DNA from: Anoxybacteroides voinovskiense
GTDB taxonomy: Bacteria > Bacillota > Bacilli > Bacillales > Anoxybacillaceae
NCBI RefSeq assembly: GCF_014196205.1
Contig: NZ_JACIDE010000001.1
Location: 186,001-250,000, forward strand
DNA length: 64,000 bases
Direction of reading: 5' to 3'
Below the pieces are notes generated by a model, which worked only from the letters and a program-made list of their open reading frames with translations, made no database searches and had not been told where the DNA came from. Every line of letters begins with the position of its first letter. Within the stretch, counting starts at the first letter, position 1. Below are positions 1 to 64,000 of the stretch, one piece after another. The translations under genes and the position numbers were made by a program.

Positions 1-1
1 A

Positions 2-244
2 GAAATACGCGCGATGGAACAGCGCATTCGCCGCATGGTATTACAAGCGTTTACACACTTATCGTCGCTCGGGCTAGCCGACTACACGAATCCGACATTT
101 GAACATTTCGCCCCGCGTTTGTTTGACTTTGAAGAAATTCGCCTGCGTATGCAAGAATTAGAAGCTGGCGAGAAAGCGACGAAATGCCGAATTAACGTAA
201 AAAAATTTTTAGCGGCTTTTTATATGGAAATAAAAGGAGCATAG
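2..244 (+). CDS. Unidentified protein, C-terminal part (5' end outside window)
   Basis: The reading frame is open from the first complete codon at position 2 to a TAG at 242-244, so this is the 3' end of a gene that starts before the window. The visible 80 residues are charged and mostly helical in character, with an internal methionine at position 14 that has no Shine-Dalgarno sequence and so is probably not the start. There is no signal peptide, membrane segment or family motif that I recognise. A short stem-loop begins inside the last codons. Function is unknown. Confidence 0.6.
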   Translation, partial: EIRAMEQRIRRMVLQAFTHLSSLGLADYTNPTFEHFAPRLFDFEEIRLRMQELEAGEKATKCRINVKKFLAAFYMEIKGA

Positions 245-260
245 CAAATATCTATGCTCC
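236..260 (+). terminator. Stem-loop at the end of the partial gene
   Basis: A perfect 9-bp stem (GGAGCATAG at 236-244, CTATGCTCC at 252-260) with a 7-nt loop overlaps the stop codon. No T-run follows, so it may be a weak terminator or an RNA-stabilising hairpin rather than a standard intrinsic terminator. Confidence 0.45.
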
Positions 261-300
261 CACTCCTAACTTTACATAATATTTCTTCTGTTAACATTAA

Positions 301-924
301 CTATTTATGACTAACCGCCATTTGAATGCCAATCCATCCTAGCAACAACGCTTTCGCCACATGAATCCGCTTGGCAATCCGTTCGTTTTTCAGCAGAACT
401 TGGCGAAATGTTGCCGAAAATGTACTGACGATCGTAAAAATAACGAGCGCTTGGACGAGGAAAATTACCCCGAGCACAAACATTTGCCCGCTTGTATGCC
501 CTAATGACGGATTGACAAACTGCGGCAGTAACGCTAGAAAAAATAGCGACACTTTCGGGTTTAAAAGGTTCATCAAAATCCCTTTTTTATAGAGAGCGGT
601 ATAGGCTAACGGTTTCTCGTCCCCAACAACAAATCCCTCTTCTTTTTCCTTCCACGACTGCCATGCCAAATAAAGCAAATACGCCGCACCCGCATATTTC
701 ACAAGCGAAAATGCTAACGCGGATTGATAAATAAGCGCGGATACGCCAAGCACTGCAGCGGTAATATGAACAATCAATCCCGTACAAAGCCCAAGCGCCG
801 TCGCAATGCCTGCTTGTTTATTTTGTGAAATGCTTTGCGCAATTACAAATAAAATATCCGGCCCTGGCATGAGCGTCAATAACACCGCTACCCCTAAAAA
901 AGACAACACAAGCCCCCAATCCAT
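301..924 (-). CDS. LysE/RhtB family amino-acid exporter
   Basis: This 207-residue polytopic membrane protein belongs to the LysE/RhtB translocator family, which exports amino acids and derivatives. The family signature MPGPD is at residues 19-23, and about six hydrophobic segments span the usual family length. The start has a good Shine-Dalgarno (GGAAGG) a few bases upstream. It begins only 15 bp after the stop of kynA and reads in the same direction, so it is probably the last gene of the kyn operon. From that context I infer that it may export kynurenine, anthranilate or another tryptophan-derived compound; the sequence alone does not fix the substrate. Confidence 0.85.
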   Translation of the reverse strand: MDWGLVLSFLGVAVLLTLMPGPDILFVIAQSISQNKQAGIATALGLCTGLIVHITAAVLGVSALIYQSALAFSLVKYAGAAYLLYLAWQSWKEKEEGFVVGDEKPLAYTALYKKGILMNLLNPKVSLFFLALLPQFVNPSLGHTSGQMFVLGVIFLVQALVIFTIVSTFSATFRQVLLKNERIAKRIHVAKALLLGWIGIQMAVSHK

Positions 925-939
925 GTCCGTCCTTCCTTT

Positions 940-1785
940 CTATAGTTTCGTACGAATATTCCACAATTCTGGGAAAAAGCGATGGTCCAGTACTTTTTTC
1001 AAATACGTGACACCAGATGAACCGCCGGTGCCCGTTTTATGCCCGATGATGCGTTCGACCGTTTTCATATGGCGGAAGCGCCATTGTTGCAGCCAATCTT
1101 CAATGTCAATTAGCTTTTCTGCCAGTTGGTATAGCTCCCAATATTGGTCAACGTTTTGATAGACCGCAAGCCACGCCGCTTCTACCGTCGGGTCTTCTTC
1201 GTACGGTTCGGAATAGTCGCGAGCAAGCAGTGCAGGATGAATCGGAAAACCGGCCCGCGCTAACGCCTTTAACGCCACGTCGTAAATGCTTGGTGCATAA
1301 AGTGCACGTTTCAATTCTTCGTGTAAAACAGAATCTTTCTCATAAATTTTGACAATATAATCCGTTTTATAGCCGAGCGCAAATTCAATCATGCGATATT
1401 GGTATGACTGAAATCCGGACGCTTGCCCTAACTTGTCGCGAAACTCCATATATTCTGATGGAGTTAACGTCGATAATACGTCCCACGCATGAATAATTTG
1501 CGACTGAATTTTCGACACGCGCGCAAGCATTTTAAACGCTGGGTCCATGTCGTTTCGTTCAATCGCTTCAATTGCCGCGCGCAGCTCATGCAAAATCAGT
1601 TTCATCCATAATTCGCTCACTTGGTGGATAATAATAAACAACATTTCGTCATGATGGTCGGAAAGACGCTTTTGGCTTGATAACAGCGCATCGAGCTGCA
1701 AATAGTCGCCATATGTCATTTTATTTAAAAAGTCGGTATGAATTCCTTTTTCCGATGCTAATTTTTTATTTCGTTCTGTACTCAT
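940..1785 (-). CDS. kynA: Tryptophan 2,3-dioxygenase
   Basis: This heme enzyme opens the indole ring of L-tryptophan to give N-formylkynurenine, the first step of the kynurenine pathway. The 281-residue product matches the family's usual bacterial length. It carries the HQxSELW segment near residues 54-60, the [11 protein letters not shown] segment near residues 125-135 and the C-terminal [11 protein letters not shown] substrate loop. The open frame extends to 1839, but ATG 1785 is preferred because a GGGGGAG Shine-Dalgarno precedes it and it follows the kynB stop by 4 bases. It is the third gene of the operon kynU-kynB-kynA-lysE. Confidence 0.95.
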
Positions 1786-1789
1786 TTTC

Positions 1790-2422
1790 CTACTCCCCCA
1801 TTCGTTTAATGACCGCACGCACCGGGCTTCCGTCCGCATCTTTTAACGGAAGCGGAAGCGCAATAAGCTCATAGTCTCCGCACTCAACATGATCGAGCAT
1901 GACGTTTTCTAAAATATGCACCCCGTTTTTCGCAAGCGAATGATGGGTTGCGAGGTCTTTGCTGTCGAGCGGGTCAACCGATGGCATGTCGACCCCAAGC
2001 AACACAATCCCCTTTTCTTTAAGAAATGGACCGAGGTCAGGCGAAAGTGTTGGGATCTTCTCTGGAAATCTCTCAGGATGATTTGGCAGGCTCGTCTTTA
2101 GCAAGAGACGGCAAACACCGGAAAGATCGAATGTTCGCAATACTTCGCTGTCAATCGTTTCAACCGATGACACATCGATTACGCGCGCTGGGCCGATAAA
2201 CACGTCAAGCGGCAAATCGAGAATTTTCGCCCCTTCATCGTCGAAATGAAACGGCGCATCGACGTGCGTTCCGATATGGACGCTTGTGGTCATTTTCCCG
2301 ACATTCACCGAACCCGTTTCTGCTTTCGTCCACGACACTTCATACGTAAACGGCGTATCGCCCGGCCAATGAGCAATCGCGTTCGAAAGCGGTTGCGAAA
2401 TGTCGATCCAAGCTGCTTTCAT
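1790..2422 (-). CDS. kynB: Kynurenine formamidase (arylformamidase)
   Basis: The product hydrolyses N-formylkynurenine to kynurenine and formate. It is a 210-residue cyclase-type metal-dependent hydrolase. The metal-binding motif HxGTHxDxPxH is visible near residues 49-59, and a later DxPSxDP segment fits bacterial KynB. Starts are tightly packed: GTG at 2425 and ATG at 2422 are adjacent codons, and the kynU stop TGA overlaps them, which indicates translational coupling. I chose the ATG. The gene sits between kynU and kynA, which supplies its substrate-producing and substrate-using partners. Confidence 0.95.
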
Positions 2423-3696
2423 CACGCTACCACTCCCCGTTCATTATCAAATTGTTTATGCCGCCCCTCTTTCATCATTTGCTTTAAAATTTGCACCGTT
2501 TGCCATACGTCTTCGAACGTATTGTACAACGCCACCGGCGCTAAACGGATGCCGTTTGGCTTGCGGAAATCCGGTATCACTCCTTCTGCTTTTAACGCTT
2601 TGCAAATTCTTGCCGCTTCCGGATGTTCTAAATACACATGCCCACCTCTTTGCGCATCGTCGGTTGGATTGCCGATCGTAAATCCGTATCCCGCTAGTTC
2701 GTGTTCTACTAATTCCATCATATAGCGGGTCAACGCTAACGATTTTTGGCGGATTTTCTCAATGCCGACTTCACAAAAAAGCGAAAGCGAACCAATGAGC
2801 GGTGCAGTGCTTAAAATGTGCGGCGTGCCGATTTGAAACGCTCCTGCGTGTGCTGCTTGCGCCAGTTCTAGTTCCATATCAAACTGTTTTTCTTTTTTCG
2901 AGCCAAACCACCCACTCAATCCTACTTCCCGTCCGAAATGCGTTTCATGAACGTATAAAGCAGCGACACTTCCCGGTCCGGCGTTTAAGTATTTGTAGTT
3001 GCACCAAAACGCAAAATCGACGTCCCAGTCGTGAAGCTGATGCGGAATCGCTCCGACCGAGTGGCATAAATCAAAACCGATCATAATGCCTCGCTTGTGC
3101 GCTTCTTCTGTCAGCGTTTTCATATCAAGCAGCTGGCCGCTGCGATAAAGAACACTTGGCAACACAATAAGGGCAATCTCATCGGTCATTGCTGCGATAA
3201 TGTCCGCTTCGTCAATTGTCCGTCCGTCTTTGCTTTTAACAAGTACTAAATGCTTTTCTGGGTCATACCCTTTTAATTTCAATTGGCTTTTGAGCGCATA
3301 AATATCCGATGGAAACGTGAGCTCATCGGCTAAAATTTTCGTCCGCTTTCCTTTTGGCTCATAAAACGTAGCGACGAGCTGGTGAAGGTTGACCGTTGTT
3401 GATCCAGTCACAATCACTTCTTCTGGCTTGCCGCCGACAATCGAGGCCATCTTCTCCCCAAGCGACTCCGATAAGTAAAACCACGGATCGTTTCCGCTCG
3501 TCCAGCCGTCAATGCCATATGTTTTCCATGCCTGCAATATGTCAAAAAGCGCCTGCTCCGCTCGTTTCGAAAGCAAACCAAGCGAGTTTCCATCTAAATA
3601 AATCGTTCCTTCCTGCAAATAAAACTCCTCTCGATACGGCGCTAGCTCGTCTTGGGCATCAAGCAAGCGCGCGTATTGCCGTTCATATCGGGACAT
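2422..3696 (-). CDS. kynU: Kynureninase
   Basis: This PLP-dependent hydrolase cleaves kynurenine to anthranilate and alanine. The 424-residue protein has the fold-type I aminotransferase pattern, with FDLCHSVG near residues 208-215 and the PLP lysine in [10 protein letters not shown] (K235). It is the first gene of the operon, about 40-50 bases downstream of a strong promoter, and a GAGGAA/AGGTGG Shine-Dalgarno lies just before the ATG. No kynurenine 3-monooxygenase gene is nearby, so the local pathway ends at anthranilate rather than continuing to NAD. Confidence 0.96.
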
Positions 3697-3744
3697 TTCC
3701 TCTTCGCCACCTTTTGTTTTGAATTTTCTTTATTTTTAGTTAAA

Positions 3745-3773
3745 ATAATATAAAGAAATTGACACGATGTCAA
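3745..3773 (-). promoter_or_regulatory. Promoter of the kynU-kynB-kynA-lysE operon
   Basis: On the minus strand a perfect -35 TTGACA (3768-3773) and a -10 TATTAT (3745-3750) are separated by 17 bases, a near-ideal sigma-A promoter. The -35 box lies inside the first of two palindromes, so a bound repressor would block RNA polymerase directly. The distance to the kynU ATG leaves a leader of roughly 40 bases. Confidence 0.8.
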
Positions 3774-3786
3774 TGACATAATGTCA
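3759..3786. promoter_or_regulatory. Tandem palindromes, probable TetR operator
   Basis: Two adjacent dyads fill the kynU-tetR intergenic region: TTGACACGATGTCAA (3759-3773, imperfect) and TGACATAATGTCA (3774-3786, perfect around a central A). Both share TGACA/TGTCA half-sites. Their overlap with the kyn -35 box and their position upstream of tetR suggest that the neighbouring TetR protein represses both directions. This is inference from position and symmetry. Confidence 0.7.
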
Positions 3787-3809
3787 TGACGGAAAAGGAA
3801 GGGACCGAC

Positions 3810-4403
3810 ATGAAACGTCAACAAAAAGCGCAACAAACGCGGCAAAAAATTGTCGCTGCTGCCTACGACGTGTTTTTGCAAAACGGATTTCAAAAAACAA
3901 CGATTACCCAAATTATAAAGCAGGCAAACATCGGCTACGGCACAGCGTACGTCTATTTTCAAAACAAAGACGAAATTTTTATTGACATCATGGAAGATGT
4001 GATGCAAAAGTTTTACGCGATTGCCGAACTGCCGTTTGCGCCAAAAACAAAAGGAGAAGCCGTGCGCCTTATTCACCATCAAGTTCGGCTGTTTCTCGAA
4101 CTAGCCGTGCAAGAGAAAGCGCTATTGCAAGTAATGAAAGAGGCAATCGGCGCCTCCTCTATTGCTGCAAAAACGTGGAAACAGATTCGTGAACGTTTCA
4201 TTGCCCGAATTGCCGAAGATGTAGCGTATTCGCAAAAAAATGGATTAGCTAAACGCCATTTGCAGCCAAAGTTAGTGGCGCGCGGCTGGTTTTATGCAAA
4301 CGAAATGTATATGTGGGAGTTAACCGAGCCGTCTGTGCCATTTTCGTTAGAGGAGGCAGCACGGCACTTAACCGAAATGTATACTAACGGAGTATATAGC
4401 TAA
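3810..4403 (+). CDS. TetR family regulator, probable repressor of the kyn operon
   Basis: This 197-residue protein has an N-terminal TetR helix-turn-helix (roughly residues 10-55, containing TTITQIIKQANIGYGTAYVYF) and a variable C-terminal ligand-binding domain. An in-frame ATG lies at 3786, but ATG 3810 is preferred because an AGGAAGG Shine-Dalgarno precedes it and the earlier ATG falls in the operator. The gene is divergent from kynU across two palindromes. By analogy with other divergently encoded TetR proteins it probably senses tryptophan, kynurenine or a related compound, but the ligand cannot be read from the sequence. Its stop codon lies inside the duplicated target site of the downstream repeat element. 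Confidence 0.85.
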   Translation: MKRQQKAQQTRQKIVAAAYDVFLQNGFQKTTITQIIKQANIGYGTAYVYFQNKDEIFIDIMEDVMQKFYAIAELPFAPKTKGEAVRLIHHQVRLFLELAVQEKALLQVMKEAIGASSIAAKTWKQIRERFIARIAEDVAYSQKNGLAKRHLQPKLVARGWFYANEMYMWELTEPSVPFSLEEAARHLTEMYTNGVYS

Positions 4404-4667
4404 TTATCAGGCGTGTTGATTAACCAATAAAAACCAGTTGACATCGCTCTATTTCTAGCTTTTCTGCCGTAGTCGGCAAGCGAACCGCTTGCCGACTGGG
4501 CATGCGCACAGCATGCCCTCCTCGAACAATGAACGCTTTGCGGGCAAATGTCATTTGCCCGCCGGCATTCTTGTTCGAGGGAAGAGGCAGAAAAGCTTGT
4601 GTTCAGTCATATGATTCTGTGTTTTTTTAGTAAAATAATGGATAATCAACACCCGTGGCTAATTATC
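4399..4667. mobile_element. MITE-like element with 10-bp flanking direct repeats
   Basis: A non-coding element of about 249 bp (4409-4657) is flanked by identical copies of GCTAATTATC at 4399-4408 and 4658-4667, which look like a target-site duplication. Its ends are imperfect inverted repeats sharing GTGTTGATTA (4413-4422) and TAATCAACAC (4643-4652). Nested inverted repeats lie inside: AGCTTTTCTGCC/GGCAGAAAAGCT (4457-4468, 4586-4597), a 12-bp stem at 4471-4497, an 8-bp stem at 4498-4518, CTCGAACAA/TTGTTCGAG (4521-4529, 4571-4579) and a 23-bp palindrome at 4540-4562. No transposase is encoded. The tetR stop codon is preserved within the left flanking repeat. Confidence 0.75.
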
Positions 4668-4731
4668 GCTTTCTGCTCGTCGCGTATTCTATGTCATATA
4701 TTAGTTTGTGAATAACATCATGAACAATCAT
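4663..4731 (-). CDS. Possible 22-residue small protein
   Basis: A short frame starts at ATG 4731 with a strong Shine-Dalgarno (GGAGGGGAGAACG directly before the ATG) and ends at a TAA in the duplicated sequence beside the MITE-like element. The predicted peptide begins MIVHDVIHKLIYDIEY and ends in basic residues. I know of no family for it. The ribosome site is the only positive evidence, so it could be a leader peptide, a remnant of a longer gene or chance. Confidence 0.3.
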   Translation of the reverse strand: MIVHDVIHKLIYDIEYATSRKR

Positions 4732-4739
4732 CGTTCTCC

Positions 4740-4796
4740 CCTCCATTCGTAGCTTTATTGTAAAGAAGTCATAACGATATGACATCGGAATGGAGG
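4740..4796. repeat. Nested inverted repeats between the small frame and the DnaD-domain gene
   Basis: CCTCCATTC (4740-4748) and GAATGGAGG (4788-4796) form a 9-bp inverted repeat. Inside it lies GTCATA-ACGA-TATGAC (4768-4783). Both arms contain Shine-Dalgarno-like purine runs on opposite strands. It could be an operator, a cruciform or the 3' hairpin of the DnaD-domain transcript. Confidence 0.4.
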
Positions 4797-4839
4797 TGGA
4801 AGATGATTCATACTTTCGACGGAGCTATTGTCGCAACGC

Positions 4840-5931
4840 TTATCGGTATTTTTGCAGCCGCTCACGCAACGCCTCTTTATCGATTGGCGGCTCAGGCGTT
4901 GTTGGTGTTTCCCATTGTTTTTTGTAGTCTTCAAACCAATCGGGCAAAAGTTCACGGCGAATCGGCGGGCGCTTTTGCGGCACGGAGCGGCGCCGTTTTC
5001 GTCGTTTTGCTTTCTCCACATCTTCGACCGTTTCGTACTGTTTTGCCTGCCAGTCATACAGCACCGATTCTGCATACTTCCATGACGTACTTCCGTATTC
5101 AAGCGCGGTTTTTAGCGCTTCCAAAACGAGTGGAGCATTCGTTTTTTCGATCCAGTCAACTATTCGTTTTTGGACATAGTGATTATTCGGATAAAAATGA
5201 TACTGTTGATAAAACGACCATATCTTCTTCTTTTCTTCTTGTTTCTCATAATTGTCTTGGAGAGATAAATGATATATTTCAGACTGTTTATTTAGAACAT
5301 TGTTTTTTAGTAACATCGTCTGCTCAATCTGATCTAACGAATGAGCGAGTGAGGTGTTTGTTACAACCGCTTGCGTCGGCAAATTTCGTTGCACAACTAG
5401 CGGTTGAGCCGCTTTTTGCACATGGTCGCCAAGCATAGACGATCCTTGTCCATTGTGACTCATTGCTTCGCGATGATGAACAGCCGGCTGGTCAATATAG
5501 CCAAACGTGTGGCCAGCAACGGTCTGCCCATCGTCCGTCGTTCGTTGTTCATCCCGCTCACTCTGCTTGCCATTTTGAACAGCTAGAAAAGCTAGTGGTT
5601 CTTTCGGTTGTTTCCGTAATTCGAGTTTTTCATATTGATTATTTAGAACAATGTTTTGTTTTTGTAGTTCTTCGTAACAAATACGGTACGATTTCGTTTG
5701 ATCGATTTTGTTGCGATTCCGATTCGCTGCTTCGATGTAACCAAGCTGCTCTAGCCGCCGAATGATCCGGCGAACGGTGCTTAGTGACCAAAACGGCATC
5801 AATTGCTGCCATTGGTCATACGTGAGCATCACCCACTCCGTCTCTTCGTCTTGCAACACTTGATGAAGCACACTAAGCACAATGCTTTCATTCAACCCAA
5901 TTTGACAAGCAAGCTGTAGTGAAATATTCAT
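4840..5931 (-). CDS. DnaD-domain DNA-binding protein (replication-type)
   Basis: This 363-residue protein has two recognisable parts. Residues about 14-85 form a winged helix of the kind found in replication initiation proteins (WSLSTVRRIIRRLEQLGYIE). Residues about 236-305 form a DnaD/DnaB2-like domain with the characteristic YAESVLYDW motif (286-294), followed by a very basic stretch (KAKRRKRRR). The linker (about 100-235) is low in conserved features. The start has a GAAGAGGA Shine-Dalgarno. DnaD-domain proteins with this layout are common in phages and plasmids of Firmicutes, but no phage genes flank it here. It is isolated between a repeat element and the pyrimidine locus, so its role is unclear. 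Confidence 0.7.
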   Translation of the reverse strand: MNISLQLACQIGLNESIVLSVLHQVLQDEETEWVMLTYDQWQQLMPFWSLSTVRRIIRRLEQLGYIEAANRNRNKIDQTKSYRICYEELQKQNIVLNNQYEKLELRKQPKEPLAFLAVQNGKQSERDEQRTTDDGQTVAGHTFGYIDQPAVHHREAMSHNGQGSSMLGDHVQKAAQPLVVQRNLPTQAVVTNTSLAHSLDQIEQTMLLKNNVLNKQSEIYHLSLQDNYEKQEEKKKIWSFYQQYHFYPNNHYVQKRIVDWIEKTNAPLVLEALKTALEYGSTSWKYAESVLYDWQAKQYETVEDVEKAKRRKRRRSVPQKRPPIRRELLPDWFEDYKKQWETPTTPEPPIDKEALRERLQKYR

Positions 5932-5994
5932 TCCTCTTCTCCCCCTTCTCCTTTTCTATCGCTTTTTGAATAGGAAAAGGATAGATTCAAAGAA

Positions 5995-6023
5995 AAAAAG
6001 GAGAGCCGTCCACTCTCCTTTTT
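5995..6023 (-). terminator. Terminator after the omega-aminotransferase gene
   Basis: An 11-bp stem (AAAAAGGAGAG / CTCTCCTTTTT) with a 7-nt loop directly follows the aminotransferase stop on the minus strand and ends in a T-run. It separates this operon from the DnaD-domain gene. Confidence 0.85.
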
Positions 6024-7373
6024 CTACTTAACTTGTGCCAACACCGCCGTTAATGTTTGCACTAAAAACGCGATGTCTTCGTCTTCGATTGTCAGTGGCG
6101 GCGACAATGTCAAGACGTTGTTGTATCCAGCGACCGTCGCGCCGTTTTTGCCGATAATGAGCCCGTTTTCTTTGCAACGGTTAATTACTTGATTGACGAG
6201 CGCTACATCGAGCGGGGCTTTCGTTTGTTTGTCGGCCACTAATTCAATTCCGATGAGCAAGCCTTTGCCGCGGACGTCACCGACGTACGGATGGCCGCAG
6301 AGACGGTTTTTCAATTCATTTAGTAGCTGTGCACCGACATCATGCGAACGTGTTGCTAGATTTTCTTTTTCCATGATTTCTAAGTTTTTTACTGCAAGCG
6401 CACACGCTGCTGGGTTGCCACCAAATGTGTTGACGTGGCGGAAATAATCGTACTCTTCCGTCCCTTTGAACGCTTCGTAAATGTCTTTGCGAACGGCGGT
6501 TGCTGATAGCGGCAAATACGCGCTTGTAATCCCTTTCGCCATCGTAATAATATCCGGTTTCACTCCGTAATGCATAAAGCCAAACGGTTTGCCCGTGCGG
6601 CCGAACCCGCAAATCACTTCATCGACAATCAAGAGCGCCCCGTGCTTTTCGCACACTTCTTTCACCGCTTTCATATAGCCGTCCGGCGGAATGAGTACTC
6701 CGCCGCCGGTAATAATCGGCTCCATAATGACCGCGGCAATCGTCTCACTTAACTCCCATGTCATCACTTGGTCAATCGCCTTCACCGATTTCCACTCGCG
6801 CGGATCGGTGGCCGTTTCTTCCTCGCGATAACTGTCCGGAGGTGCCACATGGATAAATCCCGTCGCAAGTGGTTCATATTTATATTTCCGTTGCGCTTGC
6901 CCTGTCGCAGCGAGCGCCCCCATTGAATTTCCGTGATACGCCCGATACCGGGAAATAATTTTATAGCGGTGATAATCGCCTTTTTGCTGGTGATATTGTC
7001 TTGCGATTTTAAATGCCGTTTCGTTCGCTTCCGAGCCGCTATTGGAAAAGAAAATGACGTATTCGTCGCCAAGCCACTCGTTCAATTTCTCGCCTAATTG
7101 AATGGCAGGCACATGGCTTTGCGTGAGTGGAAAATACGCGAGCGTTTTTAACTGTTCATACGCTGCTTTTGCCAATTCTTCGCGCCCATAGCCGACGTTT
7201 ACGCACCATAGACCGGCCATCGCATCTAAATATTTTTTCCCTGTATGATCCGTCACCCAGCAGCCTTTCGCTTCTATCACAACAAGCGTCGATTGCGGGT
7301 TATACGGCTTCATCGAATGCCATATATAACGTTCATCTTTCGCAAGCAGCTGGCTTTGGTCCGTTTGCACCAT
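6024..7373 (-). CDS. Class III omega-amino acid aminotransferase (probable beta-alanine:pyruvate transaminase)
   Basis: This 449-residue PLP enzyme belongs to class III aminotransferases. The cofactor aspartate region DEVICGFGRTG is at residues 251-261, the PLP lysine is K280 in TMAKGITSAYLPL, and NSGSEANETA at 111-120 contacts the phosphate. ATG 7373 is preferred over the upstream ATG 7391 because AGAAGGGA precedes it. The gene lies 23 bp after a malonate/methylmalonate-semialdehyde dehydrogenase gene, inside a reductive pyrimidine locus. The likely reaction is therefore transfer of the amino group of beta-alanine or 3-aminoisobutyrate to pyruvate, giving malonate or methylmalonate semialdehyde. 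Substrate is inferred from context; other omega-amino acids are possible. Confidence 0.85.
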   Translation of the reverse strand: MVQTDQSQLLAKDERYIWHSMKPYNPQSTLVVIEAKGCWVTDHTGKKYLDAMAGLWCVNVGYGREELAKAAYEQLKTLAYFPLTQSHVPAIQLGEKLNEWLGDEYVIFFSNSGSEANETAFKIARQYHQQKGDYHRYKIISRYRAYHGNSMGALAATGQAQRKYKYEPLATGFIHVAPPDSYREEETATDPREWKSVKAIDQVMTWELSETIAAVIMEPIITGGGVLIPPDGYMKAVKEVCEKHGALLIVDEVICGFGRTGKPFGFMHYGVKPDIITMAKGITSAYLPLSATAVRKDIYEAFKGTEEYDYFRHVNTFGGNPAACALAVKNLEIMEKENLATRSHDVGAQLLNELKNRLCGHPYVGDVRGKGLLIGIELVADKQTKAPLDVALVNQVINRCKENGLIIGKNGATVAGYNNVLTLSPPLTIEDEDIAFLVQTLTAVLAQVK

Positions 7374-7396
7374 GATTATCCCTTCTTTCATCCAAA

Positions 7397-8863
7397 TTAA
7401 AAATCAAACCGAGACGTAATCATTTTCTTGCGCGTATAAAAGTTCACCCCGTCTTTTCCGTTGACATGAAGATCGCCGTAAAACGAATCTTTCCAGCCAG
7501 AGAATGGGAAAAAGGCCATCGTTGCCGGCACACCGACGTTAATGCCTAGCATCCCCGCATCCGCTTCTTCGCGGAACTTCCGCACGGCTTTTGCGTCTTT
7601 TGTATAAATCGTCGCCCCGTTTCCGTACCGTGATTGACGAATGTAAGAAAGCGCTTCGTCTAAATCGGCGGCACGCAATAAGCTAAGCACAGGCGCAAAA
7701 ATTTCGTCTTTCGCAATCGTCATTTCTGGGGTCACGTGGTCAAAAATCGTTGGCCCAAGGAAGTTTCCTTCCGTCATTTCTTCCATTTCTTTACGACCGT
7801 CTCTAAGTAGCGTTGCCCCTTCTTCGATACCTTTTTCAATATAGCTAAGCACCTTTTCGCGATGCGACTGGCGAATGACCGGCGTCAATAACACCTCTTC
7901 CTCTAAACCGTTGCCGATCGTTAATTCGTCTGCTTTTTGCTTTAACGTTTGCACAAATTTTTCGTTCTCGCCAACGACAACAACGGCACTGCACGCCATG
8001 CAGCGTTGGCCAGCGCTTCCGAACGCAGAGCTAATGACGTGCTGCGCTGCTAGTTCAATATCAGCATCTGGCATGACGATATGATGGTTTTTCGCTCCAG
8101 AAAGCGCTTGCACCCGTTTCCCTTTCGCTGCCGCTCGCTCGTATACGTATTTGGCGACTGGCTGTGAACCGACGAACGAAATGGCGCGAATGTCTTCATG
8201 GTCGATTAACGCATTTACAACATCATGCGCCCCATGCACGATATTAAGCACCCCTGCTGGCGCCCCTGCTTCGGTAAATAATTCTGCTAGTTTGTTCGCT
8301 AATATCGGCGTCCGCTCCGAAGGCTTTAACACAAACGTATTACCGCACGCAATCGCTAGCGGAAACATCCAAAGCGGCACCATCATCGGGAAATTAAACG
8401 GGGTAATCCCGCCGACAACCCCGAGCGGATAGCGAAACATCTCTGAATCAATGTCTTCGGCAATCCCGGCTAGCGATTCGCCCATCATTAACGTCGGAGC
8501 ACCTGCGGCAAACTCGACGCACTCGATGCCGCGCTGAATCTCGCCGTATGCTTCTTTATACGCTTTTCCGTTTTCTAACACAACGAGCTTCGCCAACTCT
8601 TCGTGGTGCTTATTTAACAAATGATGAAACGAAAACATGATGCGCGCCCGCTTCGGAACCGGGGTGTTCCGCCACGTTGCAAACGCTTGCTTAGCAGCTT
8701 GTACCGCCTGCTCGACATCTTCTTTTGTCGAAATTGGCACCCTCGCTAACACTTCCCCCGTCGCCGGATTTGGCACTTCTAACGTTTCGGTTCCGCTGGA
8801 TGCTACCCATTTTCCGCCAATAAAGTTTTTTAACACCGTTGTTTCCTTTTTTGTTACAGCCAT
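7397..8863 (-). CDS. mmsA: CoA-acylating (methyl)malonate-semialdehyde dehydrogenase
   Basis: This 488-residue aldehyde dehydrogenase matches the MmsA/IolA subfamily, which converts malonate semialdehyde to acetyl-CoA, or methylmalonate semialdehyde to propionyl-CoA, with CO2 release and NADH. The catalytic cysteine is C288 in [10 protein letters not shown], and [17 protein letters not shown] (about 154-170) is typical of the family. It starts with AGGAGGG upstream of the ATG. In this locus it finishes the pathway from beta-alanine to central metabolism. The closely related inositol enzyme IolA cannot be excluded by sequence alone, but no iol genes are nearby. Confidence 0.92.
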
Positions 8864-8926
8864 TTTATTCCCTCCTAATGACGATAAACTGTACTTTCAT
8901 TATCCCGCAGTTTAAAAAGGCATTCA

Positions 8927-8945
8927 TTAGACAAAATGTCAAAAT
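8927..8945. promoter_or_regulatory. Candidate pyrimidine-regulon operator upstream of mmsA
   Basis: TTAGACAAAATGTCAAA (8927-8943) is a dyad-like motif (GAC/GTC half-sites) between the pucR stop and mmsA. A matching copy with the same outer bases (TTAGAC-N4-TGTCAAA) lies upstream of the beta-ureidopropionase gene at 17945-17961. On the minus strand it contains TTGACA, which could serve as a -35 element, but no good -10 follows. Confidence 0.55.
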
Positions 8946-8987
8946 ACCACATCCCCCCATTCCACAATATGACAAGCGGGAATCGTT

Positions 8988-10562
8988 TTATTCCAAAAGG
9001 TTTGGCAAATATTCATACGCATAAATCATGCATTCCATCGCTAAGCGTTTTTCCGGATGCATAAAATCATCACCTATTAGTTGTTCCAGCTTTTGCAGGC
9101 GATGATAAAGTGTCTGGCGCACAATAAAAAGCCGTTCGGCCGTTTCTTTTTTCGAGCCGTTGCACGCTAAATATACTTTTAGCGTTTCCAATAGCTTTCC
9201 GTTATGTTTTTCGTCGTGTTGAATAATTGGGGCTAAATATTCGTTCACCATGTCGCGTAAATGACCGGATGATTCCATTAATGAAACGATTTTTGCCATA
9301 TGCAAATCTTCGTAAAAATAGCTAGCAATCTTTTTTCCAAGTCGTTGTTGGATACGGCTTGTTTCTTGCGCCGTTTGATAACTTTTCGGAAGCAAGGCGA
9401 GGTTGTCCACAAATTTGCCAACGCTTAATGTAACGGACGACTTTTTCGCCTGCATAAACTCCGATTGCAACAGACGCTCAATCCCTGCGTGCATCCGTAC
9501 TTTCCATGTGTTTACGTCGCGCTTATTCACGAAAATAAAAAGAAGCGAATGGCGCAACTGGATAGAAAATAAATGAAAGCCTTGCTGTTCAAAAATTGTC
9601 CGAAACAATAGGAGAAAATACGTCACATCTTTCGATAGTTTGGCAGACGGAAATTTGCAAAGAACAACACACCCGCCTTTTGCTTTTACTTGCGGAGCAT
9701 GCTCTGTTAAATAAGCAGAAATCGCTTGCGGACTATGCTCACCTTCTAGCCAACCTTTCAGCCATTCTTGTTCCGCCAACCGCTTTTTTTCCTCGACGTA
9801 CAAATCGCGTAATAAATGTTGGGCGATGGCGGTTGCTGTCCGATCTAAAATAAGCAAATCAAATTCGCTTATTTCTTGCGCTGTCGAAAGAATGGAGAGC
9901 CGAGCATAGTCGTTATGAAACAGCTGGATCGCTTGGGAGGCGGTTTGTTTCGACGGTTGCTCCACGTATGCTAACCATTCCCGCTTCTTTTTTTCTGAGC
10001 ATTCCGGAACGAACTCTGCCTCTTTTCCATTCATTTGAAACAATACTTGATGGCCTAAATAATGGTGTAAAAACTTTAAAATCTCGTAATAGTGGCCAAT
10101 CGACAATAACTTTTTGTTGAGCTGTTGCGAATATGCTTCTAAATTAGCAATCATTTGATAGTGGCGGTTAATTAAGTGCGTATGAATATCTTGCGTAATT
10201 TCCACAAACGGTACTTCTTGTAAAAACAGAATGATTGGAAATTGGTGGTCATCCGCCAATTGAATCACTTCTTGCGGAATCGACGACGTGTACGTGCCGA
10301 TTTCGATGCACAGCCCAGACGCGTCACATTCGATCAGTTGCTGCAAAAAGGAACAAAGCAGTGACTCATTTTCTTTCCAACCAACACCAGTAGATAAAAT
10401 CAACTCTTTTCCCTTTAATAAATGATGAATGTTTGTCACTTCGACGACGTGCACCCATTTCACGATGCGGTGCACCCCTTGATGTCCCGCAATGACTTTT
10501 GCTTTTTCAAAATGTTTTCGCTTCAACACATCCGCTACCGTCATTTGAAAATGTTCGTGCAT
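8988..10562 (-). CDS. PucR family transcriptional regulator
   Basis: This 524-residue regulator has an N-terminal PucR domain (TVADVLKRKHFEKAKVIAG), a central GGDEF-like/PucR core and a C-terminal helix-turn-helix (GSKKETAERLFIVRQTLYHRLQKLE) typical of the PucR family, which regulates purine, allantoin and related catabolic operons. ATG 10562 has a GGTGGGAGA Shine-Dalgarno; the extension to 10589 does not. It is placed between the transport/degradation operon and mmsA. I infer that it activates the reductive pyrimidine pathway in response to a pathway intermediate; the regulatory sign and ligand are not visible. Confidence 0.87.
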   Translation of the reverse strand: MHEHFQMTVADVLKRKHFEKAKVIAGHQGVHRIVKWVHVVEVTNIHHLLKGKELILSTGVGWKENESLLCSFLQQLIECDASGLCIEIGTYTSSIPQEVIQLADDHQFPIILFLQEVPFVEITQDIHTHLINRHYQMIANLEAYSQQLNKKLLSIGHYYEILKFLHHYLGHQVLFQMNGKEAEFVPECSEKKKREWLAYVEQPSKQTASQAIQLFHNDYARLSILSTAQEISEFDLLILDRTATAIAQHLLRDLYVEEKKRLAEQEWLKGWLEGEHSPQAISAYLTEHAPQVKAKGGCVVLCKFPSAKLSKDVTYFLLLFRTIFEQQGFHLFSIQLRHSLLFIFVNKRDVNTWKVRMHAGIERLLQSEFMQAKKSSVTLSVGKFVDNLALLPKSYQTAQETSRIQQRLGKKIASYFYEDLHMAKIVSLMESSGHLRDMVNEYLAPIIQHDEKHNGKLLETLKVYLACNGSKKETAERLFIVRQTLYHRLQKLEQLIGDDFMHPEKRLAMECMIYAYEYLPNLLE

Positions 10563-10632
10563 TCTCCCACCCCATCGCTTTATTACCATACGTATTCCGT
10601 AAAAACTTCGTCATTCCTGCCTCATCGAAAAA

Positions 10633-10652
10633 GGAACGAGTTGCCCCGTTCC
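10633..10652 (-). terminator. Terminator of the preT-preA-hydantoinase-permease operon
   Basis: GGAACG (10633-10638) pairs with CGTTCC (10647-10652) across an 8-nt loop. On the minus strand the stem is followed by TTTTTC. It lies just after the stop of the 77-residue small protein and ends the operon before pucR. Confidence 0.75.
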
Positions 10653-10660
10653 TCTTTTCA

Positions 10661-10894
10661 CTATTGGTTAATCGGAATGTATAGACGAATTTCGTTCATC
10701 ATGCGCTCGAACTGCTCTCGGTCAAGAAAGTCCTCGCTTTTCCAATTGGCGACAATCCACCGTACTAACTCTTCTGGCGTGTTAAACACCTCACCGCTCG
10801 TATCTGCTTTCCGAATCATGTATCGCCCGTTATCTTCGTCAATTGTTACTTCGCACGGAAACGCGCCATCTTTCGCTTGTAAATAAAACTCCAC
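10661..10894 (-). CDS. Uncharacterised 77-residue protein in the pyrimidine operon
   Basis: This small soluble protein starts at GTG 10894 with a clear AAGGAGAG Shine-Dalgarno 6 bases upstream. It is acidic, has no signal peptide or membrane segment, and begins MEFYLQAKDGAFPCEV. The middle reads as beta strands followed by a helix rich in Trp, Arg and Glu (EELVRWIVANW). I do not recognise a family. It is the last gene of the operon after the NCS1 permease and another small gene, directly before the terminator, so it may assist the pathway or its regulation. That role is a guess from position. Confidence 0.7.
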   Translation of the reverse strand: MEFYLQAKDGAFPCEVTIDEDNGRYMIRKADTSGEVFNTPEELVRWIVANWKSEDFLDREQFERMMNEIRLYIPINQ

Positions 10895-10934
10895 CGCAAC
10901 CTCTCCTTTTTTGAGAATGAAGAATTTTTAATAG

Positions 10935-11156
10935 TTATGCATTGTTCAGTTGCTGTATGACACGTACCGAAAAATATTTACGCGCGTCTGCGCTTTGAAT
11001 ATGCAGCGTTTGCGTTTTCATTTTTCCATCGCGCGCTTTTCGGACAAACTGTAAAAATGCCCCGTCTAAATTTTCGACGACACGCTCAATCGAATATCCT
11101 TGTTGAAGCAGTTCATCAATCTTCGTTTTTTCTTCTAAAAATTGCTCGTATGACAC
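10935..11156 (-). CDS. Uncharacterised 73-residue protein in the pyrimidine operon
   Basis: The frame starts at GTG 11156 with GGAGG about 7 bases upstream and lies 12 bp after the permease stop, so it is very likely translated. The product is soluble, mostly helical at the N-terminus (EQFLEEKTKIDELLQQG), with a basic centre (FVRKARDGKMKTQ) and a mixed C-terminus. No family is recognised. It and the following 77-residue gene form a pair of small genes at the end of the preT operon. Confidence 0.7.
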   Translation of the reverse strand: MSYEQFLEEKTKIDELLQQGYSIERVVENLDGAFLQFVRKARDGKMKTQTLHIQSADARKYFSVRVIQQLNNA

Positions 11157-11168
11157 GATTTCGCCTCC

Positions 11169-12605
11169 TTACTTACTCTCCTCTACATCAATCATCCAAT
11201 CGCGCCCGACGGTAATTCCTAAATATTTTTCATCGTCCGGGTCTTCAAGCTCGGCTTGTTTATATTTTTGGAACCACCAATATTTCGCTAAAACGTAATA
11301 ACAAACCATCCCGACAAGAAACCCAACGACAAAGGAATAGTTTGCTAGAAAATATGCCGCTGTGCCACCAATAATCCACGCGAGAAACCCTGCCAAATTG
11401 TAACCGTTCGCATAGCGAAATTGCCCGTCGACATTATATAAATCTGGTACGTTTACACGCCGCTTCCGAATTAAATAATAGTCTGCGAACAAAATGCCGA
11501 CGATAGCAGATAATACACCACCGCAAATTAATAATGCTGGAATAATAATGTTGAACAAACTCCACGGCTGGACGATCGTTCCGAGCACTCCTGCCGCAAA
11601 TACCCCTGCCCAAAACGGAAACTTCGGTCCACCAACATTGGAGAAAATCGTCGCTGCTGGAATGACGTTGGCGGACGTATTTGTCGACCATTGCGCCAAC
11701 ACAATCATTAATAACAATACGCCAAGAATGATGCCGCTTGCTGCTTTTTGTAGTGCGGCAACAGGGTCATAGTTTTGAATCGCGATATAGGAAACCGCAC
11801 CGATGACAACCATAAACGTTTGCGTTAACGTTAACGCAAGCAAGTTGCCCATGAGCGATGCTTTATTGCGCTTCCACCAGCTCCGCTCATATTTCGGCGC
11901 TTGAATGAAGCGAGAAATCGATGGCATATCGGCAGCTAACGTCGACCAAAATCCCATGTTGCTCATAATAACGACAATAAACGCGGTCACTGCTGCTCCA
12001 CCTGTTACTGGGCTCTCGACCCATGACCAAATGTGACGCCCTTCTGCTAATGCTTTATCCGAAAGGGTGGAATACATCCATGCCGAAATAATGATAATGA
12101 CCGGTGCCGCTAAATCCGCAAACCGTTCAATCGCTTTAATACCAAGCGCGGTATTAATTAATTGAACCGCAGCAAAAATGAAATAGCATAAAAACCAGTT
12201 ATCAAACCCGAACAAAAGATGGAGAATGCCGTTAATCGCAGTTGAACCGAAATACGTATTAATCCCGAACCAACACGAAGCAGCGAACCCACGAATGATA
12301 GAAGGGATATGCGTGCCGATTGTTCCGAACGGTGCCCGCATGTAAACAGGAAAGGACAGCCCGTGTTCAATGCCGATATCGCCAATAATCGTCATAAACA
12401 TGCCGATGGCAGCCGTCCCGATGACCGTCCCGACGATTACCCAGCCGAGCGGCAAATGTTGGACACCGGCACCGCCAATCGCAAACGCCGCAAGTACCAC
12501 TGCCATTCCGACCCAAATTAATGCAAATCCTAACGAACCGATCGTTTTGCCTTTGTGCGGAATCGGCAAAAGATCTGGCGATTTTAAATAATTTTTGTCG
12601 CTCAT
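11169..12605 (-). CDS. NCS1 family nucleobase/hydantoin-type permease
   Basis: This 478-residue inner membrane protein with about 12 hydrophobic segments is a member of the NCS1 (nucleobase:cation symporter-1) family, which includes allantoin, uracil and hydantoin transporters. The N-terminus before the first segment (SPDLLPIPHKGKTIG) and the WFG segment in helix 3 are typical. ATG 12605 has an AAGAGGAG Shine-Dalgarno; the upstream ATG at 12632 does not. Because it follows the dihydropyrimidinase gene in the same operon, uracil, thymine or a dihydropyrimidine is the most likely substrate. Allantoin is an alternative but no allantoinase is in the window. Confidence 0.9.
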   Translation of the reverse strand: MSDKNYLKSPDLLPIPHKGKTIGSLGFALIWVGMAVVLAAFAIGGAGVQHLPLGWVIVGTVIGTAAIGMFMTIIGDIGIEHGLSFPVYMRAPFGTIGTHIPSIIRGFAASCWFGINTYFGSTAINGILHLLFGFDNWFLCYFIFAAVQLINTALGIKAIERFADLAAPVIIIISAWMYSTLSDKALAEGRHIWSWVESPVTGGAAVTAFIVVIMSNMGFWSTLAADMPSISRFIQAPKYERSWWKRNKASLMGNLLALTLTQTFMVVIGAVSYIAIQNYDPVAALQKAASGIILGVLLLMIVLAQWSTNTSANVIPAATIFSNVGGPKFPFWAGVFAAGVLGTIVQPWSLFNIIIPALLICGGVLSAIVGILFADYYLIRKRRVNVPDLYNVDGQFRYANGYNLAGFLAWIIGGTAAYFLANYSFVVGFLVGMVCYYVLAKYWWFQKYKQAELEDPDDEKYLGITVGRDWMIDVEESK

Positions 12606-12686
12606 ACAATCACTCCTCTTTTTGTCATTCACTTTCGTACTTCGCCCAAACAGCCCGCAGCTACATGGAGTGATGCATATAATCGA

Positions 12687-14102
12687 TTAGATAGATAGAC
12701 TGCCTTGTTTCGGCACTGTTTGTTTTCCGTATTTGTTTCGCTTTATAAACTGACCATGCCCCGGTTTTCCGACAAACGTTTTGTCACGAACGACAAATTC
12801 GCCCCTTACTAACACAGACACTGGCTCGCCTGTCACCTTCATCCCTTCAAACGCGTTGTAATCGACCGCCATATGATGCGTTTTCGCCGAAATAACCCGC
12901 TCGATATTCGGATCAAAAATGACGAGATCGGCGTCTGAGCCAACGGCAATCGTTCCTTTTTTCGGGAACAATCCGAACAGTTTTGCACTTCTTGTCGACA
13001 CAATGTCGACGAATTGGTTTAGCGTAATCCGCCCTTTTTTCACCCCTTCGCTGAATAAAATGCTGACGCGGTCTTCAATCATTGGGCCACCGTTTGGAAT
13101 TTTCGTGAAATCCCCCCTTCCTAGTTCTTTTTGCCCTTTAAAATCAAACGAGCATTGGTCGGAACCTAGCGTTTGCAGCTGACCGTTTTTCAACGCGTTC
13201 CAAAGCACTTCTTGATGCCACTTTTCACGAAGCGGCGGTGACCATACGTATTTTGCCCCTTCGAAATCCGGCTTTTCTAAATACGATTGATCGAGCACTA
13301 AATATTGCGGGCACGTTTCTCCCCATACATTCCAGCCTTTATCGCGCGCTTTGGCGATTTGTTCGACCGCTTGTGCACAAGAAACGTGAACGACATACAA
13401 TTGTGAATGAGCCAATGCCGTCAATTGGCACGCTCTCCCTGTCGCCTCCCCTTCTACTTCTGGCGGACGGGTTAAAGCATGATAAATCGGGTCGGTATTT
13501 CCATCTTCTAGCGCTTTTTTCGTTAAATAGTCGATGACATCACCGTTTTCGGCATGTACCATAACGAGCGCACCAAGCTCTTTTGCGGCGACTAACGTGC
13601 GGTATAGTGTACCGTCGTCTGCTTGAAAAACGTTTTTGTATGCCATAAATACTTTAAACGAAGTAATGCCTTCTTCCTCGATGACGTTCGGCAATTGTTC
13701 GAGTACGTCGTCGTTAATTTCGCTAATCATTAAATGAAATCCGTAATCGATGACCGCTTTGTCTTTCGCTTTTTGATGCCACGTGTCAATCGCTTTTTTT
13801 AACGGCTCACCTTTATTCGTTAAACAAAAGTCGATAATCGTCGTCGTGCCACCGAATGCCGCTGCGATCGTCCCTGTTTGAAAGTCATCTTTCGTCACCG
13901 TTCCACCAAACGGCATATCTAAATGCGTATGTGGATCAATTCCTCCTGGAAATATATAGCATCCTGCAGCGTCGACAATTTCCGCGCCTGCTTCCTCGAA
14001 ATGTCGGCCAATCGCCGCAATTTTTTCCCCTTCAATCAGCACATCTGCCTCATACATGTCGGTCGCTGTCACAATGACACCATTTTTAATAATTTTTCTC
14101 AT
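12687..14102 (-). CDS. Dihydropyrimidinase (hydantoinase)
   Basis: This 471-residue amidohydrolase opens the ring of 5,6-dihydrouracil or dihydrothymine to N-carbamoyl-beta-alanine or its methyl form. Metal ligands are all in place: H58 and H60 in HTHLD, the carboxylated lysine K150 in SFKVFMAYKN, H183 in VHAENGD, H239 in VVHVSC and D315 in GSDQCSFD. The length matches D-hydantoinases of Bacillus and Geobacillus. It lies 14 bp downstream of preA in the same operon, so it acts directly on the product of PreTA. Confidence 0.95.
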   Translation of the reverse strand: MRKIIKNGVIVTATDMYEADVLIEGEKIAAIGRHFEEAGAEIVDAAGCYIFPGGIDPHTHLDMPFGGTVTKDDFQTGTIAAAFGGTTTIIDFCLTNKGEPLKKAIDTWHQKAKDKAVIDYGFHLMISEINDDVLEQLPNVIEEEGITSFKVFMAYKNVFQADDGTLYRTLVAAKELGALVMVHAENGDVIDYLTKKALEDGNTDPIYHALTRPPEVEGEATGRACQLTALAHSQLYVVHVSCAQAVEQIAKARDKGWNVWGETCPQYLVLDQSYLEKPDFEGAKYVWSPPLREKWHQEVLWNALKNGQLQTLGSDQCSFDFKGQKELGRGDFTKIPNGGPMIEDRVSILFSEGVKKGRITLNQFVDIVSTRSAKLFGLFPKKGTIAVGSDADLVIFDPNIERVISAKTHHMAVDYNAFEGMKVTGEPVSVLVRGEFVVRDKTFVGKPGHGQFIKRNKYGKQTVPKQGSLSI

Positions 14103-14116
14103 CCGTTTCCTCTCCT

Positions 14117-15394
14117 TTATTTAAGATGGTAGTTTGTAAATGCTTGAAGCGCTGCTTGTCGTTCGTTCCAGGTCATCGGTGGAAGGTCGTTCGAAATTTC
14201 GACCATGTCAATCGCCCCATCGACCGGACAGACGATTGAGCATAAGTTACAGCCAACGCAATCTTCTTCGCGAACTTTTAAATACGTCTTTCCATCATCG
14301 TCTGTTAGTCTGTCAATGCATTGGTGCGATGCATCTTCGCAAGCGATGTAGCATTTATTGCACTGAATGCAAACATCTTGATTAATGCGAGCAGCGACTT
14401 TGTAGTTCAAGTCAAGATTGCCCCAATCCGAATAGTTCGGAACGCATTTGCCGACTAAATCCATGACGGAAGCAATTCCTTTTTCATCAAGGTAATGGTT
14501 TAACCCTTCCATCATATCTTCGACGATGCGGAATCCGTGATGCATGACTGCCGTGCATACTTGCACGCCGGTCGCTCCCATCAAAATAAATTCAACCGCA
14601 TCTTTCCACGTCGAAATGCCGCCTATGCCTGAAATCGGCACACGAATGCGTGGATGGCGAGCACATTCGGCAACCATGTTTAGCGCAATCGGCTTGACTG
14701 CCGGACCGCAATATCCCCCGTGCGCCCCTTTTCCGGCTACGTGCGGAATCGTGTTCCACGTGTCAAGGTCAACTCCCATTAAACTATTAATCGTGTTAAT
14801 CATGCTAATCGCATCCGCTCCGCCCTTTACTGCCGCTTCGGCGGTTGCTGTAATGTCTGTAATGTTTGGCGTGAGTTTCACAATGACTGGTGTTGTTGCA
14901 ACTTCTTTTACCCAATACGTTTGTTTCTCAACAAGTTCCGGCACTTGCCCAGACGCTGATCCCATGCCGCGTTCCGCCATTCCGTGCGGACAGCCAAAAT
15001 TTAGTTCGAGTCCGTCCACGCCTACCGCTTCGACCCGTTTCACAATTTCATGCCACTTTTCCCGCTTCGGTTCGACCATCAGCGATGCGATAAGCGCCCG
15101 GTCGGGAAACCGTTTTTTCGTTTCATACATTTCTTGCAAATTGACTTCTAGCGGTCGGTCGGTAATTAACTCAATGTTGTTAAAGCCAACAACGCGCTGC
15201 CCATTAAAATGAAGCGCGGCAAATCGGGACGATACGTTTAAAATCGGTTCGCCGAGCGTTTTCCAAACCGCCCCGCCCCAGCCTGCTTCAAACGCCCGCT
15301 GCACTTGGTAGCCAGAATTAGTCGGCGGGGCAGAAGCGAGCCAAAATGGATTTGGTGACTTAATTCCTGCTAAGTTAATGCGTAAATCCGCCAT
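14117..15394 (-). CDS. preA: NAD-dependent dihydropyrimidine dehydrogenase subunit PreA
   Basis: PreA carries the FMN pyrimidine-reducing site and two [4Fe-4S] clusters. The 425-residue protein has a TIM barrel related to dihydroorotate dehydrogenase (NFGCPHGMAERGMG around residue 150) and a C-terminal ferredoxin part with CIQCNKCYIACEDA and CVGCNLCSIVCP. In mammalian DPD the segment after GERGMG contains a catalytic cysteine; here the matching SASGQ has serine, as in several dihydroorotate dehydrogenases. It starts 1 bp after preT and partners PreT to interconvert uracil and dihydrouracil with NAD(H). In this catabolic operon it probably runs in the reductive direction. Confidence 0.94.
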   Translation of the reverse strand: MADLRINLAGIKSPNPFWLASAPPTNSGYQVQRAFEAGWGGAVWKTLGEPILNVSSRFAALHFNGQRVVGFNNIELITDRPLEVNLQEMYETKKRFPDRALIASLMVEPKREKWHEIVKRVEAVGVDGLELNFGCPHGMAERGMGSASGQVPELVEKQTYWVKEVATTPVIVKLTPNITDITATAEAAVKGGADAISMINTINSLMGVDLDTWNTIPHVAGKGAHGGYCGPAVKPIALNMVAECARHPRIRVPISGIGGISTWKDAVEFILMGATGVQVCTAVMHHGFRIVEDMMEGLNHYLDEKGIASVMDLVGKCVPNYSDWGNLDLNYKVAARINQDVCIQCNKCYIACEDASHQCIDRLTDDDGKTYLKVREEDCVGCNLCSIVCPVDGAIDMVEISNDLPPMTWNERQAALQAFTNYHLK

Positions 15395-15395
15395 C

Positions 15396-16733
15396 TTATT
15401 TCCCCCCAGTCAAAAATTGATGGATCGCATAAGCGGTTTGTTTTCCTTGCTGTGCGGCGGCGACGACCATCGCTTCTCCCTTCCCTTTGCCAAACACGAT
15501 GTCGCCGCAAGCAAATACTTTCGGATTGGACGTTTGATACGTTTCGTGCGCTACTTTTACTACCCCGCCATCGTGCGCTAACTGAAATTGTTCGATTAAA
15601 TCTACATGCCGCGTTTGCCCAATCGCTTTAATAACCGCATCGACGCGCATCGTAAATTCGGAGCCTTCGACTGGAATTGGACGGCGGCGTCCGTCGGCAG
15701 CTGGCTCTCCTAACGTCATCCGAACACATTCAATATGGGTGACTTTTCCGTTCTCGTCGCCAATGATTCGTTTCGGTGCTGTCAGCCAACGAAACTCCAC
15801 CCCGTCTTGTTTAGCAAACTCGTATTCAAAATCGTAAGCGGTCATTTCTTCTTTCGTCCGGCGATACAAAATTTTGACGTTTTCTGCCCCTAGCCGCACG
15901 GAACACGTTGCCGCATCGATCGCCGTATTTCCTGCGCCGATGACGACTACTTTTTTCCCAAGTAGTTTATTAGTGAACGGCTTTGTTTTCGTTTCTTTAA
16001 TCCATTCAATCGCATCGTATACGCCATCGAGTTCTTCTCCTTCGATGCCAAGCATCGGCACGCGCCCCATTCCCGCTGCCAATACGACCGCATCATAAGT
16101 GTTTAATAGCTCGTCAGCGGAAACGTCTTTTCCTACTTTTGTGTTTGTCTTGATTTCCACCCCTAAGCTTTTTACTTGGTTCACTTCCCAAAACGAAATA
16201 TGTTGTGGCAAACGGAAAGACACAATCCCATACGTGTTCAGCCCACCAGCCTCTTGTTCCGCTTCAAAAATCGTGACCGCATACCCCATTCTTGCTAATT
16301 CTCGGGCAGCGGACAATCCAGCCGGACCGCCACCGACAACTGCTACCGTTTTGCCGTTTCGTTTGCCTGCTTGAAATAAAACGGCTTCATTGCGAATCGC
16401 CCAATCGGTCGCATACCGTTGTAAATTTCCGATCATAATCGGCTTCGTTGCATTGTTCAGCACACAGGCGCCTTCACATAGCTCTTCCGTCGGACATACT
16501 CGCGCACAGCTTGCACCGACAGGATTGGCAAGCATAATTGTTTTCGCAGAGCCTTTTATATTTCCCGTCGCAATTTTTTTAATAAACGTCGGGATGTCGA
16601 TGCCGGTTGGACATGCTTTTATACACGGAGCATCGTAACAATACAAACATCGGTTCGCTTCTTCAAGTGCTTCGCGGTCGTTCAATCCTTTCGTCACTTC
16701 TTGAAAATTTTTCGTGACATCAAATAGCGACAT
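15396..16733 (-). CDS. preT: NAD-dependent dihydropyrimidine dehydrogenase subunit PreT
   Basis: PreT passes electrons from NAD(P)H through FAD and iron-sulfur centres to PreA. The 445-residue protein begins with a cysteine-rich part (CLYCYDAPCIKACPTGID and CARVCPTEELCEGAC), then a FAD-binding GxGxxG ([15 protein letters not shown]) and a second dinucleotide motif (VVIGAGNTAID), as in GltD-like subunits. The frame is open to 16841, but that extension runs through a repeat element; ATG 16733 has GGAGGGACGAAT before it and is the true start. It is the first gene of the operon preT-preA-hydantoinase-permease-two small genes. Confidence 0.93.
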   Translation of the reverse strand: MSLFDVTKNFQEVTKGLNDREALEEANRCLYCYDAPCIKACPTGIDIPTFIKKIATGNIKGSAKTIMLANPVGASCARVCPTEELCEGACVLNNATKPIMIGNLQRYATDWAIRNEAVLFQAGKRNGKTVAVVGGGPAGLSAARELARMGYAVTIFEAEQEAGGLNTYGIVSFRLPQHISFWEVNQVKSLGVEIKTNTKVGKDVSADELLNTYDAVVLAAGMGRVPMLGIEGEELDGVYDAIEWIKETKTKPFTNKLLGKKVVVIGAGNTAIDAATCSVRLGAENVKILYRRTKEEMTAYDFEYEFAKQDGVEFRWLTAPKRIIGDENGKVTHIECVRMTLGEPAADGRRRPIPVEGSEFTMRVDAVIKAIGQTRHVDLIEQFQLAHDGGVVKVAHETYQTSNPKVFACGDIVFGKGKGEAMVVAAAQQGKQTAYAIHQFLTGGK

Positions 16734-16755
16734 ATTCGTCCCTCCTTTTCTTGTT

Positions 16756-16841
16756 AAGAAAAGCGCCCGCCTATCGCGAAAATCGCACAAGCCCCATCGA
16801 GGATTGGAGCCGATGGCGCTTGGAGCTAGACAGCGCTCCAC
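16756..16841. repeat. Dispersed intergenic repeat (copy 1)
   Basis: An 86-bp GC-rich element beginning AAGAAAAGCGCCCGCCTATC lies between the pydC terminator and preT. Its first 50 bases match a second copy at 50560-50608 with few differences. The right part contains GCGCTTGGAGCTAGACA, a string I associate with short intergenic repeats in Bacillaceae. It carries complementary segments that could fold on themselves. It sits where the preT promoter should be. Confidence 0.6.
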
Positions 16842-16876
16842 CTAATCGTAAGATTTATACTTTCTTGCCTTTTAAA

Positions 16877-16909
16877 AAAAGGGAATAGAGGTAACCCCTA
16901 CTCCCTTTT
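16877..16909 (-). terminator. Terminator after the beta-ureidopropionase gene
   Basis: A long imperfect stem (AAAAGGGA...GG, TAA loop, CC...TCCCTTTT) ends in TTTTTTT on the minus strand, immediately after the pydC stop. It shows that preT and its operon have their own promoter between this point and 16733. Confidence 0.88.
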
Positions 16910-16920
16910 GCTGCGACGAG

Positions 16921-17811
16921 TTATGGCAATAGTGCGGTCATTTCGTTGTACGTTTCAGGGCGGCGGTCGCGATAAAACTGCCAGACGTTACGAACTTCGC
17001 GAATCATTTGTTTATCCATTTCGCCAATCACGACTTCCTCTTTGTCACGGCTAGCAATCGCCACAAAATTTCCGCGTGGATCCACTAAATACGATTGCCC
17101 GTAAAACTCGCCCATGTTCCACGGCGCCTCATAGCCAACTCGGTTAATAGCTGCGACGTAATAGCCGTTTGCTACGGCATGGGCAGGTTGCTCCAGCTTC
17201 CATAAATATTCGGATAAACCAGCGACAGTCGCCGACGGGTTAAAGACAACCTCTGCCCCTTTTAGCCCTAAAATTCGTGCGCCTTCTGGAAAATGGCGGT
17301 CATAGCATATATAAACACCGATTTTCGCAAAAGCGGTGTCGAACACCGGATAGCCGAGATTGCCTGGCTTGAAATAAAACTTCTCCCAAAATCCACATCC
17401 TTCATTGCCGACACCGACGTGTGGAATATGTTGTTTTCGGTATTTGCCTAAATACGTTCCATCAGCGTCAATGACTACCGCTGTATTGTAATACGTAGCA
17501 ATTCCTTCCCGCTCATAAATCGGGAGCACAATCACAACGCCAAGCTCTTTCGCCAGTTGTTGAAACTGTTTCGTCGTTGGTCCGTTCGGAATTTCTTCTG
17601 CTGCATCGTACCATTTCGGATTTTGTTCCGCGCAAAAGTATGGGCCGTAAAAAATTTCTTGCAAACAAATGATTTGTGCCCCTCTTTCCTTTGCTTCTTT
17701 GACGAGGCGAATATGCTTTTCAATCGCCTTTTCTTTATGCACCTCGACCGGTTCGTCCCCATGCACGTCATGGGATGCTTGAATGAGCCCAATTTTGACT
17801 CGATCTGCCAT
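16921..17811 (-). CDS. pydC: Beta-ureidopropionase (N-carbamoyl-beta-alanine amidohydrolase)
   Basis: This 296-residue nitrilase-superfamily enzyme releases CO2 and ammonia from N-carbamoyl-beta-alanine. The catalytic triad is visible as E52 (CLQEIFYGPYF), K126 (YRKQHIP) and C169 (VYICYDRHFPEG). The protein matches the closely related carbamoyl-beta-alanine and N-carbamoyl amino acid amidases, and the neighbouring dihydropyrimidinase and preTA strongly favour the pyrimidine role. It is a single-gene unit with its own terminator and with candidate regulatory motifs upstream. Confidence 0.92.
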   Translation of the reverse strand: MADRVKIGLIQASHDVHGDEPVEVHKEKAIEKHIRLVKEAKERGAQIICLQEIFYGPYFCAEQNPKWYDAAEEIPNGPTTKQFQQLAKELGVVIVLPIYEREGIATYYNTAVVIDADGTYLGKYRKQHIPHVGVGNEGCGFWEKFYFKPGNLGYPVFDTAFAKIGVYICYDRHFPEGARILGLKGAEVVFNPSATVAGLSEYLWKLEQPAHAVANGYYVAAINRVGYEAPWNMGEFYGQSYLVDPRGNFVAIASRDKEEVVIGEMDKQMIREVRNVWQFYRDRRPETYNEMTALLP

Positions 17812-17877
17812 TTTTCTAGCCTCCTCTATTTTTTTCTATCAATCTATGAACCGCTTCTGCTTTTCATGCCTGTTATT

Positions 17878-17898
17878 GTCCAACATGTTTTTGGACAG
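17878..17898. promoter_or_regulatory. Inverted repeat upstream of pydC
   Basis: TGTCCA (17878-17883) and TGGACA (17893-17898) form a perfect 6-bp dyad with a 9-bp centre, 67 bases upstream of the pydC start. The size fits a dimeric regulator site. No second copy was noticed elsewhere in the window. Confidence 0.4.
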
Positions 17899-17944
17899 AT
17901 TCCGATAGTAGTAATAATGTATTTAGGCAAGCAGAAATTTAGAT

Positions 17945-17962
17945 TAGACGTTTTGTCAAATG
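17945..17962. promoter_or_regulatory. Candidate pyrimidine-regulon operator upstream of pydC
   Basis: TTAGACGTTTTGTCAAA (17945-17961) matches the motif upstream of mmsA at 13 of 17 positions, with all differences confined to the central four bases. Both copies have the same orientation relative to the gene they precede and contain TTGACA on the minus strand. Confidence 0.55.
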
Positions 17963-17983
17963 AATCTATTTCCCCGCTGTTCA

Positions 17984-18430
17984 TTATGTCCATTTACTGC
18001 CGCGATGAATGAAAAATAATGCAAGTACCATCAATAGTAATCCAAACAAGCGATTGGTATTGATTGGGATTTTTTGCACACCAAACCATCCGAAATGGTC
18101 AATGATAAGGCTAGCGATCATTTGCCCAGCAATGGCAGCGAAAATGGCAGTTGCTGCGCCTGTTTTCGGTACGGTTACAATCATAATCGTTACAAATACC
18201 GCCCCTAGCAAACCTCCTAGTAAATTCCATTTCGGAACGTGAAATACGTTCCCCAGCTGCCCTTTCCCGAAAAAAAGGGTAAGAAATGTTAAAAATAGCA
18301 ACCCGACAAAAAACGAAATAAACGCCCCTTCTAAACTGCCAATCTTTTTTCCAAGACTGCCGTTAATCGGCGCTTGCGTTCCTGCCATCATCCCACCAAC
18401 TAACGCAAGTAACATATATACCCATTTCAT
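17984..18430 (-). CDS. DMT-type small membrane transporter (YdcZ/DUF606 family)
   Basis: This 148-residue protein has about five hydrophobic segments and matches the DUF606/YdcZ group of the drug/metabolite transporter superfamily, which probably acts as dimers. Typical segments are GGMMAGTQAPINGSLGKK near the start and GAATAIFAAIAGQMIASLIIDHFGWFG in the last third. Three consecutive ATG codons follow AGGAGG; the third (18430) has the best spacing. The substrate is unknown. It lies upstream of pydC on the same strand but is separated from it by 170 bp containing regulatory motifs. Confidence 0.82.
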   Translation of the reverse strand: MKWVYMLLALVGGMMAGTQAPINGSLGKKIGSLEGAFISFFVGLLFLTFLTLFFGKGQLGNVFHVPKWNLLGGLLGAVFVTIMIVTVPKTGAATAIFAAIAGQMIASLIIDHFGWFGVQKIPINTNRLFGLLLMVLALFFIHRGSKWT

Positions 18431-18511
18431 CATCATTCCTCCTACCGTTATTTTTATTTCTTCCACCTTCGCCAAATGGTATAATAGAAAATTGTAAAGG
18501 GGGTGAAAAAG

Positions 18512-18976
18512 ATGGAGCAGCTGCTGCAGCAAATTCTCGATACGTTAAACGAGGTGAAAACAAAAGTAGAATCGCTGGAGGAAGGGCAAAAGCGCTTAGA
18601 AGAGCGGCAAACGCGGCTAGAAGAACGACAGACTCAATTAGAAAATGCCTTCTCTCGTATGGAAGAGCGGCAAACCCAGCTTGAAAACGCTTTCTCTCGT
18701 ATGGAAGAACGGCAAATTCAACTTGAAACGACGCAAAAATCGTTGTTAGCTGGACAAGAAGAATTATATGCGCTCGTCCAAGCGCTTATGCATCGGCAAG
18801 ATGAAACAGATGCAAAACTTGAGGCATTAAGCATGGATATGCACAAGCTTCACGGAAAAGTGGAGAAAAACACAGAACTGCTGCAAGAACTTCTCGAACG
18901 CCACCAATCAATCTACGAAATGCTAGGAGAACACGAGATAGCCATCCGCACATTGCGCAAACGAAAATCCATCTAA
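18512..18976 (+). CDS. Soluble coiled-coil protein with internal tandem repeats
   Basis: This 154-residue protein is almost entirely coiled coil, rich in Glu, Gln, Leu and Arg, with no signal peptide or membrane segment. Two 42-bp units at about 18632-18715 encode near-identical 14-residue repeats (QLENAFSRMEERQT). Related LEERQT units precede them, so the gene grew by tandem duplication. ATG 18512 is preferred over GTG 18503 because AAAGGGGGTG precedes it. It is divergent from the DMT transporter gene. I recognise no specific family; a scaffolding role is plausible but unproven. Confidence 0.75.
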   Translation: MEQLLQQILDTLNEVKTKVESLEEGQKRLEERQTRLEERQTQLENAFSRMEERQTQLENAFSRMEERQIQLETTQKSLLAGQEELYALVQALMHRQDETDAKLEALSMDMHKLHGKVEKNTELLQELLERHQSIYEMLGEHEIAIRTLRKRKSI

Positions 18977-18987
18977 CAGGTGCTAAT

Positions 18988-19054
18988 CACGAGCGTTGAT
19001 GATCTATGCCGCAATCGGCAAGCAAAACTTGCCGACTACGGCAGAAAAGCTAGA
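18988..19054 (-). repeat. Degenerate second copy of the MITE-like element
   Basis: Positions 19028-19054 are an exact 27-bp inverted copy of 4454-4480 in the MITE-like element. The other end, CACGAGCGTTGATGATC (18988-19004), matches the right end of that element at 14 of 17 positions. The middle forms a hairpin (TCGGCAAG / CTTGCCGA). The other terminal repeat is missing, so this looks like an internally deleted, truncated copy between two convergent genes. Confidence 0.65.
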
Positions 19055-19072
19055 ACTTAAGAATAGTTTAGT

Positions 19073-19660
19073 CTATTTTTTTTGAAAAACTTCATACACG
19101 ATTATGCAAAGCGAAAGATACGAAGCGGCCAAAGCAAATCCGGCCAGCACGTCGGTCGGATAGTGAACGTGGCGAGTTAAGCGGCTAATCCCTGTTAACA
19201 GCGCCAATAGAATGGAAATACCGTACAGGAGAAATCGGGCAAATCGTTGCTTCACCTCTTGCCCGAGAAAGTAGGCTGCTAGCAATAAATAAATGCTAGA
19301 CATCATCGCATGACCGCTTGGAAAACTAAAACCTTCCTCATGGGAAAATGGCGGTCTTTCTCTTCCTACTACATGTTTCATCCACGTATTCAGCCCATAT
19401 CCCCCGGCGACGGCTATTAATACAAGCACCATTCCGTATACTCTTTTTCGCAGCAATAAAAACAAAACAAGCACAATGCTGCAAACGCCAATCGTGACAG
19501 ATGACCCAAGCAATGACAAAGCATTCAACCATCCCCATGCCCGAAAACTAGTAAGCAACGTTTTATCAACAGAAAGAACGGTTGGATAATGAATCGCCCA
19601 CCATAGCGCTACAAATAGAAAAAAAGAGCTAACACATAGTACGACAAGCTTTTTGCTCAT
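19073..19660 (-). CDS. PAP2 family membrane phosphatase
   Basis: This 195-residue integral membrane protein has the three phosphatase motifs of the PAP2 superfamily: KHVVGRERP, PSGHAM and SRLTRHVHYPTD. About five or six hydrophobic segments place the active site outside the cytoplasmic face. Such proteins dephosphorylate lipid phosphates, including undecaprenyl diphosphate or phosphatidylglycerol phosphate; which one cannot be read here. Two ATGs follow GGGAGGG; the second (19660) has better spacing. It stands alone, convergent with the coiled-coil gene. Confidence 0.9.
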   Translation of the reverse strand: MSKKLVVLCVSSFFLFVALWWAIHYPTVLSVDKTLLTSFRAWGWLNALSLLGSSVTIGVCSIVLVLFLLLRKRVYGMVLVLIAVAGGYGLNTWMKHVVGRERPPFSHEEGFSFPSGHAMMSSIYLLLAAYFLGQEVKQRFARFLLYGISILLALLTGISRLTRHVHYPTDVLAGFALAASYLSLCIIVYEVFQKK

Positions 19661-19712
19661 CATCTCCCTCCCTTCTTTGCCATTTTATCATATCTTTCTC
19701 TCATAAGAAGAA

Positions 19713-19738
19713 AAAGAGGAGAGCGCTCTCTCCTCTTT
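19713..19738 (-). terminator. Terminator after gltB
   Basis: AAAGAGGAGAG (19713-19723) pairs with CTCTCCTCTTT (19728-19738) around a 4-nt loop. On the minus strand it is followed by TTTTTCTTCTT, just beyond the gltB stop. Confidence 0.88.
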
Positions 19739-19739
19739 A

Positions 19740-21185
19740 CTATTTCACTGCATTCATTAAAAAATGATGTACTTCTTGCGCTGCTTCTCGTCCTTCGCGA
19801 ATCGCCCATACGACTAGGCTTTGTCCTCGTCTTGCGTCCCCTGCAACAAACACTCCTTCCACGTTCGTTGCATATTTAGTCGTTGTCATTGGTTGGTTAA
19901 CTACCCCAAACTGCGCAAAAAGGGATTGTTCCGGTCCTTCAAAGCCAATGGCAATAAAAACAAGGTCGCACGGCCATACTTTTTCTGTTCCTGGAATTTC
20001 GCGAAACGTTCCATTTTCTGTTTTTTCCATTTGAATCGTATGAAGTGCCTTTACTTTTCCATCTCCGACCATTTTTTTCGTTTGAATGCAATATTGACGC
20101 GGGTCTTCGCCAAATTTCGCTTTCGCTTCTTCATACGCATAATCGAGCGTAAAAATAAGCGGAAATTGCGGCCAAGGGTTGTTTTCTGTTCGGTTTTTTG
20201 GCAATGCCGGATGTTTGCCGAACTGAACGACGCTTTTACACTGTTGCCTTAACGCTGTCGCCACACAGTCTGCGCCTGTATCGCCGCCACCGATGACGAT
20301 GACGTGTTTATCTTTTGCATCAATAAAATTTTCGTCCATAAAATGAGAATCAAGCAAGCTTTTCGTGACAGACGTTAAATAGTCCATCGCCAAATGTACT
20401 CCGTCTAATTCTCTTCCTTCTATAGCAAGGTCGCGCTGCTTTTGAGCGCCTGTGCATAAAACGACGGCATCGTATTGCGCGCGAAGCGCCTCTGCGGTGA
20501 TATGGTTGCCAACTTCCGTATTTGTTACAAACGTAACGCCTTCTTCTGCCAGCAACCGTACTCTTCGCTCCACGATTTCTTTTTCTAGTTTCATATTCGG
20601 AATGCCGTACATTAACAGCCCGCCGATGCGGTCTGCCCGTTCATACACCGTTACCGAATGTCCTGCTTGATTCAACTGATCGGCACAGGCAAGACCTGCT
20701 GGCCCTGAACCGACAATCGCGACCTTTTTCCCTGTTCGCTTTTTCGGAATGCGCGGTTGAATCCATCCTTCCGCAAACCCTTTATCAATAATGGCTCGCT
20801 CAATTCCTTTAATCGCAACCGCTTGATCGGAAAGTGCAACCGTACAGGAACCTTCACACGGTGCCGGACATACTCTTCCCGTAAACTCGGGGAAATTGTT
20901 CGTTTTTAATAGCCGATCTAATGCTTCTTTCCAACGACCACGATAGACTAAATCGTTCCATTCCGGAATGACATTATGAATCGGACAGCCGGACGTTAAT
21001 CCGTTCCATTCCATACCCATATGGCAAAAAGGCGTCCCGCAATCCATGCAACGCGCTCCTTGCCGAGCAAGCGTGTCATCGGAAAACGGTGACGTATACT
21101 CTTTCCAATCGTCCAAGCGGGAAAGCGGCTTCCGCTTCCTTTCTTCTTCCCGCACATATTCAATAAATCCTGTCGCTTTTCCCAT
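19740..21185 (-). CDS. gltB: Glutamate synthase (NADPH) small subunit
   Basis: The small subunit takes electrons from NADPH and passes them to the large subunit for glutamate synthesis from glutamine and 2-oxoglutarate. The 481-residue protein has the N-terminal cysteine clusters (CMDCGTPFCHMG and CPIHNVIPEWNDLV, then CPAPCEGSC), a FAD motif (IVGSGPAGLACADQL) and an NADPH motif (VIGGGDTGADCV). The name follows the Bacillus convention, where gltB is the small subunit. It lies 40 bp downstream of gltA and forms an operon with it. Confidence 0.96.
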   Translation of the reverse strand: MGKATGFIEYVREEERKRKPLSRLDDWKEYTSPFSDDTLARQGARCMDCGTPFCHMGMEWNGLTSGCPIHNVIPEWNDLVYRGRWKEALDRLLKTNNFPEFTGRVCPAPCEGSCTVALSDQAVAIKGIERAIIDKGFAEGWIQPRIPKKRTGKKVAIVGSGPAGLACADQLNQAGHSVTVYERADRIGGLLMYGIPNMKLEKEIVERRVRLLAEEGVTFVTNTEVGNHITAEALRAQYDAVVLCTGAQKQRDLAIEGRELDGVHLAMDYLTSVTKSLLDSHFMDENFIDAKDKHVIVIGGGDTGADCVATALRQQCKSVVQFGKHPALPKNRTENNPWPQFPLIFTLDYAYEEAKAKFGEDPRQYCIQTKKMVGDGKVKALHTIQMEKTENGTFREIPGTEKVWPCDLVFIAIGFEGPEQSLFAQFGVVNQPMTTTKYATNVEGVFVAGDARRGQSLVVWAIREGREAAQEVHHFLMNAVK

Positions 21186-21225
21186 CGTCGGTCTCCCTCC
21201 TCTTCCACATTGTGAGGGCGGCCGC

Positions 21226-24200
21226 TTATTTCGCGACCGCTTCCAATGGACTGAGCTCTTTCTGTTTTGTCACTGCTTCAAACGCCGAAAGCAGCGCTTG
21301 TTCGTTTGGCAATCCGGAACGTTCCATCATTAAAATGGTTTCCATCATCCGTTTATAGTTTTTCGGAATTACTTTTACAACTTTCGGGATAAACGAATCC
21401 CAAGCAGCTAATAGCTGAGCTGCTTTTGGGCTGTTTGTATATTGGTAGTGTCGCGAAATCATCTGATATACTTCGCGAATTTCCTCTGCATCTTCTAGCG
21501 ATTCGAACAATACCATTTCCCGGTTCGCCGTCCGCATAAATTGTTCGGCGTTATCTGCCAATACGTAAGCGATTCCTCCAGACATTCCTGCCGCAAAGTT
21601 TTTGCCGACCGTTCCGAAAATGACGACGCGCCCGCCTGTCATATATTCACAGCCATGGTCGCCAACGCCTTCGACAACCGCGTTTACCCCGCTGTTTCTA
21701 ACGCAAAATCGTTCCCCTGCACGACCGCGAATGTACGCTTCGCCAGACGTTGCTCCATAAAAGGCAACATTTCCAATAATGACATTATCGCCTGAGGAAA
21801 ACGGCGCTTCTTCCGGTGGTAGGACGACTACTTTGCCGCCAGAAAGCCCTTTTCCAATATAGTCGTTCGCATCGCCAACAAGCGTCATCGTCATTCCTTT
21901 CGGCACAAAGGCAGCGAAACTTTGACCGGCAGAGCCGCGGAAATGAAGACGAATCGTATCTTCCGGCAGCCCTTCTTCCCCGTAACGCTTCGAAATTTCG
22001 CTTCCGACAATCGTACCGACCGTACGATTCACATTGCAAATATTTAGATATAGCTCCACTTTTTCCATGTGCTCTAGCGCTGGAGCGACAGCTGGTAAAA
22101 GCTCATTGTAATCGAGCGATTGTTCGATTTTATGTTGTTGCGGTCGGGAAAACGTACGCGGTCCATCGATTTTATATAGCAAGCGCGATACATCTAAATG
22201 TTTCGCTTTCCAATGTTGCTTCGCACGCTCGCTTACCTTTAATACGTCGACCCTTCCTACCATTTCTTCTACCGTCCGAAAGCCGAGTTGGGCCATTAGT
22301 TCGCGAACTTCTTGCGCAATAAAATACATAAAATTCACGACATGCTCTGGTTTTCCGGTAAATTTTTCACGCAGCTCTGGATTTTGCGTCGCCACTCCGA
22401 CCGGACACGTATCTAAATGGCAAACACGCATCATCACACAGCCTAAGACGACAAGCGGCGCGGTCGCAAAGCCAAATTCTTCTGCCCCAAACAGCGCAGC
22501 CATCACAACATCGCGCCCTGTCATGAGCTTTCCGTCTGTTTCTAACACGACGCGGTCGCGCAAGCCGTTTAGCATTAACGTTTGGTGCGTTTCCGCAAGC
22601 CCAAGCTCCCAAGGGAGTCCTGCATGCTTAATACTTGTTTTTGGCGATGCGCCAGTTCCGCCATCATAACCGCTAATGACGATCACATCCGCTGCCCCTT
22701 TAGCGACGCCTGCCGCGATGGTACCGACGCCTGCTTTGGACACAAGCTTGACGCTAATACGGGCGTGGCGATTGGCATTTTTTAAGTCGTAAATAAGTTG
22801 CGCCAAATCTTCAATCGAGTAAATATCGTGATGCGGCGGCGGCGAAATGAGTTCCACGCCAGGAGTAGAGCCGCGCACTTTTCCGACCCAAGGATATACT
22901 TTATTGCCTGGTAGCTGACCGCCCTCTCCAGGTTTTGCGCCTTGCGCCATTTTAATTTGCAATTCGTCCGCGTTCACTAAATAATGGCTTTTTACACCAA
23001 AACGTCCAGACGCCACTTGCTTAATGGCACTTCGGCGAAAATCGCCGTTTGCATCGACCACATACCGGCGCGAATCTTCCCCGCCTTCGCCGCTATTGCT
23101 TTTGCCACCGATACGGTTCATCGCAATCGCGAGCGCTTCATGTGCTTCTTGGCTGATGGAACCGTACGACATCGCCCCTGTTTTAAAGCGGCGAACGATT
23201 GATTCCACTGGCTCTACTTCTTCCAACGGAATCGGTTTTCTCGTTTCATCAAATACAAATAAATTGCGTAAAAACGTCACCTGTTCTTCATTCGCTAGCT
23301 TCGAATATTGCTTAAATAGCGCATAATCATTTTTCCGGCACGCCCATTGCAAAAGGTGAATCGTTTTCGGGTTAAACGCATGGTGCTCCCCATCGCTTCT
23401 CCATTGGAATTCGCTACCGGAATCGAGCGTTTCATCGAGCGCAGCGAACGCTCGTTCATGGCGCATTTTCGCTTCTTTTGCAATTTCTTTTAACCCAATG
23501 CCACTAAGTTGGGAAGCAGTTCCCGTGAAATATTGCTCGATGACATCCTCTCCGATTCCAATTGCTTCAAAAATTTGTGCACCACGATAGCTTTGGACAG
23601 TCGAAATGCCCATTTTCGCCATCACCTTGACGACGCCGTCTGTCGCTGCTTTTTGATAGTTTTCTACCGCTTTTTTATATGTCAACGTCACCGCTTTCGC
23701 CTCGACCGCCTGCCGAATCGTTTCAAGCGCTAAATACGGATTCACTGCATCCGCTCCATATCCAATTAATGCCGCAAAATGATGCACTTCCCGCGCTTCC
23801 CCGCATTCAACGATAATGCTTACGTTTGTCCGCGTCCCTTTTCGAATCAAATGTTGGTGAAGAGCACTCACCGCAAGTAGCGGTGGAATGGCGATATGTT
23901 GTTCGTCAACGCCGCGGTCCGACAAAATAAGCAAAACGGCTCCTGCTTCCATCGCCGTCTCGGCGGTTTGACAAAGTTCATCAAGCGCTTCTTTTAAGTC
24001 ATTTGTAAACAATGACGGAATCGTCACCGCTTGAAACTCTGGATACGGATTCGCTTTTAACGCCGCCAATTCTTCGTTAGAAAGAATCGGCGAATCTAGA
24101 CGAATGCGCCGGGCGGCAGATGCTTCTGGATGAAGGATGTTTCCTTCTTTTCCGAGCAACGTCATCGTCGATGTCACGATATACTCACGCATCGAGTCAA

Positions 24201-25767
24201 TCGGTGGATTCGTCACTTGTGCAAATAGCTGTTTAAAATAATGGAACAAACTTTGTGGACGTTCCGATAATACCGCTAGCGGCACATCATTCCCCATCGC
24301 TCCGACAGGATCTTTTCCGTCACGTGCCATCGCCAACAACGTTTTTTCCACATCTTCGTACGTATACCCGAACGCTTTTTGCAGCGTTGTAATGTTTTCT
24401 AGCGGTTCGATTTCGTCTGGAATGGGTAAGTCCGCAAGCGAAATCATTTGCTCGTTCAACCATTGGCGATACGGTTTTTCGCTTGCCATTTTCGTTTTCA
24501 TTTCCTCATCGGAAATGATTCGGCCTTCTTCTAAGTCAATGAGCAACATTTTCCCTGGGCTCAGCCGCTCTTTATAAAGCACCTGTTCTGGCGCGACATC
24601 GATGACGCCCACTTCCGAGGAAAAAATAATATAGTCGTCTTTCGTTACGTAGTAGCGAGCTGGACGCAAACCGTTCCGGTCTAAAATGGCGCCGATTTGC
24701 TTTCCATCGGTGAATACAATCGCCGTCGGACCGTCCCACGGCTCCATGAAACAACTATGATATTCGTAAAACGCCTTTTTCGCGTCGTCCATTTCATTGT
24801 CCCAAAACCACGGCTCCGGAATAAGCATCATCGCCGCGTGTGCTAATTCTTTCCCTGATAGCACGAAAAATTCGAACGCATTATCTAAAATCGACGAGTC
24901 GCTTCCGTTCTTATCTAAAATCGGCGTAATTTTTTGCAAGTCATCCCCGAAAAGATCAGAGACAAATTGCTTTTCCCGTGCCATCATCCAATTCATATTG
25001 CCACGGAGCGTATTAATTTCGCCATTATGAATTAAGTAGCGGTTCGGATGCGCTCGTTCCCAGCTCGGAAAGGTGTTCGTACTAAAACGAGAGTGGACAA
25101 GGGCAAACGCCGACTGAAATCGTTCATCTTGTAAATCGACGTAAAATTCATCGAGCTGTTCAGGGGTTAGTAGCCCTTTGTAGACGATCGTGCGGCTTGA
25201 GAGGCTAGCAAAATAAAATTCATTGTTCGGCGCCAGCTTTTCTGCTTGCTTTCGAATGACGTATAGCTTCCGTTCAAACGAGAGCGAATCATGTAAATCG
25301 TCGCTTGCGCCAATAAATAGTTGCCGAATGAACGGTTTGCTTTGTTTCGCTAATTTCCCGATTTTTTCATGATGAACAGGCACTGTCCGCCAGCCTAATA
25401 CGGTTTGTCCTTCGGCTTGAATGATGTCGTTTATTTTTTGTTCGTAATCCGTCCGTTCCGTTTCGCGTTCTGGAAGAAAGACCATTCCGACACCATATCT
25501 CCCCTTTTCGGGAAGCTTCATTTTTCCGCAAACCGTTTGAAAATATTCATGCGGGATTTGTACCATTATCCCTGCGCCGTCTCCTGTTTCTGGGTCGCTT
25601 CCTTGCCCGCCGCGATGCTCGAGCTGCCGCAACATATGAAGCCCTTTTTTCACAATATCGTGCGATTTTTTTCCTTTTAGATGGGCATACAAGCCGATGC
25701 CACAGGCGTCATGTTCAAAGCTTGGGTGGTAAAGGCCTTGCGCCTTCGGTAGTCCAACATGTCTCAT
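21226..25767 (-). CDS. gltA: Glutamate synthase (NADPH) large subunit
   Basis: This 1513-residue protein holds the glutaminase and synthase sites. After a short propeptide the catalytic cysteine is C22 ([11 protein letters not shown]), which becomes the new N-terminus of the class II amidotransferase domain. The central and FMN-binding synthase domains follow ([12 protein letters not shown], then a 3Fe-4S cysteine set [15 protein letters not shown]), and the C-terminus is the beta-helix GXGXG domain. It is divergent from gltC and transcribed with gltB. In Bacillus subtilis this operon is activated by GltC. Confidence 0.97.
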
Positions 25768-25850
25768 CTGCCTTCCCCTTCCGTTAAAGTCTTACTTGTA
25801 ATTGTAGTTTCCATGATTCATATAAACAATATATAATTAAGATTAAATTT

Positions 25851-25865
25851 ATCTCATTTTGCGAT
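25851..25865. promoter_or_regulatory. GltC-type dyad in the gltA-gltC intergenic region
   Basis: ATCTCATTTTGCGAT (25851-25865) is an imperfect dyad (ATCTC-N5-GCGAT) with the T-N11-A geometry of LysR-type binding sites, immediately upstream of gltC. Bacillus subtilis GltC is known to bind dyads of this kind between gltA and gltC. Confidence 0.6.
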
Positions 25866-25878
25866 AAATAGGAGGGAT

Positions 25879-26784
25879 ATGGTGGAATTTAGGCAGTTGA
25901 AATATTTTGTCGAAGTAGCGAAGCGTGAGCACGTTTCCGAAGCGGCAGAACTGCTTCATGTTGCTCAATCGGCGATTAGCCGGCAAATTGCCAATTTAGA
26001 AGATGAGTTAGGAGTGGAGTTGTTTGAGCGGGAAGGACGAAATGTACGGTTGACGCCTGCTGGTCGCTATTTTTTGCCGCATGCGGAAGCAATCTTACGC
26101 ACGGTCGATTATGCGAAGCAACAAATGGAAGAATATTTAGATCCGGAACGAGGGACGGTGAAAATTGGCTTTCCGACAAGCTTAGCGAGCCATACGATGC
26201 CAATGGTTATTTCCGCCTTTAAAGCAGAGCATCCGAACGTCAAATTTCATTTGCGGCAAGGATCGTATAAGTTTTTAATCGAGGCGGTGAAAAAGCGGGA
26301 AGTGGATTTAGCGTTTCTCGGACCAATTCCGACCGAAGAGAAAGAAATTCGCGGCGATATTTTATTTATCGAATCGTTTTCCGTGCTGTTGCCGCTCCAT
26401 CATCGGTTTGCGAACCGAGCAAGTATAGCGTTAAATGAATTGCGCGAAGAGCCGTTTGTTATGTTTCCAGAAGGATATGTGCTGCATAAAATCGTCCGCG
26501 ATGCGTGCAAGCAGGCGGGATTTTCGCCGCTTATTTCATCGGAAGGGGAAGATTTGGACGCGATTAAAGGGCTCGTTTCTGCCGGCATTGGCATTACGTT
26601 GCTTCCGGAAAATACGTTTTATGATACGATGCCGCGCTTTACGGCCAAAATCCCGATTGAAATGCCGGAAGTCAAACGAAACGTCGGAATTATTCTTTCC
26701 AACCAGCACGAACTCGCCCCATCGGTCAAAGTGTTTTATGAGTTTGTCAAACAATTTTTCTCGATGTTAGAAAAATATCGATAA
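25879..26784 (+). CDS. gltC: LysR family activator of glutamate synthase
   Basis: This 301-residue LysR regulator has the N-terminal winged helix (EAAELLHVAQSAISRQIANLE) and a substrate-binding domain very close to Bacillus subtilis GltC, including RGTVKIGFPTSLAS and SEGEDLDAIKGLVSAG. GltC activates gltAB when 2-oxoglutarate is high and is negatively autoregulated. AGGAGGGAT lies just before the ATG. Its position divergent from gltA, with a GltC-like dyad between, agrees. Confidence 0.95.
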   Translation: MVEFRQLKYFVEVAKREHVSEAAELLHVAQSAISRQIANLEDELGVELFEREGRNVRLTPAGRYFLPHAEAILRTVDYAKQQMEEYLDPERGTVKIGFPTSLASHTMPMVISAFKAEHPNVKFHLRQGSYKFLIEAVKKREVDLAFLGPIPTEEKEIRGDILFIESFSVLLPLHHRFANRASIALNELREEPFVMFPEGYVLHKIVRDACKQAGFSPLISSEGEDLDAIKGLVSAGIGITLLPENTFYDTMPRFTAKIPIEMPEVKRNVGIILSNQHELAPSVKVFYEFVKQFFSMLEKYR

Positions 26785-26823
26785 AATGGCTTGCCAACCA
26801 CGAAAATCACTGTTTGTTCACAG

Positions 26824-26850
26824 AAAAAGAGAGCCACGGCTCTCTTTTTT
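26824..26850. terminator. Bidirectional terminator between gltC and the YhdH-type gene
   Basis: AAAGAGAGCC and GGCTCTCTTT form a 10-bp stem with a 2-nt AC centre, flanked by an A-run on the left and a T-run on the right, so it can act on both converging transcripts. Confidence 0.9.
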
Positions 26851-27838
26851 ACACTATTTTTACAACGGTGCGACCGCGTAGCTGCCCTTTTAAAATGCGG
26901 GAAAGCGCTTCTGGTAGTTCATCAAGTGTAATTTCTTGCGTGATGAACGCAAGCTGCGCTGGCTTCAAATCGTTCGCCATACGCTCCCAAATCGTGCGGC
27001 GCAACTCCATCGGGCAATAGACCGAGTCGATGCCGAGCAAATTGACGCCGCGCAAAATAAACGGAAATACCGTCGTCGGCACATCGGTTCCTCCCGTCAA
27101 TCCGCTTACCGCGACCGAACCACCGTATTGAATGCGGCTTAATACGGTCGCAAGCGTTCGCCCGCCGACCGGGTCAACAGCCCCCGCCCAAAGTTGCTTG
27201 TCAAGCGGACGAATTTGGTCGAGGCAAACGTCGTTTCGCGAAAGAATTTCTTGCGCGCCAATCGTTCGCAAATAATCGTGTTCCGTTTCTTTCCCTGTGC
27301 TTGCTACAACGTGATACCCGCGCTTCGCTAACATCGCGACCGCTAAACTACCAACGCCGCCAGTTGCCCCAGTCACGAGCACACTTCCTTTTTCCGGAGA
27401 CAAGCCGTTTTCTTCTAAACGATGAATCGATAAAGCGGCGGTGAGTCCTGCTGTCCCTAACGCCATCGCTTCTTTTAACGTCAGCCCTTTCGGCAACGGG
27501 ACGATCCATTCTCCTGGAATGCGCGCATATTCGCTATATCCCCCAAAATGAGATACACCGATTTCATAGCTTGTCGCAATGACTTCGTCGCCTTCGCGAA
27601 AGCGCGGGTCTTTCGAAGAAACAACGACGCCCGCAAGATCAATTCCAGGCACAAACGGGTACGTTTTAACAATTTTCCCGTTCGGAATGCTCGCAAGGCC
27701 GTCTTTATAGTTGACGCTTGAGTAGGCAACTTGAATAACGACATCGCCCTCTGGAAGGTCGTCGAGCGAGAGTGTCTGCACATTTACCGTAAAATCGGTT
27801 TCTGTTTTATTGACAACCAATGCGCGGAATTCGTTCAT
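26849..27838 (-). CDS. YhdH/AcuI-type zinc-independent NADPH oxidoreductase
   Basis: This 329-residue medium-chain dehydrogenase/reductase lacks the structural zinc motif and matches the YhdH/YhfP group (quinone oxidoreductase or acrylyl-CoA reductase). The Rossmann motif is VTGATGGVGSLAVAM, and the family segment SSVNYKDGLA is near residue 40. ATG 27838 is preferred to the adjacent GTG 27841 because AAGGAGA lies 7 bases upstream. It is a single gene. An acrylyl-CoA reductase role is possible, but nothing in the neighbourhood confirms it. Confidence 0.88.
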   Translation of the reverse strand: MNEFRALVVNKTETDFTVNVQTLSLDDLPEGDVVIQVAYSSVNYKDGLASIPNGKIVKTYPFVPGIDLAGVVVSSKDPRFREGDEVIATSYEIGVSHFGGYSEYARIPGEWIVPLPKGLTLKEAMALGTAGLTAALSIHRLEENGLSPEKGSVLVTGATGGVGSLAVAMLAKRGYHVVASTGKETEHDYLRTIGAQEILSRNDVCLDQIRPLDKQLWAGAVDPVGGRTLATVLSRIQYGGSVAVSGLTGGTDVPTTVFPFILRGVNLLGIDSVYCPMELRRTIWERMANDLKPAQLAFITQEITLDELPEALSRILKGQLRGRTVVKIV

Positions 27839-27904
27839 CACTCATTCTCCTTTCTAGTTTTTTCTATTATTCTTTAACAATAGGCAAAAATCCTGCGATC
27901 GTTT

Positions 27905-28846
27905 TCATTCGTCGGTTGTATTTATAGACCCATTCGCAATTATATGTATCGTTTTTCCTGCCGAAACGGTAATGTTCCCTGCCCCGATGCTTTCTCCGTC
28001 CGCATGTAGCGGCAGTACGTCGTCGGCATCAATATGAATCTTTTTTCCAACAACCATTGTCACTTCTTTCATTTTCCGGTGTCCACCCCAAAATACGGTC
28101 ACAAATAATAGCAATATTTTCAAGCGCGAAACGTTATGTACGACAACAACGTCTAGCGCCCCATCGTCCGCTTTAGCAAACGGGGCTATTTTCATCCCTC
28201 CACCGTAGTAAGGGTGGTTCGCAATCGTGGCAAACCACGCGCGTTCAAACGTGTGACTTTTCCCGTCTACTTGTAAACGAATGCGCGTCGGTTGGTAGAA
28301 AAACAACTCTTTTACCAAATAAAACACGTAGACAAACTTCCCGAGAAAAAGTCGGTTGAAAAACGGTTTCCATTTGGAAGCGTTTACTTTTTGCGCGATG
28401 TGCGCATCAAACCCGCAGCCGATGTTGTTGACAAACTGTCCTTCGCTTATTTGCGAGCCGCCATATGTGCCGATGTCATAACGGGAAACTTTTGGATGAG
28501 ATAAAAGGTGGTGCAGCGCTTTTTCCGCATGGCGAGAAATATTTGTCCCGCGTGCGAAATCGTTTCCTGTCCCGGCAGGAATGTAGCCGATGACGACATT
28601 ATCGCTCGATTCAATGCCATTGATGATTTCATGAATCGTGCCATCCCCTCCTACCGCCACAATCATGACACGACCACTCTCCCGAGCCACCACTTGCCGC
28701 GCAAGCTTCACGCCATCCCCCGCTTTTGCCGTAAACAATACGTCATGCGGAATATTGCTGCTTTGAAGCAACTTCTCTAGTTTACGCCATACTTTTCGCG
28801 CCCGCCCATTTTTCGCAGCCGGATTGACGATAAAAATGAGTTTCAT
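27905..28846 (-). CDS. Diacylglycerol kinase-like lipid kinase (YegS/BmrU family)
   Basis: This 313-residue soluble lipid kinase has the DAGK catalytic signature GGDGT at residues 66-70 after an N-terminal FIVNPAAKNG segment, and a later IPAGTGNDFARG, all typical of the YegS/Rv2252/BmrU family. It phosphorylates diacylglycerol or a similar lipid with ATP. The frame is open further upstream to 28906, but ATG 28846 has AGGGGAAACT before it and starts at the conserved first strand. It is not clearly in an operon with the genes around it. Confidence 0.9.
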   Translation of the reverse strand: MKLIFIVNPAAKNGRARKVWRKLEKLLQSSNIPHDVLFTAKAGDGVKLARQVVARESGRVMIVAVGGDGTIHEIINGIESSDNVVIGYIPAGTGNDFARGTNISRHAEKALHHLLSHPKVSRYDIGTYGGSQISEGQFVNNIGCGFDAHIAQKVNASKWKPFFNRLFLGKFVYVFYLVKELFFYQPTRIRLQVDGKSHTFERAWFATIANHPYYGGGMKIAPFAKADDGALDVVVVHNVSRLKILLLFVTVFWGGHRKMKEVTMVVGKKIHIDADDVLPLHADGESIGAGNITVSAGKTIHIIANGSINTTDE

Positions 28847-28912
28847 AGTTTCCCCTGCTTTCACGTTTTCTAACTCTATTAAAATGGAAAAAAAGAAACA
28901 AAGCAAGCGCAG

Positions 28913-28944
28913 AAAAAGGACACCGTGTTAGGATGTCCTATTTT
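28913..28944 (-). terminator. Terminator after the IclR family gene
   Basis: AGGACA (28917-28922) pairs with TGTCCT (28934-28939); flanking A and T runs extend the stem. On the minus strand it ends in TTTTTC. It overlaps the last codons of the regulator gene. Confidence 0.7.
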
Positions 28945-29693
28945 TCTTTATACCCAAGCCTCGCAGAAAGTTGTTGGCCGATATAGCGCACGTGGGCGTG
29001 AAGCTGTTCGAGCCGCTCGTCTGTCATGCGGATGGTTGGGCCAGAGACGCTTACTGCCGCGATGACGTGTCCGGAATGGTCGAAAATCGGGACGGCGATG
29101 CAGCGAATCCCGTATTCATTTTCTTCTAAATCAAGCGCATAGCCATTTTGTCGCACAACAGCCAGTTGTTGTAAAAATGTTTCTTTGTCCGTGATCGTGT
29201 GTTCAGTATGTTTGGGCAGTCCTTTTCGCTCTAAAATATCCAGGACAACGTGCATCGGCAAATGGGCAAGAATCGCTTTGCCAACCGCTGTACAGTGCAT
29301 CGGTGCCCGCTTGCCAACTTTTGAATGCATGCGCAACGTTTCCGTTCCTTCAAGTTTTTCAATATAAATCACTTCCCCTTGGTCATAGACGACAAGGTGA
29401 ACGACTTCGTTCGTCGCTTTTTCTAACTCTCGCAAATACGGCTTTGCTTCGGAGCGTAAATCAATTGAGTCAAGCAATTTCGAGCTCATTTCAAGAAATT
29501 TATAGCCTAGTTTATACCGCTCTGTTTCCTCGTCTTGTTCTATATAGCCGTGCTGCACAAGCGTCGATAAAATGCGATATACCGAACTTTTATTAATATC
29601 CATTTGCTTAGCAATCTCGGTAACTCCTAGCCCATCTTTTTTGGAGCTGACAATGTCTATGATTCGCAACGCTCGGCTTACCGATTTTACCAT
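28938..29693 (-). CDS. IclR family transcriptional regulator
   Basis: This 251-residue regulator has the N-terminal winged helix (LGVTEIAKQMDINKSSVYRILSTLVQHGYIEQ) and the C-terminal effector domain (GKRAPMHCTAVGKAILAH, then AVSVSGPTIRMT) of the IclR family. A TTG at 29708 and an ATG at 29693 are both possible; I chose the ATG. It is close to malic enzyme, malate synthase G and the glycolate oxidase operon. Glyoxylate/glycolate control is a common IclR role, so it is a good candidate regulator of that module. Palindromes in its own leader suggest autoregulation. Confidence 0.88.
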   Translation of the reverse strand: MVKSVSRALRIIDIVSSKKDGLGVTEIAKQMDINKSSVYRILSTLVQHGYIEQDEETERYKLGYKFLEMSSKLLDSIDLRSEAKPYLRELEKATNEVVHLVVYDQGEVIYIEKLEGTETLRMHSKVGKRAPMHCTAVGKAILAHLPMHVVLDILERKGLPKHTEHTITDKETFLQQLAVVRQNGYALDLEENEYGIRCIAVPIFDHSGHVIAAVSVSGPTIRMTDERLEQLHAHVRYIGQQLSARLGYKEK

Positions 29694-29717
29694 ATTCTCT
29701 TTTTCCAAGTACGTTCA

Positions 29718-29776
29718 CGAAACTTGCGCAAGGGACTTTTAAACAAGGAGAGAAATTGCGCTTTACGCAAGTTTCG
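29718..29776. promoter_or_regulatory. Long inverted repeat and palindromes in the iclR leader
   Basis: CGAAACTTGCG (29718-29728) and CGCAAGTTTCG (29766-29776) are perfect 11-bp inverted repeats 37 bp apart. Each side also contains a shorter palindrome: CTTGCGCAAG (29723-29732) and TTGCG-N5-CGCAA (29756-29770). They lie just upstream of the regulator start and may be its own operators, or fold into a leader hairpin. An extended -10 element (TGCTATAAT, 29889-29897 on the minus strand) lies about 190 bases upstream. Confidence 0.5.
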
Positions 29777-29942
29777 CTTCCTCCTTTCTGTATGCGTATC
29801 AATCGGTGAAGAGATAACACAAGTTTTCAAGCCTTGGTCTGGTCAACACGAGGCATTCAGGCCCACGCTGCACCGCATCATGCCCTTTATTATAGCACAT
29901 TACTTACCGGGCATTCGACTGTTTCCCTAGTTCATCCCCTTC

Positions 29943-29998
29943 AAAGAACGTCAGCGGGCAAAGACAACTTGCCCGCCAAACATTTGTTGTTCAAAAAA
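29943..29998. repeat. Partial relative of the MITE-like element
   Basis: This stretch contains GCGGGCAA (29954-29961) and TTGCCCGC (29969-29976) in a hairpin with the same surroundings as the central palindrome of the element at 4520-4580 (a GAACG segment before it and CATT-TTGTTC after it). No terminal repeats were found. The rest of 29777-30066 has no gene I can support. Confidence 0.5.
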
Positions 29999-30066
29999 AA
30001 ACATTGAGACATGCCAAGAACGGTAAAAAGTGAAAAGTTGTGCTAACTTAGTTTCCTTCCATTTCC

Positions 30067-31257
30067 CTACAACGCTTTCGCTACTCGCGCAACGCCCGTT
30101 TCCATCGCCGCGCGTGCTACCGCGTCTGCGACAGCTTCGACCACACGCCGGTCGAGCGGATGTGGGATGACATATTCGCTCGTCAATTCGTCTGGGGCAA
30201 TTAAATTTGCAATGGCATATACCGCTGCCAATTTCATTTGTTCGTTAATTTCTGTCGCTCGTACCTTTAACGCCCCTTTAAAAATGCCTGGAAACGCAAG
30301 CACGTTATTGACTTGGTTTGGGAAATCAGATCGTCCGGTTCCAACCACCGCAGCGCCAGCCGCCTTCGCTGCCTCTGGCATAATTTCCGGAGTCGGATTA
30401 GCCATCGCAAATACAATCGCCCCTTCTTTCATCGACCGCACCATTTCTGGCGTCACTGCATGCGCAACTGACACGCCGATAAAGACATCCGCGTCTTTCA
30501 TCACCTCATGCAGCGTCCCTTGCATCCCGCTTTTGTTCGTTATTTCTGCCACCGCTTCTTTCATGGCGTTCATTCCGTGCGGTCGCCCTTTAAAAATCGC
30601 ACCTTTCGAGTCGCACATAACAATGTCGCCAGCCCCCATATAATGAAGCAGTTTCGTTACCGCAATGCCCGCTGCTCCTGCGCCGTTCACAACGATGCGG
30701 CAATCTTCTAGCCGTTTGTCCACCACTTTTAGCGCATTCAAAAGCCCTGCAGCGGTGACAATTGCCGTGCCGTGCTGGTCGTCATGAAATACGGGAATGT
30801 TCATTTCCTTTTTTAATTTTTCTTCAATAATAAAACAATTCGGTGCTGCAATATCTTCTAAATTAATCCCGCCGAACGTCGGCTCGAGCGCTTTGACGAT
30901 TTGAACGATTTGTTCAGGGTCGCTCGTATTGACGCAAAGCGGCACAGCATCAATCCCTGCAAATGCTTTAAATAGCGCAGCTTTTCCTTCCATCACTGGC
31001 AGCGATGCTTCCGCGCCGATATTTCCTAATCCTAATACCGCCGACCCGTCCGACACAACGGCGACAAAATTCCCTTTCATCGTATAGTGGTAAATGCTCT
31101 CCGGATGTTCGCAAATCGCTTTGCACGGCTCTGCTACCCCCGGGGAATAAGCTAAACTTAAATCTCTTGCGTTTTCGAGCGGTACTTTGACATGAATGCT
31201 CAATTTTCCTTTCGCTTGGTGATGAAGCGCTAACGATTGTTCCCGAAGGTTTTGCAT
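30067..31257 (-). CDS. NAD(P)-dependent malic enzyme
   Basis: This 396-residue enzyme oxidatively decarboxylates L-malate to pyruvate. It matches the short bacterial malic enzyme type (Bacillus YtsJ-like), with LAYSPGVAEPC near residue 35, the metal/substrate region NIPVFHDDQHGTAIVTAAG and a Rossmann GAGAAGIA. It lies downstream of malate synthase G on the same strand, 160 bp away and beyond a terminator-like hairpin. In that setting it would convert malate made from glyoxylate to pyruvate. Cofactor preference cannot be decided from sequence. The start codon follows an unusual leader hairpin. Confidence 0.93.
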   Translation of the reverse strand: MQNLREQSLALHHQAKGKLSIHVKVPLENARDLSLAYSPGVAEPCKAICEHPESIYHYTMKGNFVAVVSDGSAVLGLGNIGAEASLPVMEGKAALFKAFAGIDAVPLCVNTSDPEQIVQIVKALEPTFGGINLEDIAAPNCFIIEEKLKKEMNIPVFHDDQHGTAIVTAAGLLNALKVVDKRLEDCRIVVNGAGAAGIAVTKLLHYMGAGDIVMCDSKGAIFKGRPHGMNAMKEAVAEITNKSGMQGTLHEVMKDADVFIGVSVAHAVTPEMVRSMKEGAIVFAMANPTPEIMPEAAKAAGAAVVGTGRSDFPNQVNNVLAFPGIFKGALKVRATEINEQMKLAAVYAIANLIAPDELTSEYVIPHPLDRRVVEAVADAVARAAMETGVARVAKAL

Positions 31258-31308
31258 AGCCTGACCTAGTTACTGCTAACGATATGTAACTAGGGTTTAC
31301 ACCTCCTC
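31258..31308 (-). promoter_or_regulatory. Hairpin between the Shine-Dalgarno site and start codon of malic enzyme
   Basis: On the minus strand a strong Shine-Dalgarno GAGGAGGT (31301-31308) lies 43 bases before the ATG, with a perfect 9-bp stem (CCTAGTTAC / GTAACTAGG, 31265-31273 and 31286-31294) between them. An in-frame stop in the hairpin excludes an upstream start. Folding of the hairpin would bring the site to about 13 bases from the ATG, so it may control or enable initiation. Confidence 0.55.
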
Positions 31309-31380
31309 TTTTTTCTTTTATTATATCTGAATATTCTGACATATCAAGTGTTAGGAAAGAAACCGTTTTGTTTGTTCGCA

Positions 31381-31412
31381 AAATGGGCATTCCGTTTATA
31401 GAATGCCCATTT
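31381..31412. terminator. Terminator-like stem-loop after malate synthase
   Basis: AAATGGGCATTC (31381-31392) and GAATGCCCATTT (31401-31412) form a perfect 12-bp stem with an 8-nt loop, just downstream of the malate synthase stop. The T-run on the minus strand is short, so read-through into malic enzyme is possible. Confidence 0.75.
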
Positions 31413-31421
31413 TACGTGTCA

Positions 31422-33602
31422 TTATTTCACCGCAGCGAATTTTGCTTTTGCTTCGAGGCGGCGACGATGCAAAATTGGTTCGGTGTAGCCGTTTGGTTGT
31501 TCATATCCTTTAAAGACTAGATCGCATGCCGCTTGGAACGCGACCGAGTTGTCATAATCTGGCGCCATCGGACGATACGCTGGGTCGCCAGCGTTTTGTT
31601 CGTCTACGACTTTTGCCATTCGCTTCAATGTTTCTAGCACTTGCTCTTTTGTGCAAATGCCGTGATGTAGCCAATTGGCGATATGCTGGCTAGAGATACG
31701 TAACGTTGCTCGGTCTTCCATTAAGCCGATATTGTTAATATCCGGAACTTTCGAGCAGCCAATGCCTTGGTCAATCCAACGAACGACATAGCCGAGAATG
31801 CCTTGCGCGTTATTATCAAGCTCTTGTTGGATTTCTTCCGGTGTCCATTGTGGGTTAGTAGCAACCGGAATTTGCAAAATATCGTCGCGGTAGTCTTTTT
31901 TCTCTTTTCGCAACTCTGCTTGCACGCTTGCAACGTCGATTTGGTGATAGTGAAGCGCATGCAACGTTGCGGCAGTTGGCGAAGGAACCCATGCGGTATT
32001 GGCGCCTGCTTTTAATTGCCCCCCCTTTTGTTTGAGCATCTCTGCCATCAAGTCTGGCATTGCCCACATTCCTTTTCCGATTTGCGCGCGACCTTGGAAA
32101 CCAGTAGAAAGCCCTGTCGTGACATTCGATTTTTCATAGCCTTGTAGCCATGTCGAAAACTTCATCTCATTTTTCCGAATCATCGGGCCTGCTTCCATCG
32201 ATGTATGAATTTCGTCGCCCGTCCGATCGAGGAAGCCGGTGTTAATGAATACGATTCGATCTTTTACTTGGTAGATACAGTTTTTCAAGTTAAGCGTCGT
32301 GCGCCGCTCTTCGTCCATTACCCCGATTTTAATCGTATTCCGTTGCAAGCCAATCATATCTTCGACGCGGTCAAATAGCTCGTTGGCAAACGCAACCTCT
32401 TCTGAACCGTGCATTTTCGGTTTGACGATATAAATCGAGCCTTTGCGCGAATTTGGATAACGACCGTTGCCAAGCAACGAATGTTTCATAATTAAGCTTG
32501 TTACGACCGCATCGAGTATTCCTTCATATACTTCTTCGCCGTTTTCATCCAAAATCGTATTGTTTGTCATTAAATGACCGACGTTGCGGACGAACATAAG
32601 CGAACGGCCTGGGAGCGTTACGTCTTCTCCCGTTGGCGATTTGTACGTACGGTCTGGATTTAATCCGCGCGTTAATGTTTTGTTTCCTTTTACAAACGTT
32701 GCGGTTAAGTCTCCTTTGACTAAGCCGAGCAAGTTACGATATACAAGCACTTTATCTTCCGCATCCACCGCAGCGACCGAATCTTCGCAATCCATAATCG
32801 TCGTAAGCGCCGCTTCTAAATAAATGTCTTTAATACCTGCCTCGTCTGTTTTCCCGATTGGGTGCGTACGGTCGATTTGGATTTCGATGTGAAGCCCGTT
32901 ATTTTTTAATAAAATTGCCGATGGCTCTTCTGCGCTTCCTTGATAACCGACAAATTTTGTTTCGTCTTGCAACGTGGTCGGCTTGCCATCTCGAACAGTC
33001 ACGACCAATTTTCCATCAATGACCGCATATTTCACTGCATCTTTATGAGAATAGCCGTTTAGCGGCACCGCTTCATCTAAAAACTCGCGCGCGTACGCGA
33101 TGACTTTTGCTCCGCGGATTGGATTATACGCATTGCCGCGTTCCGCTCCGTCTTCTTCGCTAATAGCGTCCGTTCCATAAAGCGCATCATATAGGCTTCC
33201 CCAGCGGGCGTTCGCTGCATTAAGGGCATAGCGGGCGTTCGTTACTGGCACGACAAGCTGCGGACCAGCCTGGACGGCAATTTCGTCATCGACATTTTCC
33301 GTCGTGATGGTGAAATCGTCCACTTCTGGCTCTAAATAGCCGATGTCGGTTAAAAACGCTTTATATTCTTCAAGGTTCACGTTACCGCGATGCGTCCGAT
33401 GCCAATCATTTAGCTTTTCTTGTAGTTCGTCGCGCCGCGCAAGCAACGCTTTATTTTTTGGCGTTAATTCTTTCACTAATGCTTCTAAATCTGCCCAAAA
33501 TTTCTCGCGGTCGACCCCGCTATTTGGGATTACTTCTTTGTTCATAAACTCATAAAATAGCTCAGCGACTTGAAGATTTCCTACTTTTACGTACGTAGAC
33601 AT
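31422..33602 (-). CDS. glcB: Malate synthase G
   Basis: This 726-residue enzyme condenses glyoxylate with acetyl-CoA to form malate. The length and segments such as [31 protein letters not shown], the catalytic-region [12 protein letters not shown] and [10 protein letters not shown] identify the monomeric G form rather than the shorter A form linked to isocitrate lyase. It follows glcD on the same strand with a 105-bp gap that contains a GAAAC-N3-GTTTC motif shared with the glcE promoter. It handles the glyoxylate produced by glycolate oxidase. Confidence 0.96.
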
Positions 33603-33621
33603 CCCTTTTCCCCTTCCTTTT

Positions 33622-33650
33622 GTTTGCTATTACGAAACAATGTTTCTTAA
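33622..33650. promoter_or_regulatory. Shared operator-like motif upstream of glcB
   Basis: The palindrome GAAACAATGTTTC (33634-33646) is preceded by GTTTG and followed by TTA. The 29-bp region matches the glcE upstream site at about 23 positions. The form GAAAC-N3-GTTTC resembles sites of KdgR-like IclR family proteins. Confidence 0.6.
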
Positions 33651-33707
33651 TTATTTACCAAAATCATATCATGTGACGGGAGCCATTTCAATTATTTTCT
33701 GACGATT

Positions 33708-35141
33708 CTATGCCCTTTTTACTTCCACACAGCGCCCTGGTGTCGGGAATAGCTTTCCAGCGTTCAACAAGTTTTTTCGGTTAAACACGTCGCGAATATT
33801 CGTCTGGGCGGTTATTTCTTCGTCTGTGAAAATAAAGCGCATTTCTTCTTTTTTCTCGATGCCGACCCCGTGTTCTCCAGTAATCGAACCGCCAACTGCC
33901 GCACACGCCTGCAAGCATTCGCTTCCCGCTGCGAGCGCTTTTTCTGTTTCCCCCGGTTTTTCTGAATCAAACAATACGAGCGGATGTAAATTTCCGTCTC
34001 CAGCGTGGAAAATATTTGCGATTCGTAAACCGTATTTTTCGCTAATTTGTTGGATTTGCTGCAATACTTCCGGCAGTTTGCTGCGCGGAATGACCCCGTC
34101 TTGCACTAAATAGTCTGGAGAAATCGCTCCCATCGCTCCAAATCCAGTCTTTCGGTTCGCCCACCATTTCGCTCGCTCTTGCTCGTCTTGTGCCACTTTC
34201 ACTTCCCGGACGTTTCGCGTACGGCAAATGTGCAAAATCTCCTCAATCTGTTCGTCAATCCCTGCCGAAATACCGTCTACTTCTATCAATAGCAATGCTT
34301 CAATATCGTTCGGATGGCCGACAGGAAACGCTGCCGCTTCGACCGCTTCAATCGCGGTTTGGTCCATCATTTCTAAAGCAGCGGGAACGATTCCTGCAGA
34401 AATGATGTCGGAAACGGTTTGGCTTGCATCGTTAACACGGTCAAAATAGGCAAGCACCGTTTGTTTTGCCTCGGGGCTTTTCAAAATGCGCACCGTAATT
34501 TTTGTCACGATTCCTAACGTTCCTTCAGAGCCCGTCAATAACCCAAGCAAATCATACCCCGGTGGGTCAAGGATGCCATTTTCGCCAATTTCAATCATTT
34601 CTCCGTTCGGAAGGACAACTTCTAGTCCTAAAATATGGTTTGTCGTCACTCCGTACTTTAAGCAATGGGCTCCTCCTGCATTTTCCGCCACGTTTCCACC
34701 GATCGTGCAACAATATTGACTTGAAGGGTCAGGCGCGTAATAATAGCCGCGATTAGCAACCGAGTTCGTGAGTTTTAAATTGACAAACCCTGGCTCCACG
34801 ACCGCACGGCGGTTTTCTAAATCGACGCTAATTAAGCGTTTCATCCGCACTAAACTAATGACGACTTCTCCGTTTAGCGGAATCGCTCCCCCACTCAGCC
34901 CTGTGCCAGCACCACGGGCAAGAAATGGAAGGTCGTGTTCGTGGCAATATTTTACGACCGCTGCTACTTCTGCCGTATGTTTCGGAAACACGACCGCTTT
35001 TGGCAAATGACGATGCACGGTAAATCCGTCGCAATCGTAAGCAATTAAATCTTCTTTTCTATATAAAATCGCCTCTTCGCCAACGATCTGAGCGAGCGCC
35101 TGAATGTGCGGGTCATTCGTGTAAAGCGCCTTTTTTCTCAT
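33708..35141 (-). CDS. glcD: Glycolate oxidase FAD-binding subunit GlcD
   Basis: This 477-residue FAD-binding protein oxidises glycolate to glyoxylate, or a related 2-hydroxyacid. It has the PCMH FAD fold (LPFLARGAGTGLSGGAIPLNG, and a CTIGGNVAENAGGAHCLKYG loop) and the C-terminal oxidase fold with FHAGDGNLHP and GEHGVG. Two starts are possible; ATG 35141 overlaps the glcF stop (ATGA) and is preferred to 35150. D-lactate dehydrogenases are close relatives, but the glcE-glcF partners and malate synthase G favour glycolate. Confidence 0.93.
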   Translation of the reverse strand: MRKKALYTNDPHIQALAQIVGEEAILYRKEDLIAYDCDGFTVHRHLPKAVVFPKHTAEVAAVVKYCHEHDLPFLARGAGTGLSGGAIPLNGEVVISLVRMKRLISVDLENRRAVVEPGFVNLKLTNSVANRGYYYAPDPSSQYCCTIGGNVAENAGGAHCLKYGVTTNHILGLEVVLPNGEMIEIGENGILDPPGYDLLGLLTGSEGTLGIVTKITVRILKSPEAKQTVLAYFDRVNDASQTVSDIISAGIVPAALEMMDQTAIEAVEAAAFPVGHPNDIEALLLIEVDGISAGIDEQIEEILHICRTRNVREVKVAQDEQERAKWWANRKTGFGAMGAISPDYLVQDGVIPRSKLPEVLQQIQQISEKYGLRIANIFHAGDGNLHPLVLFDSEKPGETEKALAAGSECLQACAAVGGSITGEHGVGIEKKEEMRFIFTDEEITAQTNIRDVFNRKNLLNAGKLFPTPGRCVEVKRA

Positions 35142-36472
35142 GTTCGCCATTCCTTTCCATTTTCTTTTTGATACGCCCAGTCTAGTAGTTGAACGGTGTG
35201 CACGATTTTTTCGTTTCGGCCATGTTTTAATACCCCGATCGCCATTTGCAACATACAGCCTGGGTTTCCCATCGAAATGATTTCTACTTCGTTCGGGATG
35301 TTTTCCATTTTACTTTGTAACACGGCTTGTGCCATTTCTGGATGGGTGATGTTGTAAATACCAGCGCTGCCACAACAGCGGTCGGCATTTGGCATTTCTA
35401 CTAATTCTACTCCTGGGATGCTTGCTAAAATAGCGCGCGGCTCTTGGCGAATGCCTTGACCGTGTGCTAAGTGACAGGCATCGTGGTACGTGATGCGCAT
35501 CGCTAACTCCGCTTTCGGACGTTCGTATCCTGTGTCGTAAAGGTATTTAGAGATATCTTCTACTTTTTCGGAAAATTGTGTTGCTTTTTCGTGCCAGACT
35601 GGATCGTCGCGGAATAATTCCGGATATTCTTTTAGCATACAGCCACAACCGGCCGCGTTGACCACTACACGCTCCACGTCTTGAAACGCCTCAATGTTTT
35701 GTTTCGCAAGCATTTTTCCTGTTTCTTTATCTCCCGCATGCACATGTAACGCCCCGCAGCACGTTTGTGTCGGTGGGATGACAACGTCGTTGCCGTTATA
35801 AGTTAACACACGAATCGTTGCTTCGTTGATGTCACTAAACATTACATCCATAACGCAACCAGTAAGCAAAGCAACCGTACGTTTCGTTTCTCCTTTTGCT
35901 TTAACGAGCGAATGCTTATATTTTTTGCGAACAGGTTCACCGACCGCTGGCAACACCGCTTCCATTTCCGCCAAATGGTCTGGAAACAAGCGAAGCAGTC
36001 CTGTTTGGCGCACGAGTTTTTGCAGTCCGCTTTTTTGGTAGAGTTTGAGTAACCTTCCTAGCGCTTGCAAGCGTGACGGATGCGGGAAAATTCCTTGCAA
36101 GAACAATTTGCTGATGAACGCTTTCGTGCCGGTCAACGGAATGGCTTGGCGAATTTGCCAGCGCACTTCTTCGATTAGCCCGCCAACATCGACGTCCGCA
36201 GGGCAAGCGGTCGTGCATGCGCGGCAATCAAGACAGGCAAAAATCGGATCAATAAAATCTTCAGTAATCTCCAATTTTCCTTCCGCTACCGCTTTCATCA
36301 AGTGCACCCGCCCGCGCGGCGAATGTTGTTCTTGTCCCGTCTGTTCATACGTCGGACACGATTCTAAGCACATCCCGCAATGTACGCAATCCGCCCATTT
36401 ATTTGGGTCCGGTAAATCGCCCCAACGATAGTTTCCTAGTGTTTTTGCTTGGTTTTGTCCAGTACTGTTCAT
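35138..36472 (-). CDS. glcF: Glycolate oxidase iron-sulfur subunit GlcF
   Basis: This 444-residue protein has two [4Fe-4S] motifs at its N-terminus (CVHCGMCLESCPTY and CLDCRACTTACPADV) and two cysteine-rich CCG domains (GCVMDVMF...TCCGALHVHAG, and YHDACHLAHG...RCCGSAGIYN). It passes electrons from the flavin subunits to the membrane quinone pool. It starts 1 bp after glcE and overlaps glcD by 4 bp, so the three genes are translationally coupled. Confidence 0.94.
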   Translation of the reverse strand: MNSTGQNQAKTLGNYRWGDLPDPNKWADCVHCGMCLESCPTYEQTGQEQHSPRGRVHLMKAVAEGKLEITEDFIDPIFACLDCRACTTACPADVDVGGLIEEVRWQIRQAIPLTGTKAFISKLFLQGIFPHPSRLQALGRLLKLYQKSGLQKLVRQTGLLRLFPDHLAEMEAVLPAVGEPVRKKYKHSLVKAKGETKRTVALLTGCVMDVMFSDINEATIRVLTYNGNDVVIPPTQTCCGALHVHAGDKETGKMLAKQNIEAFQDVERVVVNAAGCGCMLKEYPELFRDDPVWHEKATQFSEKVEDISKYLYDTGYERPKAELAMRITYHDACHLAHGQGIRQEPRAILASIPGVELVEMPNADRCCGSAGIYNITHPEMAQAVLQSKMENIPNEVEIISMGNPGCMLQMAIGVLKHGRNEKIVHTVQLLDWAYQKENGKEWRT

Positions 36473-36473
36473 C

Positions 36474-37790
36474 CTAAATCCCCCCTACAAACCGTTGGTC
36501 GTTGAACATGCGCTGTGGATCGATTTTCGCTTTAATTCCTTCAAGCAAAAAGAAGTAGGATGGTTTTCCGCCCCAAACGTCAATCGTTTGACGGAAAGAA
36601 AGCGGCAAATGGGTAACGACGGCATATCCTTTCCGCTGTTTCGCAATGGCTTGCAATTGTTCAATTGATGAAACGACAGACTCCGCCGCACCTTTTATAT
36701 ACACTCGACATAATCCGTGCCCTAACCCTCCGTGTGCGCGGATGTCGACATTGAATGCTTGCAATAATTCGCTTTCCCGAAGCACAGAAATGACGTCTAA
36801 ATTGACGACCCCGATTTTCACTGCTGCTTCGACTGCTCTGTCCGTTGGTGGCATCGCCCCGTTTGGCGAAATTTCATAAAACGTTTGCCAAAATTTTTGC
36901 GCCTCTTGTGGCGGGAGAATGGTCATCGTTGTATGCGGCGGCTGCATGCGTTGAACAAACGCTTCTTGGTAATGGACAGCGCTTTTGACATCTTCGAAGC
37001 CGATCACTAACGTATACACGCGCTTTCCAGTAAGTTGTTCTGCCAGTGATGGATTGAGCAATTCCAGGCAAACAGGCTCCATCATCGAGTCGAGAAATTG
37101 AACAGCAAACGAGCGGATCGTGTCGGTATCTCCTGTTGGAAAAGCAAGTAAGACAAGGCTTTCATATTTTGGGAGGGGGCGAAGTTTAACGGTTACTTCG
37201 GATAAAATGCCGAGCGTCCCCATGGAGCCGATAAACAGTTTGTTCATATCGTAGCCTGCCACATTTTTGACAACTTTGCCACCGGTGCGAATGACCGTTC
37301 CATCTGGATAAATGAGGCGCAAGCCAATGACGCTATCCCTTGCCGCACCGTACCCAAGCCGCTTTGGACCACTATCGTTTGCCGCAATGACCCCACCAAT
37401 GGTAGCAGATAGCGGTAAAAAAGGATCTAACGCTATTTTTTGCCGGTATTCTGCTAAGTAGTCTTGCAGCTGTTGAAAATTCGTTCCCGCTTTGACGGTG
37501 ATTACCATATCAGCGACAGCATGTTCGACAATGCCGCGATAATTGGCAAGCGACAACAAAAGATCGGTGCGTTCTACTAAGCCTCCAAAGCCTCGCTTCG
37601 TTCCACCGCCAATAATGGCGAGCTTTTTTTTCTTTTCACGTGCATAGGTTACAACGTTTCTAATTTCGTCTTCGGTTTGCGGAAACAATGCTACAGCGCC
37701 GCCATTTCCAAGCGGATGCGCCTCTTGTTCCTCCTTATGCATATGCGGAAATAGCGCATTTAACTCTTCGACTACTTGTGCCGTATGCAA
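36474..37790 (-). CDS. glcE: Glycolate oxidase FAD-binding subunit GlcE
   Basis: This 438-residue protein has a PCMH-type FAD fold (KKLAIIGGGTKRGFGG, and TIGGVIAANDSGPKRLGYG) and is the second flavin subunit of glycolate oxidase, shorter and more divergent than GlcD. It is the first gene of glcE-glcF-glcD(-glcB). The start lies 10-15 bp after an AAAAGGAGGGGTG Shine-Dalgarno. A palindromic motif shared with glcB precedes it. Confidence 0.9.
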   Translation of the reverse strand: MHTAQVVEELNALFPHMHKEEQEAHPLGNGGAVALFPQTEDEIRNVVTYAREKKKKLAIIGGGTKRGFGGLVERTDLLLSLANYRGIVEHAVADMVITVKAGTNFQQLQDYLAEYRQKIALDPFLPLSATIGGVIAANDSGPKRLGYGAARDSVIGLRLIYPDGTVIRTGGKVVKNVAGYDMNKLFIGSMGTLGILSEVTVKLRPLPKYESLVLLAFPTGDTDTIRSFAVQFLDSMMEPVCLELLNPSLAEQLTGKRVYTLVIGFEDVKSAVHYQEAFVQRMQPPHTTMTILPPQEAQKFWQTFYEISPNGAMPPTDRAVEAAVKIGVVNLDVISVLRESELLQAFNVDIRAHGGLGHGLCRVYIKGAAESVVSSIEQLQAIAKQRKGYAVVTHLPLSFRQTIDVWGGKPSYFFLLEGIKAKIDPQRMFNDQRFVGGI

Positions 37791-37806
37791 CGTACACCCC
37801 TCCTTT

Positions 37807-37836
37807 TGTTTCGTAATAGGAAACGTTGTTTCTTAT
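37807..37836. promoter_or_regulatory. Shared operator-like motif upstream of glcE
   Basis: GAAACGTTGTTTC (37820-37832) is preceded by TGTTTCGTAATAG and followed by TTA. The core is a perfect GAAAC/GTTTC dyad with a 3-bp centre, and a further GTTTC at 37808-37812 pairs with the same GAAAC. The layout repeats that upstream of glcB. Confidence 0.6.
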
Positions 37837-38006
37837 TTTGGAGAAAAAAATATACTCTCAATACCAACTACTATCTTCTTTATGTATTATTAAAGCACCA
37901 ATCGGTTTGTTTTTCAATGAATTTTTAGAATTTATAAAATAGTCTAACGAACATAAATTTTGCCAAACGGCCTATTGGGAAGTCAACGAAAAAATGGTAA
38001 AAATAA
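37837..38006. other. AT-rich intergenic region without a recognised gene
   Basis: Between the glcE operator and the short plus-strand frame there are about 170 AT-rich bases. They hold TATAAA-like boxes near 37930-37945 but no convincing -35 partner, and no open frame with a ribosome site. The glcE promoter presumably lies at the left edge. Confidence 0.4.
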
Positions 38007-38111
38007 ATGAAAAAACCGTTTCATCTGATCTACCATTGCCTCAAAACAGGCATCTCTTCCGAACAAAAAGAACAATTGCCTGTGCAACTAATCGAACGAA
38101 TGTCTGGGTAA
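38007..38111 (+). CDS. Possible 34-residue small protein followed by a terminator
   Basis: The frame runs ATG 38007 to TAA 38109-38111 and encodes a 34-residue peptide starting MKKPFHLIYHCLKTG. It is followed after five bases by a strong terminator on the same strand. The amphipathic pattern looks protein-like, but the Shine-Dalgarno is poor (AATGGTAAAAATAA), and I recognise no family. A small RNA ending at the terminator is an alternative. Confidence 0.35.
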   Translation: MKKPFHLIYHCLKTGISSEQKEQLPVQLIERMSG

Positions 38112-38116
38112 ATAAA

Positions 38117-38148
38117 AAAACGGCAAGCTTCAATGGTTGCCGTTTTTT
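38117..38148. terminator. Bidirectional terminator at the 3' end of the sensor kinase gene
   Basis: AAAACGGCAA (38117-38126) and TTGCCGTTTT (38137-38146) form a 10-bp stem with a 10-nt loop, with TT on the right and an A-run on the left. It overlaps the last codons of the kinase and can terminate transcription in both directions. Confidence 0.85.
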
Positions 38149-39845
38149 ATCGGAAGGGTCAGTAAAAACGTCGTTCCTTGTTCAGAGCTTTTATATAGTT
38201 CAATCGTTCCGCCGTGGTTTTCGATAATGCGTTTGACAATCGTCAATCCTAGTCCTGTTCCCGATTCTTTTGTCGTCATAAACGGGTCAAAAAGCGTCGG
38301 CTGTATTTCTTTCGGAATGCCGCTTCCGGAATCTTCGATGTAAATTTCGTACCGGTCCTGTTGGACGCGCGAATAGATGGAAATGGTGCCGCTTCCTTTC
38401 ATCGCTTCTATACTGTTGCGCAGCAAATTATACAACACTTGTGTCATTTGCTTCGGATCCACTAATAGCGGGACGCGATCTAACCGGATGTGCCATTGCA
38501 ATTGCTGCGACGTTTGTTGAAATAATGGCAACAATTCCCGCACCATTTCTTCCATATACGCTTCTGTTACCATCGGGACGCCAGGTTTAGCCGTTAACAG
38601 CATTTCTTCAATAATTCCGTTAATGCGATCGAGCTCTTTTAAAAGGAGCGGAATTTGATATTTTTCCTTTTCCTGTTCGGGTATCGTTTCTTTCATAAAT
38701 GTTAAAAAGCCGCGAATAACGGTAAGCGGATTGCGAATTTCATGCGCCGCACGTGCGGACAGTTCGCCAAGCAACGCTAATTTTTCCGCTTGGTGCATTC
38801 GTTTCGTGAGTTCTTCGCTTTCAGTAATGTCGATAAAATAAAAAATTCGTCCAATGACTTGACGATATTGGTTCGTTAATTCTGTTTGCGAAACTAACAA
38901 CGTATGCCGCTCATCGTCGGCTTGATAAGGCACTTTTACGTTATGCAACATTTCTTTTGCAAAAAGCAACTCCCAAAACGGTACATTCGTTTGCGGTTTC
39001 TCTGCACTCATTGCTAGCGCCTTAATTTTCGTTTCATCTAGCTGCAACAGCTGCATGGCAGAAGCGTTGACCGAAACATCTCGCTTCGTTTCATCGACTG
39101 TAATAATCCCAACCGGCAATGAATTGACGATTTGCTCAATATACGCTTTATCTTTTGACACTTCTTCGTACAGCGACAAATATTTTTGAAAAACAAACGA
39201 TAACAAAACCGTGATAAACGTAAACAACACTAAGCCAAACAGCGGATACGAAACGAGCATCATCGCTAAAATAAACGAAGAAGCTAGTGTGATGACATAA
39301 TTGGACAGCGCTTCTTTAATAACCCCTTTAATAACGGAAAATAGACTTTCGGATGAAACAACTAAAAAATACCCTCCGATAATTGCTATATTCACACAAA
39401 AATAAGTCACGAGCGCCAATAAATAAGCAAACATGCTATGTAAGCGAAGCGGACCGACCTCTCCACCGAAAAAAAGAAACACTTCATATGCCCCGCAAAT
39501 CATTAGCACATACATTGCAAAATTAAACGTGTGCTTTAGCCAAGACATTTTATAACGATAGAAAGCTGACAAAACACTACCTACCAACAAAATTAGCAAT
39601 GTAGTACGTACACCAAACACAAAGATTAATGCTAAGTAAACAGAAGAGTCCATGGAAAGACTATTTCCTTTAGGCGGAAGACGAATGATATAATAATTTA
39701 AAAGGAAAACAGTAACTGTGCATACTACAAATCTACCCCATCCCTCCCCGCGCGGCATGTGTGAAAACGGGTCGAACATAAAAAACACGCCAACACCAAC
39801 GAGAGAAACGAGCGCTAAATATAGCGTTGCTTGTTTTTGTTTCAT
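38130..39845 (-). CDS. Membrane sensor histidine kinase (orphan, sporulation-kinase-like)
   Basis: The 571-residue protein has about seven or eight N-terminal membrane segments (residues 8-215), then a PAS domain (about 225-345, EQIVNSLPVGIITVDETKR), a HisKA domain with the phospho-acceptor box HEIRNPLT, and an ATPase domain with the N box NLLRNSIEAM, DSGSGIP and GTGLGL. No response regulator gene is adjacent. In Bacillaceae such orphan kinases with this layout often feed the Spo0F phosphorelay (KinB/KinC/KinE type), which I consider likely but unproven. TTG 39848 and ATG 39845 are adjacent; neither has a strong Shine-Dalgarno. Confidence 0.85.
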   Translation of the reverse strand: MKQKQATLYLALVSLVGVGVFFMFDPFSHMPRGEGWGRFVVCTVTVFLLNYYIIRLPPKGNSLSMDSSVYLALIFVFGVRTTLLILLVGSVLSAFYRYKMSWLKHTFNFAMYVLMICGAYEVFLFFGGEVGPLRLHSMFAYLLALVTYFCVNIAIIGGYFLVVSSESLFSVIKGVIKEALSNYVITLASSFILAMMLVSYPLFGLVLFTFITVLLSFVFQKYLSLYEEVSKDKAYIEQIVNSLPVGIITVDETKRDVSVNASAMQLLQLDETKIKALAMSAEKPQTNVPFWELLFAKEMLHNVKVPYQADDERHTLLVSQTELTNQYRQVIGRIFYFIDITESEELTKRMHQAEKLALLGELSARAAHEIRNPLTVIRGFLTFMKETIPEQEKEKYQIPLLLKELDRINGIIEEMLLTAKPGVPMVTEAYMEEMVRELLPLFQQTSQQLQWHIRLDRVPLLVDPKQMTQVLYNLLRNSIEAMKGSGTISIYSRVQQDRYEIYIEDSGSGIPKEIQPTLFDPFMTTKESGTGLGLTIVKRIIENHGGTIELYKSSEQGTTFLLTLPIKNGNH

Positions 39846-39962
39846 CAAAGCTGGTCACTCATTTCTATACGTGCATTCACTAATTATAAGTCATATTTTA
39901 TCATATACCGCCAGCACGTTTCATCCATTTTTCTATATAAACAAGTTCGTGGGCAAGCGAAA

Positions 39963-39984
39963 AAAGCCGGAAACCCGGCTTTTC
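39963..39984 (-). terminator. Terminator after the MFS transporter gene
   Basis: AAAAGCCGG and CCGGCTTTT form a 9-bp stem with a 4-nt loop just after the MFS stop on the minus strand, followed by a T-run (TTTTTTC). Confidence 0.85.
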
Positions 39985-39987
39985 TCA

Positions 39988-41187
39988 TTACACTCGTTCG
40001 TCTTTCGGCAACCAAAATGTTAAAACGCCAAGAAGCGGGAGAAAACTGCACATTGTCATAAGCGTTTTTAATGTATAGACGTCGGCGATTTTTCCAAGTA
40101 CTACCGCCCCAAGCGCTCCCATGCCAAACGCAAGCCCGACAATTAAGCCAGACGCCATGCCGACATTGCCAGGAAGCAGTTCTTGGGCATACACAACAAA
40201 TGTCGCAAAACTAGAAGATAAAACAAACCCAGCGATAAAAACAATCGGCAAAACGAGCCAAAGCGGAAGATATGGAAGCATAAGTGCAAACGGTGCCGTA
40301 CCAAGCGTCGATGCAATCATTAAATTTCGTCTGCCAAATCGGTCCGCCAACGGACCGCCAAAAAATGTGCCAATCGCTCCAGCAATCATAAACACAAATA
40401 AATATAATTGCGCTTCTCGAATCGAAATGCCGTAATATTTGATTAAATAAAACTGATAATAATTAGAAATTCCAGCATAATACCATGAGCGGGCAAAGAC
40501 TAAAAAAACTAAGAGCACTAACGCAAAAATAACCCGTCTCCGCCCTGCTTTGTCCATTGTCGCGATGCTTTTTTGTTTTTGAGCGCGAGTAGCTTCTAAT
40601 TTTCCTGCATACCATTTCGACACCCAAAATAGCACCATCATTCCAACGAGCGCAACAAGTGCAAAGCCGCTCGCTCCTTTTTGCCCAAATGGCACGAAAA
40701 TAAGCGCCGTAAACAGCGGTGCTAGCGCGTTTCCTGTATTACCGCCAACTTGATAAATCGACTGAGCAAGCCCTCGCTTTTCCCCTGCCGCAAAATAAAC
40801 GACGCGCGACCCTTCCGGATGAAACACCGCAGAACCTAAGCCGATAAAAAGAACGGCTAATAAAACAAAGAAAAAGTGCGGCGCAAACGCTAACCCAATC
40901 ATCCCTAGTAAACTAGCAGCCATGCCGAGCGGCAAAAAGTATGGCGAAGGGTGACGGTCGGAAAATAAGCCGACAGCCGGCTGCAACACCGACGATGTCA
41001 TATTAAGCACAAAAGCAATCCAACCGATTTGCGTATACGATAGCTTCATCGTTGATTCTAAAATCGGAAAAAGCGCAGGGACGACGGCTTGCATTGCATC
41101 GTTTAACAAATGGCCGACGCTAATCGCAATTAAAATCGGATACACCGTCGTGCGAATAGGCGCGGCCTGTTCGACATTTACTTGCAT
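39988..41187 (-). CDS. MFS transporter, fosmidomycin-resistance (Fsr) type
   Basis: This 399-residue protein has twelve hydrophobic segments and matches the Fsr branch of the major facilitator superfamily: SVGHLLNDAMQAVVPALFP near the start, SDRHPSPYFLP, GSAVFHPEGSRVVYFAAGEKRG and GGPLADRFGRRN. Members export fosmidomycin and other small molecules; the natural substrate here is unknown. The start has AGGGAGAGGA upstream, and a good promoter lies about 40 bases before that. It is a single-gene unit. Confidence 0.9.
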   Translation of the reverse strand: MQVNVEQAAPIRTTVYPILIAISVGHLLNDAMQAVVPALFPILESTMKLSYTQIGWIAFVLNMTSSVLQPAVGLFSDRHPSPYFLPLGMAASLLGMIGLAFAPHFFFVLLAVLFIGLGSAVFHPEGSRVVYFAAGEKRGLAQSIYQVGGNTGNALAPLFTALIFVPFGQKGASGFALVALVGMMVLFWVSKWYAGKLEATRAQKQKSIATMDKAGRRRVIFALVLLVFLVFARSWYYAGISNYYQFYLIKYYGISIREAQLYLFVFMIAGAIGTFFGGPLADRFGRRNLMIASTLGTAPFALMLPYLPLWLVLPIVFIAGFVLSSSFATFVVYAQELLPGNVGMASGLIVGLAFGMGALGAVVLGKIADVYTLKTLMTMCSFLPLLGVLTFWLPKDERV

Positions 41188-41224
41188 TGTTTTCCTCTCC
41201 CTACAAAGTGAATGGAATATTTAC

Positions 41225-41252
41225 ATTATAATCCTTTTTGCAAATGTTGCAA
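41225..41252 (-). promoter_or_regulatory. Promoter and possible operator of the MFS gene
   Basis: On the minus strand -35 TTGCAA (41247-41252) and -10 TATAAT (41225-41230) are 16 bases apart. Two TTGCAA palindromes (41238-41243 and 41247-41252) separated by ATG span the -35 region and could be a regulator site. Confidence 0.6.
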
Positions 41253-41286
41253 TTTTTTTGCTCGTAAAATCCTTCTTTGACGCAAT

Positions 41287-41317
41287 AAAAAACCGCCCGT
41301 TACGAGGACGGTTTTTT
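41287..41317. terminator. Terminator after the DUF2157/GDYXXLXY gene
   Basis: AAAAAACCG and CGGTTTTTT form a 9-bp stem, with further pairing inside, between the MFS promoter and the stop of the membrane protein gene. A-run and T-run allow action in both directions. Confidence 0.85.
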
Positions 41318-41351
41318 CTAAAGTTCGAGCGTTCAACATCGCTTATGCTAG

Positions 41352-43442
41352 TTACCGATCGCTTACCTTTTCTAAAATGGCATCACCGGTTCGGCTGACG
41401 CGAACGTAGGCAAAGCGGGCACGGCGCTGCACGTCTCCTCCTGTTTTTTCTGGGACAAAATACGACTCAATTCCGTAAATGACCGTATCCCCATTGAGTT
41501 TGCCGTTCATTAATACATCGCCGGTTTGATAGGCATCCGCGTGATACAACTTCCTGTTAAGCGAATAAATATCGACGAAACGATAAACCCCTGCTTCGTC
41601 TTTTCGCAAAATGACTTGAATCGTCCCGCGGGCGTTCACGTTTTTCACTGTTGAAATTTCATAACCAAGCCGCACATAGTCCCCTTGCAATAACGAACGC
41701 GGATCGATCGGCACTAACTCGAGCTTCACAAGCTTTCCGTGCGTTAAGAGCTGTTCTTTCGAAAACGCCATATATCCGATTACTGCTACTTGCAACGCAA
41801 TGATTACGATAAGCAGCCCTTTTTTCCGAAAAATACTTTTTTCCGTAAAAACAAGCTGTTTTCGTTTTTCGAAAAGCGCGGTAACGATAAGCAATGCAAT
41901 GCCTGCAAGCGAGAACGTCAGCGATTTATGCAACAAATCCCACGCGTATTCGTAATATTTCCAAACGAAAAAGAGCCACCAATAGCCCCAAGCGACGGCG
42001 CGTTCATATGGAGCTTTTTGAAAAAAGAGAAAGCCGAACAGAGTTGCGACAAACAATAGGTGAAACAATACGTCCCATCGATCGACGATATCCGTAGTCA
42101 TCAACACGAACGCACCGAAACTAAGTGAAAGGAAAACGATTCGTTCGTACTTACTTTTACTAAATGTGTACAATACGCCATTCAAAAGCAAAACAGCAAG
42201 CAGCATGAAGCGAAAATCGTCCGTCCAGTGAGATACAATGGTTGCGCCATAAACGGACAGGGCGACCGCGGTCATGATGCGCACTCCTATTGTCGAACGG
42301 AAAAACAATCCGGCTAAAGCGACACTATAGCCCACTAAAAACCAAACGGAAACGCCAGAAGCGCTAAACGCCCCAAGCATATAGCCAACGGCTAATAACG
42401 TATACCGCACGACTTTGTTTCCGTTGCGCCAAACGAGCGCTGGTACGACAAACCCGCCAATCGCTAACGAAAACAATACATACGGGGAAAAATCGTTCGT
42501 CCATAAGGCGATAAGCCCCATCACACTTGAAACGACAAGCGACGAGGTGACAGCGGTTACGAGCGCTTGAAACAAGGCGATGAACACTTTTCCTTTCTCG
42601 TCCGAAGCAGAAGTCGTGTTAGACGAAGAAGAACGCTTCATTGTCCGCCTTACTAAAAGTGCTCCCATATAAATAATGGCAGCCGCTAACAACAGTCCTG
42701 AAAAAAACACCCATTCTTGAAAATACTGTTCAACGAACCGGAAATATTGCGTGATGAAAAACGCGCCGGCAAAAACGCCTGTAAGTAGCACATACGACCG
42801 CCGTTTGAGAAAATAAAAGAGAGCGAGAAATAAAAGCGCATATACATACGGCCAAAATCGGAACTTCTCCTCCGTAATTCCGATCACAAACAAGACAAAT
42901 AGCCAGCTATGCATTGCGACATAGGCAGCATACGCCATGGTCGAGCGGCTGATAACCAAAATGGCCGCATTACTCACGGCAAACAAAAGAAGAAGCACAA
43001 ACGATTCCCATTCACTTCGTTCGATTTGGTAAGAAGACGGAAAATAATAAAACCAAAACGTAAGCTGCAACAATAACATGCTCAACAATCGAAGAGGGGG
43101 ATAGCGCGTGATGAAGGCAAGGAAGAAACTTGGAATAAGCCAAATGAGAAAAAGCCAGAAACTGTCGGCATGAGAATTGTAAATTTGCCCAATAAGTGCA
43201 ACCGAAATGCCAAACGCAATCGCCCCGCACACAAACAGCCAGTGGCTTAAAAACCGATGGCGCTTCACTGTATAGGCGACGATTGCGCCTCCACCGTAAA
43301 ACAATCCCATCATCCCGATGCTTAACGCCACCTTCGTCAACCGGTCAAACCCTTGCCAGTTGGCCGCAAAAAAATAAATAATCGCTGCCACAAGTAGAGA
43401 GACCCCCAGCAAATACCCTGTCTTCACCACACGCTCGGCCAT
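41352..43442 (-). CDS. Large membrane protein with DUF2157-type core and GDYXXLXY tail
   Basis: This 696-residue protein begins with a short cytoplasmic stretch and about 17-20 hydrophobic segments. The N-terminal part resembles DUF2157/DUF4401 membrane proteins (FFAANWQGFDRLTKVALSIG). The last 150 residues after the final membrane segment contain LLQGDYVRLGYEIS, the GDYXXLXY motif. In many bacteria these two parts are separate neighbouring genes; here they are one polypeptide. Function is unknown. It is a single-gene unit with its own terminator. Confidence 0.8.
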   Translation of the reverse strand: MAERVVKTGYLLGVSLLVAAIIYFFAANWQGFDRLTKVALSIGMMGLFYGGGAIVAYTVKRHRFLSHWLFVCGAIAFGISVALIGQIYNSHADSFWLFLIWLIPSFFLAFITRYPPLRLLSMLLLQLTFWFYYFPSSYQIERSEWESFVLLLLFAVSNAAILVISRSTMAYAAYVAMHSWLFVLFVIGITEEKFRFWPYVYALLFLALFYFLKRRSYVLLTGVFAGAFFITQYFRFVEQYFQEWVFFSGLLLAAAIIYMGALLVRRTMKRSSSSNTTSASDEKGKVFIALFQALVTAVTSSLVVSSVMGLIALWTNDFSPYVLFSLAIGGFVVPALVWRNGNKVVRYTLLAVGYMLGAFSASGVSVWFLVGYSVALAGLFFRSTIGVRIMTAVALSVYGATIVSHWTDDFRFMLLAVLLLNGVLYTFSKSKYERIVFLSLSFGAFVLMTTDIVDRWDVLFHLLFVATLFGFLFFQKAPYERAVAWGYWWLFFVWKYYEYAWDLLHKSLTFSLAGIALLIVTALFEKRKQLVFTEKSIFRKKGLLIVIIALQVAVIGYMAFSKEQLLTHGKLVKLELVPIDPRSLLQGDYVRLGYEISTVKNVNARGTIQVILRKDEAGVYRFVDIYSLNRKLYHADAYQTGDVLMNGKLNGDTVIYGIESYFVPEKTGGDVQRRARFAYVRVSRTGDAILEKVSDR

Positions 43443-43511
43443 CTTTCCGCCTCCTTTTGGTATACCGTTTCCATTAGTATACTACAACTTTTTAGAAAAA
43501 GGTAGGAAAAC

Positions 43512-43543
43512 AAAAGGAACGAACCGACTCGTTCATTCCTTTT
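43512..43543 (-). terminator. Terminator of the ABC-TetR operon
   Basis: An imperfect stem (AAAAGGAACGAAC ... GTTCATTCCTTTT) around GACTC overlaps the end of the TetR gene. The T-run on the minus strand (TTTTGTTTTCC) is interrupted. Confidence 0.65.
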
Positions 43544-44210
43544 CATCTACCGTTTTATAAATCCCATATTGAATAATGCGGAAATAGTCGTCAAGTTCTT
43601 TTAAAATACTGTCGGAATGGTGGAGGAAGTCAAATGGTTTCATTTGGTATTGTTTTTGGTATTTTTGCGACACGTGGTCGACAATTGCCATCGTCATTTG
43701 AATGACCGTATCGACCGATACGTCATCGCGCAATTTCTCTGTCGGAATTAATTGTTTTAAAAAGATATGTTCAAGCATAAACGCTTCTTCGTACGTTTCG
43801 TAATGTTGCTTTAACAGTTCTTCCATTTCTTTTTTGACAGCCGCTGGAGGCGTCAACATTGCCGCGACAGCAAGCTTCGCTTCGTACGGATATTGAGCAA
43901 GCACTCGCTGTTTTGCGAGCGCGATTTCTTTCACTCGAGCAAAAAAATCGGTCGACGAAATACGTTGCAACGCTTCCATCACTTTTTCCGACAATAAGTT
44001 TTTCGCGTACGTGACGACATAAAGATATAAGTTTTTTTTGCTTTTAAAGTAATGAAATAAAATCCCTTTCGAAATGCCGGCACGGCTTGTAATGACGTCC
44101 GTTGACGCTCTGTCGTATCCGTGCTGCACAAATTCTTCGATGGCGACGCGAATAATCAGCTTCTTTTTTTCTTCCGGCTGCTTTTCAAACGATGAATACA
44201 ATGGCGACAC
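43533..44210 (-). CDS. TetR family regulator of an ABC exporter operon
   Basis: This 225-residue protein has a TetR helix-turn-helix near residues 15-60 (YDRASTDVITSRAGISKGILFHYFKSK) and a long C-terminal ligand domain. It is the third gene of an operon after the ABC ATPase and permease genes, 2 bp from the permease stop. Two TTGACT-N4-AGTCAA palindromes flank the operon promoter, and I infer that this protein binds them and so represses its own operon. Confidence 0.88.
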   Translation of the reverse strand: MSPLYSSFEKQPEEKKKLIIRVAIEEFVQHGYDRASTDVITSRAGISKGILFHYFKSKKNLYLYVVTYAKNLLSEKVMEALQRISSTDFFARVKEIALAKQRVLAQYPYEAKLAVAAMLTPPAAVKKEMEELLKQHYETYEEAFMLEHIFLKQLIPTEKLRDDVSVDTVIQMTMAIVDHVSQKYQKQYQMKPFDFLHHSDSILKELDDYFRIIQYGIYKTVDEKE

Positions 44211-44212
44211 CT

Positions 44213-45010
44213 CTAAACAACAATATCTTTCTTTTTATATACCACATATGACATCACAACGCTAAACAAAATCACTGCGGCCATAATAAAAACGTATAGC
44301 GGCTCTAGTTGCTTGTTGTTAATAATCGGCGCTGCGTCCACGTACTTAAATGGAGTGAAATATTTCAGAAACTCTAAGTCTTCGGAAATACCTGCCATGA
44401 CATGGAGAAAATAAGCAACTAATACAAGTCCAAGCGAAATGGATAAGGTATTTCGTGTTTTTCGCATCATCGTCGATAATAAAAATGCCACCGCCCCAAA
44501 CGTTACATGCAATAAAATCGTCGCAGTAGTCAACAGTACAAATGTTTTGATCGAAACTTCATATCCTTTCGCAATGTGAAACCCAAAGAAGCTAGCAAGA
44601 ACCGCCGCTGCATTTAACGCAAAAATATTGACCACGACAACCAACCATTTTTCCGTAATAATCCGACTTCTTGTCAAAGGTTTCGATAATAAAAATTCAA
44701 TGGTTTTTTCACTCTCTTCTTTCGCAACAATGTTCGCTCCTAAAATCGCTGCATAAATACTGCCTAATAGCGTCGTCATCATATAAACGCGAACCCCATA
44801 ATACCCCATTAAATCCCCAATATTTAATTGGTCCATACCAAATGCCTTCACCATCGATTTTGGCAACGATTCAATCAATTTCGTCATTTCTTTTTGCTGC
44901 TCGGCAAATTGAGGAAATACACTTAATGTTAATAACACCAGACCACCGAGCACTGCAATCCAAACAAGTAATGATTTCATATTCCGCTTCCATTCGCGCA
45001 TGAAAATCAT
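44213..45010 (-). CDS. ABC-2 type transporter permease
   Basis: This 265-residue membrane protein has about six hydrophobic segments arranged as in ABC-2 permeases (MREWKRNMKSLLVWIAVLGG at the start, EESEKTIEFLLSKPLTRSRII between segments 2 and 3). It pairs with the ATPase encoded 12 bp upstream. The substrate is unknown, but TetR-controlled exporters of this kind often handle peptides, drugs or lipids. GGAGGGAAACCG precedes the ATG. Confidence 0.88.
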   Translation of the reverse strand: MIFMREWKRNMKSLLVWIAVLGGLVLLTLSVFPQFAEQQKEMTKLIESLPKSMVKAFGMDQLNIGDLMGYYGVRVYMMTTLLGSIYAAILGANIVAKEESEKTIEFLLSKPLTRSRIITEKWLVVVVNIFALNAAAVLASFFGFHIAKGYEVSIKTFVLLTTATILLHVTFGAVAFLLSTMMRKTRNTLSISLGLVLVAYFLHVMAGISEDLEFLKYFTPFKYVDAAPIINNKQLEPLYVFIMAAVILFSVVMSYVVYKKKDIVV

Positions 45011-45022
45011 CGGTTTCCCTCC

Positions 45023-45895
45023 TCACTTTTCATAGTAATGCAAAAAGATATCTTCTAACGTCGGTTCGCTAATGACGACGTCTTTCAGCGGCAAGCGGTC
45101 TAGCTGATGAATAAGCTGCTTTACATCCCCCTTATAAAGCAACGTTATTTCGTTCCCTTTTACTTCTTTTTTCACGACACCGTCTAAATGAACGTCTGGC
45201 TGCGTCCCTTGTTCTAACACGACCGTTACATATTTCAAATTCTTTTTCGTTAAATGTTCGACCGTTTCAACTTGCACAAGCTTCCCTTCTTTAATAATCG
45301 CGACGCGGTCGCAAAGCTTTTGCACTTCGGAAAGAATGTGAGAAGAGAAAAAGATCGTCGCTCCTTTTTTTCGTTCCTCGAAAAGAAGTTCAAAAAACGT
45401 ATTTTGCATGAGCGGGTCAAGCCCGTTCGTCGGTTCGTCTAAAATGAGCAGTTTCGGTTCGTGCAAAAGCGCCTGCACAATTCCGACCTTTTTCCGATTT
45501 CCAAATGAAAGGTCCTCAATTTTTTTATGCAAGTCTAAATCTAACCGCTCCGCTAACGTTTTTATGCGCTGTTCGTTTGCTTTGTAAAAACGAGCCGAAT
45601 ACGTGAGCAAATCAATAACTTTCATATCGTCGTAATAATGAATTTCCGACGGTAAATAGCCGACGTGCTGCCGAATTTCTTTGGCGTCTTTCACGATATC
45701 TTTCCCGAAAATCGTCGCACTCCCGCTCGTCGGATAAATAAAGTTTAACAGCGTGCGAATGGTCGTGCTTTTCCCTGCACCGTTCGGACCAATAAACCCA
45801 AAAATTTCGCCTTCTTCAATTGAAAACGTAATGTCCTCAATCCCGCGATTTTTTTTGTACATTTTCGTTAGCTGGCGAATATCGACAACGTTCAT
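45023..45895 (-). CDS. ABC transporter ATP-binding protein
   Basis: This 290-residue ATPase has Walker A (GPNGAGKST near residue 37), an ABC signature in the variant form LSFGNRKKVGIVQAL, and Walker B with D-loop (LLILDEPTNGLDP). The final 80 residues form a regulatory tail common in ABC-2 exporters. It is the first gene of the ATPase-permease-TetR operon. Confidence 0.92.
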   Translation of the reverse strand: MNVVDIRQLTKMYKKNRGIEDITFSIEEGEIFGFIGPNGAGKSTTIRTLLNFIYPTSGSATIFGKDIVKDAKEIRQHVGYLPSEIHYYDDMKVIDLLTYSARFYKANEQRIKTLAERLDLDLHKKIEDLSFGNRKKVGIVQALLHEPKLLILDEPTNGLDPLMQNTFFELLFEERKKGATIFFSSHILSEVQKLCDRVAIIKEGKLVQVETVEHLTKKNLKYVTVVLEQGTQPDVHLDGVVKKEVKGNEITLLYKGDVKQLIHQLDRLPLKDVVISEPTLEDIFLHYYEK

Positions 45896-45917
45896 ATCCT
45901 CGCCCCCTCAAGCATTT

Positions 45918-45966
45918 TTGACTCATTAGTCAATTCTAGTATATGGAATTTTGACTCATAAGTCAA
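45918..45966 (-). promoter_or_regulatory. Promoter of the ABC-TetR operon flanked by two operators
   Basis: Two near-identical palindromes, TTGACTCATTAGTCAA (45918-45933) and TTGACTCATAAGTCAA (45951-45966), are separated by 17 bp. On the minus strand the upstream one provides a -35 TTGACT (45961-45966), and TATACT (45938-45943), 17 bases later, is the -10. The second palindrome lies just after the -10. This is a classic repressor arrangement. Confidence 0.85.
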
Positions 45967-45982
45967 TTATAAATGGCAAAAA

Positions 45983-46010
45983 AAGAGAGTCGTCATTCAA
46001 CGACTCTCTT
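45983..46010. terminator. Terminator after cysI
   Basis: AAGAGAGTCGT (45983-45993) and ACGACTCTCTT (46000-46010) form an 11-bp stem with a 6-nt loop, followed by TTTTTTT on the minus strand. It directly adjoins the cysI stop codon. Confidence 0.9.
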
Positions 46011-47724
46011 ACTCATGAAAATTCGTTCCGTCCGTTACTTCTTTCACGATGCCAGCGCGGATGACGAAGTCGCCAAAATGCTCGCCATCGAGCCGTTCTT
46101 TCGCATAGCGAGAAAGAAGGACGCGAAGTTCCGCTAAAATTTCTTCTTCTCCGATATTTTCCCGATACAATTTGCCAAGGCGGCTGCCGTCAAACGCCGC
46201 TCCGAGGTACATATTATATTTGCCGACGGATTTGCCGATAAACGCGATTTCCGCTAAGACATGTCGGGCACAGCCGTTCGGACAGCCTGTCATACGAATC
46301 GTAATTTCTTCGTCACGAAGCCCGTTTTCCTCCACAATTTCTTCGATCTTATCAAGCAGTTTTGGCAAATACCGCTCCGCTTCCGCCATCGCTAATCCGC
46401 ATGTCGGCAACGCAACACAGGCAAGCGAATTGCGGCGGAGCGCGCTATAACGTTTTCCGTCTGTCAAGCCGTACTGTTTAATAAGCGCATCGATTTCGGC
46501 TTTTTGCTCGCTTGGTACGTTCGCAATGACTAAGTTTTGATTGGCAGTTAGACGGAAATCGCCTTTATGCACTTTGGCAATTTCTCTTAACCCTGTCATT
46601 AACGGATAACCATCCGTATCTTTCACCCTGCCGCCTTCAACAAACAACGTAAAGTGCCACGTTCCGTTCACCCCTTCGACCCAGCCGTAGCGGTCGCCGT
46701 TATGTTCGAAATGGTAAGGGCGCGCTTCTTCTAACTCCCAGCCAAGCCGGCGCTCTAATTCTGCCTTGATGGCTTCAAGCCCTAGCCGGTCAATCGTATA
46801 TTTAAAGCGGGCATGTTTCCGCACCGAACGATTGCCGTAATCGCGCTGAATCGTGACAACTTTTTCTGCGACATCAATCACTTGTTCTGGCTTACAAAAA
46901 CCGATCACTTTCGCTAGCTGCGGATACGTCGTACGGTCGCCGTGCGTCATTCCCATTCCGCCGCCGATCGCTACATTAAAACCAACGAGTTTTCCGTGTT
47001 CGACAATCGCGATAAACCCAAGATCTTGTGAAAACACATCGACATCGTTTGACGGTGGAACGGCGATACCGATTTTAAATTTTCTCGGCAAGTAAAGCGG
47101 GCCGTAAATCGGTTCTTCCTCCACTTCCGGAGTGCCGGCCACTTTTTCTTCATCCAACCAAATTTCGTAATACGCTCTCGTGCGCGGCAATAAATGGTCG
47201 CTTAACATTTTCGCCCATTCGTATACTTCCGCATGTACTTCTGACTGGTACGGATTCGGGTTGCACATGACGTTTCGGTTGACGTCGCCACATGCGGCTA
47301 ACGTCGTAAACAGTGCATCGTTAATGGCTTGCAGCGTTTTTTTCATGTTCCATTTTAATACGCCATGAAACTGGAATGCTTGCCGTGTCGTGAGCTTCAG
47401 CGTTCCGTTCGCGTATGTCCGCGCCAATTCGTCCATTGCGAGCCACTGTTCTGGTGTCGCTACACCACCAGGAGTACGGACGCGAATCATAAATTGATAC
47501 GCTGGCTCTAACTTTTGTTTTTGCCGCTCTGCTCTTAAATCGCGGTCATCTTGCAAATAGCTGCCATGAAATTTCATTAACCGGTTGTCATCTTCTGGAA
47601 TACCGGCGGTAATTCGGTCTTCCATCGTTTCTTTCAATGTGCCGCGCAAATAGTTGCTTTCTTGCTTAATGCGCTCGACGTCGCTTGGCGGTCCATCTGG
47701 TGCTTTCAATACAACTTTTTCCAT
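46009..47724 (-). CDS. cysI: Assimilatory sulfite reductase (NADPH) hemoprotein beta subunit
   Basis: This 571-residue subunit reduces sulfite to sulfide at a siroheme coupled to a [4Fe-4S] cluster. The cluster cysteines are in [17 protein letters not shown] and [17 protein letters not shown], and siroheme-binding arginines are present in RVRTPGG and TRQAFQFHG. It lies 12 bp downstream of cysJ in the same operon. The length matches Bacillus CysI. Confidence 0.96.
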
Positions 47725-47736
47725 GTTTATCCCCCC

Positions 47737-49512
47737 TTAATACACGTCGCGTTGGTACCGTTTTTGTTTTTGCATGTCCGCTACATACGCTTCTGCTTGT
47801 TCGCTACTCATGTTTCCTTCTTTTTCAATAATATGAATAAGTGTTTGATGAACGTCGCGCGCCATGCGCTGTTTATCGCCGCAAACGTAAACGGCAGCCC
47901 CTTCTTCTAGCCAACGGAACAGTTCTTTGCTTTGTTCGAGCATCCGGTGCTGGACGTACACTTTTTCTTTCGTATCGCGCGAAAACGCGACATCCATTTT
48001 CGTTAATACGCCGTTTTTCAGCCACGTTTGCCATTCCGTTTGATAAAGAAAGTCGGTCACGAAATGTTGGTCGCCAAAAAACAGCCACGATTTCCCTTTC
48101 GCGCCAATTGCCTCCCGCTCTTGCAAAAAGCTGCGGAACGGCGCCACCCCTGTGCCTGGTCCGACCATAATAATTGGCGTATTCGAATCTTTTGGCAGTT
48201 TAAAGTTCGGGTTTTGATGAACGAACACCGAAAGCTTGTCGCCAATGTGCAGGCGTTCCGCACAAAACGTCGAACACACTCCTTTCCGTAACCGTCCGTG
48301 CGCTTCGTAGCGAACCGCACCAACGGTAATATGCACTTCCTCTGGATACGCTAATAAGCTGCTTGCAATGGAATAAAAGCGCGGCTGCAGCTTCCGTAGG
48401 GAAGAAATAAACTGCCCTGGCGTCATCTCCCACGGGCCGAACTCGCGGAGAACATCCAATACATCGCGCCCTTTTATATAGTCTTTTCGCTTCGCTTCTT
48501 GTTCAGCGGAAAGAAGCGCATGGAAATCGCGATTTTTCGAAAACTCCGCTAATTGTTGTAGCAGCTGCTCTGTCAATACCGTAATTTCTAAACGCGATAG
48601 TAACGCTTCCCGCAACGGTTCTTCCTCTTGATCGACGGAAACCGGCGTTTCTGGATCCCATCTCATCTCTTGAATAATCAGATCGACTAGCTCCGGATCG
48701 TTTTTCGGAAAAATACCGAGCGCATCGCCTGGCTCAAACGTAAGTCCCGACCCTTCTAGCGATAGCTCAATATGACGTGTTTCTTTATTCGAGCCGCGTC
48801 CATTTAAGTTGATATTTTCTAATACTTCCGCTTCGAACGGATGTTTTCGTGAATAAAGCGCGGTTGGCTGTGCTTGTGTCGGCTGTGGAGCTACGACGGA
48901 AACTGCTCCTTGCTTATCTAACTCGCTAAGCACCCCATTAAGCCATTTCGCTGCTGCTTCTTCGTAATCGACGTCACAATCGATACGTTCGTATAAACGC
49001 TTGCCTCCTAACTCTTCTAACCGCTTATCAAAATCTTTTCCTGTTTTGCAAAAATGCTCATACGACGTATCGCCAAGCGCCAACACGGAAAAGCGAAGAT
49101 GATTGAGTTTTGGTGCGCGCTTGCTATGGAGAAATTCGTAAAACGATAGCGCATTGTCCGGCGGCTCTCCCTCACCATACGTACTGACGACAATCAGTAG
49201 CGTGTCGATTTTTTTCAACTCGTTTGGTTTAAAATCGAGCATTGAGGAAACAGTGGCTTGAAACCCACGACTTTTGAGCATTTCTCCTGTTTTTTCCGCC
49301 AATTTTTGTGCATTTCCTGTTTGTGATCCGTAAAGAATCGTCACTTCTTTCGATACAGGCGCTTCTTGCTGTACCGCTGCACCGACCGTCTCGGTGGCAG
49401 CTAAATAGCCGCTCAACCAAAGCTTTTGCGCTGGCGTCAACGTCGGCCAAAGCCGGTTGAGCAATTCGACTTGCTGTTCGCTAAATGGACTGTTTGTGAC
49501 CTGAAATTGCAC
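47737..49512 (-). CDS. cysJ: Assimilatory sulfite reductase (NADPH) flavoprotein alpha subunit
   Basis: This 591-residue diflavin reductase passes electrons from NADPH through FAD and FMN to CysI. It has an N-terminal flavodoxin domain (ILYGSQTGNAQKLAE, STYGEGEPPDNALSF), a FAD domain (ARLYS-type PRFYSIASS) and an NADPH domain (MVGPGTGVAPFRSF). I placed the start at GTG 49512, not GTG 49521, because AGAGGTG lies 6 bases before it and the N-terminus then matches Bacillus CysJ (QFQVTNSPF). It is divergent from cysL. Confidence 0.95.
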   Translation of the reverse strand: MQFQVTNSPFSEQQVELLNRLWPTLTPAQKLWLSGYLAATETVGAAVQQEAPVSKEVTILYGSQTGNAQKLAEKTGEMLKSRGFQATVSSMLDFKPNELKKIDTLLIVVSTYGEGEPPDNALSFYEFLHSKRAPKLNHLRFSVLALGDTSYEHFCKTGKDFDKRLEELGGKRLYERIDCDVDYEEAAAKWLNGVLSELDKQGAVSVVAPQPTQAQPTALYSRKHPFEAEVLENINLNGRGSNKETRHIELSLEGSGLTFEPGDALGIFPKNDPELVDLIIQEMRWDPETPVSVDQEEEPLREALLSRLEITVLTEQLLQQLAEFSKNRDFHALLSAEQEAKRKDYIKGRDVLDVLREFGPWEMTPGQFISSLRKLQPRFYSIASSLLAYPEEVHITVGAVRYEAHGRLRKGVCSTFCAERLHIGDKLSVFVHQNPNFKLPKDSNTPIIMVGPGTGVAPFRSFLQEREAIGAKGKSWLFFGDQHFVTDFLYQTEWQTWLKNGVLTKMDVAFSRDTKEKVYVQHRMLEQSKELFRWLEEGAAVYVCGDKQRMARDVHQTLIHIIEKEGNMSSEQAEAYVADMQKQKRYQRDVY

Positions 49513-49566
49513 GCTCTTCACCTCTTTGCTTTCGCATCAATCATATTTCTATTATTCCTATAAATT

Positions 49567-49589
49567 AAGTGTGGTTTATTACTACACTT
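49567..49589. promoter_or_regulatory. LysR-type site between cysJ and cysL
   Basis: AAGTGT (49567-49572) and ACACTT (49584-49589) form a perfect 6-bp inverted repeat with an 11-bp centre, the size of a LysR-type binding site, in the AT-rich region between the divergent cysJ and cysL starts. Confidence 0.55.
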
Positions 49590-49670
49590 TACTGTAAAAC
49601 TGAAAATTAGTAAAATAAATATAAATTATGAAAGCTATTAATATTTTTAATAATTAAAAGGAGAATGGGT

Positions 49671-50561
49671 GTGTACTACGAGGAATTAAAAACGTTCGTG
49701 ACGTTAGCGGAAGTGAAAAATTTTACGAAAACAGCGGAAATTCTTCATTTATCCCAACCTAGCGTCAGCTTGCATATTAAAAATTTAGAAAAAGAGTTTC
49801 AAACGAAGCTGTTCGTTCGCTCGCCAAAACGGCTACAAATGACACCGACTGGGGAAATGCTTTACGACCGCGCCAAGCAAATGATTGCCTTGTACGAGCA
49901 GACGAAACAAGATATTTTAGAGCACCACCATTCCGTCAAAGGGACGCTCAAAATCGGGGCTAGTTTTACGATTGGGGAATATATTTTGCCGCCGCTCTTA
50001 TTTGAGCTGCAAAACGACTACCCAGAGCTTGAACTAGAAGTCGTTATTGGCAATACGAAAGAAATCGTCGAGCTTGTCCGCTCGTTTCAAGCCGACATCG
50101 GCTTAATCGAAGGGCAGACGAATGAAAAAGAACTGTCCGTCCATGCGTTTATGCAAGACGAGCTCGTTATTGTCGCATCGAACGATCACGAACTCGTTCA
50201 TAAGGCGGAAGTGTCGATTGCCGATTTGCAAAATCAAGCGTGGGTGACGCGGGAAGTCGGATCTGGTACACGGGAATATTTTAACCATTTTATTCGCTCG
50301 AACGGGCTAAAAGTAAAATCGCTCATGATTATTAGCAGTAACCAAGGCATTAAAGAGGCGCTCATCGCTGGCAGTGCCCTGTCGCTTCTTTCGCGCAGCG
50401 TCGTTATGCGCGATATTGCTCACGGACATTTATCCCTTCTTCGGTTAAACTACCCGCCGTTTCACCGAACATTTTCATACATTTATTCTCCAATTATGGC
50501 GAACAAAAAAAACGTGCACGTTTTACTTCGGGCGTTAGAAAAAAAGCGAGACGAATCATAA
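49671..50561 (+). CDS. cysL: LysR family regulator CysL, activator of cysJI
   Basis: This 296-residue protein has the LysR helix-turn-helix (NFTKTAEILHLSQPSVSLHIKNLE) and a ligand domain like Bacillus subtilis CysL (YwfK), which activates the divergent cysJI operon. The ATG at 49665 is only one base from the AAGGAG Shine-Dalgarno, so GTG 49671 is the better start and fits the family N-terminus. Divergence from cysJ supports the assignment. Confidence 0.9.
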   Translation: MYYEELKTFVTLAEVKNFTKTAEILHLSQPSVSLHIKNLEKEFQTKLFVRSPKRLQMTPTGEMLYDRAKQMIALYEQTKQDILEHHHSVKGTLKIGASFTIGEYILPPLLFELQNDYPELELEVVIGNTKEIVELVRSFQADIGLIEGQTNEKELSVHAFMQDELVIVASNDHELVHKAEVSIADLQNQAWVTREVGSGTREYFNHFIRSNGLKVKSLMIISSNQGIKEALIAGSALSLLSRSVVMRDIAHGHLSLLRLNYPPFHRTFSYIYSPIMANKKNVHVLLRALEKKRDES

Positions 50562-50608
50562 GAAAAGCGCCCGCCTATCGGCAAAGATCGCAAAAGCCCC
50601 ACCGAGGA
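50560..50608. repeat. Dispersed intergenic repeat (copy 2, partial)
   Basis: This stretch starts AAGAAAAGCGCCCGCCTATC and continues with few differences from the first 50 bases of the copy at 16756, then diverges. It directly overlaps the cysL stop codon. The right half of the longer copy is absent. Confidence 0.6.
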
Positions 50609-50655
50609 AACTTTCTTGTCTTTGAACGAAAATTCTACAGAATTTACGTAATGAA

Positions 50656-50691
50656 AAAACACTTTTTCGGCAACTGCCAAAAAAGTGTTTT
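50656..50691. terminator. Terminator between cysL and the aldo/keto reductase gene
   Basis: A long stem AAAACACTTTTT-C-GGCA pairs with TGCC-A-AAAAAGTGTTTT around an AC loop. It can end both convergent transcripts. Confidence 0.85.
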
Positions 50692-50696
50692 CATCA

Positions 50697-51614
50697 TTAC
50701 GGCAACCGATGCCCTGCCGCGCGGTAAATGTCGTACCATTCTTTGCGGGAGAGCTGTACGTTGCTCGCTTGGCAAATGTCTTTTAAACGAGCGGCGTTTG
50801 TTGTGCCAACGATGACTTGCATGTTTGCTGGATGGCGCAAAATCCAAGCGACCGCTATCGCTGATTTACTTACTCCTTTTTCCTCCGCTAGCCGTCCAAG
50901 CACCTCATTAACTTCCGGAAATTTCTCGTTGTCAATGAACACTCCTTCAAAAAAGCCGTATTGGAACGGGGACCACGCTTGGATGGTGATGTTTTTTAGA
51001 CGACAATATTCTAAAATATGGCCATCGCGGTCAGCTGCCCCGTCAAATAACGTGTTTGCTTGAATACCGCTCGTCACTAAATTCGCGTGCATCATACTAA
51101 ACTGCATTTGGTTCACAATGATCGGCTGCTCGACATATGCTTGTAATAGTTCGATTTGCATGCTGTTAAAGTTGCTCACCCCGAAATGGCGAACTTTTCC
51201 GCTTGCATATAGCCGGTCAAACGCCTCTGCCACTTCTTCCGGTTCCATCAGCGTATCTGGTCGGTGAAGAAGCAAAATATCTAAATAGTCGGTTTGCAGC
51301 CGTTGTAAAATCCCATCTACCGAGGCTAAAATATGTTCCTGCGAAAGATCATAATAGCCGTCGCGAATCGAGCACTTGCTTTGAATGTGGATGCGGTCGC
51401 GCAAATGAGGGCGAGAAGCAAGCACTTCGCCAAACAGCTCTTCACAGCGCCCTTTCCCGTAAATATCGGCATGGTCAAACATCGTAATCCCTGCTTCGAG
51501 CGCTTCGTCTATATACCGTGACAGTTCGGAAACCGACATATCTGCCATTCTCCTGCACCCTAGCACGATTTCCGAAGCCATTAGACCAGATTTTCCAATA
51601 TTGCGTTGGTTCAT
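50697..51614 (-). CDS. Aldo/keto reductase (YdhF-like)
   Basis: This 305-residue (alpha/beta)8 oxidoreductase of the AKR superfamily most resembles the YdhF branch. Catalytic Asp and Tyr lie in TMFDHADIYGKG, the lysine in IQSKCSI and the His in LLLHRPD. It reduces aldehydes or ketones with NADPH; the substrate is unknown. It is a single gene, divergent from a two-component system across a region with a 10-bp inverted repeat. Confidence 0.9.
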   Translation of the reverse strand: MNQRNIGKSGLMASEIVLGCRRMADMSVSELSRYIDEALEAGITMFDHADIYGKGRCEELFGEVLASRPHLRDRIHIQSKCSIRDGYYDLSQEHILASVDGILQRLQTDYLDILLLHRPDTLMEPEEVAEAFDRLYASGKVRHFGVSNFNSMQIELLQAYVEQPIIVNQMQFSMMHANLVTSGIQANTLFDGAADRDGHILEYCRLKNITIQAWSPFQYGFFEGVFIDNEKFPEVNEVLGRLAEEKGVSKSAIAVAWILRHPANMQVIVGTTNAARLKDICQASNVQLSRKEWYDIYRAAGHRLP

Positions 51615-51649
51615 TTATCCAATCCTCCTCATGTCATATGTAACTTTTA

Positions 51650-51715
51650 TTCTACCATAACATATAGGTGCAATGCTCGTATTGACGCCCCTCCTTCCCT
51701 TTTAGTATGGTAGAA
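51650..51715. promoter_or_regulatory. Divergent promoter region with inverted repeat
   Basis: TTCTACCATA (51650-51659) and TATGGTAGAA (51706-51715) are a perfect 10-bp inverted repeat. On the plus strand TTGACG (51682-51687) and TATGGT (51706-51711), 18 bases apart, form a fair promoter for the kinase gene. The mirror half supplies a similar -10 for the reductase gene. Confidence 0.45.
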
Positions 51716-51747
51716 AATAGACCAATGAGAAAGTTGAGGGCATAGCG

Positions 51748-52845
51748 ATGAAACGATTTATTATTCGTCTGCTTGTATTCGCTGTTTTATGGCTTGGGTA
51801 TTTATATGAGCACTTTCAGCACGCCAGCAAGCTTCCAGCGATTTTATTCATAAGCGCCTGTGCCATTAGTGCTTATTTTTTTCTCCCAATTACTAAACGT
51901 CCACTTCTGCTATTCATTTTTATCGACTGTCTTCTTTTGCTGGAGGAATCTCTTCATCCGCTCGCGAACAATATGTACATCTTGCTAATGTTTCTTTATC
52001 TTTATGTGGAGGCAATTTTTCAGCTGAACGTTTCAGCGTTTCGTATATTCGCAGCCATCACTTTTTCCTGTTCAGCCGTTGTCACATTGCTCTGGCAGCC
52101 AAACGAAAGCGAATGGCTCATTGCATTTGCCATTTTTTCCGCCATTGCGATTGTTTTGAATGAATACGTAAAGGAACGTGAAGAACAAAAAGAAATGTAC
52201 GAGCAGCTATTAGGAGAGTATCGGCGCTTAAAGCGCTCTTACTACGAAACAGAGCGAGCAGCACGGCTCGAAGAACGGACGAGAATTGCCCGCGACATTC
52301 ATGATTCCGTCGGCCATAAATTAACGGCCTTGCTCATGCAGCTAGAAATGTTGTCTATTCGTGAACGGAAAGAAGAATACAAACAACTGCAAGCACTTGT
52401 GCGCGAAAGTTTAGAGGAAACACGACAAGCAGTCAAAGCGCTACAAACAGAAGAAAATGCTGGTATTTCCTCCGTTTTGCAATTAATTCGGAAATTAGAG
52501 TCAGAAAGTCATATTATGGTTCATTTTACTACAAAGCAAGGGGCGTTAACAGCGAAGCTAACGAATGAACAAAATATCGCTCTTTACCGCGTCATCCAAG
52601 AAGGGCTGACGAATGCGATGCGCCATGCTCAATCACGAGAAGTGTTTGTCACATTAGGAAAATCGGCCGTTGGCGATTTAGAGTTTTCCATCAAAAATCG
52701 AGTTGCCCACCCGAAGCTGTTTCAGCTTGGGTTTGGACTAACGAATATGCAGGAACGCATCAAGCAAATCGGGGGTACGGTGCATATTTTCCAAACCGAT
52801 AGTGAGTTTACCGTCCAAGGGACGATTCCAATCAAGGAGGGATAA
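51748..52845 (+). CDS. NarL/LiaS-type sensor histidine kinase
   Basis: The 365-residue kinase has four to five N-terminal membrane segments (residues 1-140), a short coiled coil, and a HisKA_3 dimerisation domain with the phospho-acceptor H185 in RIARDIHDSVGHKLT, followed by a HATPase domain (FGLTNMQERIKQIGG). There is almost no extracellular domain, as in intramembrane-sensing kinases linked to ABC exporters. It is followed 2 bp later by a response regulator gene. Confidence 0.9.
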   Translation: MKRFIIRLLVFAVLWLGYLYEHFQHASKLPAILFISACAISAYFFLPITKRPLLLFIFIDCLLLLEESLHPLANNMYILLMFLYLYVEAIFQLNVSAFRIFAAITFSCSAVVTLLWQPNESEWLIAFAIFSAIAIVLNEYVKEREEQKEMYEQLLGEYRRLKRSYYETERAARLEERTRIARDIHDSVGHKLTALLMQLEMLSIRERKEEYKQLQALVRESLEETRQAVKALQTEENAGISSVLQLIRKLESESHIMVHFTTKQGALTAKLTNEQNIALYRVIQEGLTNAMRHAQSREVFVTLGKSAVGDLEFSIKNRVAHPKLFQLGFGLTNMQERIKQIGGTVHIFQTDSEFTVQGTIPIKEG

Positions 52846-52847
52846 AT

Positions 52848-53480
52848 TTGATTCGTATTTTACTCGCAGAAGATCAAGCGCTTGTCAGACAAGGGGTAAA
52901 AATGATGATTGAGCAAGATGAACAGCTGAAAGTCATCGCAGAGGCAGCAAATGGACTCGAAGCTGTGCAACAAATAGAAACTCGCCTTGTCGATCTTGTG
53001 CTAATGGATATTCGCATGCCTGTCATGAACGGGCTAGAAGCAACGAAAATCATTAAAAAACGATGGCCACATATTAAAATTTTAATGTTAACAACGTTTA
53101 ACGATGATGAATATGCCGTTCAAGCACTAAAAGACGGAGCGAGTGGATTTTTGCTAAAAACGGCAGAACGCCAAAAACTCATCGATGCCATTTATAGCTG
53201 CATAAATGGCGGAATGACAATTCATGACGAAGTAGCGGCGAAAGTGGTGCCGCGCCTTTTAGAACGTACAAAACGCGAGCCGGTAACCGTTCCGTTAACT
53301 CCTCGTGAACTTGCCATTGCCCAATTAGTTGGGGAAGGAAAAACAAACAAAGAAATTGCCGAAACTCTTCACTTATCCGTCGGAACCGTTAAAAATCATA
53401 TTACACAAATTTTACAAAAATTAGAATTACGCGACCGGACACAGTTAGCCATTTACGCGATTAAACACGATCTTGTATAA
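52848..53480 (+). CDS. NarL/LuxR-type response regulator
   Basis: This 210-residue regulator has a receiver domain with phospho-acceptor D54 (VDLVLMDIRMPVMNG) and acidic E8-D9, and a LuxR-type C-terminal helix-turn-helix (LTPRELAIAQLVGEGKTNKEIAETLHLSVGTVKNHI). The start is TTG 52848, 7 bases after GGAGG, at the end of the kinase gene. It probably regulates the ABC exporter genes that follow; a matching palindrome lies in between. Confidence 0.92.
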   Translation: MIRILLAEDQALVRQGVKMMIEQDEQLKVIAEAANGLEAVQQIETRLVDLVLMDIRMPVMNGLEATKIIKKRWPHIKILMLTTFNDDEYAVQALKDGASGFLLKTAERQKLIDAIYSCINGGMTIHDEVAAKVVPRLLERTKREPVTVPLTPRELAIAQLVGEGKTNKEIAETLHLSVGTVKNHITQILQKLELRDRTQLAIYAIKHDLV

Positions 53481-53507
53481 CCGTCTTATTGGACGGTTTA
53501 TTTTTTT
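53479..53507 (+). terminator. Terminator between the response regulator and the ABC operon
   Basis: AACCGTC (53479-53485) pairs with GACGGTT (53492-53498), followed by TTATTTTTTT. It separates the two-component genes from the exporter, which therefore needs its own promoter. Confidence 0.8.
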
Positions 53508-53512
53508 AGAAA

Positions 53513-53526
53513 ATGACTAAAGTCAT
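53513..53526. promoter_or_regulatory. Palindrome upstream of the ABC exporter operon
   Basis: ATGACTAAAGTCAT (53513-53526) is a 14-bp palindrome (ATGACT-AA-AGTCAT-like) about 90 bases before the ATPase start. NarL-type regulators bind short dyads of this kind, so it is a candidate site for the response regulator just upstream. Confidence 0.5.
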
Positions 53527-53615
53527 AGCTCTGTTGGTAAAACAATGACGGAAGATAGTAAGCAGCGAATGAAAAATATCGTACGATACATATGAGAACG
53601 GAAGGAGGAGAAAAA

Positions 53616-54548
53616 ATGTTAGAAGCAGTAGAACTAACGAAACAATTTAAACAAATGAAAGCGGTCAATCGGGTCAATTTATATTTAGAACAAGGGGAAA
53701 TTGTTGGATTGCTTGGACCAAATGGAGCGGGCAAATCAACGACCATTTCGATGCTCTCGACGTTAATTCCCCCATCAAGCGGGGATGTGCGCTTTCATCA
53801 AAAAAGCATCTTGAAAAACCCAGCAATGCTTCGCAACGTGTTAGGAATCGTTCCACAAGAAATTGCGCTCTATTCTGATTTATCCGCAAAAGAAAACTTG
53901 TGGTTTTTCGGACGCATCCATCGGTTATCGGGGGTACAGCTGCAAAAAAAAGTCGAGGAAATATTGGAGCTCATCGGACTAACCGATCGACAAAACGATT
54001 TAGTGAAACACTTTTCTGGGGGAATGAAGCGGCGATTAAACATCGGAGCTGCCCTTTTACACGAACCGAAGCTATTAATTATGGATGAACCAACCGTCGG
54101 CATTGATCCACAATCCCGTAACTATATTTTAGAAACCGTGAAGCGGTTAAACGAAGAAAAACAGATGACTGTCCTTTACACAAGCCATTACATGGAAGAA
54201 GTCGAGTTTTTATGCAACCGCATTTACATTATGGATAAAGGCTGCATTATCGCATCAGGAACAACAGCCGAGATTAAAAACATTTTGTCCGCGGAGCATA
54301 CGGTCGAAATAAAAGTCGAAAAACTAAACGAATCGTTTTTGCATGCATTGCGTACACAGCCAGTCGTTCGTCATATCGCTATCCAAGACAGAGTCATTAC
54401 GATGCTGTCCCCAAAAGAAGTGAACGTCTTCCGCCTATTATTCCAGCTAGCGGAACAAACTGACACCGTGCTGACGTCCATCGAAATGAAAACGCCGACA
54501 CTAGAAGATGTATTTTTACATCTAACCGGTCGAGCATTACGTGATTAG
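53616..54548 (+). CDS. ABC transporter ATP-binding protein (DrrA-like)
   Basis: This 310-residue ATPase has Walker A (GPNGAGKST), signature HFSGGMKRRLNIG, and Walker B (LLIMDEPTVGIDP), with a C-terminal tail as in DrrA-type drug or antibiotic exporters. ATG 53616 is preferred over the in-frame ATG 53592 because AAGGAGGAG precedes it. It is followed by two permease genes, so the exporter is one ATPase with two different permeases. Confidence 0.92.
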   Translation: MLEAVELTKQFKQMKAVNRVNLYLEQGEIVGLLGPNGAGKSTTISMLSTLIPPSSGDVRFHQKSILKNPAMLRNVLGIVPQEIALYSDLSAKENLWFFGRIHRLSGVQLQKKVEEILELIGLTDRQNDLVKHFSGGMKRRLNIGAALLHEPKLLIMDEPTVGIDPQSRNYILETVKRLNEEKQMTVLYTSHYMEEVEFLCNRIYIMDKGCIIASGTTAEIKNILSAEHTVEIKVEKLNESFLHALRTQPVVRHIAIQDRVITMLSPKEVNVFRLLFQLAEQTDTVLTSIEMKTPTLEDVFLHLTGRALRD

Positions 54549-54558
54549 GGGGATTCGA

Positions 54559-55827
54559 ATGATTGGAGCGTTTGTCAAAAAACAACTGCTACTGCTGGTG
54601 CGAAACCGTCATGAAGTGCTTATTCTCCTCGGAATGCCGCTTGTATTAATTACGATTTTAGGGTTTGCGCTTGGAAATATCATGGATGGCGATCACGCTG
54701 CCATTCACGCGAAAATCGCGTTTATGAACGAAGGGGACGAACAAAAAGAGCTGCAAGCATTTACGCGTGAAATAGACGCGATGAACATTCCAACAGAAAA
54801 AAAACAAATGCTGATCGAAGCCGCTCGTTCGATCGCGCCGATTACCGTACTAAAACAAGACGTGTTTGGCGACAAATCAGTAAAAAAATATATTCGCATC
54901 ATTGATGTACCACCCGCTCAACTAGAGAAAGTCCGCCAAAAGGACAGCTACGCCGCGATCATTCGCGTGCCGAATGGATTTACGTACAAGATGCTACAAT
55001 ACATGCTTTTGCAAAAAAACGAACACCCTCGCTTATTTTTTTATACAAACGAGGAAAAAGCGTGGACAGCTGAAATGGTGGGGCAAATTCTTGCTGCGTT
55101 TCAACGACACTATTCGCTAGCTGCCGCTCTTGGCAAGGCAGGGATAGCCAATCGTTCCTCGGCGATCGTTGACGTTCATGTAAATGGCAAAATGGAAACG
55201 GTGACGAAAAAACAGCCAATTCGTGCGGTCACCTATTATACGGTCGGAATGAGTGTCATGTTTGCTCTATATATCGCTTCAAACGTCGGAAGTTATGCGT
55301 TTGAAGAAAAGCGCTCCCACGTATTCGACCGGATGTTGTTAGCCAATGTGTCAAGATGGTCGTATATGGCAGGCATTTTCCTTTCAGCGACGCTGCTTGC
55401 ATGTTTGCAACTCTTTATTTTGTACGGCTTAACGTCGATCATATATGACATTACATGGGCAGATATCCCTGCATTTTTCGTCGTGACCGTATCGCTTGCG
55501 CTAACGGTCGGTGGGTTAGCGGTATTATTGACCGCGTTAAATTTCCGCGTCAATTCTGAGCAAGTATCGCGTTTTTTCCAAACCGTTCTCGTGACGATAT
55601 TTTCGCTTGTTGGTGGCAGCTATTTTCCTGCTGGTCAATTGTCCGATTTCATTAGCACTATCGGAACACTAACGCCGAACGGGGCAAGCATGAACGCCTA
55701 TTTAAAACTGCTACAAGGGTACCATTTTAGCGACATCGCCCACTCGGTCATATATTTATCCCTTTTTAGCATCACGACATTGTTGTTATCGATATGGGCT
55801 TTTCCGAAAAGGGGGAACGAATCGTGA
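54559..55827 (+). CDS. ABC-2 type transporter permease 1
   Basis: This 422-residue ABC-2 permease has one N-terminal membrane segment (RNRHEVLILLGMPLVLITILGFALG), a large extracytoplasmic domain (about residues 45-210) and five segments near the C-terminus. It follows the ATPase gene with a 10-bp gap and AGGGGG before ATG 54559; the frame is open up to 54541 without a ribosome site. It probably forms a heterodimer with the next permease. Confidence 0.88.
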   Translation: MIGAFVKKQLLLLVRNRHEVLILLGMPLVLITILGFALGNIMDGDHAAIHAKIAFMNEGDEQKELQAFTREIDAMNIPTEKKQMLIEAARSIAPITVLKQDVFGDKSVKKYIRIIDVPPAQLEKVRQKDSYAAIIRVPNGFTYKMLQYMLLQKNEHPRLFFYTNEEKAWTAEMVGQILAAFQRHYSLAAALGKAGIANRSSAIVDVHVNGKMETVTKKQPIRAVTYYTVGMSVMFALYIASNVGSYAFEEKRSHVFDRMLLANVSRWSYMAGIFLSATLLACLQLFILYGLTSIIYDITWADIPAFFVVTVSLALTVGGLAVLLTALNFRVNSEQVSRFFQTVLVTIFSLVGGSYFPAGQLSDFISTIGTLTPNGASMNAYLKLLQGYHFSDIAHSVIYLSLFSITTLLLSIWAFPKRGNES

Positions 55828-56924
55828 TTAGCATTTTATCGGCGAAATTTCGGCTGTTTTTACGAAACCCTTGGATGGTCATTATTATGTCGATCGTTTG
55901 CATTGTGATGGCTTCCGTTATTGGTGCTTCTAGTGAAAAGAGAATAAAAGTACCGGTTGTTAGCACGCTTGCTTCGCACGAAACAAACGAACTCCTTCAG
56001 TCGCTGAACAAGTCGCCATCGTTCCGCTTCGAACTAATGGAAAAAAGCAAAATGCGCACGCTCGTGGAAGAAGGAAAAGTAGAAGCAGGGGTAGAGCTTT
56101 CCAACCATGATTTTACGTTAATCATCACCTCGCAAACAGGAAATACGTTTTTTCTACGGCAGTATGTCCAAAAAGTATATAGCGAAAAAGAGCAAGCAAA
56201 CGCCATCGCTACACAGGCACACATTCCAGTCGAAAAAGCTATCAATATCGTAAACGAAGCAAAAGAGCATCCTGCGTTCACGGTGAAAACGATGAATTTC
56301 CGCGGAAAGCATGCGGTGACGATCGATTCACAACTGCAGCCGATTTTCGGCTTTTCCCTCTTTTTCGTTATTTATACCGTCGCGTTTCAAGTGCTGCAAC
56401 TATTGAAAGAAAAACGCGAAGGGGTGTGGAACCGAATGATTCTTTCCCGTCTCAAAAAATGGGAAATATACACAGGGAATCTGCTGTATAGTTTTATGAT
56501 TGGCTACCTTCAAATCGTACTCATTTTCTCCGTGTTTCGTTTTGGGTTAGGCATTCGTTTCCACGGGCAATTTGCCGAACTGCTCGTCTTGTTAGTACCG
56601 TATGTGTTTTCGCTCGTCGCCTTTTCGATGTTGCTTGTCGGCCTCGTTAAAAATGAGCAACAATTTCAAGCGCTCATTTCTCTCCTTGCCGTCAGCATGG
56701 CGATGATTGGCGGGGCATATTGGCCGTTAGAAATCGTTTCTTCTAACGTTTTATTAGCACTATCAAAAATCGTTCCATTGACGTACGGCATGGAGCTACT
56801 CAAAGGGGCTGCTGTCTATGGTCGCTCCATTACAGAATTGCTGTACCCGATGAGCATCTTATTTTTCATGGGCGTCGTATTCATGGGGATTGGCATTAAC
56901 CTTGTGGAACGAAAAAACGGCTAA
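55824..56924 (+). CDS. ABC-2 type transporter permease 2
   Basis: This 366-residue ABC-2 permease has the same layout as permease 1: one N-terminal segment, an extracytoplasmic domain and five C-terminal segments. GTG 55824 overlaps the previous stop (GTGA) and lies 8 bases after GGGGG, so it is favoured over ATG 55794. It ends the operon. The substrate is unknown; antimicrobial peptides or drugs are usual for kinase-linked exporters of this type. Confidence 0.87.
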   Translation: MISILSAKFRLFLRNPWMVIIMSIVCIVMASVIGASSEKRIKVPVVSTLASHETNELLQSLNKSPSFRFELMEKSKMRTLVEEGKVEAGVELSNHDFTLIITSQTGNTFFLRQYVQKVYSEKEQANAIATQAHIPVEKAINIVNEAKEHPAFTVKTMNFRGKHAVTIDSQLQPIFGFSLFFVIYTVAFQVLQLLKEKREGVWNRMILSRLKKWEIYTGNLLYSFMIGYLQIVLIFSVFRFGLGIRFHGQFAELLVLLVPYVFSLVAFSMLLVGLVKNEQQFQALISLLAVSMAMIGGAYWPLEIVSSNVLLALSKIVPLTYGMELLKGAAVYGRSITELLYPMSILFFMGVVFMGIGINLVERKNG

Positions 56925-56933
56925 AACATTGGC

Positions 56934-56961
56934 AATCTCCCTCGCCAATAAGCGAGGGAGA
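56934..56961. terminator. Stem-loop between convergent ABC permease and YhfC genes
   Basis: ATCTCCCTCGC (56934-56944) and GCGAGGGAGAT (56951-56961) form a perfect 11-bp stem with a 6-nt loop. The T-run is short (ATATTTAG), but the position favours a shared terminator. Confidence 0.75.
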
Positions 56962-57007
56962 TATTTAGTCCAAACTAACGAAAATCTTTGTGCCATCGAG
57001 CGAACAT

Positions 57008-57787
57008 TCAGGAAAAGCAATGGAACTTTTCGCTCATGCGTCGAATGAAAACAAGCGAAGCGATTGCGATGAAAGCGAGGAGCGTTTCGACCGTCCAAAC
57101 GTTGGAAATGATTTTCACTTGGTATAACGCAGGGACAACATCAATCAACGCATGAATGAAAATCGCATACACTACATAACGAAATTGCCCCTTCCGAACC
57201 CCGTATAAAACAAGAAGAGAAAGGGCCATATGGATCGCGATCGCAAACATTCGCTCGATACTACCTAATACATACACCCAATCTGGCTGATTTAACATGG
57301 TTTTGAGCATCTCCACTTGTGTAGCGGGAAGAGAGGAAGCAACTTGCTCAAACTGACCTGTTTGAACGAGATGAGACATCACCATCATATTTACGGCACT
57401 AAGCCCCCCAATGAGCACAGCTTCCATTCCTCCATGCCCTATCCCAAACGATAATCCGTCTCCGAATGTCCGATGGTTTTTTAACATGAAACGAAATCCG
57501 ATATACCTACCAATTTCCTCAAATACTCCAGCTGCTAACGCCCCATAAGCAACAAACGCCCAAACGTTATCTGTGCCTTTTAATGATGTTCCACTTGGAT
57601 CCATGACAAGTATATGAACGATTTTCTCGAGCACTTGTGAAAATAACACAAAAATAAGCATACCAACACCGAACGCTTTCCAAGAAAGCCAGCCTTTTTT
57701 CCTTCCATATATGATAAGCGCGAAAGGAACAAACAAGGAAAGAAACAACTGAATAAACATCCAAAACAACACGATCCCCCCGTTCAT
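57008..57787 (-). CDS. YhfC family intramembrane protein (putative glutamic protease)
   Basis: This 259-residue protein with about seven membrane segments matches the YhfC family, related to CAAX-type glutamic intramembrane proteases. Candidate catalytic residues are the EE in GVFEEIGRYIGFRF and the His in FGIGHGGMEAV. Its ATG overlaps the sdpI stop by 4 bases, so it is coupled to the sdpR-sdpI pair. This linkage suggests a role in the same immunity or stress response, which is inference. Confidence 0.85.
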   Translation of the reverse strand: MNGGIVLFWMFIQLFLSLFVPFALIIYGRKKGWLSWKAFGVGMLIFVLFSQVLEKIVHILVMDPSGTSLKGTDNVWAFVAYGALAAGVFEEIGRYIGFRFMLKNHRTFGDGLSFGIGHGGMEAVLIGGLSAVNMMVMSHLVQTGQFEQVASSLPATQVEMLKTMLNQPDWVYVLGSIERMFAIAIHMALSLLVLYGVRKGQFRYVVYAIFIHALIDVVPALYQVKIISNVWTVETLLAFIAIASLVFIRRMSEKFHCFS

Positions 57788-58410
57788 TTACGCGAAAAGA
57801 TATACGACTGGATAAACAGATACATCGTGCCACCAAACACGATGATTAAGAGAAGAACAAAGCGCCATACACTTTCTGTAAATACCGTCAGCATAACCAA
57901 TACCCCCATAATAACAAACACTTTCCCTCCGACACGATGCGTTTTTTGCCAAACCTCCTCATTTTCCAATGTCCAAGGAGTGCGAATGCCGAAAAAGTAA
58001 TTCGGTTTAATTTTCGGCATATAATTGCCAAGGACAATAAACAATCCCCCAACTCCAATTGGCACCACGACATCGACTTGCACAGAAAACCCGATATTGT
58101 ATGCGAGTGTTACTACATGTAGACTAAACAAAAAGAGGACAAATACATGCAAAAAAATGCGATATACTTTTTCAAATTTCTCGTAGTTTTCTTTTCGTGG
58201 ATCAACTTTCGGTAAAAAGATGACGAGAGCGACAATTCCTGTTAAAAAGATCGGAAATAATAACGCTCCCCACCATTTGTTCATAAAACCATCTGCTTCC
58301 CCTGCAGCGTTCCAATGAACGGTCACTTCGTTTGGTAAATATGGAATCGCAACTAAACTCAATACGTAGCTACATGCAATGAGAATAATAATAAACCAAT
58401 ACTTTTTCAT
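57784..58410 (-). CDS. sdpI: SdpI family immunity-type membrane protein
   Basis: This 208-residue membrane protein with about six segments matches SdpI of Bacillus subtilis, which gives immunity to the SdpC toxin and holds SdpR at the membrane. It has the DUF1648 start (PNEVTVHWNAAGEADGF) and the SdpI motif EEVWQKTHRVGGKVF. No sdpC toxin gene is in the window, so the homologue may protect against toxins from other cells or sense envelope stress. It overlaps both sdpR and the YhfC-type gene. Confidence 0.88.
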   Translation of the reverse strand: MKKYWFIIILIACSYVLSLVAIPYLPNEVTVHWNAAGEADGFMNKWWGALLFPIFLTGIVALVIFLPKVDPRKENYEKFEKVYRIFLHVFVLFLFSLHVVTLAYNIGFSVQVDVVVPIGVGGLFIVLGNYMPKIKPNYFFGIRTPWTLENEEVWQKTHRVGGKVFVIMGVLVMLTVFTESVWRFVLLLIIVFGGTMYLFIQSYIFSRK

Positions 58411-58685
58411 GATTTATCCCCTTCTTTTTGTAATATATCGTAAAACCAACTCATTAAATCTTGGAAAACAGTTGTGTTTAATGAGTAATAAATGTGCTGG
58501 CCAACGCGGCGGTCTTCGACTAAATCGGCTTGTTTTAATATTTTCAAATGATGGGAAACACTTGGCTTTTGCATATCAAAGTGTTCCGCAATTTCTCCTG
58601 CCGTCAAGTCTCCTTTTTTTAGTAGCGACAAAATTTTCCGGCGGTTCGGATCGGCAATCGCTTTAAACGCCTCGTTAAACGACAT
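58407..58685 (-). CDS. sdpR: ArsR family regulator SdpR
   Basis: This 92-residue winged-helix protein resembles Bacillus subtilis SdpR: KAIADPNRRKILSLLKKGDLTAGEIAEHF and then KPSVSHHLKILKQADLV. ATG 58685 is preferred to GTG 58697 because GGTGAAAAAG precedes it. The stop overlaps sdpI. SdpR represses its own operon, and two matching palindromes lie directly upstream. Confidence 0.9.
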   Translation of the reverse strand: MSFNEAFKAIADPNRRKILSLLKKGDLTAGEIAEHFDMQKPSVSHHLKILKQADLVEDRRVGQHIYYSLNTTVFQDLMSWFYDILQKEGDKS

Positions 58686-58707
58686 CTTTTTCACCAACTT
58701 TCTTTTA

Positions 58708-58772
58708 GATATTTAGACAAATTTCTAAATATCGAACAAAAGAATAGATATTTAGATGAATTTCTAATTACA
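58708..58772. promoter_or_regulatory. Two operator-like palindromes upstream of sdpR
   Basis: GATATTTAGA-N6-TCTAAATATC (58708-58733) is perfect with 10-bp arms. A second site, GATATTTAGA-N6-TCTAATTACA (58747-58772), keeps the same left arm and the core TTAGA-N6-TCTAA. Centres are 39 bp apart. They are probable SdpR sites. Confidence 0.75.
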
Positions 58773-58886
58773 TCATATTCCATATCGTGTCCGTCTGTCA
58801 ATCGTTTAATAAAACACCCATGAGGAAGTTTTTCTCGCCACCCAAGAATGAAAATAACCGTTCATGAACCCTTTATTTTCACAGAA

Positions 58887-58914
58887 AAAAGAGCACCCGA
58901 TTAGGTGCCCCTTT
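58887..58914 (-). terminator. Terminator after the secreted coiled-coil gene
   Basis: A stem (AAAAGAGCACC / GGTGCCCCTTT) with a 6-nt loop at the end of the gene, followed on the minus strand by TTTTTTC. Confidence 0.8.
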
Positions 58915-59654
58915 TATAAAAGATTAAGTAACGCTTTTTTGTTTTGTTGAACTTGCTCGTCCAACACTTTCACTTTTTCTTTCAACTGTTGAATGCCTTG
59001 GTCATTAGAACCGACTTTCTTTTCCAATGCACGGATTTCATTTTTCACCGCTTTCAGTTGATTAGAAAGCGAGAGCAGTTTGCCAATAAGTTCGTCAATT
59101 TGCTCTTGTTTTGCTTCTTCATTGTCGCCTTCGTCCTCTTTCTCCACCGCTGGTTTGGTATCGGTTACCGTTGGTGAAGTTGTCGTTGTTGTATCACTCG
59201 TAATTGTTGTTGTATCGCTTGTTGTCGACGTTTCGCCAGCAGTATTCGTCGTTACATTTGCTTGATCGCTCGGTGTTTGCGTCTGGTCTGATGTTGGTGT
59301 TGTGGAATCCGTCGGCGTTGTGTCCGTTGTTGGTGCTGGTTGGGTGTTCGACTCGCTAAGCGCTTGAATTTCAGCGGTTACGCTGTTCATTCGCTCACTG
59401 ATTTTCCCGACTTTTTTGTTCAATTCTGCTAATTTTTTTGCAAGCATTTGTTGCTCTTTTTTCTGCTTTGCTAATTCTCGCTTCTCTTTTTCTACGTTTC
59501 TTTTCTCTTTTTTCTCCGCTAGCTTTTTCACTACAAACTCGCTTTTTTCTACATGCTTCGTTCTCGCAACGTGTTTTCCATCATGCTTTGCCGCAAACGC
59601 AGGCGATGCGACAAGCATCGAAGCTAGTAAAATTGGCAATCCTTTTTTGAACAT
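58914..59654 (-). CDS. Secreted coiled-coil protein with Thr/Ser-rich linker
   Basis: The 246-residue protein has a typical Sec signal peptide (MFKKGLPILLASMLVASPAFA, cleavage after AFA), a basic coiled-coil region (about 25-100, rich in Lys/Glu), a long Thr/Ser/Asp-rich linker (about 105-165) that looks like a wall-spanning or exposed segment, and a second coiled coil (about 180-246). There is no anchor motif. Two coiled coils joined by a linker suggest a fibre-like or matrix protein, but no family is recognised. A class I c-di-GMP riboswitch in its leader implies control by the motile-sessile switch. Confidence 0.8.
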   Translation of the reverse strand: MFKKGLPILLASMLVASPAFAAKHDGKHVARTKHVEKSEFVVKKLAEKKEKRNVEKEKRELAKQKKEQQMLAKKLAELNKKVGKISERMNSVTAEIQALSESNTQPAPTTDTTPTDSTTPTSDQTQTPSDQANVTTNTAGETSTTSDTTTITSDTTTTTSPTVTDTKPAVEKEDEGDNEEAKQEQIDELIGKLLSLSNQLKAVKNEIRALEKKVGSNDQGIQQLKEKVKVLDEQVQQNKKALLNLL

Positions 59655-59692
59655 TACCGTTTCCTCCTTTAGATGTAATGATTCATTTGTTT

Positions 59693-59772
59693 GGTAATGG
59701 CAGCTGGCTGGCGTAGGTTTCCCCTTAGCCCCTCTAGCTTTGCGACGCTAAGTTTCCTTAGCTGTGCCCTTA
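59693..59772 (-). ncRNA. Class I cyclic-di-GMP riboswitch (GEMM)
   Basis: The minus-strand leader folds as expected for GEMM-I: a closing stem GGCA/TGCC (59766-59770 region and 59697-59702), a first hairpin GCTAAG-GAAA-CTTAGC with a GNRA tetraloop, the conserved CGCAAAGC stretch, GGGGCTAAGG, and the tetraloop-receptor part CCAGCCAGCTGCC. The first base of the usual ACGCAAAGC is T here. Just after it, CATTACC can pair with GGTAATG, which contains the start codon of the downstream gene, so translation control is possible. No strong terminator is seen between the aptamer and the gene. Confidence 0.82.
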
Positions 59773-59778
59773 TTAAAA

Positions 59779-59806
59779 AGTATACCATGCGTTTCTTCTC
59801 ATGCAA
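59779..59806 (-). promoter_or_regulatory. Promoter of the riboswitch-controlled gene
   Basis: On the minus strand TATACT (59779-59784) preceded by TGG is an extended -10, with TTGCAT as a -35 16 bases upstream. Transcription would start close to the first base of the riboswitch. Confidence 0.65.
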
Positions 59807-59918
59807 TCGAGGCAAAATTCCTATTTTTCTAGCAAAAATATACAAACACACAAGGACAGAAGGAACGAACGTAGAAGTTTATATAACTATCAAACTATTT
59901 GTGCAAAGGAGGAAAAAG

Positions 59919-60632
59919 ATGCTCGCAAACTGGCTAAAAGAATCAACGACTACGGTCGTATTTACCGGCGCAGGAATGTCGACAGAAAGCGGGTTGCCCG
60001 ATTTTCGTTCGGCAAAAACGGGGCTTTGGCATACGAAAAATCCACAGCAATTAGCGAGTACGTATGCGCTAAAACATAACCGCGAGGAATTTGTCGCGTT
60101 TTACCAATATCGCATTCGCACGCTTCTTGAATGCCAGCCACATATTGGGCATACGATTTTGGCAGATTGGCAAAAACGAGGGATTATTCATCAAATCGTC
60201 ACGCAAAATGTCGACGGCTTTCACCAACAAGCTGGCAGCACAAATGTCGTCGAATTGCACGGGACGTTGCGAACCGTCTATTGCTTGCGCTGTAAGCAAA
60301 CGTACGATGTGAAACGATATGTAGACGAACAGTTTGAGTGCACATGCGGCGGCTTTTTGCGCCCTTCCGTCGTCTTATTTGGCGAATCGCTGCCATCTTT
60401 TGCAATTGACCAAGCGTGGACAGCAGCACAACAAGCCGATTTATGGATCGTGCTCGGCTCTTCTTTGCAAGTATCACCAGCTAACGAGCTTCCTGTCATC
60501 GCTAAACGAAGCGGGGCAAAATTAGTTATCGTGAATATGGAACCGACCGAACTAGACGATTGGGCAGATCTCACTATCCATAACCGAAAAATCGGGGATG
60601 TTTTACAAGAAATCGATCACGCACTACGTTAG
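59919..60632 (+). CDS. NAD-dependent protein deacylase, Sir2 family
   Basis: This 237-residue sirtuin removes acyl groups from lysine with NAD. It has the NAD motif GAGMSTESGLPDFRS, the catalytic segment QNVDGFHQQAGS with its following HG, and four zinc-cysteines (CLRCKQ and CTCGG). ATG 59919 has AAGGAGG 7 bases upstream; the frame extends to 59691 through the riboswitch, which is not coding. It is the homologue of Bacillus SrtN or E. coli CobB. It is divergent from the riboswitch gene. Confidence 0.93.
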   Translation: MLANWLKESTTTVVFTGAGMSTESGLPDFRSAKTGLWHTKNPQQLASTYALKHNREEFVAFYQYRIRTLLECQPHIGHTILADWQKRGIIHQIVTQNVDGFHQQAGSTNVVELHGTLRTVYCLRCKQTYDVKRYVDEQFECTCGGFLRPSVVLFGESLPSFAIDQAWTAAQQADLWIVLGSSLQVSPANELPVIAKRSGAKLVIVNMEPTELDDWADLTIHNRKIGDVLQEIDHALR

Positions 60633-60640
60633 AATAGCAA

Positions 60641-60663
60641 AAAGAGAGCCAGTGGCTCTCTTT
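60641..60663. terminator. Bidirectional terminator between sirtuin and ahpF
   Basis: AAAGAGAGCC (60641-60650) and GGCTCTCTTT (60654-60663) form a 10-bp stem with a 3-nt loop, with an A-run before it; similar in sequence to the terminator at 26824-26850. Confidence 0.88.
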
Positions 60664-62191
60664 AATTTCGGATAAGATAGTCAAACGCCCCTAATGCGGC
60701 GGTAGCGCCTGAACCCATCGAAATAATGATTTGTTTGTATGCGCTGTCCGTGCAGTCCCCTGCCGCAAAGACGCCTGGGACGTTTGTCGCACCTCGTTTG
60801 TCAACGATAATTTCGCCGAACCGATTGCGTTCCACGACTCCATCTAGCCATTCGGTATTTGGTACAAGGCCGATTTGCACAAATACGCCTTGTAATTCAA
60901 TGTGATGCTCTTTTCCGGTTGCTCGGTCGATATACGTGATGCCATTGACTTTGTCTGTCCCAGCAATTTCTTTCGTTTGCGCATTTTTGATGACCGTTAC
61001 GTTCGGCAAGCTGTACAACCGGTCTTGCAACACCGCGTCCGCTTTTAATTCTGGCGCAAATTCAAGAACCGTCACATGTTTAGCGATTCCGGCAAGGTCA
61101 ATCGCTGCTTCTACTCCAGAGTTGCCACCGCCAATGACCGCGACGTGTTTTCCTTCAAACAACGGACCGTCGCAATGCGGGCAGTAAGCCACCCCTTTGT
61201 TTTTAAACTCCGACTCGCCCGGAACGCCAAGATTGCGCCAACGCGCACCTGTGGCGATAATGACCGTTTTACTTTTTAACACAGCGCCGTTTTCTAGCTC
61301 CACTTCAATCAAATCTTTCTTTTCTAGCCGTTGAACGCGCTGTAAGTTCATAATGTCCACATTGTAATGTTTGACATGCTCTTCAAGGCTTGCGGCAAGC
61401 TTCGGACCTTCGGTATATTTTACGCTAATAAAGTTTTCAATGCCTAACGTATCTAAAATTTGCCCGCCAAAGCGTTCCGCAACAATGCCTGTCCGAATGC
61501 CTTTCCGCGCTGCATAAATCGCTGCCGTTGCCCCTGCAGGTCCGCCGCCGACAACAAGCACGTCAAACGGATCTTTGTCGGCAAAGGCGGAAGCGTCTGG
61601 TATGCTTCCTAATTTCGCAAGAATTTCCTCAAGCGACATGCGGCCACTAGCGAACGGCTCACCATTTAAAAAGACGGTCGGCACCGCCATGACGCCTTTT
61701 TGTTCCACTTCGTCTTTAAACGCTGCCCCGTCAATCATCGTATGCGACACGTTCGGATGTAAGACGCTCATCACGTTTAATGCTTGGACGACATCTGGGC
61801 AGTTATGGCACGTCAAACTGACGTACGTTTCAAAACGGTACGTGCCTTTTAAGTGTTTAATTTGCTCAATAACTGCTGGATCGACTTTTGGCGGTCTTCC
61901 GCTTACTTGAAGCAACGCTAAGACAAGCGACGTAAATTCATGCCCTAAAGGCACTCCCGCAAAGACAACGCCTGTTTCTTCCCCAACGCGGTTGACGCTA
62001 AAGCTTGGCGTTCTTTCAAGCGTCGTTTTCTCTACGTTGATTTTCGATGACATTGCCGCTAGTTCATCGACTAACGAAAGCATGTCGCGGGAAACTTTGT
62101 CGTCTCCCGCGCTCACTTTTATCACAATGTCATTTTCCATCAGTTGTAGATATTGGGCGAGCTGCGCTTTAATTTCCGCATCCAATATCAT
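60662..62191 (-). CDS. ahpF: Alkyl hydroperoxide reductase subunit F
   Basis: This 509-residue flavoprotein reduces AhpC with NADH. It has an N-terminal double-thioredoxin domain with CHNCPDVV, a FAD domain ([19 protein letters not shown]) and a thioredoxin reductase-like active pair CPHCDGPLF. It lies 13 bp downstream of ahpC. The length and layout match Bacillus AhpF. Confidence 0.96.
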
Positions 62192-62204
62192 GACATAAGC
62201 CTCC

Positions 62205-62768
62205 TTAAATTTTCCCTACAAGGTCAAGGCTTGGCTTAAGCGTTTCTGCTCCTTCTTGCCATTTTGCTGGGCAAACTTCGCCTGGGTTGTTGCGCACGTA
62301 TTGTGCTGCTTTAATTTTGTTGACGATTGTGCTTGCATCGCGGCCGATACCGTCTGCGTTAATTTCCACCGCTTGCACGACACCGTCTGGATCGATGATG
62401 AACGTACCGCGTTGCGCAAGACCTGTTTCTTCATCTAATACTTCAAACATGCGCGATAGTTTTTGCGAAGGGTCGCCAATCATTACGTATTCGATTTTGC
62501 TGATCGCTGGCGATGTATCGTGCCATGCTTTATGGGTGAAATGTGTATCTGTCGAAACAGAGTATACTTCCACCCCAAGGTCTTTTAATGTTGCATATTG
62601 GTTTTGCAAGTCTTCTAACTCTGTTGGGCACACGAATGTAAAGTCCGCTGGATAGAAGCAAACAACGCTCCATTTTCCTTTGAAGTTTTCGTCTGTTACC
62701 TCGATGAAATCCCCGTTGTGAAACGCCATCGCTTTAAATGGTTGTACTTGTTTTCCGATTAAAGACAT
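62205..62768 (-). CDS. ahpC: Alkyl hydroperoxide reductase subunit C (peroxiredoxin)
   Basis: This 187-residue typical 2-Cys peroxiredoxin reduces organic hydroperoxides and hydrogen peroxide. The peroxidatic cysteine is C47 in FTFVCPTE and the resolving cysteine is C166 in GEVCPAKW. It is the first gene of ahpC-ahpF, and a PerR-like box lies upstream. Confidence 0.97.
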
Positions 62769-62804
62769 TGCTCATCTACCTCCTAAGAATATTGGTTCGT
62801 TTAA

Positions 62805-62819
62805 TTATAATAATTTTAA
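62805..62819. promoter_or_regulatory. PerR-like box upstream of ahpC
   Basis: TTATAATAATTTTAA (62805-62819) matches the Bacillus Per-box consensus TTATAATNATTATAA at all but one position. PerR represses ahpCF in Bacillus until peroxide oxidises it. Confidence 0.75.
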
Positions 62820-62900
62820 TTCGATATTTATTATCATATAGTAGTATCTATTTGTCAAGACATACGCCCTAGTTTCTTTTGATTTTTGTGAACAGATCCT

Positions 62901-64000
62901 CTACTGCATCCACGTATACACTGCCTCCGCTTCGTTTTCATCCACATCGGTGACTTTGAAAAACATTCTAGGCATCACAGCGACGGAAAGTGTGCGAAGC
63001 CGCTTCCGTTTTTGAAACCACGTGGCGGAAAGTGCCATTGATTGGATGCGGTGCTTTCGCGTATACATTGTTTCGATACGAAACATACCGTTTCGCAAAG
63101 CGAGCTGCTCTCCTGAAATCGCCCACCCTGCCATTTGATAGCTTTTATAGCCAAGATAACTAGCAACAACCAATAAAAGTAGCAATCCGATCCCCCACGG
63201 TCGGAAAAAATAAGCCACTGCACCTAGCGGAATGGCTAATACATACACAGGCCGAAGCATATAGCGAACACGTGCCCGGTGAGGCAGCGGTTGAAATTGC
63301 TGGGGAATGCAGTACTCCGGAAAGCAAGCGGCAATAACCGAAACCGCTCGTTCCTTTTTCACAAACGGACAAAGAACGATACTCCCATTCTCTCCACCAT
63401 CTAACGAACCACCTGCATGAATGATATGCACAGAAACACAGCCAAGCAAACGTTGAATGACGTTTTCTTTCATTATTATCCCCTGCACTCGCTTTTTTGA
63501 TACCGTAAGCAGTTGTTTTTCAAATAGTCCTCTGGAAATAATAATCGTCTCTTTTTGGTTTCGAACCGTAAAAAACGCATAGCGCAACAGATGGCGTCCA
63601 ACGGAAAGAGCGTAGGCGACGAGGAATAAAACAACAAGCGCCAGCGCACCGTCCAACGTATTACGAATTACCCCTTGCATATCGCGATATAACACATCGT
63701 ACGAGATAACATCGTCTAGTTGAGACAAAAAGGCGGAAATAGCCGCTAGTGCACCAAACACCCCTCCGCTTGTAGCCGATAATAAAAATACGTCGCGAAA
63801 ACGAAGAGAGAAAGCGATATCATCAGGATGTGTAGAGCGGTAAGCGAGCGGAAGCGCTTCAGCCGAATCGCCCTTTTCTTTCGCTCTTCGAATGTGCTGG
63901 GCGATTTGCTCTGCCTCTTCTTTCGTCACTGCCGTCAAAACCGCTTCTGCTTTTCCTAATTCATTGCCCGCTGTTTCGATACGTACTTGGACGACTCCGG
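62901..64000 (-). CDS. YdbT-like PH-domain membrane protein, C-terminal part (5' end outside window)
   Basis: The frame is open to the window edge. A TTG at 63938 could be misread as a start, but upstream codons (encoding VQVRIETAGNELGKAEAVL) continue the family pattern, so the gene is 5'-truncated by the window. The visible 366 residues contain part of a first bacterial PH (bPH2) domain, a pair of membrane segments (about 60-120 in the visible part), a second bPH2 domain (SRGLFEKQLLTVSKKRVQGI), another pair of segments and a final bPH2 domain (GMFRIETMYTRKHRIQSM). This matches YdbT of Bacillus, of unknown function, normally beside YdbS. Confidence 0.85.
   Translation of the reverse strand, partial: GVVQVRIETAGNELGKAEAVLTAVTKEEAEQIAQHIRRAKEKGDSAEALPLAYRSTHPDDIAFSLRFRDVFLLSATSGGVFGALAAISAFLSQLDDVISYDVLYRDMQGVIRNTLDGALALVVLFLVAYALSVGRHLLRYAFFTVRNQKETIIISRGLFEKQLLTVSKKRVQGIIMKENVIQRLLGCVSVHIIHAGGSLDGGENGSIVLCPFVKKERAVSVIAACFPEYCIPQQFQPLPHRARVRYMLRPVYVLAIPLGAVAYFFRPWGIGLLLLLVVASYLGYKSYQMAGWAISGEQLALRNGMFRIETMYTRKHRIQSMALSATWFQKRKRLRTLSVAVMPRMFFKVTDVDENEAEAVYTWMQ

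Follow-up and report, generated by a model that had tools for sequence, protein, structure and literature searches.

The class I c-di-GMP riboswitches (GEMM-I, RF01051) provide the closest described parallels to the locus analysed here. Vc2 of Vibrio cholerae is a translational OFF switch and, as described in PMC9262584, needs the closing helix P1 for binding and switching; loss of P1 abolishes binding. The same source describes Cd1 of Clostridioides difficile, a class I aptamer that works without P1 and acts on transcription, and the pilM switch, where P1 is formed only with ligand. Two class I elements from the Bacillus group are likened to the present one by description: Bc1 of Bacillus thuringiensis, with a long platform that has two terminators (PMC11218506), and a switch in B. 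thuringiensis upstream of cbpA, which encodes a collagen-binding surface protein (PMC7423583). The c-di-GMP riboswitches of Bacillus methanolicus are described as preceding two genes of unknown function, sinI and a c-di-GMP turnover operon (PMC4342826), and Anoxybacillus flavithermus is described as lacking tasA and as having 21 c-di-GMP turnover proteins and 19 riboswitches (PMC2614493). In open-licence PMC literature, at the level of titles and the beginnings of abstracts, no description was found of the start-codon layout, the aptamer variant or the protein family presented below.

The element is found in a 64-kb stretch of Anoxybacteroides voinovskiense DNA (64,000 nucleotides, here termed the window). 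Its minus strand from 59830 to 58885 contains a compact one-gene unit: a −10 box, an aptamer, a Shine-Dalgarno sequence, the gene and a probable terminator (Table 1). By its aptamer it is a c-di-GMP-I riboswitch, but a variant one, with an expression platform and target proteins peculiar to it. Judged from the sequence, there is a good probability that a c-di-GMP class I riboswitch here controls translation of a secreted helical protein that is probably surface- or matrix-associated.

Table 1. Features of the switch unit, in window coordinates
Feature	Positions	Strand	Basis
A/T-rich dyad-like block AGAAAAATAGGAATTTTG	59813..59830	-	by eye in 14 upstream regions
Extended −10 element TGGTATACT	59779..59787	-	sequence
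c-di-GMP-I (GEMM-I) aptamer, C at model position 15 (GGCACA, not GGCAAA)	59696..59778	-	RF01051
Anti-start sequence CATTACC, from last conserved aptamer C	59693..59699	-	pairs with 59658-59652
Shine-Dalgarno sequence AAAGGAGG, inside the start-codon hairpin loop	59663..59670	-	sequence
GGTAATG, start codon and four preceding bases, partner of the anti-start	59652..59658	-	sequence, pairing
Gene for 246-aa protein	58914..59654	-	ORF
Probable intrinsic terminator 3′ of the gene, GGGGCACCTAATCGGGTGCTCTTTTTT	58885..58911	-	sequence

The first-pass annotation of this DNA had proposed a GEMM-I aptamer, to be checked with a covariance model. The RF01051 match is full length (69.2 bits, E 1.7e-11, gathering cut-off 35) and is the sole Rfam match in the window to reach its cut-off. 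As was also proposed, the aptamer leads directly to the gene and is situated just 5′ of the reading frame. With other GEMM-I aptamers it shares the GAAA tetraloop, G11 and a CC near the 3′ end; it differs in the C at position 15, in having no covarying P1 and in a start-codon helix that touches the aptamer.

Comparisons were made over 39 leaders, 21 collected earlier and 18 from the listed matches of R1, a covariance model that spans the aptamer and the start-codon helix, made from 19 leaders and run on 397 genomes of the order; the 39 are not all independent, many being close relatives. Among the 19 aligned leaders, both-sided changes occur at eight of 26 modelled pairs, all eight within the aptamer, and the tetraloop of the first hairpin (G23 A24 A25 A26) is invariant in 19/19. 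G11 and C87 of Cd1 were mapped by us to RF01051 model positions 11 and 83. The ligand-contact G11 is present in the window and in 38 of the 39 leaders, C83 is kept in 38 (L089 has T), and C replaces A at position 15 in 38. It counts against the proposed control that ligand binding could be weak or altered, given the C15 variant and the lack of P1. The exception at position 11, L114 (genome G147), has A in place of G. A G-to-A change at the ligand-contact position is linked to cGAMP sensing in GEMM-Ib. A G20A model appears in PMC6274999.

The aptamer was also said to have its own extended −10 promoter, and this element can be read directly upstream. A consensus scan needing both hexamers gives no promoter in 58850-59900 (shuffles 1.2), and thus there is no good −35. 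In the 39 leaders the mean −10 score is 7.7, versus 6.3 in shuffled sequence, and TG is at the extended position in 17. The distance from the end of the best −10 match to the ligand-contact G has a median of 9 bases (range 0-20), which leaves little RNA for the 5′ strand of a P1. The predicted transcript start in the window is probably about 7 bases 3′ of the −10 box, a few bases before the ligand-contact G. About 28 bases 5′ of the −10 box is the A/T-rich block (59830-59813, AGAAAAATAGNNATTTTG), recognisable by eye in close homologues, which may be an activator site or UP element.

A helix of the Vc2 type, closing the 5′ and 3′ flanks, was not found. The flank duplex averages −1.30 for native and −1.28 for swapped flanks in the 39 leaders; there is no covariation signal, and a P1 closing helix was rejected because native and swapped flanks are alike. 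It should be pointed out that an A9-U86 pair could form in 38 of the 39 leaders and an A8-U87 pair in 32, which counts against this rejection; a two-pair A-U P1 is possible.

In all 39 leaders the partner of the start codon directly adjoins the aptamer. The helix starts at the last conserved aptamer base in 39/39 and takes in the complete start codon in 38/39, and pairing to the ligand-contact C at position 83 occurs in 0/39. The duplex, calculated for nine bases from C84 against nine bases ending in ATG, has a mean of −8.0 kcal/mol (weakest −5.3), as compared with −0.9 in 16 other GEMM-I leaders, namely those with a nearby ORF. In two of these 16, L037 and L069, a separate helix is formed by CGTTCAC/GTGAATG (−7.7); as its letters differ, the layout may have more than one origin. 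L037 (G006) and L069 (G001), from two genomes of one genus, represent a GGCAAA-type switch whose target is a secreted protein rich in repeats. ATG is followed by T in 21 of the 39 leaders and by A in 18; signal peptides commonly have Lys, Phe or Leu in second position, and therefore this base is weak evidence.

All seven helix pairs are kept in the 19 aligned leaders and, since every pair is present in every sequence, the helix shows no covariation there. Such invariance could reflect ancestry, and fourfold-degenerate sites were therefore used as a yardstick. In 14 close family homologues, 11 of 11 helix bases (seven of the anti-start and four before ATG) are invariant, versus none of 16 fourfold-degenerate sites taken at invariant residues. 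One leader base outside the helix (C84+8) is also invariant, and the Shine-Dalgarno bases are nearly so.

Changes in the helix are seen in 14 variant leaders, where own partners average −7.0 and partners of a different start context −5.6. Seven of them (L114, L118, L122, L124, L127, L133 and L139) have GGGAATG at the start codon and an anti-start with CCC in six and GCCT in L114. In all seven the leader's own anti-start gives a stronger duplex (−6.7 to −8.0) than does the consensus anti-start (−4.2 to −5.1). However, the anti-starts of five fit the consensus start context equally or better, and the co-change in these is therefore one-sided; L122 and L127 are specific in both directions. G.U-compensated forms are found in L115, L117, L119, L120 and L148; the last is a fortieth leader, from outside the order (family f54), with CATTACC/GGTGATG. 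Two further observations count against the pairing. Three leaders with GGTATG (L123, L126 and L128) reach no more than −5.3 to −5.4, and over the 39 leaders native pairing (−8.0) is little better than swapped pairing (−7.5), since the helix is identical in most of them.

As R1 contains the helix, it favours leaders having one, and an aptamer-only model (R2) was therefore built from the same C15 leaders and searched in the same 397 genomes. All 58 listed hits at E 1e-14 or better were examined. The helix is present with 28 of 28 C15 aptamers and with one of 30 others (raw counts, kin included). A script scored 27 of the 28 at −5 or below; L181 (G096) was counted by its GGTAATG start. The 30 others consist of 23 with A15, one with T15 (L215) and six read by eye, all GGCAAA without ATTACC and counted as others without start scoring; a nearby start is present in 16 of the 24 parsed non-C15 hits. 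The single non-C15 aptamer with the helix, L200, is before a Cu_amine_oxidN1 protein. Thus the presence of the helix is not an artefact of the search model.

The earlier proposal that CATTACC pairs with GGTAATG is borne out, beyond chance, by conservation and co-change. So is the suggestion of control of translation rather than termination, since the start-codon helix is conserved and the scan shows no terminator-like site between the aptamer and the start codon; an intrinsic terminator as expression platform was rejected for the latter reason. Translational control by start-codon pairing is well supported at the level of sequence. This is a likeness to Vc2, also a class I aptamer acting on translation, but Vc2 depends on P1. 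It is a difference from Cd1, a transcriptional switch that the present element resembles in being class I without P1 (PMC9262584). With regard to the probable terminator after the gene, its hairpin at 58893-58908 was listed once, on the plus strand; there was 1 site versus 1.5 in shuffles, and therefore scan support for this hairpin alone is not beyond chance. By eye, several homologues have a similar hairpin and T stretch after the gene.

Folding without ligand, the aptamer unconstrained, gives a start-codon helix probability of 0.13 at 37 °C, which counts against the helix; it is 0.25 at 50 °C and about 0.33 at 60 °C. The best fold at 37 °C pairs GGUAAU with AUUGCC of codons 6-7, and the first two AUG bases are paired at 0.96 and 0.94; between 37 and 60 °C they are paired at 0.87-0.96. 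The AUUGCC at 59640-59635 is a second possible partner of GGUAAU, and similar letters are found by eye in several close homologues but not in all.

The mechanism proposed is as follows. The transcript would start a few bases before the ligand-contact G, so that hardly any 5′ strand would be left for P1. The start codon, along with the four bases that precede it, would be paired to the 3′ edge of the aptamer, and the ribosome-binding site would lie in the loop. c-di-GMP would bind the aptamer and change how firmly the start codon is held. The start-codon helix may stack under the ligand pocket in place of P1, in which case c-di-GMP would strengthen the block.

That the conservation of CATTACC/GGTAATG is mere shared ancestry of leader and start region is very improbable. 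Many leaders are close relatives, the helix is invariant and non-covarying in the 19 leaders, and C84+8 and the Shine-Dalgarno bases are conserved with it; but the fourfold-degenerate sites of the close homologues have not stayed invariant, distant leaders have changed on both sides, and another GEMM-I target (L037, L069) has its own version of the helix. A different reading accepts the hairpin and makes it a constitutive brake or an RNA thermometer, the aptamer having little regulatory output. Many hosts in this GTDB family are thermophiles. The hairpin overlaps the aptamer no further than C84, and Bc1 of B. thuringiensis is described as binding c-di-GMP with downstream expression unchanged by it (PMC11218506). 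A brake or thermometer is nonetheless improbable: the helix starts at the last conserved aptamer base in every leader, C15 aptamers and helix go together (28/28), and genome G036, where the aptamer was lost, is by eye also without CATTACC upstream.

If c-di-GMP does act on the start codon, the direction of control has to be considered. OFF control, with c-di-GMP strengthening the start-codon block, has about an even chance of being correct. The lean to OFF comes from the way in which helix and aptamer abut without overlap, no leader pairing to the ligand-contact C. In addition, from the behaviour of Vc2, Cd1 and pilM, a start helix in the place of P1 could be ligand-stabilised (PMC9262584). 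ON control has an appreciable chance, short of even; here the bound ligand would hold the 3′ edge of the aptamer (C84 and AUU with AA at 8-9) and the start codon would be freed. This makes use of the possible pairs of A9 and A8 with U86 and U87 (38 and 32 of 39 leaders), although adenines at 8-9 belong to the general GEMM-I consensus and the flanks are without covariation (−1.30 and −1.28). C84 may be claimed by the bound aptamer, since the base that follows the ligand-contact C in Cd1 lowers the KD from 1.9 to 0.25 uM (PMC9262584), but C84 is the only strong base contested and the six other helix pairs need not open. Vc1, before the adhesin gene gbpA, is described as regulating positively (PMC4744006), and ON fits known adhesin-switch behaviour better than does OFF.

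RF01051 matches are found in at least 28 of 41 genomes of the same GTDB family, in a search with filters that lose weak matches. In these 41 genomes all 17 switches of one subtype directly precede such protein genes, 16 before the short form (one frameshifted, in G017) and one before the long form (G010). The first-pass annotation called for a survey of homologues for this linkage and took homologues lacking the riboswitch as evidence against it. The linkage holds at 17 of 20 homologous loci in the family and fails at three: G036 and the long forms of G007 and G015. At the G036 locus (L011) there is, by eye, another upstream leader, without aptamer or CATTACC, yet GGTAATG is kept. An intact switch remains before the frameshifted gene of G017 (L015).

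A protein search found matches in 19 of 61 genomes, all in the same family (G005 by a coil-only match); in four further genomes two matched, one by fragments only. A single-sequence scan gave one named relative, Anoxybacillus mongoliensis. Counting against the main reading, no protein match was found in 20 of the 41 family genomes; one of these (G010) has the long form. The G010 long form came to light by its switch and not by protein search, and thus other long forms may be missed. The lack of a match in these 20 genomes and the pseudogene in G017 indicate that the gene is dispensable. The coil-only weak matches L023 (G005), L031 (G006) and L032 (G026) were set aside, as were L092 and L093, weak matches without a switch. 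L027 (G022) and L083 and L084 (G064) are C-terminal gene fragments, two of them with other sequence in front; these are apparently remnants of duplication or recombination.

In the order, R1 has matches at E 0.001 in at least 254 of 397 genomes, most of which probably carry ordinary GEMM-I. Among the best R1 matches listed, 36 further places were inspected; 18 have the layout and 18 do not. The layout is found in 11 GTDB families (f1, f2, f10, f25, f26, f29, f36, f38, f40, f46 and f47). A doubtful genome, G096 (f12, 6% contamination), has a near relative that is a possible contaminant; its leader, L086, is among the 39.

The protein encoded in the window is 246 aa in length and consists of a putative signal peptide, a Lys/Glu-rich helix (27-102), a Thr/Ser/Pro linker and C-terminal helices (173-245) that carry the motif GKLxxxxNxLxA. 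It is apparently secreted, the signal peptide MFKKGLPILLASMLVASPAFA having been read by eye. The initial description was of two coiled coils joined by a Thr/Ser-rich linker. An AlphaFold2 model made with 15 homologues (mean pLDDT 68.9, pTM 0.47) agrees as to helix 27-102 and the low-confidence Thr/Ser/Pro linker; the second coil is better called two helices with a short turn, as the model has helices at 173-214 and 219-245. The pLDDT is mostly 80-96 in the helices, lower at the start of the first helix and under 50 in the linker. No Pfam or NCBIfam model reaches its cut-off with this protein, and a PDB profile search gives only short designed coiled coils; assignment to a known protein family was rejected on these grounds. 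In the members tested, the shared helical part also reaches no Pfam or NCBIfam cut-off.

The GKLxxxxNxLxA-type motif is present in 34 of the 39 linked proteins, in a form relaxed after misses were seen; a stricter first version found 25. Six columns (G, K, N, L, A, L) are invariant in a 14-member alignment of distant members. The five proteins without the motif are the G017 pseudogene and the Cu_amine_oxidN1-type proteins of L121, L123, L126 and L128. This domain was Pfam-tested in L121 and L128, which L123 and L126 resemble, and the same switch layout is upstream of all four. A profile of 15 close homologues, searched against these 39 only, finds 26 at E under 0.001, is weak in L115, L117 and L119 and gives nothing in 10. 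Six of the 10 have the motif (L111, L112, L118, L120, L122 and L133) and the other four are the Cu_amine_oxidN1-type proteins. L118 and L122 are 48 and 50% identical to the profile-matching L114. The putative homology of L111, L112, L115 and L120 is judged by the motif, the architecture and, in L111, where this was tested, Big_5.

That this is a surface or matrix protein, as was suggested from the usual targets of c-di-GMP riboswitches, finds indirect support in its relatives and none in the window itself. Long forms end in Big_5 (L021, L022, L078, L110, L111, L118 and L122), and the relative at L156:6198-7790 has three SLH stretches in addition. Of 22 loci (21 outside the family, and G010), seven have SLH-protein neighbours, five have Cu_amine_oxidN1-type (CuAO-N) proteins nearby, and three (L157, L167 and L171) adjoin relatives of sipW-tasA-sinR; the queries for this neighbour search were drawn from four of the 22 loci. 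tapA was recognised at L157 and L167. At L157 TapA and SipW pass NCBIfam cut-offs, and the TasA-like gene passes Pfam M73 but not the NCBIfam TasA model. From genome size it may be estimated that well under 1% of stretches of this kind would have a tasA operon. By contrast, no such surface-gene neighbours are found among 16 other ORFs in 47000-64000 of the window. Pfam detects no SLH, Peptidase_M73/TasA or Ig-like domain in the window protein, and its lack of an anchoring domain counts against surface attachment. A surface or matrix role for the window protein itself may be suggested.

In structure comparisons, a long-form model has the S-layer proteins SbsC (E 5e-5) and Sap (from 3e-4) among its best Foldseek matches; these are surface proteins with Ig-like domains. 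However, the TM-scores with SbsC are only 0.1-0.2. The best 50 rows of a second aligner mostly cover the Ig-like domain, and SbsC and Sap are not among them; the absence of SbsC there carries no weight. Profile searches of the PDB with long forms give weak, coil-like matches.

The A. voinovskiense genome has 12 GGDEF matches and no PF12389 (TasA-type) match at E 0.001. A joint reading may be offered, tentatively and with the odds against it, in which the start codon completes a P1-less aptamer and the C15 subclass is dedicated to a new c-di-GMP-controlled family associated with matrix or S-layer. Ligand binding and blocking of the start codon would then be one event, and the proteins may serve as a matrix component in thermophiles without TasA. 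If the main reading is right, a short RNA layout found across many families of Bacilli couples a second messenger directly to the start codons of surface-protein genes. A translational class I switch that by nature has no P1 would then be available along with its natural variants, and there would be a candidate role for the C15 aptamer variant. This suggests a little-studied route to cell-surface control. Two questions follow: by what means a class I aptamer can switch when it has no P1, and what the matrix is built from in thermophilic Bacilli that lack TasA.

Several minor observations concern neighbouring and related switches. In G045, a similar-looking 470-aa secreted gene (L164, 4416-5825) is found by eye in tandem 5′ of the switch-controlled gene. 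The A. voinovskiense genome has four GEMM-I switches. Of the three outside the window, one is before the gene for an EAL protein and another before that for a methyl-accepting chemotaxis protein. The third, the strongest GEMM-I of the genome (84.5 bits; L001, 1501-2280, C6 of G000), precedes a DUF192 gene; this is followed by a Flp-like pilin, which at 27.4 bits falls short of the Pfam cut-off of 32.2, and by further small genes that appear Tad-like by eye. L004 and similar GEMM-I leaders, before chemoreceptor and EAL genes, have CCCTTCTT just 3′ of the aptamer and AAGAAGG downstream, as seen by eye; the CCCTTCTT platform is perhaps part of an antiterminator.
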